Source of the DNA: Bryopsis sp. KO-2023
Lineage: Eukaryota; Chlorophyta; Ulvophyceae; Bryopsidales; Bryopsidaceae
DNA: 64,000 bases
Direction: 5' to 3'
Assembly (NCBI GenBank): GCA_030272585.1
Contig: BSYQ01000003.1
Location: forward strand, 5,332,001 to 5,396,000
The notes below the pieces were generated by a model. It did no database searches and was not told the DNA's origin. It worked only from the letters and a program-made list of their open reading frames with translations. This document shows positions 1 to 64,000 of the stretch, in pieces. The translations under genes were made by a program, and so were the position numbers. The first letter of the stretch is position 1; each line of letters starts with the position of its first letter.

Positions 1-548
1 AATCAATCATAAATTTCCTCCACACATGAGAGAGAGAGAGAGATCATCCATTGTTGAACAGTCCTTGGGTTTTGCCCAACCTGTTGGGGATGGTCTCAAA
101 TTAAGCACAATCAAGAAAATCTGACTCACGGGTGCCGTTTTCAAGGATGTATTTCAGAGGAGTGAAGGCAGGGGGATAGCAGTTGGATGCTTCAAAAATT
201 GCCTTTACTGTAAATTACCAGGCTGACTGTATGAACCTTCCTGAAAAAGTAAACACTGCCACTGTGACAAATGACCAAGCCTTAATGGCATCTCAGTCGA
301 GAACTTCCCAAATCGCGAGGGTGTGTTAGCCAAAATATAAATGCCGCATGTTCTATTATATGTGCTGTGTCGATTGTGTTAATATATTCCTGGAGTCCTT
401 CCCAGATAGTGCTACCAGCCACCCAGCCACCCAGCCACCCCCCAGTTTTCTACTACCCTATCGTGCTTTGAAACTGTGCCACATCACCACCACCTACCCA
501 TCAAAAGCTGGAATTCACAGCAGAACTCGACGAGCAACACTTTTTGAT
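1..548. other. 5' flank, no gene seen
   Basis: No supportable coding sequence. It holds a short GA microsatellite near base 35 and a small ACCCAGCC tandem near base 420. It lies downstream of the BRF1 stop codon, so part of it may be the BRF1 3' UTR on the minus strand. Confidence 0.4.
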
Positions 549-3500
549 CACCCCCCAAAACTCTCCGATTTCGTGGGCTTTTCAGAGTGCTGGTCCTTCT
601 CTGATACACCACGCCCATCCAGAGTGTCAACTGGAGCTTTCACTTTTCCGCCTTTCCTCCCAGAGTGTTGACTCTTCTCTGATACACCACGCCTATCCAG
701 AGTGTCGATCGGAGTGTTCACCTCTCTGCCTCTCCCCTCAGATGGCGGCTCCCTCAATTGCGTCCCTCTCAAGGCCGCTCTCACCACAATCTCTCTTGGC
801 CCCATAATGTAGCCATCAATTTCGGTATCATCAATGTCGCTCAGACCATCCCTCTCAATCTCATCATCTCCACCCACAGATTTCACCGGCTGCCCCTCCT
901 CGATATCGGCCAAAAGTTCATCCAAGGAGGCCCCCCCTGTGTCGACACCACTGCCGTCACGCAAACACCCAGCCAAAGCACGTCCCCCAACACCATCAAT
1001 TTCCTCCTCGACCCTCTGTTGTTTCCTCGGTTTTTTTCTGGGTTTCTGAAGGTCGGCCATTCTCTCCTTTTGAAGGTCGATCATTCTATCCCTCTGTCTC
1101 GTTGATTTGCGCCGAAAAAAGTCTCGGACTTCGCCATAGCCATTGCCTTCATCGACAAGGAAACTTTCTTTTCCAGGATGCCCTGGAACCCCACACTTTT
1201 CCCAATACTTGCCAGCAAATAAATCAAAAAAACTTTTTTTGCCCTTGCCGGGTGAGTCGGTCAAATTCTTTGTGAGGGTCATTGCAGGGGCATCCAACAT
1301 CAGCTTCTGCTGCTGGTTTCTTTCCAAATTTGCTGCTGCTTCCCGGCTCAATTGGCTAAATTTTTTTTTGCCCTTGCCTGGTGAGTCAGTCAAATTCAAC
1401 GAGAGGGTCATTGCAGGGGCATCCGACATCAGCTTCTGCTCCTGGTTTCTTTCCGAATTTGCTGCTACTTCCCGGCTCCATTGGCTTTCTTCTTCTAGCA
1501 GCGCTAGTTCTTCTTCTTCTTGTTCTTGTTCTTTTTCTAGCAGCACTACCTCTTCCTCCTCCTCCTCCTCCTCCTCTTCCAGTTCTTCGCCCCCATCGGA
1601 TTCGCTGCTCGAGCTCAGCCCCTCGATTTTAATTCTGGCAGGTGTCACATACGTAGCCAACTCCTTGGGGAAAGATACATTGTAGTTCTCCGGAGGGCAG
1701 TAACCTCTGTTGATTTTCCTTGTGGTGACATCCCCAATGAGACCAGCTTCTTGCAGCAAAACCACCAAAGGCGTCGGAGCAACTCCTTCCTCGAAGGGGG
1801 CTGGCGGTGCTTCCTCCTCCTCTTCTTCTTCCTGGAAAAAAAAAAACGCATCCAACAAAAAAGGCTTCTTTCCTTCTTGTTCTTTCTCCCAGGCAAGGAA
1901 ATCAACAAAAACAGTGGGAAAATGTTCACTCATATATTATATGGGTTATCTCCTGAGGATATTTCTTCCTCCTCTAACAAAGGTTGAGTGCAGCTCAAGC
2001 ACAGAACAGCTACCGGTTTCAATCAACAAACGCTCTCATCTCTTTTTTTTAGCTGTCAGAATCCGGTGCAAACACGCACCTCGACACATTTCTCTTCGAT
2101 CGCCTGTACTCGTTTCCAAGCGGTCAGAACTTGAGGAAGCCTTCGAGCCATTTTCGACACCGTTATGTCACGACACCCCGGGATGCCTTGTGTGGCTTTC
2201 AACAGTTCTCTTTTAATGAGTTTCTTGTACTCTTTCGTGGGTGTCATGGCGATGTTGTGCTTCTTGCAAAATTCGATGACCATTGGGATAGCCTTCGATT
2301 GAGAAAATTTACTTTCGACCCCCAAAGCCACCACTGCACCTGGGTTGAAGAAGAAACGCATGCAAAAAAACACACACACACACTCCGACATGTAAATAAA
2401 GCTTTTTTGCCGTGCAAGTGGGTGAAGAATCACCCCAAAACATCTCTTCATAATTTCCGAGTTTTTTTTGGGTTTTTTATAAACAGTTGATGGTGGAGGT
2501 CCAGTGCAAGGAGGTGGCGATGCCCCACGAAACATGTTTGGATATATCTGAAAAAAAATCAGGGGTTTCTCGAATCAGTTTCTTCTTAGTTTACCTTTGG
2601 GGTAGTGCGCTAGATACGGACATTGTGATGATACTATGGCTTCTTTCCGAGTCAGCCTATAACACATTTCCGTAAACGGGCTGCACTCGTGTGTAAAAAA
2701 AACAATTCCAATTCAATTTTTTCTGTATAACATGCTATATATATTTTTCTGTTTACATGAACTCAAAGAGATCGTCTACTGCACATACCGACAAAGCACA
2801 TGGGTTTCGCTCTGCCATGCAACTCCTGATGAAAAAGAAATTCTTTCACATCGTGCATCACCGTCATCAACCCCTCTTTTGTGGGCAGTTCATAAAACAC
2901 AGCCCTCTCGCTGACGTCTTTTTCCTCCTCGTTTTTCTCGTCTTTTTTCTCCTTTTTTTTCTCCTTTTTTTTCTTCGACGGGCTGGGCGGAGGTGGAAAC
3001 ATCTTTAGGTCGTCCAGGTGCGAAGCTATTTCGCTGATGAAACGATCCACCAGCAAATTCAAGTTGTGACCAGGAATGGAAATACCCGCAGTCCTCACCA
3101 GGTGTCTGACACAACAGGAAAAATAAATCACACTCACACAATCTATTCTTTTTTTTAATTTGTTTTTGCAAACATGGATCAGCAGATAAGGAAAAAAAAC
3201 CCAAGAGAATATTCAACAGAAAAGAGAAAAAAGTGACTCTATTTTTAAAGTGTCTTTCATATCCAAATTTGATTTTATTCTAACTTTATGCTGAAAAAAA
3301 GTCATTTTTCTCAAAACTTTGGAAAAAAAAGGTCGATTCTTGATTCAATCTCTGGTATCACACATATCTGACGTAGATGCCATTTTTCTTTTCTTTTCTT
3401 TTCTTTTTTGTTTTTTTTTTTTCATCCACCTTGTCTGTGGGTATCTTTCTTTTTTTTCCCTGTTTTGCTCCACACTCACCTGTAATGCCGCATGATCTCG

Positions 3501-4448
3501 TTATAATTCAGCTTGAACGTGCATGCGATTTCATAGGCCGTGATCGGGAGGAATCTTCTTCTGCCAGCAATGTAAATGACAACAGCACAGTAGGCATCCA
3601 TGTTGCGATTTTTTTTGTATTTCCTGGTGTCGTTCATCACCGCAATTGCTTCCTGCGAAATTCGACTGCCGAACGACAGCATGGAGATCATCCTCTTGAG
3701 CGTGTCCAGTACCTTTGCTCTCGCCACATGGTTTCCTTCATCTGTGGAGGAAAAAAAAAACCAGAACTTGAGCGAATAATAATAATAATACTAAGCTTTT
3801 TTTTTTTTTTTTTACCTCCGTATGGTTGTTGCATTCTTCTTCTTGTTTTTGGGGTGTATATTTGAAGTTGAAGTTGGATTGTTGAAACGATCGAATATGT
3901 CGTTGTCCATGTCAGACATTCGTTCACCTTTGGACATTTAACATCGAAGCGTTCATTTTAGAAGAGTTATTGGTTGAGTTTAGCATCATTCCCTGGACAC
4001 TTTATTTTTTGTTTTGTGGAAACTGGATTTAGCATCAAAATTCAAGCGAAATTACAATTAAAAAGATTTCAGAATGCTGCTCTGCATCCAATGTTCCTGA
4101 AGCTAACTGAGCATAAGGAACAAAATGCTCTGCATTTTTTTAGTGCAGGCGAAATGCACTTCAAAATTTTTTTCCTTTCCCAAGAAGAGAAAATAATCGA
4201 ACCAGATCCAACCAAATCTACCAACTGGAAACATGAAAAGAAATTCATGACTGTACGTAAGCAGCTGAAGGCAGAATAGTCGCACCCGAACACGGAATGT
4301 GGCAAAATTCAGCCCCCTCAAGAATCTCGTGCTGTAAGTCGTCCCCCTCTTCGGCGACTACCCCACAAGCTTCGCATACCGCTTCGTTGGTGTCGAAATC
4401 GACCACCACTGAGTCAGACCCACAATTCTTGCATTTTTCGGCGTCCAT
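549..4448 (-). CDS. BRF1: TFIIIB subunit BRF1 (TFIIB-related factor)
   Basis: BRF1 recruits RNA polymerase III to tRNA and 5S genes as part of TFIIIB. The first exon (ATG at 4448) encodes a TFIIB-type zinc ribbon with two CxxC pairs (CKNC, CEAC). Exon 3741-3480 encodes a cyclin-fold repeat and continues in phase into 3105-2789, 2642-2595, 2547-2485 and 2339-2080. The last exon, 1831-549, follows a strong T-rich acceptor and carries long acidic runs. Near its C-terminus it has the BRF signature SDIDDTEIDGYI, which separates BRF1 from TFIIB. This exon also holds a tandem duplication of about 45 residues (two copies of a DAPAMTL...LTDSPGKGKK unit). The joint between the zinc ribbon and the cyclin exon (about 4330 to 3800) is unresolved, and a small exon near 3930-3800 is likely. 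Family assignment is firm; the exact protein is not. Confidence 0.82.
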
Positions 4449-4630
4449 CCTGCTCCCCGCCTGTGTGGTCTGCAGCGCCCGTCCAGGATCCAGTTTTCTT
4501 TCCGTTGGGGACGAAGGCCAAGACGACGAATCATGTTGGGAATAAGTTGGGAGGAAATGGGCAGGGTGGGGATTAAATCACATCAACCAGGTGACTCATT
4601 GAACGCCTGTCCATAGTGACTACACTCCTG
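4449..4630. promoter_or_regulatory. Probable BRF1 upstream region
   Basis: About 180 bases between the BRF1 start codon and the hAT-type element at 4639. No TATA box or named motif stands out. It is called a promoter region from position only. Confidence 0.25.
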
Positions 4631-4638
4631 CCCAGCAG

Positions 4639-5119
4639 TAGGGATGTCCCTGAGAATTTTTTACTCAAAAATCCGCATTTGGATGGACTTTCACAAAGTC
4701 CACATTTGGGTAACCGTCCACATTATTTTTCTTTGGGTTCCTAGCAGTTTCTATAGCGATGATAAGTTAGTGGTAAGGATTTGAACAATTTTTGGATTGG
4801 GGGGTCTTTGCGAGTGATTGAAGAAACCATTGGAGACAACTGTAATGTTGCAGTACGAACAGGTGTTATGACGCTCTTGATGCGAGGTTGATAGGCTGGA
4901 TATTTTCTGAACAGTGCCTGGTTGGTGAGATACATTTTTTTTGTGAGGTTGGCGGTTCATGATCTTATTGTGATGTATTTCAGAATCCAGAAAATAATCA
5001 CAGACAATTCACAGTCTGGCGAATAGTTATAAATTATTTCTCACATTTGGGTTAAAAAAAACTCCCCATCGAAAGTTCACATTTGGGTGAATCGAAATTC
5101 ACACACAGGGATACCCCTA
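4639..5119. mobile_element. Non-autonomous hAT-type element (MITE)
   Basis: A 481-bp element. The left end reads TAGGGATGTCCC and the right end is its imperfect inverted copy, GGGATACCCCTA. It is flanked by near-identical 8-bp duplications, CCCAGCAG at 4631-4638 and CCCAGCGG at 5120-5127. Eight-base target duplications and TAGGG-type ends are typical of hAT transposons. Inside are several subterminal copies of a CACATTTGGGT motif in both directions. A short minus-strand stretch near 4850 shows a CxxC...H arrangement that could be a decayed BED finger, but no transposase survives. Confidence 0.72.
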
Positions 5120-5127
5120 CCCAGCGG

Positions 5128-5601
5128 CCAAGTGTGAAGTGAACGAACAAACATGATCACATTTAAAAAAAAAAAATGGTGGTAGGTAGAGAGCATGGCA
5201 TGGGAACAGCTTTCTCTTTCTTTCCACAGACCACTCTTGTTTTTGTTTTTTTTTCGATTCTTTTTCTTTTGACCGAGGATAGGCAGAGGTGGTTTCTCTT
5301 GAACATTGGATTGATCGATTATGGAAATAAATATGGATCTGTGTAACATTCATTTATTACACAAAATAGAGAAATGTTCATTTATCATACGAAGAAGTCA
5401 GGAGAATGTGGAATGTGAAGAGGAGCAAACACATAAAAATACCCCTTGTCCTAATTAATTCCTATTTTGCATGAATATTTCTTCATCATGTTTCTTCAAC
5501 ACAAAGTTGTCCAACTACACCATGCATGCAGTGAATTTGACAAAAAGATAAAATACATCCCTGCAAGATGGCTTCCATAATATTCTCATACATCAGGACT
5601 G
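5128..5601. other. Intergenic, no gene seen
   Basis: AT-rich sequence with short homopolymers and no supportable gene. Confidence 0.4.
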
Positions 5602-5877
5602 TCAAATATGAGCACTGGCTGGGGTTGACTGGCCAAACACATTCAACATAAGTTCTGCATCAGGATACAGAATTTCCATCACAACCGGTTTCTTTTTGCC
5701 GCCACGTCGCACTGCTGCGCATGCTTCGAGTTCCTGGTAAAAACTGCTTTCCCTTGCTCCTTCACACATACCAACATCGAGGCTCTCGCCTAAAATCATC
5801 AATCGCAAATACCTCACCAACTCGCCCAAAGGAAAAGCTGCAATCACTGCCAAAGAATACCCCACCGCCGCCGCCAC
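5602..5877 (-). CDS. Possible terminal exon of an unknown gene
   Basis: An open stretch ending at a stop at 5602. Its composition looks protein-like (a GELVRYLRLMILGESLDVG segment followed by a charged KKKP stretch). No family is recognised. No upstream exon could be joined, and it abuts the plus-strand coiled-coil gene head to head. It could be a real last exon, part of a bidirectional locus, or chance. Confidence 0.2.
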   Translation of the reverse strand: MAAAVGYSLAVIAAFPLGELVRYLRLMILGESLDVGMCEGARESSFYQELEACAAVRRGGKKKPVVMEILYPDAELMLNVFGQSTPASAHI

Positions 5878-5883
5878 TTGGAA

Positions 5884-6593
5884 ATGTCGGAACTATTGAC
5901 GGGAATTCTGGCTCAAATTCAAGACATGGATGAGTCCCATAGTCGATTGCATGAGGAGGTGAAAGGGGAGAAGCAGCGCAGAGAGGTGGCCGGGGCAAGT
6001 GAAGCGGCTGACCGTGTCCCGGCTGAGCCTCCTGGAAATGCTGGACGAGAGGAGAAAAGATATCCACGAAGATGTGGGTTCTCGGCCTGGAACCCTTCCG
6101 CACTCATCTGTCGATGTTTTCGTGAGCTGCGATAGCTGATGGCGTTCGTTTGTTGGGATTGATAGATTCGCCTGGAGGAAAACTACCGTTCCACGGCCGA
6201 GGAGCTGGATGCGGCCCATGCGCAGCTGAGGGAAGCTCGACGGGTACGGCGCGAAAGAGATGGATAAATGGATGGGCGAGCATGCAGAAGCATTTCACAA
6301 TTGTCTTTCTCTGGTCGAAACAAGGAGCAAGCATCTCCCCGAGTCGGCCGTCAGGATTCGGAATACGACCTGGCAAATTCGAAGCGGGAGCTCAGCCAAC
6401 TTCAGTGAGTTGTTGGGACGGTTTTTCAGGGTCGGTGCACAGTCATCGGCAGACAAAAACTAAGAAACGGATGATTGCCTGTTGCAGTTGATGGAGCGGG
6501 AGGCCTGCCACTCAGCAGAAATTGCTCGCATGAAAGATCAGCGTATGATGGGCTGCCATCGCATGGATCCTTCTGTTCTCCAATCCAGTAGAT
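5884..6593 (+). pseudogene. Coiled-coil protein gene, frame broken twice
   Basis: The start codon is at 5884 and the stop (TAG) at 6591-6593. The pieces encode an uninterrupted run of heptad-like, charged helix: an exon from 5884, an exon from about 6167 to the GTACGG donor near 6243, one from about 6350 to 6408, and a last one from about 6487. The reading does not close. In exon 1 the coiled coil switches frame by one base near 5990. At the third donor, CTTCA|GTGAGT, one missing G would restore both the splice site and the downstream frame. Two independent one-base losses suggest either a decaying gene or assembly indels. No family is recognised. A related fragment lies at 23113-23177. Confidence 0.45.
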
Positions 6594-6722
6594 AGAAATC
6601 TCATATCTATATGTTCGTGACAACATATAGACAATCAGTGACAATTCTCAGGTGTGAATGAGTGTGTTATTTATCTCTGCGCAACGTAAATGATGTTTGT
6701 TTGTTTGAAACCGTTTCTGTCA

Positions 6723-8261
6723 TAATAATCATAATCATAATTACAACCCACAGCAAAAGAGAGCCATCACCCTCTATGATGCTGGAACAAAGACAAAAAG
6801 GAAAGAAAAGAAAGAGAAAAAAAAAAAAAAAAAACAAAAACAAAACAAAAACCTTAGGATTGTAAACCTGCTGAACGTATTGAAGCCATTTTGCTGATAA
6901 TTAAAGCTAATTTGCCCGATGGCACCCTACTAAAAAGATCCTTGGGATTAGCCCATCGAAAAACATCTGAATGCAAAGAACGAAAGGAAGAATAAAAAGG
7001 ACATTCAAAAAGAAAATGCCGTTCATCTTCCACCGCGGACCGACACAACCGACAAATCCTGTTTTCCCTTGGTACACCATTATATCGTCCCACTTCCACT
7101 TCCAAGAAATGAATACCACAACGAAAACGAGTAAAGAAAACCCGAAGAGAAGTTGGTTTTAAAGTTGTCAAATACCGTTCAAATCTGAGGGAAAACTTAA
7201 TATGCCGATACCAAGATATAACTCGAGATGCAGATGAACCGAAAACATGTTCAGCATGCATAGCTTTATAACGACGCTGAAATTCCGAAATGTCCACCAA
7301 AGTCGTAGAAGAAAATATCTTCTCCGGCCAAAACCGTCTGAAAAAACCCAAAATACGCCCAAACCAAGAAGATCGAGATGCGTGATATTGATCAAAACCC
7401 CAACAAAACAATCTTCCATGCAATCGATCAACTGATAACCCAACCAACTTGTTCCAATATCGGCACAATTGCGACCAAAGTGCTAATTCTAATGGATAAC
7501 ACCCTAATTCCCCGTACAGAACCTCCTTTGGCGTATATCGAGGCAAACGGAGGATACTTCTCATAAACTGGAGATGAATTGCTTCCAACAAACGCCACTG
7601 AGAAACTGTTAGGAATGGACCCCAAATAGGAAACCCATATCCTATACTGCCCAAAACATACACCTTAAAAAGATTGTATGCTACTTTTGGATCCTCAATT
7701 TTCAGAGCAAAAAGACGCGACAAAACAAACCCCATTGCTTTCCGACACTGTGCTAAAACATAATCAATATGCGACAAAAAAGGATGATGAGAACTTGATG
7801 ATAACCGAATTCCTAAATATGTATGGTCCTCTGAAATTGGTATAGAATGCTCATGAAAATGAAAAGAAGAAGACATAAGCTGCTGAAAAAAAACCATCAG
7901 AATCGTTTTGGAAAAATTTAAACCAATTCCCGAATATTGTTCCCATTCAATCAAAACCTGCAACACTTCCTTTACCCCAGACCAACAATGTCCTGGTATC
8001 CCCGTATCATCTGCAAACATCATACATGGAATGGTCTCCCCACCCAAGGAAGGAGCAGCAATCCTCGAGTTCAATAAATCTTGGAGTGGCTCCTGATACA
8101 GACTATATAAAGAAGGACTTGCTGGACAACCTTGTAACACCCCGGCCCGAAGAGGTATCGGTACCGAAGTCCCTACTGATGCCTTTATAACGAAAGAAGA
8201 ATGTTCGTATAAATACTGCCACATCTCCACATAGGCTTTTGAAAAACGAAAACAATAAAGA
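6723..8261 (-). mobile_element. 5'-truncated LINE (non-LTR retrotransposon)
   Basis: A 1,539-bp minus-strand insertion flanked by 9-bp direct repeats TTTCTGTCA (6714-6722 and 8262-8270). It encodes the C-terminal part of a LINE reverse transcriptase followed by a zinc-knuckle region. The 3' UTR carries GGTGATGG...CTCTTTTGCTG and ends in a (TAATCA)n-type tail at 6723-6745 instead of poly(A). The endonuclease and the first RT blocks are missing, as expected from incomplete reverse transcription. The continuous ORF suggests a fairly young copy. Confidence 0.85.
6854..8261 (-). CDS. LINE reverse transcriptase fragment
   Basis: About 468 codons without a stop. Visible RT landmarks are the GVLQGCPASPSLY block and the catalytic FADD box (MMFADDTGI), followed by the thumb region. 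The C-terminus has a zf-RVT-like CxxC...H...C cluster (CRLC...HFLFEC). The open frame runs on to 8305, but bases beyond 8261 are flanking DNA outside the target duplication. The N-terminal endonuclease and early RT motifs are absent, so it is not autonomous. Confidence 0.85.
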
Positions 8262-8305
8262 TTTCTGTCAAGATCCACGTGAGTCATGGAAAATATTTTG
8301 ATCAT

Positions 8306-8566
8306 AGCAGATCACATAAAACTCAATAATGGATCATAGCAGATGACGTAAAACTCAATAATGGATCCAAATCAAATATTTCTTTACATGCCCAAATGAT
8401 GCACCAGATGATACTTGGTGCAGGCATCTCAAAAACATGTCAATCCAAAAAGATCTTTGTCACGCAAAGGTTTCCCCAAAAAAACTGATCATGAAACTGA
8501 GGTGATCAGCGAAAGTATACTCCTGATAAATTAATAAAGCCAATCATGAAACTGAGGTGATCGGCG
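8306..8566. repeat. Two small local duplications
   Basis: A unit of about 36 bases containing TAAAACTCAATAATGGATC occurs twice in tandem (about 8306-8365). A second unit, ATCATGAAACTGAGGTGATC, occurs at about 8489 and 8546. Both copies differ by few bases. No coding signal. Confidence 0.6.
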
Positions 8567-8690
8567 ACAAAATCTAAAGTTAATGGCCAAAAAAAATTCA
8601 CGATAAACATGTTGTCGGACTCGGATGCGCATGCGTCCACTGTCAGCAAAGGACAGATTGTCTCCAGCATGAGATGAGATGCGAGGGACC

Positions 8691-9633
8691 TCAATGGCAA
8701 ACGCAGACCTTCTTGCAAACTTTGCATGACTTGCATTCCTTCCAGCAATTTCGTCCTGCAAGAACATTGCAAACATGTCTGGCACCGGTCGGACTATGTT
8801 TCTCGTAAACCTACAGAATCCAGAAGAAAAAAAACTCACCGCCGCCGCCGCCTCCACCACCGCCACCTCCACCACCGCCGCCTCCTCCTCCACCACCGCC
8901 GCCGCCTCCCCCACCACCGCCTCCGCCTCCACCTCCACCACCGCCACCGCCGCCGCCTCCTCCACCACCGCCACCACCACCTCCTCCGCCGCTCTTTCTG
9001 CTCTTCTTCCTGCGATTATTCCTGCCGAGAAGACGCCTCAAGCCGTAGCTGCATTTCTTCTCGTACGCACCACAGCAATCGCCGCCGCGGCACTTGCCAC
9101 CTCTTAATTTGCACTCAACTTCTTCACAAACTCTCTTGTAACATCTCTGAACACACGCACGAACGATCTTCAGCAGGACAGTTTTGACATACGCAGCAGA
9201 AAAAAGCGCGAGCAGGTGCAACGGTCTACGCTCACCGGGCAGCTGCTCGTGCAGCTATTACATTTCCTGCCTGAACCACACACAGAAGTATAAGCTCGGG
9301 CCTCGCAAGCAGATTCATGCAAATCGCCACCAGAGTCAATACATACTGTCATTGAACGGCCGAGAGCTTAAGTCGACTCCTTCGAACTCACCGAGTATGG
9401 ACCTTCCTGCACCGATCGACGGAACGCGGGTTCCAAAGCCAGGCGCCGGCGAGGTCTCTGCAACACACAGACCTCCATTTCAAAATGATGTGGTAGCTGG
9501 TAGGCTCCACTCATATTTGGAGGCCTACGATTCGATAGTCAGAGCGGAGGCACATACCAGCAGAGTCCACCGAGTGGCACACGGATAAGGCGCAAAAAAT
9601 GGCCAGCAGCAACATCATCGAGTTCGACCCCAT
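8691..9633 (-). CDS. Secreted cysteine-rich protein with long poly-glycine tract
   Basis: Five exons join without a phase error: 9633-9558, 9457-9392, 9345-9236, 9167-8840 and 8755-8691 (645 nt, 214 aa). Exon 1 encodes a signal peptide (MGSNSMMLLLAIFCALSVC, cleavage probably near HSVDSA). The mature part has about 20 cysteines in three groups: six in exon 3, eight in exon 4 (including a CC pair) and six in exon 5. Exon 4 ends with a basic stretch, RNNRRKKSRKS, then about 51 consecutive glycines encoded by GGN repeats at 8840-8990. Donors are GTATGT or GTGAG; acceptors end in CAG or AAG. The function is unknown. The architecture suggests an extracellular disulfide-rich structural or defence protein. 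The start codon lies 96 bases downstream of the LTR of the neighbouring retroelement, in the same orientation. Confidence 0.72.
8840..8990 (-). repeat. GGN trinucleotide repeat coding poly-glycine
   Basis: An imperfect GCC/ACC/TCC triplet array on the plus strand reads as uninterrupted glycine on the minus strand. It lies inside exon 4 of the cysteine-rich gene and stops one base before the GTGAGT donor. Mixed synonymous triplets suggest selection for glycine or age, not pure recent slippage. Confidence 0.8.
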
Positions 9634-9729
9634 CGTTAATAGCGACTGACACAGTGTGCTCACGATTAATAGAGGAGCCACCACCCTATTTGAACTCCAA
9701 ACTACGTGGTTGCAGTGCAATCGGTCTAA

Positions 9730-9865
9730 TGTTTTGCAGTAGCAATTACAAATAACAGAAGTCGTCTATACAGTTTCCCAAGCGAATTAAGAACTAATTC
9801 GACAAAGTGATCAATCCAAGAATCCTCTAATCCACATCGTACTCGCAAAAGATTAACCGACGACA
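9730..9865 (-). repeat. 3' LTR of the Ty3-type element
   Basis: 136 bp, TG...CA ended, apparently identical to 13173-13308. It lies directly upstream of the cysteine-rich gene. Read on the minus strand it is the downstream LTR. An 11-bp word, TGCAATCGGTC, occurs just outside it (about 9715) and just inside it (about 9869). Confidence 0.85.
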
Positions 9866-9913
9866 TCTGCAATCGGTCCACCTCGTTTCCACTTAAGCGT
9901 ATACTCCGAAAAC

Positions 9914-11122
9914 TCATTCAATCACCTTGATCATATCTTCCAAACCCACTCTCCGTCTATCTCTACCAGAAAAAACAGTAGCTAATCTCCATTCTGCAGA
10001 AATTTCTTCGATAATCCAAAACATTGATGATACTTCAGGATCCAAACATCTTCTTCGAAATGATCTCAAATATACCAAGTCTCCAACAGTAAAATCCAAC
10101 TCTCTTGATCTTGAATTTTTCTTTTCATAAGCTCTTTTTCTTCTAGCTTGTACCAAATCTCTCTGCCTTCTGGCTTCTCTCCACAAATCAAGTAAGTTTA
10201 AATTGCTGCTCTGTATTTCGAAATTATACCCATTGAAAATCACCTTCTGATTAAAACATAACTCCACAGGAGAAAGGCCTGTAGTAGAGTGGGGAGCACA
10301 ATTATGGCTGCACACTATTTGCTCCAGCAAACTAGGCCACTGATTCACTCCAATGCTACATTCCATGATCATACTCCTCAATCTAGTTTTAATATCTCTG
10401 ATGGACGATTCCACGCTCCCGTTGCTCTGTGGGTGAAAAGGTCTTCCCCTTCTGTGTTGAATTCCTTTCTCTACCAAAAAGATAGAGAATGTCCCACTAA
10501 ATTCTCCTCCATTATCCGACTTGATAAATTCAGGCGTGGGAAAATTCGCCAAAATTTCTCTTTCCAACCATTCCTTCAGAGAATCTGATGTTTTATCTTT
10601 GAGTTTTGTCACTACAACAAACTTAGAAAAGAGATCTAAAGCAACCACCACATACTTTACTCCACACAAACTTTTTGGTAATTGAGCAAGATCGATTCCC
10701 CATCCTTGAAATGGTCTATCCACTGTGTTATCTTGGACAATACTTTTGGGAGCAACCCATCTAATTCGATTGCACCTACATATGCCACAGTCCTTAAGGG
10801 AACTTCTCACAGTCGAAACTAAAGAAGAGAAATAATATCGCTGTTGGATGAATCGCAAGCTTTTTTCTTTCATATGTCCTAACCCCTTATGAATATTTTC
10901 TATCAATGAAACTCTTTCACTTGGGTGAGGAACTATTCTAGAAATCACCCCTTTATCCTTTTTCCACAGAACTCCATTCACAAACTGATACGTTTTCGAC
11001 TTTGCCTTCACTCGCGTTTTTTCGCTATGACTACCCGAAACTTCACCAGTTTGAAGAAACTCTATAGTGGGTGCATCCATCCACACGTCGTAAACCATTG
11101 TCTTTCTTTCCCTTGTTTCCAA
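9914..11122 (-). CDS. Ty3-type integrase, free-standing
   Basis: About 402 aa. It opens with an HHCC zinc-binding domain (H-x4-H ... CGICRC), then the catalytic core with the DDE triad: D in WGIDLAQ, D in KSDNGGEF and E in NGSVESSI. A C-terminal strand-rich domain follows (GDLVYLR...). In Ty3 elements integrase is the last part of Pol, fused behind RT/RNase H; here it begins as its own frame just after the gag-like ORF. It has no stops, so the catalytic protein could be made if expressed. It could be a deletion product or a real non-autonomous lineage. Confidence 0.85.
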   Translation of the reverse strand: METRERKTMVYDVWMDAPTIEFLQTGEVSGSHSEKTRVKAKSKTYQFVNGVLWKKDKGVISRIVPHPSERVSLIENIHKGLGHMKEKSLRFIQQRYYFSSLVSTVRSSLKDCGICRCNRIRWVAPKSIVQDNTVDRPFQGWGIDLAQLPKSLCGVKYVVVALDLFSKFVVVTKLKDKTSDSLKEWLEREILANFPTPEFIKSDNGGEFSGTFSIFLVEKGIQHRRGRPFHPQSNGSVESSIRDIKTRLRSMIMECSIGVNQWPSLLEQIVCSHNCAPHSTTGLSPVELCFNQKVIFNGYNFEIQSSNLNLLDLWREARRQRDLVQARRKRAYEKKNSRSRELDFTVGDLVYLRSFRRRCLDPEVSSMFWIIEEISAEWRLATVFSGRDRRRVGLEDMIKVIE

Positions 11123-11221
11123 AACCTCAATTAGACTTTTTTATACTTCCAATCATTTATTTTTTTTTGATACGAATAAATACCATTCAAAATAATCGCC
11201 GTACTCGACTCCATTATCATC

Positions 11222-12952
11222 TTAATCATCACCATCGTAAAAATCGTAATCACCATTATCACAATCATCGAAATCGCCATCATCGTAATCATAATCACCA
11301 CTCTGATCATGATCATTTCCAGAGCTGTGATATAAAATGGAATCACAATTTTGATCAGAATAGTTCGCAGAAGAACTATTTCCGGGATACACGTCACCTT
11401 CCACATTTTCTGACCCCATAGCATGTCCTTCCTCTTGCTCGTTTTCTATCTCACTTGAGGCAACTGAATTTGATTCATCAAAATCATCAACCAGAAATGG
11501 AAACTGGTCCTGAATGTTTTTCGGAATATCACTATTCCCAACGTCCCCGTCTGATGTATACTGGTCTGATTCATCACCCGAATTCTCTTTTGTTTTCTGA
11601 TCAACCTCTTCCTCTCTGCTTGATTTTTCTGATTCATGTTCTTCTACCAAAAATGGAAATCTGTTCAAGATTCCTTTTGGTACTGAAAATAATTCCTCAC
11701 TCCTGTCACTGAAATCATACCCATCTTCTCTTTCATCATCTGAATTTTCCCCTTGAGCATCAGAATTTCCAGAAGAAATATCTTCTACCAAAAATGGAAA
11801 TTTGTTCTGGATTTCTATAGGAATCTCCTTCCCTGATGTACCTTGATCTGAAAATTTCTCTCTGTCATTCTCCGATGCAATCAAAAAAGGAAATCTGACT
11901 CGAACGCTTTCGGGTATATTTTCACCTGATTCATCAGTTGAATCCTTTTCTGATGTTTCTATGGAAGAAGAAGAAGTAAAAGAAAAATCCTTATTCCCGG
12001 TCCATTGATCAACCTCTTCAAAATCTTCAGAACTCTGAGGTTTCCTTTCTTCGTCAGAAAATTCTTCTTCCCATAATGATTCATTAACCCGTGAAAACTT
12101 GTTTCCAATATTTTCAGAAGAATCCCCAACAAAATCTGCAACACATGGTAGTGTTCCAGGAGCATTTGATGGTTCAGAAATTTGTGATCCTGGGACAGAG
12201 TTCCCTTTGCTCTGTCCATGACATCCACGAACATTACGTTTCTGAAAACCAGAAAAGCTTGTACCACCAAAAAGCCCTTCCTGATTGCCAACATGCTTTC
12301 CCACACCTGATTGAAAAGCACTAAAATTCTGTCCCCTGAGTTTGGAATCTCCTGGCAATATTTTCCTTGCACTATTCTGACTGGTCCCCCAACGGCTGAA
12401 ATTGAAAAACCCCTGACTTTTTCCTCTCTGATGCATATTTGGTACATATTTTTGATGGATTTTCCCAGAATGAGGTTGATCATTTTTTGAAACTTCAAAA
12501 GGTCTGTAATTAAAAAAACCCATCCTTTTCTTTGATGCATCACACCATTCACCACTGAGTTGTGCTACACCAGGATTCAACGGAACTGGTCCAGATTTTC
12601 GACTATACATCGGCTCTTTTGTCGAATCGAATCCTTGTTTGGGCACTGCAGGCCTACCAAACTGAAATGAAGCCGCAGGCAAACGAGGAAGACCTTGTTT
12701 TTTCTTTGTAAAACCCTGACAGTTTTTTGCCTCATGTCCTTTTCGTCGACAAGAATAACACAAACGAGATCTCTGCCGACTCGTGCCCTTTTGAAACCCT
12801 TTGGGAATAACTTTTTGACCGGGCTGTGATACTATATGTCGTATAGAACCTACAGCTCTTTCGAGCCGTACCAATTGCTCCAGAAGCGACGCTTCAATGT
12901 TTTGAGACGCTTCAATCCTTCTGACTCCACAAACAGCATCTTGCATCTTCAC
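11222..12952 (-). CDS. Gag-like protein with CCHC knuckle and four FPFLV repeats
   Basis: About 576 aa. A zinc knuckle, CYSCRRKGHEAKNC (C-x2-C-x4-H-x4-C), lies at residues 65-78. The usual capsid region before it is nearly absent. After a basic middle, the acidic second half has four spaced copies of a motif of the form IP-x-x-I-x-x-x-FPFLV-x-(E/D)(D/E), about 55-60 residues apart. It ends in a D/Y/G-rich tail. The start is the first ATG in the open frame; an upstream non-ATG start or frameshift cannot be excluded. Confidence 0.72.
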   Translation of the reverse strand: MKMQDAVCGVRRIEASQNIEASLLEQLVRLERAVGSIRHIVSQPGQKVIPKGFQKGTSRQRSRLCYSCRRKGHEAKNCQGFTKKKQGLPRLPAASFQFGRPAVPKQGFDSTKEPMYSRKSGPVPLNPGVAQLSGEWCDASKKRMGFFNYRPFEVSKNDQPHSGKIHQKYVPNMHQRGKSQGFFNFSRWGTSQNSARKILPGDSKLRGQNFSAFQSGVGKHVGNQEGLFGGTSFSGFQKRNVRGCHGQSKGNSVPGSQISEPSNAPGTLPCVADFVGDSSENIGNKFSRVNESLWEEEFSDEERKPQSSEDFEEVDQWTGNKDFSFTSSSSIETSEKDSTDESGENIPESVRVRFPFLIASENDREKFSDQGTSGKEIPIEIQNKFPFLVEDISSGNSDAQGENSDDEREDGYDFSDRSEELFSVPKGILNRFPFLVEEHESEKSSREEEVDQKTKENSGDESDQYTSDGDVGNSDIPKNIQDQFPFLVDDFDESNSVASSEIENEQEEGHAMGSENVEGDVYPGNSSSANYSDQNCDSILYHSSGNDHDQSGDYDYDDGDFDDCDNGDYDFYDGDD

Positions 12953-13141
12953 AAATCAATATTTCCACAACGTACTCCTCGCGCAAAAACCCACGCGCGA
13001 TTTGTTTGACCACACAGGCTCGATCGCGCAAAACTATCTCGCGACCTTTAAACTGCACAGTGCTACAGCGCAGTTCTAGCTCCACGCAGGAGAAACACAC
13101 AGTACACCAGACGTTTGGAAAACGCCGCCACACAGGCACAC

Positions 13142-13172
13142 CCTCAATCGAGCGCTGGGCTCCGAAACCAAA
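13142..13172 (-). promoter_or_regulatory. Primer-binding site of the LTR element
   Basis: On the minus strand the upstream LTR ends ...CAAAACA, followed by TT and then TGGTTTCGGAGCC. That is complementary to a tRNA 3' end finishing in CCA, and resembles the common plant PBS TGGTATCAGAGC for initiator tRNA-Met with two changes. Confidence 0.65.
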
Positions 13173-13308
13173 TGTTTTGCAGTAGCAATTACAAATAACA
13201 GAAGTCGTCTATACAGTTTCCCAAGCGAATTAAGAACTAATTCGACAAAGTGATCAATCCAAGAATCCTCTAATCCACATCGTACTCGCAAAAGATTAAC
13301 CGACGACA
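13173..13308 (-). repeat. 5' LTR of the Ty3-type element
   Basis: 136 bp with TG...CA ends, apparently identical to the copy at 9730-9865. Being upstream on the minus strand it should hold the element's promoter. No clear TATA box was seen. Confidence 0.85.
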
Positions 13309-13794
13309 GCAGCACCATCACCCCCTCTCGCTCCCATCATGCGAAGTGATGGTACTTGCGTAGTAGTTCCGAGAACGCCAATCCTGACGTCGGAATGTTT
13401 GCACGCTTCCAACGTCGCTTCCATCGTGGTTCCATCTTCCGCTTCCATGGAAGATGGAACCACATTTGGCCGAGCTGCTCCAAATGTGACGAGTTGGGCT
13501 TGGATTTTATTTGTTTTGCAGTAGAGACTTTTGGGGGGTTTTCGTCTGACAGTCAAACTTTGGTTCGTTCTTTATCGCGTATGGTTGCCACTCTTCAAAA
13601 CCTTCCTACGTCGATAGTTGTGGAAAGGGCCTGGCAACAGCTTTCTCTTTCCTTGCACCGTTCGATAGCTTCTGCATTGCTTGAACGGTCGTCGATTTTT
13701 AGTGATTCGTTTTCTTATGAGAGGGGTTGATTTTGTTTTTTCCTTTTGAATGACAATCAGTGTTTGTAGATACGGATCGGTGTAATAGGCTTCC

Positions 13795-14045
13795 ATGGAA
13801 ATGAGTGGCACCGATCGCTTCCGCGGAAGCGATCGTGGAAGCGTGCGATTGTAACGCCCACAGCTCGCTTCCAAGACTGCTTCCATGGAAGCGGTCGCTA
13901 CCACACTCACTTCCACGGAAGCGGAAGATGGAACCACGATGGAAGCGAGAATGGAAGCGATCGTTTCCAGTGGAAGCGATGGATTCCAGTTTCGCTTCCA
14001 CTGGAAGCGATCGCTTCCAGTTTCGCTTCGATTGGAAGCGAGCCG
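13795..14045. repeat. GGAAGCG palindromic array, copy 1
   Basis: Degenerate repeats of CGCTTCCA..TGGAAGCG-type palindromes, 12-28 bases each, alternate in both orientations for about 250 bp. Long open frames across it on both strands follow from the repeat and are not taken as genes. The same unit recurs at 22370-22625. Confidence 0.75.
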
Positions 14046-14212
14046 GAACTGGGCGTGCTGGGGGAAAATTGCAAGAATTTTCTTGCGTCTAATTGATGTT
14101 ATTAATGAGCACTGGGAGTCGAACCCGAAAAAGCCCAGGGTCGCCGCCAAAGAGCGTCCCTTGCACACTCTTTTAGGACTAGTCCCAAACTGACTCACAC
14201 TACCAAGCATTC

Positions 14213-15213
14213 ATGAATAGGCAGTTCTTCTGTGTTTGTGGGAAAACCTTTGCTAAAAAATCTGGCCTTGGACGTCACAAACAGTTCTATGGAAGTGGAT
14301 GTGTTCCTCCCATAGCCTCACGGAAGCGACCACCTTGTGAAGAAGAAACTGATCCTCCTGGAGATCAATCGACACATCTTACTGATGATCCAAGCATTGA
14401 AGATACAAGCCATAAAATTTTCGCTGACAACTCAGATCAAGAGGATTTTTGTCCACAGTTTGAAGGTGACTAATAATTAAGATGATACAGGTTGAAAAAC
14501 TGTAAAAAACATCACAATAAAATAGACTGAACAAACTTGCAACTTATTTTTTATATGTACTACATACTACACTATGGCGGTTTTTGTGCTTTGGGAAAGC
14601 AGCCACCCCCACCACCCCTTGATCATGGCAGCACCCTTGACCCTGACATTGGCTTTACAACTGCCCCCGACAATGCTTTCGATGGTATGAATGTGGTTAG
14701 AAGGTTTGATTCAGAAAACTTGAGATATTATGGTCATTTCTGATTACTGATTAAATTTTTTTCTCAACAGAAAGCTCACCTACCAAGGATTGGACACTTG
14801 AGTTTGTCCACTGGCTTTCTTCTTGCAATGAAGGCCGGGGCCTCTCCGACCGAGATACAACAGTCCTTCTGGACATATTGCATGACCCGGGGTTTCATGT
14901 GGCGAACCTGTACATCAAAAACATAAGAGATGTAAGAAAAAGAAGACAAGTGATGATTGAAGAAAACACAAAGCCATGGTTTGAAAAGGAGATCGCACAC
15001 AAAATTAATGATAAGGACTATACCTTTCAGTTTCATATGCGGGATCCGCTGGATTGGCTACGAAGAGCTATGCAACATGAAAATATTATAACTGAGCCAA
15101 GGAAAATTTTTGAAGATGGCCACAGAGTTTTTTTGGGACCACACACGGCGGATGCATGGCTGGATTCACAGCAGTTGTCTGGCCGGGAGGGGTCTGTCAT
15201 TGCTTCGATTCAG
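14213..15213 (+). mobile_element. Plavaka-type (KDZ) transposase fragment
   Basis: An ATG at 14213 begins an exon with a C2H2-like finger (FFCVCGKTFAKKSGLGRHK) and an acidic tail, ending near a GTGACT donor. A short proline-rich exon lies near 14599-14681. A third exon, 14771-15213, joins in phase from the GTATGA donor. It contains DPLDWLRRA and a later GPHTADAWLDSQ segment resembling the N-terminal part of Plavaka transposases, which also begin with a C2H2 finger. The catalytic C-terminal half is absent; tandem repeats follow immediately. Assigned from motif layout only. Confidence 0.5.
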
Positions 15214-15239
15214 GTATTTAAGAACTCAGAAAAATAACA

Positions 15240-15628
15240 TCACATTACCTTTTATGCGAACCTTAGGCCCTCCTCAGCTTTCCTCCTAGAAAATGCTTCC
15301 TGCTGCAGTTTTCAAACCACCTTTTAAAAATTGAACCTCAGATTTTTTATATCACACTGCATTTCATGCAAACCTCAGCCCCTGCTCAGTTTTCCCCTTT
15401 AAAAATGCTTTCTGTTGCAGTTTTCAAATCACATTTTAAAAATTCAACCTCAGTTTTTTCAGATCACATTACCTTTCATGCGAACCTCAGGCCCTCCTCG
15501 GTTTTCCTCCTAGAAAATACTTCCTGCTGCAGTTTGCAAACCACCTTTTAAAAATTCAACCTCAGTTTTTTCAGATCACATTACCTTTCATGCGAACCTC
15601 AGGCCCTCCTCGGTTTTCCTCATCAATT
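15240..15628. repeat. 112-bp tandem repeat, about 3.4 copies
   Basis: Units start at about 15242, 15354, 15466 and 15578, so the period is a regular 112 bases. Each begins CACATTACCTTT and continues with ATGCGAACCTCAGGCCC. Copies differ at several positions. It lies directly behind the Plavaka-like exon donor. Confidence 0.85.
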
Positions 15629-15684
15629 GGAAACATCCATTCACAGACTTGCTCGTCGTCCCAAAAGATGGGCTTGGGTTCGTT

Positions 15685-16102
15685 TTAAACGGCCGAACTC
15701 TGTTCTTGCATAATCGACCAGTCTGTCTGGGTACAATATAACGATATAATTTTAGAAACATTACCCGATTTTCTTCTAATGAACCAACTTTTTTTGCTAA
15801 ATTTTAAAAAATTAATGGTCTTTATAGTTTTTGATGTCATAAAAAAAAAAAAAAATAAAAATGCCAAAACAAGGCAGTTACCCCTTTTCAATTATACTCA
15901 CACTCAGGGAGTATCTATTTAAGTAATTATTTATATATTTATCAATTATCAATTTACCTGGACAATATGACCTTGTATGCAGCCACATGCGCTACCAGCT
16001 GCAACAGAAGCGGCTCTATTCGTGAAGAGTCCAGCAAATCGACGTATTCAAACATAATGTTGGCTGCACGTTCGTTCAACGGCTGGGGGACCTCCATTGC
16101 CT
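15685..16102 (-). CDS. 3' end of an unknown gene (two exons)
   Basis: Exon 16102-15958 reads as ordinary helical protein (PLNERAANIMFEYVDLLDSS...LLLQLVAHVAAYKVILS) and ends in an AG|GTAAAT donor in phase 2. It joins in phase to 15775-15685, which ends in TAA. The acceptor of the first exon needs phase 1 from an upstream exon, possibly within the protein-like minus-strand frame at 16616-17071, but that joint is uncertain. No family is recognised. Confidence 0.4.
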
Positions 16103-16496
16103 CTTTTTTTCGCCGCGCAAATAAAATCACCAAAAAACAATCCTCTTAATCGAGACTGACAAAATTCTCATTTAGGGGAGAAGGGGGTCATGTAAATAAT
16201 ATCCCAGCCATAGACGCTGATTAATGAACATGACCAGAACTGGAGGGTGCAAAAACTTGTTTTAAAAAGGCTGGAAGTGAAAACAATCTGATGTCAGTTT
16301 AATCGTGGATTAAAATATGATTTTTTCAAACAGAAAGACAGTTGGAAAAACCTGTGTTTGAAAAAGGGGTGCTTCAAAGAGCACCCATGGAAAGATGTCC
16401 CTGAAGGCAGCTGCCAATATATTCTTAAGGTTTATGGGATTCGAAACGCTTTTCAATCAATAATGACTAGACTTCGATATTGCACGCCAACTCCTC

Positions 16497-16575
16497 GATA
16501 TATATATATATATATATATATAACCCCCCCCCAAAAAAAAATAAAACTAAATAAAACTAAATAAATAAATGAATG
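16497..16575. repeat. TA microsatellite and A-rich tract
   Basis: A (TA)n run of about 22 bases is followed by C8-A8 homopolymers and short TAAATAAA and GAATGAATGAATG tandem repeats. Confidence 0.8.
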
Positions 16576-16615
16576 AATGAATGCCAGTCTCGACATACCT
16601 GTTCGTTGAGGCGCT

Positions 16616-17071
16616 CTATCCCATTTTTTCTTTCGTCCGTTGCTTCATCAGTTCCCTTCTTTTTTCCCTACTGAGAAACCTGATGCGCTCCCCTTCCGAT
16701 CCATGGGCTCGAAGCCCAGCGCGACACTGATGAATAACCGATAGGCGAAGTCGTCCTCGGTTTTCGCTTGGGGCGCTTGGGTCCCTCAGAACGGCGACGC
16801 CACCGAACCCGCCGAGACTGCGGCACCACCGAGCCTGCCGAGACTGCGAAACCCACCCAGCCCCTCTGTTCGCATCAGGGCTGGAAAATTGGGGAAACGT
16901 GTTCAACCGAGATCTTTCCAGTCTTTCCAGCATCTGTCGCAATTGTGGATGTATGTCGGACATTCGAAAACACCCCCCATTCATGATCCTGGTCACCTTC
17001 GTTCCGTTGAGTGCTGAGTGGAAGCGCCTTACAGTCCGATCTACCTGCAGTCGCAGTTGCTGTTCCGTCAA
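16616..17071 (-). CDS. Hypothetical minus-strand coding region
   Basis: An open frame of 151 codons from an ATG at 17071. It looks coding in two parts: QLRLQVDRTVRRFHSALNG near the start and a charged KRRELMKQRTKEK end. A consensus-like CAG|GTATGT donor lies just beyond its stop, so the true exon may use another frame there and continue to the exon at 16102. Unrecognised; may be chance. Confidence 0.25.
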   Translation of the reverse strand: MTEQQLRLQVDRTVRRFHSALNGTKVTRIMNGGCFRMSDIHPQLRQMLERLERSRLNTFPQFSSPDANRGAGWVSQSRQARWCRSLGGFGGVAVLRDPSAPSENRGRLRLSVIHQCRAGLRAHGSEGERIRFLSREKRRELMKQRTKEKMG

Positions 17072-17204
17072 GTGCTTCAGTTTTTAGTTGTTGGCACCTG
17101 CCTGTGGTGTGGCGTGGAGTTTTTATGGACCAGGTGTGGATGCTGCGAGTGAATCTGGAAGTGCTGCGTCCCCAGTTGGCAAGGCTTGTCTGGGACACCA
17201 GGAT

Positions 17205-17669
17205 CAGAGATAGGACTTTACGGTTACGGTCACCGTAACCGGACCGTAACCACCGTAACCGGACCGTAACCGGAGTACAATTTTCGTCAGAAAATCGTAC
17301 TTTTACGGCCGTAACCGTAGCACCGTACCACTCCGTACCGCTCCGTACCGGACCGTAACGACCGTAACGGCCGTAACAACCGTAAACCGTAGAAAGTGAC
17401 CCCCGCAGGGTCCCGCGATTCCAAAGGAACCCAGGGGGATTCGAACCCGCGACCCTACTGACTGCAGCCTAACGCTTTAGCACTGAACCACGCTACTTCA
17501 CGATGATTTAGGGCCTACCGTAGTTATACCGTACCTGTTCCGTACCGTAAAAACAACATATTACTCCGGTTACGGTACGGAGTTACGGCCGTAGTACGGT
17601 GACCGTAACCCGACCGTAACCGGACCGGACCGGAGTCGGACCAAAAATTTGGCCCAAGTCCTATCTCTG
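17205..17669 (-). mobile_element. hAT-type MITE with tRNA-Cys-like core, copy 1
   Basis: 465 bp with inverted ends CAGAGATAGGACTT / AAGTCCTATCTCTG, and a perfect 8-bp target duplication ACCAGGAT at 17197-17204 and 17670-17677. CAG-starting ends and 8-bp duplications are the hAT hallmark. The body is built from short GGTTACGGT/CCGTAAC words, and in the middle lies a tRNA-like segment read on the minus strand. It is the reverse complement of the copy at 17984-18447. Confidence 0.88.
17415..17510 (-). other. tRNA-Cys-like segment inside the MITE
   Basis: On the minus strand it shows a D-arm or A-box-like TGGTTCAGTGCTAAAGCG, an anticodon-loop-like CTGCAGT (GCA in the Cys position) and a B box GGTTCGAATCC. 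The stems are imperfect, so it is a tRNA-derived SINE-like or pseudogene piece, not a working tRNA. Confidence 0.55.
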
Positions 17670-17983
17670 ACCAGGATCCCACCAGGTCCTGGGAGGCTTG
17701 CCTTGAATAGTCTTCTTGGTGATCCTGATAAGTTGGTTTACCTGAGCTGTACAGGGGAATAGCCATCCTCCCAATTGCAGGGGAAGGGGCTGGAAAGCCT
17801 GTGCTCTGCATGTCAGCCCAATTGTAGGGGAAGGGGTGCTCCTCAGTTACTCTCAGAGGTTCAGAGGGATTAAATGTTGTTGGATCAGGTGGTTGGGAAG
17901 ACCTACAGAGGAGTTCACAGGAATTCTGGAAGTGATGTTCAAAAGGTGAACGGTTGATGGGTGCATTTTCTTTGCGTATTAGC

Positions 17984-18447
17984 CAGAGATAGGACTTGGG
18001 CCGATTTTTTGGTCCGGCTCCGGTCCGGTCCGGTTACGGTCGGGTTACGGTCACCGTACTACGGCCGTAATTCCGTACCGTAACCGGAGTAATATGCTGT
18101 TTTTACGGTACGGAACAGGTACGGTATAGCTACGGCAGGCCCTAAATCATCGTGAAGTAGTGTGGTTCAGTGTTAAAGCGTTAGGCTGCAGTCTGTAGGG
18201 TCGCAGGTTCGAATCCCCCTGGGTTCCTTTGGAATCGCGGGACCCCGCGGGGGTCACTTTCTACGGTTTACGGTTGGTACGGTCGTTACGGTCATTACGG
18301 TCCGGTACGGAGCGGTACGGAGCGGTACGGAGCTACGGTTACGGCCGTAAAAGTACGATTTTCCGACGAAAATTGTACTCCGGTTACGGTCCGGTTACGG
18401 CGTTACGGTACGGTTACGGTGACCGTAACCGTAAAGTCCTATCACTG
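17984..18447 (+). mobile_element. hAT-type MITE with tRNA-Cys-like core, copy 2
   Basis: 464 bp, inverted relative to copy 1. Ends are CAGAGATAGGACTT and AAGTCCTATCACTG, and the perfect 8-bp target duplication is GTATTAGC (17976-17983, 18448-18455). The two copies have different target duplications, so they inserted independently 314 bp apart. The tRNA-like part (about 18145-18240) is on the plus strand with B box GGTTCGAATCC. Confidence 0.88.
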
Positions 18448-18647
18448 GTATTAGCCAGTTCACCAGACAGTGCCCTTGGAAGGTCCACCAAGACCTGACT
18501 TGGAAGTGTCTGTTTTCTGAGTTTACAGGCCCCCCTCCACTCCTCCCCCCCCAAAACCCAAGCAAGTCTTCAGAGGCCATGTGATGAAGTGAAGAATAAT
18601 CCACTTGTTCTTAAAACCTTTCTGTTGATTTTTGTTCAACTTGGTAG

Positions 18648-18750
18648 AGTTGCTTCACCTTACGAAGGAAAGACAGCAATCGTTGTCGGGGCAGGCCCCG
18701 CTGGATCGGTGGCTGCAATCCTGCTGGCAAAAAGAGGATTCAATATGAAG
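18648..18750 (+). pseudogene. Orphan FAD-dependent monooxygenase exon
   Basis: An exon between a TAG acceptor and an ATGAAG|GTCAGA donor encodes a classic dinucleotide-binding fold: TAIVVGAGPAGSVAAILLAK with GxGxxG, followed by RGF. This is the N-terminal FAD site seen in kynurenine 3-monooxygenase-like and related flavoprotein hydroxylases. No following exon is found before the convergent minus-strand gene ending at 19497, so it looks like a gene fragment. An upstream ATG at 18589 keeps the frame open but would skip the acceptor. Confidence 0.45.
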
Positions 18751-19286
18751 GTCAGATTTTCGCCCCAGGTGATCGAAAAGCGTTCCAATTTGCAATTTGC
18801 CACCCCCAAAAGAAGCACCCGGTGAGTGTCTGACGTTCATGCATCCAGATATAGATTCAGTGAATGATGTAGTGTAGGACCCTTTCCTTCTTCTTCTTCT
18901 TTTTATTTTTTCAATTGGTTGTTTCACCCTACAAACAAGCAACTGAAAAATGGATGTATTCTAAGGGCCTGGGGGCCGCTAGGGAATGATTCATTGTGTC
19001 ATTACAAAGCCAGCATTTCACATCTTCTTCTTATGATTATTTTGAAGGCTGTCCATGGTATTGTGAGAATTCTAAAAAGAGGTAGGAGAGAGATACCCCC
19101 ACACTGAGTGCAGCATTGAAGAGAGATGTTGCTGCTTCAAGGTATGGCCTTCACTTGTGAAATGCTGCAGTCTCAGCAGAAGTTCACAAACAGAAATTCT
19201 TTGGTTCAAGGATTCGAAAGGAGACAGCATAGTTTTTCAGAAGTTTTTACAGAAAAAGAGAATGGATTTAAATTTCCTGATTTTCT

Positions 19287-19354
19287 GACAACACTGTAAG
19301 TGTGATAAAAGAGACGGCAGTGGTCATTGCTTGGGTTCGATTCCCAGGGTTGTC
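19287..19354 (+). other. tRNA-like sequence
   Basis: A 68-base segment whose ends pair (GACAACA with GGTTGTC, six of seven). A T-arm-like TTGGG/CCCAG stem carries a GGTTCGATTCC B box. The D and anticodon arms are poor. Probably a tRNA-derived remnant, not a functional tRNA. Confidence 0.3.
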
Positions 19355-19496
19355 AAATCTCTTACATGATGCCAACCAGAAACATATCATCGACTTTTTT
19401 CATAGTCTTGGTTCTAGTGGTTCTCATCGTCAAAAAATAATATGCGGATCGCACTTTCGATTAGGAAAAAGTTTTAGCACCCAGTTTTTTTTTTTT

Positions 19497-20471
19497 TTAG
19501 GGCACAATTGCTTCCCCTGCAGGGGAATAATCCAAATCGGTGCCAGTCATCGTAAAGTGGGAAACCCTCGTGTTCAACTCTGTTTTTATGGTTCTGATTT
19601 CATTAAATATCAATGGGCGCAGTTCCTGGCCGACCCCCAAGGTGGTTTTCCCCATGCCTTCCTCAAGCGCAAGCCTGATTTTCAAGCTTGCAAACGCAAA
19701 CTGTGGAAGCGACAGTTTTCCATGTTCAAACACAGATTCAAGAGCCTTGACAAAGCCTCGTGCTCCTCCAATCGTGTCCGCATCTCGATACCTCAAATCT
19801 TCAAGGAAGCAAAACAGGTGTGTTGATAGTGTCAAAGAAAAAAAATTGAGAAAAAAGGCGTTCGATGGTCTTGGCACCTCTGCAATTCATTTGTGGATAC
19901 ATATATACGTATATTTGCTGTGGGTTTAGCACTCGCCAGAAAAATTTTAAACCCTTGAATTTTCTGTGGGCTTAGCACCTGCCAGAAAACTATCCAGAAA
20001 ACTATCTTTAGACCCCTAAAAATTTGCTGTAGGTTTGAAGATTTGCTGCAGATGAAAAAAAGAAACATTTTGACCTCCCAAGGTTGTGTTTTTTTGTTTT
20101 TTTTCCCGTACCTGTCATCATTGCGGTGCACCATTCCTTGTGGCGTAGGATCTCATCGGAAGAAGCTTTCTCCTGCCGCTTTCGGGGTTTCAAAATCGGC
20201 AACACCTTGTCGTGTTCTTCGAAAAAAGTAGACACGATCTGTAGTCCGAGTTGGGACATTTTTCGCATCTTCATTTGTGAAAAGAATAAAAGCTACCGAG
20301 CTGATTTTGTTTTTGTTTTTTTTTCTGTTCCAACACCCACCAATCTCTCAATCTCTGTAGATCAAACCCCAAATCCATAATTCTTTTTTCAACTTCATCG
20401 AACACGTGTTCCGGCTCGGACAACAATCCAAACCCATCAGAAAAATCCGGATCCATCACGCATTCTTTCAT
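19497..20471 (-). CDS. Unknown protein, 197 aa, three exons
   Basis: Exons 20471-20337, 20268-20112 and 19798-19497 join in phase (594 nt). Residues 1-45 are acidic (EPEHVFDEVEKRIMDLGFD). Exon 2 has an FFEEHDKVLPIL segment followed by KPRKRQEKAS. The last exon has an ARGFVKALESVFEHGK helix and a C-terminal LDYSPAGEAIVP. There is no signal peptide or membrane span. The second joint is a clean ACAG|GTACGG donor; the first (TGG|GTGTTG) is weaker and could shift. No known domain is recognised. Confidence 0.6.
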
Positions 20472-20479
20472 TAGAACTG

Positions 20480-22040
20480 TTTAGAACCTCTCTTGCACGA
20501 CCTTGTCGCCAAAAGAAGCCCCCTGGACAGCCCCTTGAAGTCCTTTAACCCTCCAACCCCATGGGTCCCATCAACCACGTGGAGGAACCTAGCAAGCTTG
20601 TGACGCTCCGAAAACGCATTCGGCACAACTACTAATTCTTCATTCGCGCCGCGACTGAAGGTAGAGTCGTACTGAACTACCGCAGAATCTGTCTACGGCA
20701 ACGGAGTTGGACTACGCCGACGTTGAATGTCTTATCCAAAAATTTGGTATCTAAACTGCGACGCACTGAAACTATCGTCACCTAAGAAGTCGGCTAAGAC
20801 CAGTCGCGTTAACAATCATCACCATCCGAGAGTCACAGTCTCGATTCCCCATAACAACGAAAAGCCTAAGACCAGGCATCTGAACGCAACACGAGTCAAA
20901 GTCGACGGAGACACCCGCTAAGAGGGCCTTGCTCCCGAGAGTGAGACAGAAAGTGGAGTCCCCTGGAGGATGGTCGCTAAGAAACCATGGCCTAAGGGGA
21001 CTCTGGAAACTGAGCTGGAGAAGAGAGAAACACAAAACACAAAACGCAAAACACCAAAAACGAAAGGAGACACTCAGAGGAGAGGTCGGCTCCTCTGAGT
21101 GGAGAAAAACCTCCTAAGAGAAGGGCAGCACCGTCCCTTACTATTCTGACTTCACTCCTATTTTCCTCTAGAATCAAAGTCTGATCAGAAACAATCTTAT
21201 TTTGAATAAGGACACTCAGAGACACAAGAATAATAGCAAGAGAATATTTTTACAGAAAGAGAAGGGATGGTGTATCCCATTTCAAAAGCATACTTCAGAA
21301 AACCTTGGATAATGCTATCTTTAGCCAGAAGTACCTCGTCCGGTCGGGATTCCCGTTTAAGGTAAGTCGCGAAGCTTCCTTAAGTCCGTCACGATAAGAG
21401 AGTTCTCCTATAGATAGATGTCCGAAGTAAGAAGTAAACGAGGTAGTCACCGAGTTCTGTCTGTCTTTTATCAGAATTCTGTGGGATATTTATACTCGCG
21501 GCTGGTTCCAGCGCTAGCGCATGTGTGCTGGCCGCGAGTTCGGCGTCACGACAGGGGTCGACTAGCGACCCGACTGCCAGTCGTGCGTATTGCCTAAGAG
21601 ATCGTTTTTCGTAGAGAGTTGTATCCGTTTCGCTGGAATCCATAGTGTTTTCGCTGGCTCCTTGTGTTCCCAGCCGCACGTTTCGTGGAAGTCATACCTC
21701 GGATGTCATAAAATGACAGTGCCGGCAGTAAGACTCCCAGTACTCTGCGCTAGCCATGGGTTGGCGTGCCAGCTATTCGATATCTTCCAGCGTATCAATA
21801 TACAACTTTTCCTACGTCATCGACCTCGTCAGGAGTTGAACCCAACGTACGAACCACCAGGTCTCACATAGAGCAGCGTAAAATACGACTGTTTATCAGT
21901 GTGAGTTGGCAATTCCATTCTTCCGAATTATCATCAGAATAATCATTACATCTGGTGGCAGTACATCTGCCATGTTCTTTCTAGCTCCGTCACAAAGCTA
22001 GGCGGACACCCTGTCCAGTCACATCACCCATCAGGGGGAT
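20480..22040. other. Gene-poor region, possible LTR remnant
   Basis: No supportable gene. A TATA-like GATATTTATAC at about 21484 and a tRNA-3'-end-complementary TGGTGGCAGTAC at about 21951, just after an ATTACA end, suggest the right part of an LTR plus a primer-binding site. The left LTR border and a second LTR were not found. Repeated CTAAG words occur at 20780-21120. Confidence 0.3.
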
Positions 22041-22369
22041 GTGACATCGACCACCCACTACACCACGCCACCCACGTGGCTAGTGGAGGCGGCACACTCA
22101 GGCAAGGAGGGCATAACAAGAACCCTCACAACATCTCCAGCGCATTTTTCGAGATTGTTGGAGGATTCGTTTTTTTTTCCGTTTTTTTCTTCCTCCCACA
22201 AATCCAAATGCCGTTCCCACAACCTCAGAAATTTTTCATCTATTTCTTTATTTCCCGATAACCGAAATGATGAAAGAGGTGGTAATTCCAATTTTTTTTT
22301 GGGAATTCTTTTTTTTTGGTTTTTTTTGTTTTGAATCCCCAAGTTGATTGGATTCTGGCTGGGAACGTT

Positions 22370-22625
22370 TGTGGAAACGCTTGCTTCCAGTGGAAGCGTG
22401 GTTGGAAGCGCGTTGTGGAAATCGTTGATTCCAGTGGAAGCGTGGCTGGCGGCGAATTGTAACTGGGAGCGTTTGTGGAAACGCTTGCTTCCAGTGGAAG
22501 CGTGGTTGGAAGCGCTGCTGGAGGCGAGGTCGCTTCCATGGAAGCGCTGCTGGAGGCGAGGCCGCTTCCATGGAAGCGCTGCTGGAGGCGAGGCCGCTTC
22601 CATGGAAGCGCTGCTGGAAGCGAAG
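22370..22625. repeat. GGAAGCG palindromic array, copy 2
   Basis: Same family as 13795-14045. The right half settles into a regular tandem with unit CGCTTCCATGGAAGCGCTG plus CTGGAGGCGAGGC, period about 33 bp. Long open frames on both strands are a by-product of the repeat. Confidence 0.75.
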
Positions 22626-22715
22626 CCTCCAAACATTCCGACGGACTGTGCTTTCATTGGATGTACATGCATGTGCACATCTTTTGTCTTGATTTTGTCT
22701 TGGACCAGAGTGGCT

Positions 22716-22830
22716 CCTCAGACAACAAACAAACAAACAAACATCAAAGTATATTGTGGAGGAGAGAATATCTCTCCTCAGACAACAAACAAACAAACAA
22801 ACATCAATTACATTGTCCTCAGACAACATT
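22716..22830. repeat. CAAA microsatellite in a tandem duplication
   Basis: A unit reading CTCCTCAGACAA then (ACAA)n and ACATCAA occurs twice in a row with a GGAGAGA...TCTCTCC palindrome between the copies. A third relative with (ACAA)n CATCAATTACATTGT is at about 23915-23952. Confidence 0.7.
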
Positions 22831-22849
22831 GTGCCCATCGATTGATTGA

Positions 22850-25060
22850 TTGTCTTCATTTTCTATCATTGATTCTTGTTTTGTGTTGTCAACTTGCTGT
22901 TGGTTTTCTTTTCTCCTTTCATCTCTTTTCCCTTGAAATTCAGTGACCTCTTTGGGTGGATGCTTTACATGGTGGCTACCATGACCACATGTGAAATTTC
23001 TCCGACCGCTAGGGGGCTGAAAGGGAAAAAGGGTGGGAAAAAACCCCCCAAAAGAAGTGGAAGTCAAGGTGGGATCCGGTTCTTTGGGAAAGGGGAGGGA
23101 AAGGTTGAAGTTAAAGCATTTCACAATTGTGTCGAAACAAGGAGCAAGCAGCTCAGGATTGGGAATACGTCCTGGCAGGGAACACGGCAGACCAGGGAGA
23201 TTGGAGAGCAAAATTTCGATGGATATTCCTCGCACCATAGTATAGCCAATACAAGCTGTTCAGCTGCATGTACTACAAGGTAGTTGCTTCGGGTACCTGT
23301 AAATCAGGTCTTGTTCTAGCTCACGTCAAAATATGCGAAGGTAAAATTTTCGTGTGAAGACTGTGTAGACGAGTGTCTACTCTGTGTAATATCTTTTGTT
23401 CGCTCAATACCACATCCATTAACCTTCACTGTGTAATATCGAATCTGCAGAAAGGTGCGACTCCCTTGTTCATTAGCCCCCACTCCCCTTTTTTTCTGCT
23501 TGCAGTGACAAATCAATTCCCTGAAAACTGGGCTCCTTCAGATTACTGCAAATGATTCAGTTTTGAGACACATCATCTGGCCCCCCCCTTACAAAAGCGA
23601 TTTTATCTTGGCATGGCATTTTGGTGCCTAGGCACCCACGTCCCTACAGGTGGTTGTTGGGTTGTATCAGGCTTGATTCAGCCTGGGTCAGTAGGATTCT
23701 ACAAACTCTTTTTGTGGGAGTGGGAGTGGGGTCAGTGCAGGACACTGGATCGTCTTGGGAAGAATGTCAGGGCAGGATGGGATGTTAGCTCGTGCTGAGC
23801 AATCCGTCAAAGCACAACAAATGAAAATGCTGAACCGAGACATGCTCCTCGTTGTTCCCAGAAAATGTGGTCACTGATGTGAATTGATTGATTTGCCTGA
23901 TGTGGATTGGGCAGAGACAAACAAACAAACAAACAAACATCAATTACATTGTGTAGGAGAGACATTCATTCATTATTGGGCAGAGAACCTCTCGAGTGAT
24001 GTGCAGTACTAAACTCTTTCGAGACCGAAGCGGAAATTGCACGCATCTTTCAAGCAACAGAAGGGCCCAAAAACTCGCAGGAGCTCAGAACCTGGGTGGA
24101 CAAAGGGGTTGTGCCTTGTACGTCTTGAGAAGGTTAGCCACCCTCAGAGCTGGGGCAGATCGACAAATCAATCCATTAATACATTATTTGCATCTCAGTT
24201 GCAAGCTGCAATTGCCTAAAAGAACAAAAACTGTGCTTTGGCATGCAGACAGATTTTTTTATTGGGTTGTACGTTGTTCGGAAAGACCTTTAGCTTGAAC
24301 ACCATGGAACAATTCAATGTTTCGAGGGGGTTGGATAGATCATAGTGCTGAGGTTTCTGGATTGAGGCAGTTGCAACCCAATTTAAGTGGGCATTGTAGT
24401 ATTTCAATCTCAATAGAGGGAGATGTAGTGAGACAGCTGGATCTGGCAGGGAACAGTGTATCAGCATTCTTTAAATGCATTCCATGTGGAGAGCTTGACA
24501 TACTGGGGATGGGAGACAAACAAATCTGGTTGATTGTTGATTCCCACAGGATACTGGACACCAAGGCTTGAGAAATGTTGTCGGTGCGATCTTGAAAAAA
24601 CTTTTCCTCTGCAAGAAAGGGGTCATGTGAATTAAGTTGTTTCGTTTTGGGTTTCGAAACCCAATTATATTGTGTATGACAATCTCATCGCCAGTCCACC
24701 AAGACAATAGAAATATTGTTCGAGCGCTAATGTTTCTCGTTGATGTTTTTTCGTTATTCTGCTTGTTTTTCCTGGCTTTAAGACACCAGCAAAGAATTAA
24801 AGGGGTGCAATTCTGCAAAGTTTCTTGTTTCAAGCATCGAACCTTGTTTCGATAAACATACACCCAAAAACGCTATCCCCACGCGGAACGATATGACAAA
24901 GTGTACATCAATCGATGTGCACTTCGCAAACCCACACAATGAATCCCCAAGTTTGTGACGACATACCACTCCATCCCCCCAATCCTCTATGAACACGTCG
25001 CCACACCCCCCAACCTCACGAGAAAGGAAATTAATGTCAACATGCCCATCCCCTTTTCCC
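22850..25060. other. Gene-poor region with repeat fragments
   Basis: No supportable gene. It contains a copy of a coiled-coil-gene intron and exon fragment at 23113-23177 and the (ACAA)n repeat near 23915. A plus-strand open frame at 24317-24571 is not convincing. Confidence 0.4.
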
Positions 25061-25061
25061 T

Positions 25062-28000
25062 CTACGATTCCTTTGCTTTCCCATCTGATCGGGCCAGATT
25101 GCCGGTTGGTGGTTGAAGAGCAAAATTCAAACTGCCGGTGGGTGACAATTCTGCGCTTTTCGTATCTTCTTGCGACATCCCAGGGGGATTGAGAGCAAAG
25201 TTGAGGGTGTCCAAAATCTGGCTTTGAGGAGCTTCTTCTGCTGCTTCAACGATGGTCTGAAGCTGGTGTTCCTCTGTGGGAGGCTGAAGCGCAAAATTGA
25301 AGTCCCCTGTGGATAGCAGAATGTCCCGCCCTGGGGGAACTTCTTTCGAGGATGTCTGCCCCGAAGAAGACCTGTTCGAATCGAAGATCCCTGTGCCATG
25401 AGAATCATCCATCTTTCGCAAGATGGTGGCGGGTTGAGATGAGCCTCCTTGAGGATGCGGAGGTTGCAGTAGAAAATTCATGGTGGTGGTAGCGAACATG
25501 TCGTTGTCCGATCGGATTCTCCTTATCGGCGTTCTCACAGAATCTATTTCTGGGATGTCGATTGACTCCATCGACTCCATCCACCCCAGCATAGCAGAAC
25601 GATCCTTCCAGGTGTCGTGTGAAAACGAGCGGCGAGGAAAATCTCTGAACCTTGGGGTGCCAGATGGGTTCGTGGATTGGAATGATGAGTCGAAACGAGT
25701 ATTCCTGCTTGACCCAGGGCTCCCTCCCGTTCGATTCAAAGCCCAGTTGACGAAATAAGTGAAGGGGGAGGTTGGCGTGCGCATGGCATCTGGGGTTGAA
25801 ATATTGAGAGGAACCAATGCGGAAGGTGCACGGGAAGGGTGGCGCAAGTTGAACTCATTGATAGTGGTAAGATCGTTGGCGGTAAAGTGACCTGGGAGCG
25901 ACAGAGATCGTGTTGTCGCCGTATCTTCAGATTTTTGCTTTCTCTTCTTTCTCTGTGGAACAAACACACATCAGCCTCAACATCTTTTTCTTCTGCGCAG
26001 TGTTTGAAATGTATGCGAACGAGAAAACTTACCGTTTGAGGAATCTGGTACATTCTTGGCATTTTGGAAGGTGTCAGAAATGTCCTCTTGTACACCACGC
26101 CAAACAACAGGAGCATCAGCACCAAGGCAACCAAGCACACATAGGCGATGAAAGGAAGGTCCGAAATTCCCGGTCTCCCTGTCCCTTCCCTCTTGAACTC
26201 TGGCTCATCCGCCGGCGGCTTCGGAGACGTCAGAATCGTATTTTTCGACCTTGTGGGCTCTGATATCCAATTCGAAAATGAATTCCGTAGGGTGGCAATA
26301 GGAGCGGGTGGTGAAGGAATCGATGGCGGGGGCTCAATAGGCGAGGGAGGGAAGTTGGGGAAGGGGACACCAGGTGGTGGCAATGGGGGCGATGGCGGGG
26401 GTGGTAGAGGTGGGTATTCAGGACGTGGTGGACTGGGAGGGTTAGGCGGCGGGAAGGGGGGACTCGGGGGTGGATTAGGAGGCGAGGGAAAGTTCGGAAA
26501 TGCGGGTTCCTCTGGGGGTGGTGATTTGGGAGGGGGTGGATAAGGAGGCGGTGCAGTGAAGGGCAGAACAGGGACCCTGCTGGGAGAGATGTCAACGTCT
26601 AGGAATGGGAATGGCTCGATATAGAAAGTGCTGATTTGCTCAGGTACAGAGAACGTGACGATGATGTCCTGACCATCGCTACTGCTGGCCGTGTTGCGGG
26701 AGAAAGCTGGCCGCACCAGATAAATGGTGCTGAACTCGCTTACGAACATGGCGCCGCCTTGCCAACCCTAGAAGATGACCGCTGCAAACTTAGAAACATA
26801 TTGATTGGGTTTTTCTCAGCTTATCAGATATCAATCAATCAATCAATTACAGCAAAAAGAGGCCATCACCCCCCATAATACCAGAGTAATACAAGGTAAG
26901 AACAACAAAAAAAACCCAACCAAAAGAAAGCTCCCTGGACAAAGAAAATCCCACTGTTCCAAAGAAAAAAATAATTAAGCTTATCAGATATGCATGCGTC
27001 GAACACGTACCTGGTTATCTTGAAAGACGACATCTGTTAGAAAAACATCACTGGCGGCCACACCAATCGCTCCCCCCGATCCCAAGGCCGAGTTCCCAAC
27101 AAACATCACGTGGTTAAATCTGCAGTAGGTACAGTCAAAACACAATTCAAGGTGGGTGTGGAAACTCTTAAAAAATGTCCTTCGGTATGTTCAATGTGAG
27201 AAACTTCAAGGTCTTTTCTGCAGAGCATCTCACCTTACCACAGCCAACGTAAAGGCTGCAATGGCACCCCCGTTTCCTGCCGAGTTTCCTTCAAAGTGTA
27301 CGTTGGTGAATTGAGCTTGAGCCTCTCCAGACACGACCATCACGCCTCCCCAGCTCAAAGTCTCTCCATTTATCACCTTGAAGTTTTCGAATCGCAGCTT
27401 GGCGTTGGGTCCAGATATTTGCATCAGAGGTCCAAACCCCTTCAAGTCTAGCAGGCATTTGTTCCCTGACAAATCATGTCCATCCACTCCGAAAGGGCAG
27501 GAGCCCACGAACGTGACCTCAACGTTTCGAAAGCTTCCAAGGATGCTGCTTTCATCGTGATTTCCTGGCAGCACATTCGAGAAATTGCCGTTGTGGAAAC
27601 TAAGAGGGGCAATCAATCCAATTCAGTGTGGAGGATTTAAACCGACATCAAAGTGGAAGACACTATTCGGATGGGGGGCAAAAACATTTGCTGGATACAC
27701 TAGTACAGATTCAGAGCGCATCCACAGGTGTTTCTTGCGTCGACAATTGATAGCCACACCGCAGGGGTGTTTACATGTAGAGTGGGAATTAAGGCGTCTT
27801 GAAGGAAACACTTGACCGATGTCATAATAGACGATTCATTGGTTTGGAGTCCAGACTCTGGACGCAGGTAGAAGTATGTGATCTGGTCCGTATTTCGAAT
27901 TAGGTAAGCGTTTTCGCAAGCTTGGTTCTCCAGCACCATAATAAATACATCCTCTAGAACTAGAACATATTCAGTGGGTTTCGAATTGAAATTTTCGGTA

Positions 28001-31000
28001 CCTGTGAAGGCGATATGTGATGTGATGAGAAAAATGGACCCTGCATTCTGAATTTCGTCCAGTAATTGGCTTTCTGATCTTATCCTCACAGAGCTTGGTG
28101 GTGGTGGAGGAGGATTGGGACTCGGTGGTGGAGGGCTGGGAGGTTGTTTTGGTGATTTGGGAGGAGATGGAGGGCTGGGAGGGAGAGGAGGGGGCGGAGG
28201 GGATGGCGGTGGGAATGGCGGAGCAGGCGGCGGCGCGGTCCAATTTTTCCCGATGGAAGGTCCGATTTGAATGGATGTGGGAAAAGGCTCAACGAATGTG
28301 TTGACCACGGTGGTGAATATGTCGGCGCCAGAGGTAGCGCTGTTTTCAACGAACGGGGTGTTGAATAAAAAGCACTCTGCTGAAGTTCCCAAGTGTAGAC
28401 CTCCGCCACTGCGTGCCTGAAGTCAGAAGAAGCGTTGGCGCCGAGCATGTGAATCTTGCTGGGAGTTTCTCTCAAAAACAAGTCTGATTTTGCTTTTTTT
28501 TTCCTTTGATTTTGTTGTTCTGAACCCCAGGGGCAAATCGCATTGTTTTTTAAGCATGCACGGGGGTTATTCCCGGTGGAACCTTGCTCCTATCCACTGG
28601 ACAGTGATTTGTTGAACAAATGAACATAATAATAATACACTGAGATATAGATCATGTGAAGAGAGCAGCCTGGGACCATTTTTATGAAAATTGAATGCAC
28701 CTGATTTTCTGTGAAAAGGGATTCCCGGATCCAAATCGACCCATCAGCAAAAGTTGCACCACCTGATAAACGAACATTCAAAAGTAAATTTCCTCACACA
28801 AATTGCCCGATGTTTTTTTCTTTCAACCAGAAAAACTGACAAACACTTTTTCAAAAAATATCACAACTGCCATATCGAATCAAGCGAAATTCTTACGGAG
28901 AGCTGACAGCTTGATGAAAAAACATTTTCTGAGTTTGTTAAATTTGTCGGATGCTTATCTGTGTGTCTTTTTTTGTTCTCTTCTGTGGGTGAAATGTTCA
29001 GTGAAAAGTGAATTATTATCAAAATTAGTAAGAATGAATTTTATGTAATATCTGGAATCTTACCCCCTTCAAGTGCTGTGTTGCTTTTGAATACACATCC
29101 GTCAATGCTCAAATCAATGCGACCCGTGGCGGCAAATCCTCCCCCAAACTCAGCATGATTCTCCAAGAAAACGCAATTCACAGCTGTCTGGATAAAGGCT
29201 TTCAGTTAGGAAATCCACATAATGATGAAATGAACGCCACCACAAAGTCTGAAAAGCCCATCTGGTCAGACACTGATTCCGTTTCTTGGAAAATAATAAA
29301 GCAATTAAAAAAAAAAGTGGGAGGATACATACTCATCCTACAATCCACTGTGTTGCGCTTTGTTCAGCTATTAAAGTGAAAATTTGGACACGGAAAGCAG
29401 TCCTCACCTGTTATTTGAATTCCCTCCCCAAGAAGCAGAACCCCACCGCCACCACCTGAATCGTATAAATCAAAGGAAATTGATGCCATCTCTTTCACAG
29501 AGTCAAACACCACCTCATGGCTCCAGCACACTTTCACGTGAACCTAATATGTATTACTTACATGTATTTGCAGGTATATCGATGCATGCAGAAATGTGTC
29601 CTGATGAAATTTAATCTATCTTGAGAAAAAAGCTAGCTCCAATTTTGTTTGGTATCATAAACTACTTCTCGCGCTGGAATGTGGCAAACAAAAATAAAAT
29701 ATAAATTCGTAAAAGTAAAAAATTCATTCATTCTTATTACTTTTTTCTGAGCAGCATACCTCCTTCGACCGAAGCTCCTTGAAACACGATATTCTCTAAA
29801 CGTATCTGTGAGTAGGATCCAACTGCTACCAGCAGGCCACCCAAAGATTTCGCATCCAACACACAGCGCTCCCCATATAGATGTGTCATGTACCCATTGC
29901 ATTCCCCCTGGAAATTCAAGAAAAAAAACCCAAGTATTCTCATTGACACCTTACTTTCGCTAGCTTTCGAACATAAAAACAAGTCTGGTAAAAATTCATG
30001 GGGGAGCTATTTACCCTGTTACTAATCTGTACAAAATATTGTTTTATTGTTATGTTCTTTCTGCAACTTTTTTTCTCACCACCTATTTTCAAAAATTTTG
30101 GACTGTTGCTATGAATTATATCTATTCCCTTCTTTTTTTCTTTATCTTTTTACTTTACTTTTCTTGGTTGAGCACAATTTTTTCGAAGTTTCGATAAAAA
30201 ATGTTTTTTTTACAGGATCATTTACCGTGATCGTCAATGAGTCCGTCGACCTATTTGCAAAATTCACCACCGGAAGCACATACTCCCGATCCTGCCCCAG
30301 ACTCGAATTATAATCTGTTCCATTGATGGTTCCATTCCAGGTTGACTCAAAAACATCTGCATTTTCACAAAAATCGATTCAAAACAGTGTCATTCTTTGA
30401 ATCATCAAAGAATCATCGCATCGTCCCTTCTGCATTGTCTTAACCTATTTGAGTGTTGCTTAACTTTTGCTGCAGTTTATTTCATTAATTTTTAGTTTTA
30501 GTTTTGTGGGGGGAAGGAGTGAAGTGCAAATGATGATGTTTTGTTTCGGAAATAGACAGGCTCACCTCACGTACCACTGAAAGCGATATGACTGGTGACA
30601 TGAATACAGCAGTTATCCTCTTGGAGTGCTGTTCTTAATTCGGATGCAGATTCCACCTCCACCTCTGCCAATCCTGATACATTCACATGTGATGCAGGTC
30701 AAAGATTTCAGTTGCATGGCATGTGAGTTTTTTAGACAGAAACACGAAAGAGCACCACTTACGACCAACAAGTGAAAATCACCAATGCATGGCCCACAGA
30801 AAATGGTATGTTAAAATGGATGGAGATCCCTAACGATCCTGGGCGAAAAATTCTGATGTTTTGTTTAGTGTAGGTCGTATCCATGCATGCAATCATGTGT
30901 GTGTGTGTAAGAAAAATATACAGCGTTTGGTGGCGGCGACTGTGACGGTCGACATACCTGAGACGTGATATCTAACCAGCGAAAGGAGCAGCGTGGCGGC

Positions 31001-31027
31001 TGCCAGCGGAATCCTCCACCTCACCAT
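25062..31027 (-). CDS. Type I membrane protein: beta-helix modules, proline spacers, NFALQPP tail
   Basis: About 13 exons, in phase where checked: 31027-30958 (signal peptide MVRWRIPLAAATLLLSLV), 30673-30575, about 30357-30228, 29909-29761, 29459-29409, 29183-29064, 28762-28702, 28417-27999, 27955-27700, 27603-27236, 27119-27012, 26773-26034 and 25952-25062. Two similar modules each start with an SxxEL..A(L/I) segment ending SHIAF(S/T)G, followed by parallel beta-helix repeats with GNSA..GGAI and FxxN turns, as in polymorphic outer-membrane-type proteins. SPPPP-rich spacers (near 28080-28230 and 26330-26560) separate the modules and precede a single membrane span (YVCLVALVLMLLLFGVV) and basic stop-transfer KR. 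The tail of about 300 residues is Ser/Thr/Arg-rich with four NFALQPP-like motifs. Probably a cell-surface or wall-linked receptor or adhesin; no ligand or enzyme domain is seen. Confidence 0.75.
26832..26977 (-). mobile_element. Short 5'-truncated LINE copy in an intron
   Basis: A 146-bp insertion between 14-bp direct repeats AGCTTATCAGATAT (26818-26831, 26978-26991). It contains the same 3' UTR box as the 6.7-kb LINE (GGTGATGGCCTCTTTTTGCTG on the minus strand) and ends in (TTGA)n. It sits in an intron of the beta-helix gene in sense orientation. Confidence 0.82.
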
Positions 31028-31559
31028 CCACTCGATTGCCACGAATAATTTTTTCGATCGACGAAAGCGGGCCAACGAGCCCGACGTCTGAGAATACGAA
31101 AAGACGTCGGACAGACGTCGTCCACAACAATCCTCCCCGACGATCGATCCAACAGTCGAACGGTGGTGGCGGAGAGTTTAGAGGGATGGAATGGTGCGTT
31201 GGGTGGGCTGTGTCGTGGTGAAATGAACACGATGCTCAGGCGACTGTTCAGAGTGGTGGTATCCCAATGTGGGGTGAGATGCAATTTGGATTTCCGGTGG
31301 GTTTTTTTGGCCGGCTGATCGATGCACGGCGCTGGTGTCTTTATACATGCCTAGAGTCTAAACTTCTCAATCAACTGGACGGATGCTGACAAGAACAATT
31401 GCTCATCACTGCCTTCCCCTCGTAACCCCCCCCCAAAGAACCGAAAGAAAAAGATAATGGATCTGGAACTTCCTTCAGTCCCTCACAACATTGTCGAAAA
31501 TTGTTGATCATCTCCAGACATATCGGCCTGAAAGTCTCGGATAAAATGGGCAGCTTTTC
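31028..31559. promoter_or_regulatory. Probable upstream region of the beta-helix gene
   Basis: Both flanking genes are on the minus strand, so this segment lies upstream of the beta-helix gene start and downstream of the MTR3 stop. A C10 run lies near 31428. No defined motif is claimed. Confidence 0.3.
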
Positions 31560-33865
31560 TCAGGAGCCCCCTTGAGCCTCGATTAAGCAGTGCCGAATCA
31601 ATACTTTCACACGAGCGCAGGCCCCCATGCACAACTCCAGAGCTCCTCGAATTTCGCTGTTTGTCCATATTCCTGTCGTAACAACTTGCACCACCTGCAG
31701 CGAACAAAAAAGAGTATCCAAATCTATGTACACATGTCCAGATCTTGTATCACTCTTTTTCACATTTGTTAAGCTGGGCATCCACATACCATCCCCTTGA
31801 ACATTCACTGCTATCCACGAAACTTGCAACAAAATCAACCAAATATTATATCTCCCCCCCCCCAAAAAAAAAACAAAAACAAAACCAAACAGGATTACTT
31901 AAAGAAAGTCTCACTATGGACCAATGCAAACATCAAGTAAGGTCAATCTCGAAGCAAAAACCACCGCTCCACATGCACACCTCCAAGCTGGAAGGCAAGA
32001 GCGCCACCATCATCCCCCCCTCTTCAGCACGCTGCTCCTCTGCCGACGGATCCAACAGCAGCTTGTCCTCAACTCTGGACTGCAGACAGCATCAATCAAT
32101 TGACTTTCTCGATCACTGCAAGTCTGACTGTCATCAGGGAAATGTTTAAGCAGTTGTTTTTGGACTCACAACTTGACAGGCAGTTGCAAGATCCACCATT
32201 TCCACGCCGACTTGGGCCAGGGCTGCCGAAGCTGCGCAAATTAGAACAGGCAAATCCCCTCCACCGGATTCCAGAACCACTCCATACACATCCAAGCTGG
32301 ATTTCGGCAGTTGTTGCAACAGGACGGAAGGGTGCAAGGATGACTTCATCAAAGAGGAGGCTTCCTGGGGAATGAAATTTTGAACAATCGATTAGACCAT
32401 GATGCTTGAGATTGATTGGGGTTGTTATCTGGTGATGTCCAGCAAGCGGTTTGACTTGGGCGAAAAAAGAAATAACAGAAAACCTGAAAGAGGGGAAAAC
32501 TAGCCTTGATTTTTGATTATGAGTCAGTCTGCTTGATCAACATCCACTTTTTCATTCTTTGTCCATGAAACCATCGTCTCTATTGTCCAGCATCAAGGCA
32601 AAATTAGAACTGGCGGACAATTGACAACTGAACTTTGTGTGCATCCTGCACAAAAAAAAGTTGACTCACGATGGATATATTTGAAATGTTAAATCTGTTG
32701 ATTTGTTCCTTTACCCTGTCAATTTTGGATTCCTTGTAGACCTCACAAGTGAGCACACCCTCTTCGGAGAAACCTAATCTTTTGCCGGCTTGACGAGGGC
32801 CGTACCTATTTTTTATAATAAACATATATCCACATCAACAGTGGCTGCCAATTCATGGGTGCACTTTAAGCAACATGAGAATGGCCGAGATAAAATCTGA
32901 ATCGATGAAGAAGAGACTGCAAAAATGCCCAATGATAGGGGACCCCGTATTTATATATATTTAATTTTCTATTAATTTCAATGTCTGACAGGCTGACAAA
33001 AAGCTGATGAATATGTGCATGAAAAGCTGGAAAAAGTTCAAAACATTTTTCCCTTTGAATAGCAAGCATGTGGGTGAGTTTTTTTCCAGCCCGGCCAGCA
33101 GACGGAGAAAAAAAGTGTCAAATCCAGATAATGTATTATTTATTCATCTATGATTATTTTTATGGGCTGCGCAGGGGTAAAGCCAAAAAGCCAAAATGTC
33201 TGCTCAAAAACTGCCGAATAAGAAAAAGAAGCAAAATTTCTGGAGGGGAAAACTTACACTGCCACCATCACCTTGGTGTTTCCAAACTCTGCATAGGCAG
33301 ACCCAGATGCTTGACTCAAAACGCCAGTCTTCAAAACTGAAGGAAAGGCAGCCAGAAACAACACACACACACACACATTTCACAAGATCAAAACTTTTAT
33401 TTCAAATGGTTTCTGACATGCAGCACAGTGTTCATCAAGTGCGCTTCAAGATCCAAGGAAAAAAGTATTACAAAATGCGCAGGTCCTTCCGTTGTTTTAA
33501 TTTTAAGAAAACAGACATTCATGAAACAAAATTTGGGTTTTGGTTAAGGGATGCATGTGTTTCCAAACATTTCTCAGCGCTCCATCAAAACCTAAGCACC
33601 CATTTCTCAAACAATGACCCCATTTGGCTGCTGAACAATGCAGTAACCAAAACATCCACCAATGGAAAAGTAAGCGAAGCCCCTCTTCCTCTTCCCACTT
33701 GTTTACAGTGGAGAAGCCCCAGGAAAAAAAAAAAGAAAAAGAACGCCCTTGAAACGCTGGGAGAAGGGAAAAAAACTTACAGACACTCCTGAACTCCTCG
33801 AAGCCTCGTCCATTAGCTCTTTTTCCGTCCACAAGGACAGGCGTCCCCTTTTCGCTGTCAACCAT
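31560..33865 (-). CDS. MTR3: Exosome subunit MTR3 (RNase PH fold)
   Basis: A ring subunit of the RNA exosome, which degrades and trims RNA 3' ends. Six exons join in phase: 33865-33781, 33336-33258, 32805-32742, 32364-32170, 32079-31981 and 31694-31560 (218 aa). Exon 1 has VDGKRANGRG (family: DGR). Exon 2 has LSQASGSAYAEFGNTKVMVAV, the MTR3-type form of the G.TKV strand. Exon 3 has YGPRQ...FSEEGVLTCE. Exon 4 has the LDVYGVVLESGGGDLPVLIC core with AASAAL. Exon 5 has LLLDPSAEE. No basic phosphorolytic site is seen, as usual for inert eukaryotic subunits. The segment after TCE (about 15-25 residues in relatives) was not found, so a small exon may be missing. Confidence 0.85.
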
Positions 33866-33975
33866 GATGCTGTCCGTCCTGGAATGATACAGAAACGCTG
33901 GATTTCTGGACTTATCTCCTCTGCATTTGGGCGGTGGGTCGGCACCAAGGCGTCATTTCAACCTTGCAAACCGTC

Positions 33976-36900
33976 ATGCCTGTGATTTCGCTCGAGGTAA
34001 CCGACCCCCAGCGATTTGAGGGGGCGATTTTCATCCGTTGGTTTCCATCTGGCTGATCTGACGCTCTTCAGTGATTGTGGCAGAAGACGTCAGTTTTTGC
34101 CGGTTCCGTGGGGGTTTGGAATCTTGTGGCTCGTCTTTCTGTGAGTTCCTGGGCTTGTGGATTCAGATTGGCGGCTGCGGCGCTGGCGTGGCTTCAAAAT
34201 TCTGGGGGTTGATCGATCAATCGCTCCTTGAGGTCGATCGTGATGATGGCCACAAATCTCAGCTCGACTTGAAATGGCAGCGTGCTTTTGTTCGGAGCGA
34301 CTCACGGCAAAGGCTGCTCGCTCGGAGGCTCGTGATCGACAGTGATCCACGCTCAGTGAGGTTCCTGACGATTGTTTTTGACGACTCTTGCCACTGAAAT
34401 AAAAAATACAATGATCCTACAAACAGCCTCGCCATGGAAAGAAAGGAAAACCAAACAGAGGTTCTTCTGTTTTGAATATCGTTCCCAGGTCAATGATGTT
34501 GTGAATGTTTGACATGTTCAATGATTGTGGTGCCTGTCCAGGCTCCAAAAAAATCCCGGGCATTCGACTCCCAATCAATTTTGGGTGTGCCCAGCAAAAA
34601 ATCGGGATGTGGAAAAAACTGGTAGGTTGGCATCCTACCGTAAACCCAACAACCAAAACAAAACATTTCGTACATTTCGTAGAGTATTTAATGGGCTGAA
34701 CAGAAAGGCCATTAAAAAGAACTCAGATGCAGAGTGGGGTGGGGGAATTCCATCACCATTTTAATTTGTTCAGTGACGGCTTTTGTTGTTGAAATTCTGT
34801 CTGCTGTTTGATCAGGGCATCTGGATATAGTCTTCCCCGAGCAAACGAAAAGAGGAAAGGCAAATCCACAATGTTCGAAAAGCCGGCGTGGAACTCCAGC
34901 GCCAAAGTACCTCATGAGGATTTCAACCTGCAAGATAGAATTATGGATGGTACGACGCATATCGGCACTTCTGGTTTCAATATCAGATATGGTGCTGAAA
35001 TTTACCAAGTCTTGCCCCCCCCCCCAAAAAAAAAACCCAACAAAAAACAAGAAAAAAGTAATTGTTGTTGTTTTTTGGATGTTTCAGGCATCCGCAAGGA
35101 GGTCGAGGTTTGTACAGGAACTCCAGAATTTCTCCTGTGGCACAGTTTGGCTGGTGGAGTTGGAGGGGGAATGACAAGCTTCGTTTTGGAGCACCTTCGG
35201 GATACATATCCAAAAATGTACATCGCTAGCGCATCGTTCGGCTCCTTGGGGGCAGGTAATGGCTCTTTTTCTGAAAAAAATATCAAACCGAATAAATAAA
35301 TAAATAAATAACCCTAATGCTTTTTTTTTTTTTGCCTTGTTTCTGTTTCTGTTCTATTTCTTACACGGATTCGACAGTGTGAGGGCTTTTCGAAGCGAAA
35401 TGAGTGTCAGGGTGGTTTGCTGAGGATGAATTTTTTGATCTTCAATGCAGGATTCGACCCTATGCAGAAAATAAATTCCATAATGTGTCTGGGTTGGCTG
35501 CAAGCATATGTCGATTTGCCGATGCTCTTCCGTCCGGAAGCATTCGATCTACATCCAAGAAACGCCATCGCTTCCAAATCTTCACCTGATCTCGATTTAC
35601 CAGGGCTGAACGAAAAAATTGCCCAAGGAGTTGCTGGAGCCCTCTGGCCGCTCGATGTGGATGAGACGTTTGGTGGAAAATCCAGGATCAGTGATTTGGT
35701 AAGGCTTTTCCTAATTTTGTTGAAGAAAACTAAATTAAAAACTAATTAATTTTGTGAGGTGGTTGCTCCTGCATAATCTCAAATTGAAAACCACCGTTAA
35801 GTTTCATGGTTCAATGTGTGTTTGCGCTTTAATTTTTCAAGATGACTGTTTTCTTGTTTTCTTGTTTTCTTGCAGGTTACTGCTGTTTGTCCTGATGTGA
35901 GGACCAAATTTACCGAAGTGGGTTCAACCATGGTTTCTCAAATCGAAGGTCGCCCCGAAAGGAATCCATGGAAAAAAGCCCTCAGCCAAATTATCGATTC
36001 CTTCCCTAGGGGTGGTCCAGAAGCAAAATCGAAACCTGAGATCATGGGTGCAATGATTACCGCCAGATTGAAGTCTGGAAGGTAAGACTCAAGTTGTTAT
36101 TAATCAATCGGCCAACCCAGTCAACTCTGAAATCCAAACAACACAAACATACGATCCACCATCATTTCGACATTGATCTGTGTTCATTGTTTGTAAGGTC
36201 CAAAGGGAGCTACGAAAAGATTGACAAAACATCGGACCGGAAGGAAAATCTGCACACCTCCTCTCTCTCCAATCGATTTGGTGCAAGTTTGACCATGAAA
36301 TCAAAACAAGAAAGGAAGGGAAATCATTTGGGCGTGGAGCTCATGGAGCACCAGTTCACCAAATCGTTGAGATTGGATGTGGATATGTTGGAATTCAGAC
36401 AAGGATCGGCTTGCATTCCATCAATTCAAGAAACTAAGAGAAAGACGTGGTCTGGGTATCGAGGTTAGCTGCATTTTGCAACCCCTGTTCCTGAGCCCAT
36501 GACTCAGCAGGGATGCATTGAGCTCTGTGCTATGGAAATATTGTGGAATTAAAAAAAGATGGTGTGTTTGGGACAGGGGGAAGTCATGACGCAAAATCTG
36601 TAACGATTGTTGCAAATCTATCATCTTTTGCCGATTATGCCAGGAAGCTGGCAGCGAGCGGACAGTCTCTATGTCAGGCAGGAGCGTTTTTGCATTGGTA
36701 GGGCAGTGGGTTCACCAGATCCCACAGATCAAGCAGCCCATCATGAAGCCAGGAAACAATCAATGTGTGCATTTCTGGATTTTTGTCAGATTTCCCCGTT
36801 CCTGCGTCCAGTTTTATATTATCCATTGGCATGAAAGGCTGCCATCTGTATATGTCAACAAAGCCACCCATGAGGATGCCTCCACTCGGCTGGCTCTGAC

Positions 36901-37031
36901 TTGTCCTATAATCTGCTGTTGTGTTGATTAGGTATGAAGCCCAAGATATTTCCAAAGATGCCATCCTTGAAATGATCAACAGGATGGAAGCGGTTGCTGA
37001 CCAGTACAAGATGGCATCTTCATCCCCCTAA
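33976..37031 (+). CDS. Divergent tubulin-superfamily protein
   Basis: Nine exons join without phase error: 33976-33996, 34167-34360, 34816-34949, 35088-35255, 35451-35698, 35876-36081, 36198-36463, 36577-36697 and 36932-37031 (485 aa; tubulins are usually 440-475). The start MPVISLEIGGCGAGVASKFW matches the tubulin N-terminal nucleotide loop. LVIDSDPRSVR matches the VD.EP strand, and RIMDGIRKEVEVC the helix before the signature. The tubulin signature GGGTGSG is altered to GGVGGGM after HSLA. The end, GAFLHWYEAQDISKDAILEM, matches the FLHWY helix of tubulins. It differs from alpha, beta and gamma throughout. A zeta-, delta- or epsilon-type (basal body) tubulin is the likeliest reading, but the class is not established. 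The exon 7 donor and one weak donor (AG|GTTCCT) are provisional. Confidence 0.8.
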
Positions 37032-37657
37032 GCTGAAATCAGCAACTTGGAAGTTGCCTGGCAGCTGCCTGGGATACATGCTTCTATTCTTAGTTGGGAA
37101 CCAGTAGAAGGGACAGTGATGTCAAAATCTGTAGTGAATTATGCTTTTGTGAGCAAAAAATGCAAGGGGAAATGGACATCAAATGGGATAATTACAAGAA
37201 GATACCAGGCCTCCATATGACTACTCCTTGTCATTCACCCCCCCCCCCCTCCCTTGATTAAGATTTGAAAATTGAGGACTGCATCCCCTGGGATGGCACA
37301 GAAGCAGTTGAAGAAGCCATAGCTCTTCTGCCTCTGAGAACCCCACCAAGCCTTGACTGAGAATCACTGTCACAGAATTCCTTTCTCTGGCATCGACAAA
37401 TAGTCGACAGGCTCGTGGGAGGATTTGTTGCCCTACTGACATATTTTGTGAGTTAGGCAACCATCTCGGAAAGGGTTTCCTTTGTTTCATGCACAAATCT
37501 GGACATTGAAATCGCAAAGATGGCCATCCTTGAGAAGAATCGCTCTCCACCAAGGGACGGGGCATCTTTCCGAATGTACATTGTCCTGCTGTTACACCAT
37601 CATAAATGAACCCCGAGCATGTGTGACATTGTGTCAGTCAAAATCGCTCCAAAGGAA
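37032..37657. other. Intergenic between convergent genes
   Basis: Region between the tubulin stop and the F-box-like paralog stop. No coding sequence supported; it contains a C11 homopolymer near 37240. Confidence 0.45.
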
Positions 37658-38691
37658 TCACGTGTGGATCAGTGAACCAACAAAACCTCCCACCAGCCTG
37701 TCCGTCAGTTTTCTCAGAAAAAACACGGGGATCGGATTCATCAGCTCCGACCCTGCATAAAACACCAGGGGTTCCCCTTTTTCAAACATGAACTCTCTGA
37801 ATTGCTTGCACACTTTTCCACCATCGGACAACTCCTCATTCGTTTCCTGGGGAGCCCCTGGATGCTCATCATCATCCTCATCATCAGTCAAGTAGTCCGA
37901 AAACATCAGCCCCAAAGCAAGCTTTTCTCGTTTCGAGGAACACTCCATTTGAAAGGACATTGTCTGGAGTGAGGTTTTTTCCGGAGTCCCAGGGAAGGAT
38001 GATCGGGGTGAGATCGGAGTCACCCTCGCTGCCCATTCCTGGTGAGGCTTGAACTCTAGCCAGCTCTTTCCCAACGCTCAAGAGGGATTTGATCACTTTC
38101 AGCGTCTCCAGCGGAGACCCCCCTCCCAGAATATCTGCATTCTATGAACAAACAGAAGAGAATGAGACCATTTTCTCAAGTGTGAAACGAAGGAGTAATG
38201 GCAACTGAATCAGATTTGAGCTGTTGCCAAATTTAAAGGACACTTTTGGAATGCGAGCGTTATGATGAACATGTAGTCATGGTATGGCAAACGATGCATG
38301 TCACGCCTCCACCAGAAACTTCTGACGACCGCTGGCCGAAGAGGGCACCTTCCCTCACCGGTATCGTCATGAACCCTGCTTTCGTGCCGACGGGAAGCGG
38401 CTTGAAAGCGTAGTTCGTTTCCATATCATCGGGCACCCCATAGCTGTCATCCCAATAACAGTACCAGTCGTCTTCATAATCGTCGAAAAAGCAACCCGTT
38501 TCTTTCACTTCGGTCACGTCCACGCACTCCTCCAACAGTTTGCGATTAAAGTCGTCGCCAGCTCCGGCATCTCGCCAGCTTCGACAGACCTGCTTCGCGT
38601 GAAAGAAAGATTTCAGGTCGTGGAGCGCCGCCCTGCGGATGACTTGGGCAACGAAAGGGGAAGGCAACGCCCACGATATCAGACCGATCAT
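37658..38691 (-). CDS. F-box-like protein, copy A (frameshifted)
   Basis: Exon 1 is 38691-38359 (111 codons) and exon 2 is 38141-37658, after a TAG|AAT acceptor. Residues about 8-45 form an F-box-like helix set (LPSPFVAQVIRRAALHDL...KQVCRSW). The rest is a conserved domain shared with copy B at 45572-46611, ending FYAGSELMNPIPVFFLRKLTDRLVGGFVG. Exon 2 is 484 nt, one base off a multiple of three. The frame breaks after TPDNVLSNG and resumes in another frame at SKREKLALGLMFSD, while copy B is intact. It is a pseudogene, or there is an assembly indel or unseen micro-intron. F-box proteins usually link substrates to SCF ubiquitin ligases; the partner is unknown. Confidence 0.65.
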
Positions 38692-39148
38692 CGTTCGACC
38701 TCCCTGCGTCAACGGAACCCAACAAGGCGAGTGTGTTGTGAGCGTTGCGAACAGAGTTAGATATTTCAGCCGCTGTGCATAGATGGTGAAGGGAAGCTGG
38801 CGAATGTCTGACGCGCAGTCGCGGGGGTGGAGCGTACGACTGATCCTGGGCGCTCAGGCGACTCTGTTGCCAGAATTGAATGGGAAAAAAAGTCACCATT
38901 TACGCTTCAGACAGACCACTGCTGGCTCCACCCAGGACACGCGCACCGTCAAAACTATATCTGGTCGACCTTTGTTTTTGGGGACCGTTGCTTGAGACCA
39001 CCACACGACTTCTTCGTTTTTTCAAGCAGTTTGTCCCGTTCTCTTTTCGTGTTATTTTTACGGAGGCTTCCTTGAAGGGCAACATTAAAAAAAAGCTCGG
39101 AAAAAAAGAAAAAGTTGGAAGGGTATTCCCGGAGCTAGCTCAGCCACG

Positions 39149-42100
39149 ATGTATCGCGAGGGCGGTTCCAATCGCAGGAAACAGGAGTTCAAGAAGGGAG
39201 TCGATGCCGAGGAGGGGCGTCGGAGGCGGGAAAGCAATATTGTTGCGTTGAGGAAGAATAAGCGAGATGAAAACTTGCAGAAAAAGCGAATGACCAACAT
39301 GGACCGACCCGCCGAGATGGCGGACTACAGCAGTTTCAGCCCTTCCTTGAGCCAGCAAGCGGTGCGTTCGAATGTCGAATCCCCTCGAGTTGCGACGCGG
39401 GGAGGAGGAGGGGGAGGGGGGTTGTTGGAGTCAGTTGACTGCGATTGATTCTTCTTTTCGTATACGTCCTGGTCGGAATTGTTTGGTTTACTGTGCAATT
39501 GTTTTTCTGCAGTTGAATGAGCTGCCTGCGATGGTAGCAGGAGTCTGGTCTGAAAATTCGGCAGAACAGTTCGAAGCTACACAGAAGTTCAGAAAGCTGC
39601 TATCAATCGGTAGGGCGCCCGGAGATCCGTGACTAAGTTTACCCGTTGCGTGCCTTTGGATGGGGGACCAGGGTTTCCTCGAAATCAATTGGTTTTTTTA
39701 TGGCACTTGGTTTCGTTGTGCGTGTCAATCACTTCGATTTTGTTAAGCGCGAGTTTTGCCAGCTTTGCCCTGTTGACAACAGCTCCTTTTTTTTTCCGTA
39801 CAGAGCGAAATCCTCCCATCGACGAGATTATCAAGCAAGGTGTGATCCCGCGCTTCTGTCAGTTTCTTGAGCGCCACGAGTACCCGAAGCTGCAGGTAAC
39901 CAATCTCCTTTTCTTTTCTTGTTTTGAGTATCGCCAGTCCTGTCTTTTTTTTTGCCTCCCATCTACTGCAGTAGTGAGGCATGCCGGAGGGGTAGCGCTG
40001 AACGCGCGCCGGGTTCCTGCAAACATGACTGTTTCGCGCCAGTCCTGAATCGTTTTCTGTTGCACTTTTCTTTTTCTGAAGTTCGAAGCGGCTTGGGCCT
40101 TGACCAACGTAGCTTCTGGCACTTCGGAACATACCAAGGTGGTTATCGACAACAACGCCGCGCCAATCTTCGTCCGACTCCTGTCATCGCCTTGCGATGA
40201 CGTCAGAGAGCAGGTAACCTAACCCAATCCCGAAAAAGTTCAACACTGCCGCAATACCTTTCCACCTTGCCCTCGCCCACAAAAAAAGATTCTTCTTAAA
40301 AAAGCAACAAGGGAGGACGCCTTCTGCTCAACTTTTGTCTCTCGTCTCTAATCTTATGTTTTAAGAAAAACATGGTTTCGTTTGTTTTTTCCTTGTATTT
40401 TTTTCTGTCGGGAGGGAAGCTTGGGGTTTTGAGGAGGGCTTCTCACAAAAGAAGAAGGCTCTCTTTTTTTTGTCTCTTTCTTTCTCACTCGGTCTCTTTC
40501 TGTATTTCTCTCTTTATGTTTTTTCTTTTCGTTTTGTCCAGGCTGTCTGGGCGTTGGGGAACATCGCTGGTGATGCTCCTCGGTGTCGAGATTTAGTGCT
40601 GAGGGAGGGTGCTCTCTGGCCATTGTTGGATCAGCTCAAAGAAAGCTCCAAAATTTCTATGCTCAGAAATGCAACATGGACACTTTCCAACTTCTGCAGA
40701 GGAAAACCACAGCCAGACTTCGAATTGGTAAGTGTTATACTCTTATATTTCTGTTTCAACTGCTTTCTTTTCCTATGTCTTTTTTCGGGGGGGGGGGAGT
40801 ATTAAGGATATTCTTTAGTTCATCAACAGAATATGTGGTATATATATTTTTGTTTTTTCATGAAAAGTCCTGAAATTCTTTTTTTAATATTTTTTTATTT
40901 AATTCTGAATGTACGTATTTCTTGAAAGTGTTTGTTGGGCAAAAAAAAGCACGCTTCAGTGGTGATTAAATTGCTGCAAATATCTTTTTTTTTTCCAACA
41001 GACCAAGAATGCACTGCCTGCTTTGGCTCGCCACATCCACAGTTCTGATGAAGAAATTTTGACCGACGCCTGTTGGGCTCTGTCCTACCTATCTGATGGC
41101 ACCAATGACAAAATCGACAAAGTCATTCAGTCTGGAGTTGCCCGAAGACTTGTGGAGCTCCTCATGTGAGTCTGACTCAGTGCCGCATGTCTTACAAACT
41201 GGCTAGTTTTCAGCCGGAGGGCAAATTCGACGTCTCTGAAGCGCCATATAACTGTTTTTGGAGAAGAAAATGTGTTTTAAATAATAACAATCAAAAACAA
41301 TTGTTTTTAAATTTCTCTGATGTTAATTTCAATTTTCAGGCACCCATCTGCTTCTGTTCTTGTACCTGCCCTCCGCACCGTGGGCAATATCGTCACTGGA
41401 GATGACCAGCAAACCCAAGTGATTATCAACTGCGGGGCCCTGTCTTGCCTGTTGAACCTCTTGACCACCTCGCACAAAAAGAGCATCAAAAAGGAGGCGT
41501 GCTGGACCATTTCCAACATCACAGCTGGAACCAAGGAGCAGATTCAAGCAGTGATCGACAGCAACATAATCCCACCGCTCATCCATCTGCTGTCGACGGC
41601 TGAGTTCGACATCAAGAAGGAGGCCGCCTGGGCCATCAGCAATGCCACGTCTGGTGGAACCCCCGATCAGATCAAATTCTTGGTCAGCCAGAGCTGCATC
41701 AAACCCTTGTGCGATTTGCTGACCTGTGCCGATCCAAGGATTGTCGTGGTTGCGTTGGAGGGTCTTGAAAACATCCTCAAGGTGAGTCGATCACGATCGT
41801 ATTTTTTTTCCTCCTTTTTTTCCTTGTTCTAGCCCCACTTTCAAACGCTTTTTCTTTCACAGAGGTGGGCTGCTGAATCACCAAAAGCTTCGACCTTGAA
41901 AAAATGTATGTGTGAGAAAGTGTGACATGGTCAGACACATGAGAAAATTTGTGAGAGAAAGTGTGACTTGCTCAGATTGGTGAAGATGAGAAGGCCACGA
42001 ATGGGAATGTCAATCCTCTTATCCAACACATCGAGGATGCCGATGGTTTGGACAAGATCGAGCACTTGCAGGAACACCAGAACGAGGAGATCTACGAGAA

Positions 42101-42242
42101 AGCTGTGGGCATTCTGGAAGCCTATTTTGACCTCGAGGAGGAGGAGAATGTCGTCCCCGCTATCGAAAACCAAGGGACCTATGGATTTGGTAACGGAGCT
42201 CCTCCGGCTGCCCCACAGGGTGGGTTCAATTTCGGAATGTGA
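39149..42242 (+). CDS. Importin subunit alpha
   Basis: A nuclear import adaptor that binds NLS cargo and importin beta. Eight exons are in phase: 39149-39361, 39513-39609, 39804-39895, 40082-40213, 40542-40727, 41002-41165, 41340-41781 and 41976-42242 (530 aa, normal length). Exon 1 encodes the basic IBB domain ([16 protein letters not shown]). The following exons encode armadillo repeats with the NLS-binding WxxxN pairs visible ([66 protein letters not shown]). The acidic C-terminus ends GGFNFGM. Most donors are GTGAGT or GTAAGT types. No anomalies. Confidence 0.95.
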
Positions 42243-45200
42243 GAAAAAACGAAATCGAAAGGGAAAAAACATCCACAAAAGGCAGCGTTCCGACATTTAT
42301 AAAAAAAAAAAGAAAGAAAAATGAAGAGTTGAAAAAACGTGGGGGAAAAAGGGGGAGGAAAGCAAACAGTAGTATGTGTCGATGTCTGGTCTGGTCTGAT
42401 CCGCGTGATGTCAAAATCTTGCATGCATGATGGGGGGTGGCTTCTGGCAAACTCGATGGATTTTTAAAAGGAGTTGGGGTGGCTGTTTACGTTTGTTGGA
42501 AACCCTGCTACAGACCGACCCTGCCCTTCTAAGTCGACGATCAGAGGATTTTGAATGGAACGAAAAGAACAGAAAATGAGTGTGAGGAAAAAAGAGGGGG
42601 GGGAGGTTGGGGAAAAGAACCCGAAAAAAGGAAGCTTTGAAAGAAAAAAAAAGATATCGCATGCTGGTCCAGGATGAGTTGCTGGTCGAACAAGGGTTTC
42701 GAAAACACACAACACCCCTTCTCTCGACTTTTGGCTTGGGTTGGGTCGTCTTTTTTTTTTTTTTTGCTTTTCCTTGTCACTCTCCAAACGGTCTTCTTCC
42801 TCATGTGTTGTCGCCTTTTTTTCACGTCGACTTTTTTGATGGTCTGGTGGCTTGAGTCTTTTTCTCTTTGGTGATGGTCTTTGGTCTTTTGGTCGTGGTC
42901 TTCGTTGTGGTCTTGGTCTTCTTTTGTGTTTGTCGAATTTGTGATCTTTCGCTGGCGGCGGTGGTGGTGGTGGTGTTCACAAAATCGAGATAAATCAGGG
43001 AAAAAAAAAAGGAAACATTTCGTGGAGAGGTTTTTTTTTTTGGGGGGGGGGGGAGGAGGGAACAATGGGGTGAACAAGGGAAGAAAAAAAAGTGAGAGAG
43101 AGTGAAAAAAAAAGGAAAAGAAAACGATGTGTGGTGTGTTGTGATTGTGGTGGAGTGTCTTTCGCCGGATGCGTCGGTGTACAGTAATTTTGTAACGTCC
43201 AAGTGCAGGGTCAAAACTTGATATCTTTTTTTTTTCTTCTTCGACTTTTCCATTTTCCTTTTCCTCGTCTTTGCCCAAAAAAGAGAAAAAAAAATGGAAA
43301 AAGAAAAGAAAAAAAAATCCACAGCGATGCTCAAACGTATTGTACACGTGTGTGTGTGTGTTGAAAGAAAAAGTGTTTCGTAGAAGTGTGCTTTGTACAT
43401 GGTCTGCAGACGTCTCCGTTCAAAAGGAAAAACTGATTGAATCCAATACGAGAAAATTTGCTTTTCGAAAATAGAAAGGGAAAGGGGAAAAAAAAGAAGC
43501 ATTTTGTTGCCGCATTTTGTTTTCTCATTTTTTGTTTTCTTAATATTTGATATCTTTTCTTTGTCTCATTTTTCTTTGGTAGTGGGGAACACAAAAAATC
43601 TTTGCAAGGAGATAAAAAGACAAAAAAAAAGAAAACAAATATGGGACCTATATTAGAATGGAAAGGAGTGTGGAGGTGCTCAGTAGCAAAATGGATCGAA
43701 TATCGATTTTCCTGGATTTCTTTCGAATTTCTCGTTTGCTTGTTTTTTTTTCTTTCTGTCTTCTTCTCGGGACCTTGGATGTGTCGCTATGACTCATTTT
43801 CAATTTCCCTTTTCTTTCTTGAAGTCATGTACATATCTAGGTTTTTCCCCGGGCAGGTTCTTGAAAAATCGGACAATTAGCATGTGGATGGACTATTAAG
43901 TACTAGGGGGAGTGCAGTTGAACAAATGAGTCGGATTGGTATGGGGGCTGGCTCCACAGTGTTCAAATACAGAGGGTAGGGGGAAAAAAGAAAATTACAC
44001 GGAAAGGAAATTATACAGGGAAAAACAAGGACAGAGAGTATTTTATTAATTGTTTTGAATTTTATTTTCCCCGAGATCTGGCAATGTCTGTCCGGCCAGA
44101 GGGCCAGATATATATATATATACATACATTTTTTCTTGTTTCTTTTCTTTTTTTTCTTTTCTTATTTTAACTTCAAAATGTCATAAGGAGAATATAATGT
44201 TTTTCGGTGGAAAAGAGTGTCAAGATAGAGTGTGAAAGTTGAGTAATCTGTTTGGAGGGAAAAATATTATGGTTTTTTTAAAACAGGCACATTTTCAGAC
44301 GGGTGATATTTGATTTCGTTTTGGTGCAAGACCCCAGGGAGGGGAAAAAAGAAAACTGATGAGGCAGAGTGAGCTATATATATTTTTCATTTCTTTTTTT
44401 TTTCTTGCTTTTCCTTAATTACCTTCGAACAAAAAAAAAAAAAAAAAAAAAAAACTTGGGTGTGCGGTCTGGGAAATCTATTGGATTCTACATCAGCTTG
44501 TGGAAAAAAAAAGAAAATATTGGGACAGGTTCGAGGGCGAAAGAGTCTGCCATTTTTATGTCGATGTTTTGGGAGTGTAGAAAATGGAGGCAAAACACAA
44601 GAAAAGAAAAAAAGATCGACCTTTGCGTTTGGAGCTGCACAAAGGCGGAGAAGACCGTGTCTTGATGTTTTGACATTTAATTTCTTTCTGGTCAGAAATC
44701 TGGTGTCTATTTTTTTTTATCCTTATGCTGGAGGTGCATGCATACAAGAACTATTTTTAGTTGCTATGAGTGAAGACAGAACCATGCTGGTTGTGTCGAT
44801 CCACCGTGGAAAAAGAGATCAGGAATTGTCATTGCATTGCGATTGTTTTGTTGAACTGAGGTGGCCTCCAGAAATTCTCGTGCTGTGGCTGGACGTGCTG
44901 AAATCCATTTCTTCGTCAGGAAAGCCCAGAGTATTTGAATTTCTTGCTCGGAATGTGCACCCACTGTGCACCCACATGTGCACGCACTATATCTTGCATC
45001 TTGGTACCTGTTGAAGATATGGGACCAATTTTATAGTACCATCGCACCCCCACTGATTTTCTAATATACTGCTGTGCTTGTGTGTGGATTTGGTCCAGAA
45101 AATGCAGTGCAGTCTGCTGATAAGAACACATGAACAGACGGAAGACAGTCGCAGACTCGAAACTTCAACAAAACTTCTTGCATGAGCATGGCAAGACCCA

Positions 45201-45571
45201 ACCAACTACAATTAATCCACATCTTTCTTCCAATAAGACGAAATCACCTCGTGGATGGCCTTCATTGGGCAGGTTTGCCTATTGTAAATCAAACATTCAT
45301 TCATTCAAGACACCTGTAATTTGGGTTCCTGCTTGCCGAGTTTTTTTGTCTCAGTTTTCTTTTCTGGTGACAAGTTGGGCCATCGTTTTTGTTTCCTCAG
45401 GTGAATCTTGCCACCCAGCCGAAACAAGCCAATTTTTCTTTCGTTTTTTTCTTTTTTTTTCTCATTTTTCTTTCCAGTACCACGCTTCGTTTCGACCTCC
45501 CACGAGCTTCTTGTCAACATCATTTCGTTAGTACAAGTGCTAGGGTGACGAATTTTAGAACGAGTTTTACG
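42243..45571. other. Long gene-free, homopolymer-rich region
   Basis: No supportable gene in 3.3 kb. The first 400 bases after the importin stop are strongly purine-rich on the plus strand and probably 3' UTR. The rest is dense in A, T and G runs, for example a T11G11-type junction near 43040 and an A24 run near 44430, with a (TA)n at 44108. Open frames here are low-complexity. Confidence 0.5.
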
Positions 45572-46611
45572 ATGGCTGCGCCAGTACCTTGGGTGCTACC
45601 GTCCCTGTTCGTCGCCCAAGTCCTCCGCAAGGCGGCGATCCACGATTTGACAGACTTTTTTCACGCGAAACAGGTTTGCCGAAGCTGGCGAGATGCTGCG
45701 GACGGCGACGAGTTTTACCAAGACCTTTTGGAGGCGTGCGTGGACGTGACCGAAGTGTATGATACGGGTTGCTTCATTGAAACGTACAAAAGCCGCGGCA
45801 ACTGGTTTTGTTATGTTGATCGCGGCGACGGCACGCGAAGAGACGACGATGACGACTACGTTTTCAGTCCGCTGCTCGTTGGGACGAAGGCAGGGTTTCT
45901 GACGATACCGGTGAGTTTGCATGTAGGCCGTCGATCGCGACAAAGCCCGCACCCCATTGACGTAACTCCAGCGACGAGAATGATTTTCTTCCTGCACTGA
46001 CAATTTGATTCCAACAAATGATGTCAGGGCAATCCATGCTGGAAAGAGTACCCCACTTACAGACTACACTTCCCTAAAAAGTCTGTGTTGCAATTCGTTT
46101 GTAGAATTCAGATCTGCTTGGAGGGGGGAGTCCCCAATTGACATTGAAAGCCATCATGTCTGTCTTGAGCATTGGAAAAGATCTGATGAGGATTGAAGCC
46201 AGGACAGCAATGGGAAACGAGAGTGACTCCTACCTGACACCGATAATTTTTCCTATGGATCCTGGGAAAAGCCTGTCTCCGGAAACCGCCCTTGCAGCCT
46301 TGGGTGCGAATCCTTTTCTTCTTTTTGAAAGAGGCTTGTATCGATTGGATTTTTCTCAAAGACGGCATTACCTCCGTTTGGGAGTGCACTATGATGGTGA
46401 TGAACCTGGAGACTTGGACAGTGGCAAGGGCAGCGGACTGGAGGAGGGGGGACCAGTGTGTAGGCGATTCAAGAAGTTCATGTTTGAAAAGGGGGAACCT
46501 CTGATATTCTATGCAGGGTCGATGGTGCTGAATCCACTCCCCATGTTCTATCTGAGAAAATTGACTGACAGGTTGGTGGGGGGCTTCATTGCTTCGCTCG
46601 TCCACACGTGA
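45572..46611 (+). CDS. F-box-like protein, copy B (intact)
   Basis: Exon 1 is 45572-45910 (113 codons), with a CCG|GTGAGT donor. Exon 2 is 46105-46611, after a TAG|AAT acceptor, with stop TGA; both are phase 0 (281 aa). The N-terminus has an F-box-like motif (LPSLFVAQVLRKAAIHDL...KQVCRSWRD). The conserved remainder includes VGTKAGFLTIP, LTPIIFPMDPGKSLSPE and the end FYAGSMVLNPLPMFYLRKL. Copy A is its inverted paralog across the importin gene, with the same intron position. The open frame extends upstream of the ATG, but that sequence is T-rich and intron-like. The function is inferred only from the F-box-like region. Confidence 0.78.
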
Positions 46612-47411
46612 TTTCCCAGGACCTCAGTTCAAAATCGTGTCGTTTCAGTTCACTTTACTTAGAAGAGATGATTTTGGTTGGTTTTGTTCTGAGTAAATTA
46701 CGGCGGCTTCTCGAAGAGGAGAGATGACTGTATGAAGCTGGAGCATCATCTGTGTGACTAAACCAATCAGGAAACTGATGGTCTTGTGATGGTCAGTGGT
46801 GGCTTTGGGTTGTCATATATAGATGTATTGTAAGTTCCTTTCATTGGAATTTGCAACTTTTTGACCCCCCACATGTCTTGGATGGAAAAAACAAAACAAG
46901 GTAATATCAGGAGAGAAGATAAAACCTGTCTGATGTCATTGCCACGAAATGTCTCAGGTTGACTGAAGTGTTCTGTAAAACCCAAGGCTTTTCTGCAGAG
47001 TGCAACAGCGCATAACATTTGTGAGATGAAAATAGGCCAAGCTTGTCATGTGTGCGGTGATACCATCGTACCACTCTGACCAACGCCACACAACTAAAAA
47101 TAGGTTGAGGATTCTTTCTGGGAACGTCATCCTCCAATCCTGGTTTTAGTTTTGTGGCTGAGGATTGGAGGATGATGTTGCCAGAAAGAAGCTGCTTCTT
47201 GTTTATTCGACCAATCATTTTTTTTTCTTCCGTTTCAATAATCACAAAAAGTAGAATTCACCAACAAACAGTTCCTCCAAGATCGGATCGACACAATATA
47301 TATATTGCACGAACACCATCCAAGAGCAAAATTGAACAAAATACGGCACAAAAAAAACACGAGCGAATTTCCCCCACAGTCCAGCATGCGAAGAATAAAT
47401 GCAGTGTATCA
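46612..47411. other. Intergenic between convergent genes
   Basis: No coding sequence supported. It contains the near-perfect hairpin at 47112-47190 described separately. Confidence 0.5.
47112..47190. ncRNA. 79-nt near-perfect hairpin, miRNA-precursor-like
   Basis: A 30-base arm (47112-47141) is complementary to 47161-47190 with one mismatch and one position that can form a G-U pair, around a 19-base loop. Pairing stops abruptly at the base of the stem. It lies between two convergent genes. It could be a small-RNA precursor, a small foldback element or part of a 3' UTR. Expression is unknown. Confidence 0.35.
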
Positions 47412-47412
47412 T

Positions 47413-50400
47413 TTATGCTGTCCTCCGCTTAGTTAGATTTCTGACGACCGCTCTCAGCAGGGTTTCCTTGGCAAGATTCAGATCTCGGATGAGATTGCAT
47501 TTGGCTTCAGGAGCTGAATCATTTTCAAACGCTTGGAGCAGACCATCACAACGCCGGTGCACCACCATAGCTACAGCAAAAACGTGGAAATTATCAGACA
47601 CATTTTTGTCATCTCGTTTTTTTTTCTTCCTTCTTTTTTTCACAGACTGTGGATCTTTTTCAACATAACTTCCGATTTGACTCGGCGGCCTGAAAGGAGA
47701 TCCTGCCACCTACCTGGTGGAATCGCAGAAATGCTTTCTTCGGAGGACGATAAAACCTGCTTTGAGTTGGTGTGGAAAGACTCCATGATGGGTCCGATCC
47801 TCCCATCTATGCCCTCGTAGGAAACCACCATTCGCCCAAAATCCATCTCTGAAAAGATTGCAACAAACGATGTGCGTCACTGATCAATGAGCTGTTAGCT
47901 GTTAGCTGTTTCCTTTTTGTGTTTGGTGCACCTGAAATAATCTTATCATGTCAGATTCAGTTAGAACCTCGGCGTCTAGGTTTTCAAATTCAAGTCAAAA
48001 TTCAAAATTCAAATTTCAAATTTGATCGTTGTTGATCTTCTGTTTTGAATCGGAAGTGTCTTAGCATGATAAAATTCCAATACTCACAAAAATGCAAACA
48101 TTACTTCACGAACAGAAGAATTGACCTGAATTTATTTTTTTTTGGCAGTTAGAGAACACACCTTGCTGCGAGCACCACTCTTCAGTCATGCTGCGAATTT
48201 CAGAAAAATATTCTGAAAAATGGCTTGATTCTGCTGACCAAAACAACACAGTTAACTGTGTTCCTTCAACAGCTTTGATGGGTTTTTTCATGCCAAGCAA
48301 ATATAGCCATGGGAATACATCCATATTTTACACACACACACACTACATGACCGATCATGGAAACCTCGATTGAAACTGAAACTGATTTCTGCAAAAATCA
48401 ACAATATTTGGTGTACCTTCGATGACCAGCTCCTCAAGGAAATCCAACAGGTCAAATTCGTCCATGAATATAACAGCGACGTCATTAGGGTTGTCTGGCA
48501 CCACAAATCCAAACAGCAGAAAGAGAACATCGTTTGGCCACGATCCATAGCTAATAGTGATTTCATCACCGCGTCTTTGCAATTGTAGCAAACAAAACAA
48601 AAGCAACACAATAAGCATTGTTAGGATTTTTTTTCCTTCATTCTAGGAAAAACATCTACAAAATTTAATTTAATTCAGGGGAAAATTTTATCATCTTTGG
48701 CTAGCGACTCACAGAAATCTATCTATATATTGTGCGTTTTTTTTTCTTTTTAACTAACTTTTTTCTTTTATTTTACTTTCAAAATGTGTCCAAAACAAAC
48801 ATCCTCGTCCAGAAAACAATAATGCCACTTTCGACCTGAAAAAAAAAATGAAGCTATGATTGAGGACAGAACACCACAAATATGAAGGAAAGAAAACAAC
48901 GAAGATCTCCTTACTTGATTCCAGACTCGTTGGCAATCAATTGCATGACCGATGTTGAAACCTTACTTTTGGGAGGATCGCAAACTTCCTCCGAAGCACT
49001 CAGCCCTTGGGAAAGATCAGGGCTGTTCAAAATATTGACCCGTGCCGACGGATCGAAACTGTGGTTCGCCAAATCGATACCTGGAACTGCAAGGAGCGCA
49101 ACCAGAAATCATCCCCAGCATGAATCGTTTCCAGCGTTAAGGAAACGACTAGCGTTCTGTAATGACTGGATCATACCTGTGACATGAGTCTCGCCCACAC
49201 AGAAACATCGGCCATGAAGTACACTCACAGCGTGATAAAAAATATCCCATGAAATACCAGATTCGGTTGGCAGCTCCTGACAAGGGACAAAAAAAAGAGT
49301 GACAGTAAGAGAGTGACGTATAAAAAAGAGAAAAAAGAATGACTTTTCAGGGGCAAAAAAAAAAAAGTGACGTAGACTCTTTCATAAATAAAGTGAATCA
49401 AAACATAACATCGAAATAGCGTTAGCGTTGAATTGATGAACCTCCCTATTGCCTCTTCACAACAACAATACTCAATTTTCACCATCACTTTCGTGTAATA
49501 ATTGATTCTGAAACAAATTTTGAAAACTTGCAAGGCATTGATCTTCCCTCCATTCAAGCGCAAAATGGAAGCAAACCACAGTAAAATGATCGATGTTTTT
49601 CTTGAACGAATAGAGAAAAAACACGACCTCTTGCTCGTGAAAACTAAAAGAAGTCATACCAATGCTGGAACCCACCTCACACCTCGAAGGCATCCCTCAT
49701 GCTTTCCCCGATGTTCAAAGCCTCCGTTCTGGTGGTTTCATCCAAAATCGCCGATAGCTCCTCCCCCGAAAAAGCTAATGGGGGGAACAAGGGATCCCGT
49801 GGAAGACTCTCCAGCCAGGCTCCACAAACTTCGCTCCTGGATTCTTGCTTGTGCAACTTCGCCAGCTTCACACCCATTTCAGCACCCCAAGGACCATCCA
49901 CAGCACCCTGAAAAATTTACATTCATCCAAAAAAGAAAAGAGCAAATCTCAGTTTTTTCGGCGACGAAAACTGAATTTACCTACTTGAAATACAAAAATC
50001 CACAGCCAAAAGGTGATGCGAGAATTTCAAAAGCTGGGATCAATTCTGATTTGAGTTCGATGCGAGTTTTCCAGCCAAGCGTGAAACTCACATCCCCAGA
50101 GAAAACCTCTCCCCAAGGGACGTCCAGCAGCAATTCCCCGGGGGCAACATCCTCCACCGCATACAGGCCTCGGCCTTTCGCACTGTCGTTCCTTGCCTCC
50201 ATTTTGAGATGTTGCACTCTCGCCCCATCCAGCTTCACCAGAGATTGAAGCAGATTTTGACCGCTGGGGCACTGTTGTCTGAAACTAGCCCTGAAAAAAA
50301 AAACACCAAGACAATGAACATGTCAAAACCCCAAAATATTCACTGTGGGTGTTTCCTTCCTTCCTCCTTTTTTTTATTAAACATTGTTGCTCTTCCTTTC

Positions 50401-50949
50401 AACCCTTAACCCCCAAAAAAGAAGGAAATTTAATAACAAAAACTGATGTCTGTGTGTGGTTTAATGGCAAAATTGCCATCGCACCCCCAAAGATACTGAA
50501 AAAAAGCTTTATGCAGTTGCTGGATAACAAGAGCGCGATTGAATGTGAACCTTGCGGGGGTCATTTGGCGTCGGATTGGCGAGACAAGAGGGACCCTCCC
50601 TGATCCACACCTGGCCATGTTCGTTCCAACACAAGCGACAAAATGTTCTGCAGGAAAATCTTTTTTTTTTTTCGAGTCGATCCAGAAAACGAGGGGCAAG
50701 AAACTTCTGGGTGTAGTAATCAATCAAGTTGCATTTCGCTGCGGGAATGCGACCGAAGCTACGCGCGGGATCGCTGTTGCTTCGATGTGATGCGGCAAGG
50801 GGTGCTGAGCGACCAGCTGGGCGCCAGAATCCGATAGAACACGCACACACATTCACGACTGCTGTGCGTCCGATCTTCCACGAGTGAGGTTCTTCCACGA
50901 GTAAGGTATGACGCGAAAACGCGCGACGGTCGGTCGTGGAATGGAACAT
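47413..50949 (-). CDS. SET-domain protein lysine methyltransferase (Rubisco-LSMT/SETD type)
   Basis: Transfers methyl groups from S-adenosylmethionine to protein lysines. Exons: 50290-about 49983 (SET start, AKGRGLYAVEDVAPGELLLDVP), 49907-49683, 49276-49177, 49086-48915 (GIDLANHSFDPSARV; the NHS motif binds SAM), an 18-nt micro-exon at 48835-48818, 48574-48417 (RGDEITISYG, the catalytic Tyr region), 48212-48162, 47848-47714 and 47570-47413 (C-terminal substrate-binding helices). All joints from 49907 on are in phase. An upstream frame with ATG at 50949 may give an N-terminal extension, possibly an organelle transit peptide; its join and the 49983/49907 join are unresolved. The split SET layout and helical C-terminus fit the Rubisco LSMT/SETD3-4-6 group; the substrate is unknown. 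Confidence 0.85.
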
Positions 50950-51331
50950 GCAGCTCTTTTTTTCGCGCTCCCCCAGTCGTGGATGGATGGCGTTACGGAT
51001 TCAGCGTCTTTGCTCGAACCAGTTCGCCTTAGGCTCGTTTTCCCGCAAACTGTCGAGATGCGTGCGCTATCCCAAGCAGGATGTGTTGGATTTTCCCCCA
51101 AGCTTCTGTTTTTTTGGGGGGGGTGTTGAAAGGATATCGCTCTGGTTCTTTTAGTTCAGGTTTTTTTTTTCTGTTTTTTGCTATTGCTTCCGGCGAGCAG
51201 GCAGGACGACAGCGTCAAAAAGAAAACAAGGATAACGACAGAAAGAAACGCAGCTCGCCTCGCCTCTCCTCGAGAGATAGATAACTGGTTAACTGCTCAT
51301 GGCAGTTTCCTGAATCGAACGCCCTGTGCTG

Positions 51332-52399
51332 ATGACCAGTGAGAGTTCGGTTCGAGTTCTTTTCAGACACCAGGCTGGAGACTTGGGGCCCCTATCGCTG
51401 CCCCAAACCACCACTATTGGACAGGTGGGTTCCTGAAAAAGCTTCAATGATTATTTGTTTTTGGAAGTTGCATTCTTTTTTCCATTGGTTTTCCCCTTTT
51501 CCCTTTTGACCCTCGATGGCTGTTTTCCCCCTTAATTTCTGTTGCTCAATTTCCACAATTTAGTTTTTTTTATATATAAAAAAAAAAGAAGAAAGATACA
51601 TAAGAGATATTTTTCAAGATTTTTTGTGTTGCATTGTTATGACTACGATTTTTTTTACTTTTGCTTTTGCTTCTCTGCCCATCCCCCCGTCATCAATCTT
51701 TTGCCATTTTCACTACACAAAATTTCCGGTGCGTGTTCCTATTCCCCCAGTTTCCACTTCCAGTTTGGGCAGAAAGATAATAATTTTTTCAAAAACCCTC
51801 ACAGATCAGTACGAATTCCTTTTATTTGGCAAACCTTCAGAGAGTAGAGCCGATCTTCTGTTCCCCCGTCCAATAGTTTGTTTTAAAACATCCCTAGGTA
51901 TTTCATCAAGAATAAAAGAAAGACCTCCCAATTGCATCAGCGCCATCCCTCAAACCATGTGTCTGTTTGGGGAGGTGCCTATGTTTTCCTCCCAACCCAG
52001 AAATCCTCAGACTGTCGACTTAAAAATCTGGACGTTCTGTAGCGTATAAAATTCTAAAATTCCTAAAATTGTGAATGTTGATGCATATCATTTGCATCGT
52101 TGTAACTTTCTTTCTCATTGTTTTGTTTTTGGAATGGCCAGGTGAAGGAACAGGTATTGAAAGAGCTCCCTTCAGAAACGCTGAGGCTGGATCCACCCGG
52201 GTCGGCATCAGACATAATACTCATTATGAGCGGAAAATATGCGGACGATGGAAAAACGTTGGAGAATTATCGGTTAGACCACGGAGAGTCGAAACCTGAC
52301 CAAACATTAGTAATGCATTTGGTGATCAGACCGAATTCGTCCGCTCAAGGGGGAGGCAAAATCGCGGAGCCCATGAAATGCTGTTGCTCCATTCAATGA
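51332..52399 (+). CDS. Membrane-anchored ubiquitin-fold protein (MUB/UBL3)
   Basis: Two exons, 51332-51424 and 52142-52399, encode 116 aa. A beta-grasp ubiquitin-like fold begins VRVLFRHQAGD and includes TIGQVKEQVLKELPSE and LIMSGKYADDGKTLENY. The C-terminus is CCCSIQ, giving a CaaX prenylation site (CSIQ) with neighbouring cysteines for palmitoylation, as in MUB/UBL3 proteins that bring ubiquitin E2 enzymes or vesicle cargo to membranes. The intron falls between the first strand pair and the helix. A long purine-rich tract follows the stop and is probably 3' UTR. Confidence 0.93.
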
Positions 52400-54199
52400 C
52401 ACCCACTTCTTTTCTTTTCCCGCCCGTTTCTTGTGAAAAAAAGACGGGGAGTTGTATGTTAAAAAAAAAAAAAAGGATAAGGCCAAAAGGAGGGAAGATT
52501 GGAAATCGATCGACTCTCAACGGATAATGGCGGGGGAGAAAAAAAATGGGCGGATGTGAAAAAGGTGGGGGGGGGGGGGGGGTAAGAGACTTGATCAGCC
52601 AAATTTCGAAAGAAAGTGGGAGGGGGGGTGGGGAGGAGGGTTAGGTGGGTGAGTTGAAATGAAGCAGTTTATTTTTGAAAAAAGGGATTTAAACAAAACA
52701 GAGAGAGAGAGAAAGAAAGATGAAATCCAAAAAACAAGATAAAAAACACAAACAGATTAAGAGGAGAAGCGGGGGTGCGAAAGATTGCTTCGATATAATT
52801 GTGGTTTTTTTGTTGTGCCATTCCTTTTCCTTTTTTTTTTTGTTCTATTCAGACAAAAAAAAGGAGCCCGAAGAAAGTAGAAAAAAAAAGAGAAGTCATG
52901 ATTGGACGCTGTTTCTTGAATATCTTCCAGGATTTTTCTCCAGAGTGTTTTTTTTTTCTTATCTTTTCTTCGTTTTTTTTTTTAATTTTTAAATATGTAC
53001 AGTAACGGAAGAAAAAAAAAAAAGAAGAGGGAAGACAAAAAAAACGGGAGTTAATGCGTTGAAGGAAAAAACAATTGAAGGAAGGGGGAAAAATGTTCGT
53101 TTGGCTGAATATATTGGGCAAAGGGGGGATTTGGACTTGGTAAAAAACATTTCTTAATGGCGAATCTGAAAAAGATTGGGAAAAAAAGAAAGGGGGGGGG
53201 AGATGTTTCGAGGGGGTAGGGTTTGGGTGGTCGGGGAAAGGGTGCTGTTAAAGAAAAGGGAGGATAGGCAGATGAAACAAAGTGATTAGTTGTTGGTATT
53301 TTCTTTCTTTTTGGGGGGAGGAAAAAAAAAGAAGGAAAAAAACGGTCCGGACTTGTACGAGTGCTTTTTTATTGTTATCTTCGCTGTCGTCGATTTGGTG
53401 GGAGAAAGGGACCAAAAAAAAGAAGAGAGGGGATGGGGGCAATTCAAATTGGGAATATCTTGAAAAAAAAAAAGAAAAAAAATATCAACAACTTCCAAGA
53501 CTTCAAAAAGAACGAAAGAAAGAAAAAAAAAAAAGAAGAAAGAAGAAGCAAGCTGTGTGTGTGAGTGTGTGTGTGTGTGTCAATTTCTAAGTGCTTTGGG
53601 GGATAAGGGATATTTTGGGCTGTTTTTTTTCTTCTTTCTTTTTCATTGTTTGTCTCCCTTTTCCCCCCAAACCTGGCGACCAATCGTGATTCCAGTCGAA
53701 TGGCGAAGCAGGGAGTAGTCATGTAATCCGATCAATTTATTGAAAATAAATGAGGCCGCGGGATCTGCACCAAAACTTATGCCACCCAATGAATGATAAG
53801 ACTGTATCAAAATCTTACAAAAACCTGTTTGCTTGCCCACAATTAATACTTCCCAATCCAGCCTGACAGTAACCAAACTCTAACTGTCATCCTTCCTGAC
53901 CTCGCACAATCCTAACCCTCCCAACTAAGTCATACAGTCACTTCTCTCCTACACCCAACACAAATTTTGAGAAAAGTCATTATTACTAGATACAATCCTG
54001 GACTTCCCAATTTCGCAACGTACAGTTTCCCTTTTTTCCCTTTTTTTCTCGTCTCTGTGCATGTGCTTACGTAATAGTATCCTTTCATCACGTAACAAAG
54101 CCACGCACGCACACAAAATTCACAAAGTTCGGGGGGGTTGCTGGCGGCGATCAATCTGTTCGTTTCTGGCGGAGGGCGCGCGAAAGCGGGGTGCAAAAA
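52400..54199. other. Purine-rich 3' flank and intergenic region
   Basis: For about 1.2 kb after the MUB stop the plus strand is mostly A and G, with G18, A13 and GAAAG runs, then (GT)n near 53560. No gene supported. The final few hundred bases upstream of 54200 are presumably the RRP5 promoter. Confidence 0.45.
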
Positions 54200-57100
54200 A
54201 TGGGACGCAAAAAGCGATCGGCTCCTCCGACCGAGGACTTTGCTTTTCCTCGTGGAGGCGGCAGTGAGCTCAGCCAGAAGGATGTCGAGAAACTGGAGGA
54301 GCAGATCGACGAACGGTTCGACGAAGGGGCTGAAAGAAGCAAGAGGCCGAAAAAAAAAATCCGAAAAGAGAGAAAAGAACGCCACACTGCCCTTGAGGTG
54401 CGTTGCTCCAGTGCCTGTTTTTTGTTTTCTGTTTTGTTTCATTCTTTTTCAACTACAGATGGAAAAATTTGAATATTTGAAAATGTGTAACTTACCAAGA
54501 ACATTACATATTGGTGGCGATTTCATCGTTTTCAATTTGCTTGTTCAGTGGTGTCATTTCTTTCTATTCTTCAAATTTTGATGTCACATTTCTCTGGAAC
54601 GAGATTGCATATCAAATTGGGAAAAAAAAACTCGGGGCCTCCCTGGATTTTTTATTCCATGGTGATATTTTTTTGCAGGAAGTTGTCGTTGCAGAAACAA
54701 TGGCAAAAAGGTTGAGTAAGAAGGTGAGAGAAAAAAAAATTATCGCACGTGTTCATAAAACACTGTTACACTGCTACATAGATGTACAAAAAATATTGGT
54801 AACTATATATTTACTTTCTTTTGATTTATATGTTTTCCTTTGTGGATATTTCCAATCTCCCTTTTTTTATTTTTCAGTTTTCTTTATTAAAAATTTGACT
54901 TTGGAACGTATTGGATGTTAACAGATGGCGTCCATTGGTATGAAATTCTGGGGCATGGTGGTAGACATCGGACCTTCCCATTTAAAAATCAGTTTGCCGA
55001 ATGGGCTGGAAGGACGCGTCCATGCTTCCGAGGTAATTCTCATCTTTTGACATTTCATCACTTCTGTATCACCGTTTTTCTTTTCCACATAAACATAAAA
55101 ATGCAAAATGCAAAATGCAAAAAGCAAAAAGCAAGACAATGAAAGCCACGCAGCCCATACATCCACTTTGCAAATGAAAAAAACAATTCAAGTGCTTTTT
55201 TGATTTTGTCATCGATTTTGCAAAAAGAAAAAAGTGGGATTTCAGGTACCCCGCCCCCTTCCCTTCTGTTCTAAGCATGAGGGGGCGGAAAAATTGCACC
55301 ATTGAGGAGCCGCCATTTTCTCAAGCATAAATATTAATATTAGTATTAATATTACTACTGCTGTTTTTCTTAATTGCATCAAGGGTGAAAGCCATGTATC
55401 CTGTCAGCTGTTCGAGTGTTATCAGCCAGGAATCATCCACCATTTGCCCCATTTTTTTTTTTTAATTCCCTCCAGGCATCGGACGTCCATGCTGAAGCTT
55501 ACCAAACCTTGGATGCTGAAGCAGACGAACACCACAGAGGACATCGATATCCCTCCAATCTGCCTCCTTTGGCGGCTTTGTTCTTCGTGGGGCAATTCGT
55601 TCGGTGCACAGTGACGGCTGACTGGGAGCCCATCGAAGACTCTGTCAATTTAGAACCCAGGATGCCGGTCGCTTTATCTTTGGTGGTCTCTAAGCTGCAT
55701 GAGGGGTTGCTGTCCAAATCGTTGAGGGAAGGCATGTTGATCGGTGGATGCATCCGGAGTGTCGAGGACCATGGATACACCGTTGCCCTGGGACTGGGTG
55801 GCAAGAATTCTGTAAGAAAAATGGATAGAGTCTTGATGGAGGAAATCTGTGGATCATGCCAGCTGTGCGCCATAATATGATCAATTTTTTGAATAGAAGC
55901 AAAAATCAGCTTGTGCTGGCCCCCGACAGACACATATATCCGAAATCACTGGTCTGACTGCACGAACGCATATGGGAAAACTTAGCACCTGCCAGGAATT
56001 GAACCCAGGTCACCAACCCATTTCATATAATGCCCCGTGCTGAGTCGACCCGCTGCTGAACTTCTGTCGACTCTTAAGTTTTTTGCTTTTTTCATAATGG
56101 CCCAACAGGGAGTTACCGGATTTCTTCCACGACCCAGCTCTGAATCAGGGCCTGCTCTATCCTTGAGCCCAGGCATGGTAATGGAATTTTGCATTCGAAA
56201 GCTCCTGCCCAATGGATCGGTGATGCTGTCTTGCGATGCCGAGGAAATTGCTGGAATCGTCCGAGATGCCGGCCCAAAATGCGACTTTGGGGAAATCATA
56301 CCAGGAATGATGGTCAACGCAACGATAGAAAGCATGTTACCGTCCGGGCTAGGGTTCTCCTTCTTGGAACACTCTGGGCATGTGGGGCTGAATCATCTCA
56401 TAGAGGTAAAAAAAGTCCTTTGAAAAAGAAACAAATTTGGAGTGCATTATGAAATTTTGTGCTGGGGGGGTTGGAAATGTTTTAATTCTCATTGGGAGGG
56501 TGGGTTTCCTTACACAGGACATACCGTCGGAGGATTGGCAATCCAACTATGCCGTCCAGCAAACCCTTCCTGCAAGGGTCATCCATGTCAACCCCTCCAC
56601 CCAAGACGTAGGTCTTTCTCTGAAACCCCATCTGCTGCAATTCGCCATGCCCATGATGCCCCCCATTGTGGGCCAAACTTTCGAAAACGCGAGGGTTCTC
56701 CGATCGGAGCCGGGGGTGGGGCTGCTGGTTGAAATTCCCAGCGAAACGATGAGAAGCCCTGGCTTCGTGGATTCGCACATGCTGGACGAAAAAATAGCAA
56801 AACTGGAGCCCAAGAAACTGATCGGCAAAAAATTGACGGTTCGAGTGACCGGGTTCCGTCCGATGGAGGGTTTGTTGATGGCGTGTGCCAAAAAGGAGAT
56901 TTTGAAAAGTGGGATTTTCGGCTTCGAGGATTTGTTGCCGGGAATGCTGGTCAAGGCATTGGTGGTGGAAGCGAAAGAGGGGGACTCTTTGATCGTGAAG
57001 CTGGCTGAGGGGATCCGAGGGCTGGTGCCGGGGTGCCATCGTGGGGCTTTGAAGAAGGACCAGTCCGTGAAGATAGGTATGGAGGTAAGTGCCAGTCGTA

Positions 57101-60100
57101 TGGGGTGATGGGGCAAAAAGAGGGGATGTTGTAGAGAAGATGTTTCAGTGCAGAAACAGTGATGAAATTAACTTTTTGTGAAATTGTCGACATTTCTGCA
57201 TGAAATTTATCATTTGTGCTGAAGAAAAAATTCATTCCAGAGTGTTTTGCTTATTTATTTATAAATTTAATTATTTATTTATTTTATATTTTATTTTTAT
57301 TTTTTGGGGGGGGGTGTTGTAGGTGGATTGCCGGATATTAAATGTCCGTGTTAACGAAAGGAAGGTGTGGTTGACCACAAATCCAAGAATGATCAAGTCA
57401 GATTTACCGATCATTGCTGATGTTAATGACTTGGAGGTGGGAAAGCGGAGCCTGGGGTGGTCCAAAGGAAGTGAGTGCTTTTAACTTGGTTGGACGTTCC
57501 AATTTGATGGTGACCCTAAAAAGTGCTATTTTTTGGGATATTTTTTATATTGCTGGCATCAAAAACGTACAACTGTGGTGCAGATTATGCCCCCAAAAAT
57601 AAAAAGGAAATAGCAATAGCAATGATAACATATCAACACTTCTAAATGATTTTCAATTGTTCGTTTATCAGATTTTTCTTCATTCATTTTGCCTTTCGTT
57701 GTAGAAAGAAACTCTTCGTTTGAAAAAAAAAACAAAAAAACAAATGTGTGTAGACTTTACGGACAACAACAGCAGTGGATATTTTTAGAAAAGACCTTTT
57801 TTTTTTTGCTCATCGACCATCAACTTTTTCGGTGGGAGAAAAGGACGAAAAAGAAAATTGCTTGGATGGACCCCTGCATATCGGATTTTGCGAAACAATC
57901 CCCATTTTGGCTAATATCCACTGTGTTTGTTTGTTCGTTTCTTTTTTTTCTCACAGAGTATTTTCCGAAGGGCATGTTGGTGCAGTTTTTTGGAAACCAA
58001 GCCGGATATATTCCATATGACGAATTGGGAGTGAAATCGGAGGAGGAGGCCACCAGCCAATACCCAATGGGGGAAACCATCAAGGTTTACATTTCCAGGG
58101 TGGATCCGAGGAAAGGGAAAGTCGATTTGAGCCTCAGCAAGCCTTCCATGGAAAATGGTCTCGGTGGGATTCAACCCCGCGACCTGCCTAGATCTGAAAT
58201 CGAACTGGAGCCTTGTGAGGGTGGGCAATTGTGGCCTGGAGATATCGTAAAAGGGAGGATCAAAAAGGTGGGTTCAGAGGAAAAACTAAGAAATAGAACT
58301 GCCGGTGAATCGGGAAATATGTTAGGAGGATAAACATCGAACATATTTTCATTGAAAAACTTGGTGGGACAGCCTAATGAAATTAATGAAAGTCTGTTTC
58401 CTGCTGATGTGCAGATTCTCGAAAACAGCCACGATGCCTCAACCTACATCGTATCGGTTTCGTCCAAGGAAAGGGGTGTCAAAGGGGAAGCCATTTTGAA
58501 ACAACCCCATTTATCGGACTCCAGGATGGGGTGTATGGCCTTGTCGAAAGCTGTGCAGGAAGGCACTGCTTTGGGACATCTGATGGTGCTGGAAGTGGGG
58601 CCTCAGTTGATCGTCACCAGGAAATCGTCCCTGATTTCGAAAGCAGATGCCCTTCCCTCCGAGTTCGACGACATCCAAGAGTCGATGCTCGTTCAGGGCT
58701 ACGTTTCGAAAATCAGGAACTCATTTATTTGCATCAAGTTTCTGGGGGGTCTGGAAGGTGAGGGAATCCGAAACGAGAATTTTGAAAGAATCTACCACAG
58801 CAGCCTCGTTTTCCCTGGAGAAAAACCCCACGTTTTATGGCAGTATTTTTCCGCACAGTCCAGTTTCAATACGTCGTGCTGTTTTTTGCCAAGAAAATGA
58901 TGTCATAATGTGCCGACTGGTTGGTTTGCTTCCTTAGGGGACGTCAAAAACCATCAATTTCCTATGCCTGACATACCCCCTCATGACCAATTCTACATCG
59001 GTCAGTCTGCCAGAGCTCAAGTCCTGAAAACATCCCCTCCACAACAGACATTCACACTCACGATGAACAAACATCGAACGGGCTCCACGGACACCGCATT
59101 TTTACAGGATGCTTTCGCTGACGTTCATTTCGCCCAAAAGATTTTGGCTAAACAGGATCTCGAAAAATCGATCTGGAAATCTTGGCCGAAAGAATTGGCG
59201 ATAGGCCGTTCGGTGATGATTTTGATCGGAGAGCGGGGTCCTGACGGATGGAAGTGTTGTTGCAAGGAGCATAAGGTCAGGAATGCAGCTTGTAAACCCC
59301 AGAAACCCCAGAACAAGTGCCGAGCGGTTTCCCATTCGGTTAGCCCTTTTTTTTTTCATGCTGAATTTCTCGTTTTGACCTGGAATTGGCCTGGTTCTGC
59401 TGTTTTGCTTTGGTTTCTCTGTCGAGTTTTGCCTTTGTCAAAAATATGGAGGCTGTACCGTTTCATTTGCAGGAAATCGATGGGTTCTTGGACCACACAC
59501 ATGCTCCTGCCGAAACAGAGTTGACCACAGGAACCGAGATCAAAGCCATCATTCTGGACGTCAGCCCAGAAAGGTTTCTTTCCTTCAGCGCCAAGGCCGA
59601 ATTGCTGACCAAGCGTAACAAAGAAAGCAAGCGGGTGTCGGCAGTGGGTTCCAAGCTGAGGGGGGTGGTCCAAGCTGCGAACAACACTTACGCGATCTTG
59701 TCCATCCCCACAATGCAACAGGAGCTTGCGTTCGTCCCCACCTCGGATTACAACGTGCAAAGCTCCGGGGGGGTGTTGTCTGTCGGGCAAGTTGTGGAGG
59801 GGCTGTTGAGTGTATCAGCTTGTAAGGGAACGGGGGGAAGGACCTTGCTGTACGTCCCGCTGTTTCAGCAACAAGTTAGGAAAAAGCCGGAGCCCGTAGG
59901 AGGCGTAACATCTACCAGTGGAACAAATATTGATGATGCTAAGACTAGGGCAAAAACTCTTTCCGACAGGAGATCGAAATTGGATGCTGTGGGGGAAGTC
60001 GAGCAGGGGAGCGTGTTGTCTGGAAAAGTGACGGATTCGAGGGCATCCGGGGTAGAGGTCTTGCTGGAGAATGGACTGGTGGGCTTCGTCCCTTACTGTG

Positions 60101-61986
60101 ATGTTTTTGACAGACTTGTGGATGATATTCCTGCTGTGCTGGAGCGTGGAACGAAGGTTTCTGGCAAGGTAGTTGGGATGAAAGCCCATGCAGGATTAGT
60201 CATATTGTCGCTAAGAGAATCGGAGGGAGGAGCAGTCGACCAGGAACAGATCGAATTCAAAGGGGACTTCCCCCAGCGAACGAATCCAGAGCTTCTCAAA
60301 AACTTGCCTTCTATTCACGGATACATCACGAAACTGGGCTTCGATGGGAAGTATTTCTATGTCAGTCTGGGGAGGGGCGTCGAGGGAAAATTACCCTCGA
60401 AATGTGTGGGAAAAGATCGACTGGCTGCACTGGGTCCAGGGAAACTGGTGGATTGCAAGATTTGGTCGATCACGTCCTCTGGGCAAGTGAATTTGATGGA
60501 GAGAGGGAGCTGGGCTTGCGAAAGTTTGAAGGAGGGGGTTTCTGTCCAGGCTAAGGTCACCCGAGTGCAAGGTCAGCATTTCTTCGCAGAGATTCTGGGT
60601 ATTGGTTTGTTGGGCAGGGCATTCTGTGGAGCCAGACCTCCGGACCAGCACCAACCTGTTGCAGTAAGAATCGATTCGATGAGGAATGGGAAAGTTGCCC
60701 TTAAGGATCTGGGAAGCAGTGAGCCGGACATAAAGAACTACCCTGGGGGACGGGATTCAGGAGAAATGGAGGTGGTCAATGGTGGGGTTAGAGAAGAACG
60801 TCCTGAATCTATGGCAGGGGATGTCGAGGCTGAGATGGATGTGGATGGAGAGGACGGCTTAGTTCCAGTAGCTGAATCGGACAAAGAGGTTGTTCGAAAT
60901 ATGGTGGATGATGAGGAAATGGTGGAGTCCGATTCAGAACTGGAAGAGATCACATCGGACGAAGAAGCTGAGGATGGGCAGCCGGTTTCTGATGCATGGG
61001 GAGGGCTGGAGCTGGAAAAAGAGGGTGCGAAACAGCAGTCCGTTTCGCTCAAAGCTAAGAAACGTAAGAGTGGGGAGGTCGCTGACGAGGGCGTTGAGGC
61101 GAAACGAAAGAGGCTGGAGGAGGAGAGAGAGGATCGAATTCGGCAAGAAGAAAAACGACAGATATCCGACGATCAAACGCCGTCGACCAGCTCCGATTTC
61201 GAGAAACTTGTGTTGGAAGCTCCGGACAGTTCGTACGTTTGGATTCAGTACATCACTTTCCTGCTGTCTTTGGAGGAGGTGGCCAAAGCGAGGGCTGTCG
61301 CTGAACGTGCGTTAGAAACCATCAATTTCCGTGAGGAGCAAGAGAAATTCAACGTTTGGGTGGCTTTTTTGAACCTGGAAAACATGTATGCGAAAGCCCC
61401 GGAGGATGCGGTGTCGACCTTGTTTCAGCGGGCGTTACCTTACAACAATCCTAAGAAATTGCACATGGCTTTGATCGATATCCTGGACGGGAGCGGGAAG
61501 ACGGAGATGTGCACAGCTTCGTTGAAAACCACCTGTCGGAAATTCTCGATGAGTGCGAAAGTGTGGCTCAGGGCAATCGAATTCGACATGAGAATCGGGC
61601 AGGGTGGTTTGGCTAAGAAAACACTGGGTAGAGCTCTGAAGTCCCTGCCGACCAGGAAACACATCAAGGTGATTTCGAAAACTGGCTTGATGGAGTTTAA
61701 GTCGGGAAATATCGAGCGAGGCCGCGAGGTTTTCGAAGGGCTGGTGACGAACTACCCGAAGAAGCTGGATCTGTGGAATTTGTACATCGATCAAGAGATT
61801 CGGGCAGGGGATGTGGATCGAACAAAATCCTTGTTCGAAAGAGCAACCCATTTGGCATTACCCCCAAGGAAAATCAAATTTTTGTTCAAGAGGTATTTGC
61901 AATACGTTAAGGACCGAGGGGATGTCGATGGGGTCGACCATGTTAAGCGGAGAGCGGTGGAATATGTTGAAAGAAACGCAAAGTGA
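54200..61986 (+). CDS. RRP5: rRNA processing protein RRP5 (PDCD11)
   Basis: An SSU processome factor needed for pre-rRNA cleavage on both subunit pathways. Exons: 54200-54397, 54679-54723, 54925-55032, 55476-55811, 56109-56405, 56518-57084, 57323-57436, 57957-58267, 58415-58757, 58938-59275 and 59473-61986. The start has the RRP5-type FAFPRGGG. A series of S1 RNA-binding domains follows (for example GMKFWGMVVDIGPSHLKISLPNGLEGRVHASE and later G.V...GV.V.L.NGLVGFVPY). An acidic linker leads to C-terminal HAT/TPR-like helices (DSSYVWIQYITFLLS, LWNLYIDQEIRAGDVDRTKSLFERA). The exon at 57957 needs an incoming phase that 57436 does not supply, so one short exon in 57437-57956 is missing from this model. 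Total is about 1,600 aa, near the family size. Confidence 0.93.
55984..56041 (-). other. tRNA-like segment in an RRP5 intron
   Basis: 58 bases on the minus strand, with paired ends (AGCAC/GTGCT) and a T-arm-like region containing B box GGTTCAATTCC. There is no proper D arm. Likely a tRNA-derived SINE remnant. Confidence 0.3.
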
Positions 61987-63331
61987 TGGGACGAATTATG
62001 CTCGGTTTTTCCTTTTGGGTAAGGTGGGGATTAGTGGAACAGTGGAACGTAGTGGTGCTTGGCCTTGGAAGCTTCTCGTGTTTTTTTTCTTTTTTTGCCG
62101 TTGGATTAATTCGATGGGTTCATCTATGCGTGAGTGTGTATCCTTTCAGCCTTTCGAAAAACCTTGCTGTCAGTTCATTGTTCAGTCCATTTCAAATCGA
62201 AAAACGATCGATTGAAGCAGGGTTATTGAAATATGTTTCATTTTGGGGGGCAGAAGATTGGAGTTATCAGCCACTTCTGGTGAACACCCGGGTAAAACCA
62301 TGAACAGACCACCAGCTTTATTGGACGATGCACGGTCGTGGAAGTCCCTGAATTAAACCTTACATTACATTTACATGTTTACTTACCATGGATCGATACA
62401 CCTTGTCCATTTAATCAGATGATGGATCTAAACTGCATCGTTTCTTTGTTTCTTGTGGGGAAAAATGCCTTTTTAATGAAATGCCTTTGAAAACAAAAAG
62501 ATGGGCTAGGCATTAGGGGAGTCGAACCCCTTGGTCTGATTGACCTATCCGATTTCCATGCCTTGGGAAGAGCTGTTTGCTCGATTAAGGTTTCAAAGAT
62601 TTGGGAGAATCTAGCTATGGTCCAAGCACCGGTGTTCCACACATTATCGACTGGTCAACAACAGGCATTGTGAAATTGAATACAAACCTTGCGTTCAGAG
62701 CTTCTTAGCCGTATGGTGAAAACTGCGGCTGTTGGTGTTTACGCCAGCTGACTTGATTCACAAAGCGTTAAACATCACTTTTATCAAAAAAAAGTCTTGT
62801 TCATTTTTGTATAAACTTTTGCCACATATTTTTGTTTGTGTTTGGAGATTCATTTGCTGCTTCATCAAAAAAGGAGATGGAAAAGAAAAAATGTTTTGAA
62901 AAAAAAGTGAAAATGCCCACTATGTGAGAGCTGTCCGCGTCCGTTTGTCAACGCCAGCGTCCTCGATTTCCCTAAAGTTCAAACATGAAAAGTAAGCCCC
63001 ATTGCAACTAAAAGTGAGCACCAGGCTTGGACCGTTTCTACAATCGATTGTATTTCCTAAGGTAGAAAGTAAACATGTGAATATGCATATATATATGAGC
63101 CTCTCTGGGTCCAGCGTCACTGCGGCCCCCTGTTGTCCTGCAAACGAAACACACTGCACCAGCTGGTTACAGATGACAATTGTGCGTGGGTAAGTAGTTG
63201 ATAAGCTCGTGAACGAACCTTCCCGGACGTGGAAATACGCCAAGTGTCTCAAATCCAGGGAACAACAGTGCAGTCCCGGGACTGAGGGCCCTCGTTTTCA
63301 TTGACTTTCGTTTTCAAGCGAGAACCTACAC
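61987..63331. other. Downstream flank, no gene seen
   Basis: No supportable coding sequence. It holds the tRNA-like segment at 62508-62563 and AT-rich unique sequence. Confidence 0.4.
62508..62563 (-). other. D-arm-less tRNA-like sequence
   Basis: On the minus strand the ends pair (AGGCATG/AATGCCT, six of seven). A perfect five-pair T arm, AGGGG/CCCCT, holds the loop TTCGACT, and a GGTC/GACC stem closes a five-base loop. Total is 56 bases with no D arm. It is a remnant or an unusual tRNA-like RNA; function is not supported. Confidence 0.3.
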
Positions 63332-63420
63332 ATGGCCGCCATCTTTTCGTCGAGAATCACCTGCTTGGTGCTCGCTTTCACAACCGTCGCGCGTTGGTCT
63401 TTCGCAACGAAAGAATATAG
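63332..63420 (+). CDS. Possible first exon with signal peptide
   Basis: An ATG at 63332 is followed by a hydrophobic leader (MAAIFSSRITCLVLAFTTVA) and an ATATAG|GTCGTT donor-like site. No second exon is visible before the window ends. Unrecognised; may be chance. Confidence 0.2.
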
Positions 63421-63784
63421 GTCGTTTGGTGCACCTGGTTGCGTTGTAGTTCTAACAATCTTCAGAATATCTTACAGTGGCAGGACTTCCGAATGTTGTT
63501 CACCCGGCCAGCCTCAATTAATTCAACTCCGGTCAACACAACAGAAACAATCCTGGCCGTCCAAGAACTAACTACCATACATTCTATTAACCAAGCCCGA
63601 GCCACTCTGTAATAGATGGTGGACCAACATGTTGTTACCATGAAGAGGTAGAGGTCTACCTTGGCCTCGGACGACGGGGGCAATTTTGTACGTGTATGTG
63701 ATACCGAAAATGACTTTTAAGTCAAGTGATAAAAATTGAATTTTTATATAGAATCTGTTCTCCTATTCAAAAAAAAAATAAAAA

Positions 63785-63841
63785 ATGGCGGCTCCTAAAA
63801 AACGTAAATCAAAAACACGAAAAAAAAAACAGGAAAACTAA
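63785..63841 (+). CDS. Very short basic ORF
   Basis: Eighteen codons, MAAPKKRKSKTRKKKQEN, then a stop. The start resembles the N-terminus of bacterial-type ribosomal protein L32 (PKKR.SK.R), but the rest is missing and the region is A-rich. It could be a leader exon, or chance. Confidence 0.12.
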   Translation: MAAPKKRKSKTRKKKQEN

Positions 63842-64000
63842 AGATGTGTCTGTCAATCTTTGAATTTGACGGCACTGCAGCAATCTTGTTCGGGGCCTTT
63901 GGGGTCTGTTATTTTGAACGCTTGCTGACAACGCTGAGAAATATCGATGCCTGGTTGCAAAACCAGGCATTCTTTGTTTACATCCATCATTCCGAACGCC

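Follow-up and report, generated by a model that had tools for sequence, protein, structure and literature searches.

A family of secreted-looking polyglycine proproteins with a putative subtilase processing site in Bryopsis sp. KO-2023

The window analyzed here, a stretch of 64,000 nucleotides of Bryopsis sp. KO-2023 DNA, contains on its minus strand (9633-8691) a gene for a secreted-looking protein with five exons and GT-AG boundaries at every intron. The encoded proprotein of 182 residues consists of a predicted signal peptide, a short propeptide, a part with 10 cysteines, the sequence R-R-L-L-G, a basic stretch, 51 consecutive glycines and a tail with six cysteines. Going beyond the first-pass annotation of this DNA, we found that at least 10 copies of the gene carry the glycine run, this one included, and that many loci of the genome, this gene among them, place an R-x-L-L-type motif ahead of polyglycine. 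Comparison of the sequences establishes the gene structure, its coding constraint and the purity of the run, shows that the cysteines and RRLLG do not vary, and reveals further secreted-looking polyglycine genes of this genome that have a similar motif. The reading that we prefer, and to which we give about even confidence, is a secreted proprotein that would be cut by a site-1-protease (S1P)-like subtilase to yield a cationic polyglycine module for the wall or a wound gel.

Gene structure and conservation among paralogs

The exon model was corrected using six intact paralogs from the same 91-Mb, 28-contig genome. Exon 1 (9558-9633, 76 nt) encodes the predicted signal peptide and ends in a phase-1 donor; its ATG, frame and GTATG donor are conserved among the paralogs, and the hydrophobic start is present in all seven copies, in agreement with the signal peptide proposed before. 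Exon 2 (9392-9457, 66 nt), found as the same exon in 6/6 intact paralogs, encodes the short propeptide and carries RSIL-G at its end. The remaining exons were delimited by paralog comparison: exon 3 (9236-9270, 35 nt) encodes three cysteines, exon 4 (8840-9146, 307 nt) encodes seven cysteines, RRLLG, the basic stretch and the glycine run, and exon 5 (8691-8755, 65 nt) encodes the six-cysteine tail and the stop codon. The same five exons, with lengths of 76, 66, 35-41, 313-367 and 65 nt, are observed without an internal stop in the six other copies, which bears out the minus-strand five-exon layout of the first-pass annotation.

As to the splice joints of that annotation, 9558/9457, 8840/8755 and the donors at 9392 and 9236 were retained, and the acceptors at 9345 and 9167 were moved. 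An exon 4 start at 9167 was ruled out: the acceptor AG is missing there in 6/6 intact paralogs, and a TTCAG acceptor is present at 9146 in all six. The 75-nt extension of exon 3 to 9345 is disfavoured, as it meets a stop in three of the six intact paralogs (open frame of 27-39 nt). A start at 9270 is strongly preferred from this comparison, short of proof because the frame towards 9345 stays open for 81-120 nt in the other three. Moving both acceptors removes four cysteines, and the protein therefore has 16 cysteines after the signal region (3+7+6) instead of the 20 counted previously. The last six follow the glycine run in frame across a GT-AG intron, as had been claimed.

Searching this genome at the DNA level detected copies on contigs C16, C6 and C3; each such search scored 40 candidates, so that counts are lower bounds. 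In an alignment of ten sequences (the window gene and nine copies), the exons keep their sequence and frame, and the introns diverge. The seven intact copies agree in all 16 mature cysteines and in RRLLGR, and also in R, S, L and G of the RS[IM]L-G sequence that ends exon 2. Conservation of the cysteine spacing in relatives had been named beforehand as a point on which the gene could fail; checked here on paralogs, it held. The dN/dS ratios were computed without the glycine run for the 21 pairs among the seven intact copies. Values of 0.28-0.32 were obtained for the window copy against the four c16_999-type copies, 0.28-0.31 for c16_687 or c6_5940 against the same four, and 0.38-0.39 for the window copy against c16_687 or c6_5940. 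The range over all pairs is 0.21-0.83, the maximum belonging to a recent pair that differs by 6 non-synonymous and 2 synonymous changes. Judged from these sequences, the gene is real and under coding constraint; the six copies of the same layout, the invariant residues and the between-group ratios of 0.28-0.32 uphold the earlier view of a real protein rather than a chance reading frame. A one-frame match spanning two exons at C3:6314141 was rejected as a processed copy, since the alignment shows that it reads through the intron. In another copy (L031, G000:C3:5844771-5849931), exons 1-2 lie about 4.1 kb from exons 3-5, perhaps split by an insertion.

The family has a common upstream region, which breaks off at -82 in the window copy. 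According to paralog comparison, its proximal part is retained at 9634-9715 (minus strand). An LTR retroelement on the same strand occupies 9728-13308, with identical 138-nt ends (9728-9865 and 13171-13308), an integrase frame with a Pfam match (9914-11140) and a second frame (11222-12955) that matched no Pfam family and contains, by eye, a zinc-knuckle-like CYSCRRKGHEAKNC. The distal part of the upstream region follows at 13309-13388 (minus strand), where 80 nt are 97.5% identical to those of two C3 copies. Because the LTR ends are identical and the missing upstream block reappears beyond the element, the insertion looks recent and appears to have split the promoter of the window copy, moving the distal block by about 3.6 kb. 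Owing to this insertion the window copy, whose coding part is intact, may not be expressed normally and is perhaps silent.

Several other features of the window were observed. Just downstream of the gene lies a reverse-transcriptase frame (6854-8311, minus strand) with an RVT_1 match, LINE-like by eye. Proline-rich frames of the PPSPPPP type, wall-protein-like by eye, are located at 25736-26767 and 27700-28422 (both minus strand). Two similar frames on opposite strands (38260-38853, minus; 45371-46000, plus) have the stretch FHAKQVCRSWRDA in common and are F-box-like by eye. An RRP5-like protein of rRNA biogenesis, with matches to S1 and HAT repeats, is encoded at 59365-61986 (plus strand), and tandem repeats of TGGAAGCG-type units are found at 13952-14041 and 22359-22627.

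The glycine run and the putative processing site

Read from the sequence, the polyglycine run of the window copy occupies 8840-8990 (minus strand), with 50 codons in exon 4 and the 51st split with exon 5; the 51 consecutive glycines reported earlier inside the protein are thus confirmed. Across the seven intact copies the run varies from 51 to 71 residues, and every one of its 425 codons is GGN, with C (169), T (137), A (118) and G (1) as third bases; GGG is accordingly nearly missing. Among the three damaged copies, a non-glycine codon lies within the run of c3_5849 and c3_6313, and none within that of c16_667. Since the run is pure, its third bases are mixed and two of three damaged copies are interrupted, we read the codon pattern as selection acting on glycine itself. 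To our knowledge, glycine homopolymers of such length (51-71 here, and up to 143 in sister loci) are unusual in secreted proteins.

The run is preceded by the basic stretch GRNNRRKKSRKS (8991-9026, minus strand), already noted in the first-pass annotation and basic in all seven copies. Immediately before it stands RRLL (9027-9038, minus strand), a likely S1P-type processing site, invariant in 7/7 copies; RSIL at the end of exon 2 (9393-9404, minus strand) is a possible first site of the R-x-hydrophobic-L kind. S1P prefers R-X-(L/V/I)-X, according to an excerpt of PMC7162652, and sequences of this kind, RRLL and RS[IM]L, are present in all seven copies of this secreted-looking protein. According to an excerpt of PMC13082318, S1P/SBT6.1 cuts the plant precursor RALF23 at INRRIL/ATRRY, and SBT3.5 cuts PROSCOOP12 at TGRRLM/GSGASG. 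In sequence, the motif before the polyglycine resembles this S1P/SBT6.1 cleavage type; because SBT3.5 cuts similar sites in plants (same excerpt), S1P is not the sole candidate protease. One S1P-like locus was found in the genome, on contig C6, where a match to the S1P-specific MBTPS1_3rd (2805258-2805680) stands beside Peptidase_S8 matches (2806019-2807155). Peptidase_S8 gave 23 exon-level matches in the genome, and MBTPS1_3rd adjoins two of them, those on C6.

Polyglycine loci elsewhere in the genome

In order to describe the wider class, we considered two sets of loci. Of 435 first-look GGN-array candidates, 40 were scored. Set 1 comprises 20 other GGN-array loci found with the window query. 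All 20 arrays encode uninterrupted glycine in an open frame, the longest run being 44-143 residues, and basic residues lie near the run in most. R-x-[LIV]-[LMI] occurs within 80 residues upstream in 19/20 loci (2000 shuffles: mean 3.0, maximum 10), and the strict form R-x-L-L in 15/20 (2000 shuffles: mean 1.0, maximum 6). Two additional array queries supplied the 20 short stretches of set 2. In 14 of them the run is pure over 9 codons or more, and 11 of these have R-x-[LIV]-[LMI]; the six without such a run (L066, L068, L069, L070, L080 and L085) were left out of the counts, and several of them resemble, by eye, the antisense of proline-rich coding sequence.

Taking both sets and the window gene together, the motif lies upstream of the polyglycine in 31 of 35 loci and is absent from L059, L072, L073 and L082, among which are three of the eight groups found only in set 2. 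Clustering of the loci by 410 nt of upstream DNA gave 16 groups, which may be distantly related and are then not fully independent. With one representative for each group, the motif is found in 13/16 (5000 shuffles: mean 2.1, maximum 8). Since this short motif first drew notice in set 1, a fairer test is given by the groups present solely in set 2, with the motif in 5/8. An AG resembling a splice acceptor, at exactly 2 or 5 nt upstream of the arginine codon, was counted in 17/30 motif loci of the two sets and 6/13 groups, as raw counts. Signal-peptide-like starts were detected in 9/34 loci by a strict rule with a phase-1 donor, and in 25/34 by a rule (hydrophobicity and small residues) that was relaxed after the strict outcome was known; the antisense gave 0/34 under each.

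In many sister loci the polyglycine is kept and no cysteine-rich part lies near the run. A sister cysteine-rich family of the form CC...C...G-M-R-R-L-L-G-R, located on C14 and other contigs (L051, L054, L060 and L064), has at least 13 matches, including the query's own locus; its RRLLGR is accompanied by a basic and then an acidic linker, polyglycine and an acidic tail rich in Gly and Asp. L074 carries CC...C...G-L-R-G-L-L-A. By eye, this locus and the sister family resemble relatives of the window family. As a tentative proposal, to which we give about one chance in three, a modular exon, often with its acceptor just before R-x-L-L and encoding as many as 143 glycines after a cationic stretch, may have been joined to many secreted N-terminal parts, and an S1P-like subtilase would release from them a repertoire of cationic polyglycines as an undescribed wall or wound-sealing material.

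Relation to known systems and possible function

The suggestion that the layout falls outside described families was supported by the searches. No Pfam or NCBIfam family was matched by the seven members at E values up to 10. PDB gave no match to the single-sequence query, and to the profile query one chance-level hit, PEX13 at E 0.71, whose aligned part takes in the glycine run. For the exon-4 part (52 aa), no relatives were found in the non-eukaryote phages collection, and neither the 594 pattern stretches in genome_contigs nor the 47 in viral_contigs (both non-eukaryote) were confirmed. Secreted polyglycine proteins of such a kind were the subject of no paper found in an open-licence library.

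Plant class II glycine-rich proteins, as described in an excerpt of PMC5852109, have a signal peptide, [GG(X)3GG]n repeats and a cysteine-rich C-terminal part, and are secreted to the wall. The present protein has a comparable arrangement, with its signal peptide predicted, but its run is an uninterrupted homopolymer (425/425 codons), and it has an additional cysteine-rich part before the run and the RRLLG site; its six-cysteine tail did not yield the class II C-terminal cysteine motif, with no Pfam match in seven members. Like the precursors of RALF23, PROSCOOP12 and CLEL6, processed by S1P/SBT6.1 and SBT3.5 (excerpts of PMC7162652 and PMC13082318), it is secreted-looking with an R-x-hydrophobic-L/M site; unlike them, it matches no family, and its site is followed by a module of cationic polyglycine. 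Snakin/GASA and other small cysteine-rich plant peptides are small, secreted, basic and cysteine-rich, as this secreted-looking protein seems to be, but the protein described here has 16 cysteines in another spacing, against 12 in snakin (excerpt of PMC7711543). No GASA domain was recognized by Pfam in the seven members. Pherophorin-type green-algal wall proteins have two folded ends and a rod-like (hydroxy)proline homopolymer between them. Folded ends parted by a homopolymer rod are thus common to both, but the rod is glycine here, and with no Pfam match there is no recognizable pherophorin domain.

In the preferred reading, the protein on its way through the secretory pathway would be cut after R-x-(hydrophobic)-(L/M/I) by an S1P-like subtilase, yielding the propeptide, a 10-cysteine peptide and a basic-polyglycine-6-cysteine peptide. 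The cysteine numbers on either side of RRLL (10 and 6) are even, and therefore each part could form its own set of disulfides. The freed basic residues might bind sulfated polysaccharides of the wall; sulfated galactans occur in Bryopsidales walls (excerpt of PMC7550628). The glycine chains could serve as flexible or polyglycine-II-like spacers, and the product would be a component of the wall or of a wound gel. This function, with basic parts on polyanions and a polyglycine spacer, is our best guess from composition and organism.

In a rival reading, the protein would give rise to disulfide-rich peptides with antimicrobial or signalling activity: the 10-cysteine and the basic 6-cysteine parts would be active, and the polyglycine would be a linker. 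The protein is small, basic and rich in cysteines, which are invariant, and RALF- and SCOOP-type plant signals share this kind of site (excerpt of PMC13082318). However, no known peptide family was matched in Pfam or NCBIfam, and many sister loci have polyglycine without a nearby cysteine-rich part, which points to the glycine module as what these loci have in common as a product; we consider this reading doubtful, at roughly one chance in four. Of the two guesses in the first-pass annotation, a structural glycine-rich secreted protein is better than a defence peptide precursor. It is somewhat less probable still that the protein stays uncut, as a spacer whose two cysteine-rich ends are cross-linked by disulfides in the wall, with a polyglycine rod between them and RRLLG merely structural. 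The invariant cysteine-rich parts that flank the run, and a run free in length (51-71) with constant purity, would agree with this, but the R-x-L-L-type motif recurs where the upstream DNA is otherwise dissimilar.

A non-functional GGN microsatellite or transposon stretch, open by chance, could be suspected from the retroelements on both sides of the gene and from the frequency of GGN arrays in the genome (the 435 candidates above). Seven intact copies under purifying selection, with invariant cysteines and diverged introns, argue against it, as does the non-glycine codon in the run of two of the three damaged copies (c16_667 has none), and we regard it as very improbable. A transposon gene was ruled out, the LTR element being a separate insertion.

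If the preferred reading of a subtilase-cut protein entering the wall or wound gel of this giant single-celled alga is true, the family would represent a glycine counterpart of the green-algal hydroxyproline rods. It would also offer ready-made substrates on which algal S1P could be tested, and a polyglycine material that is genetically encoded.
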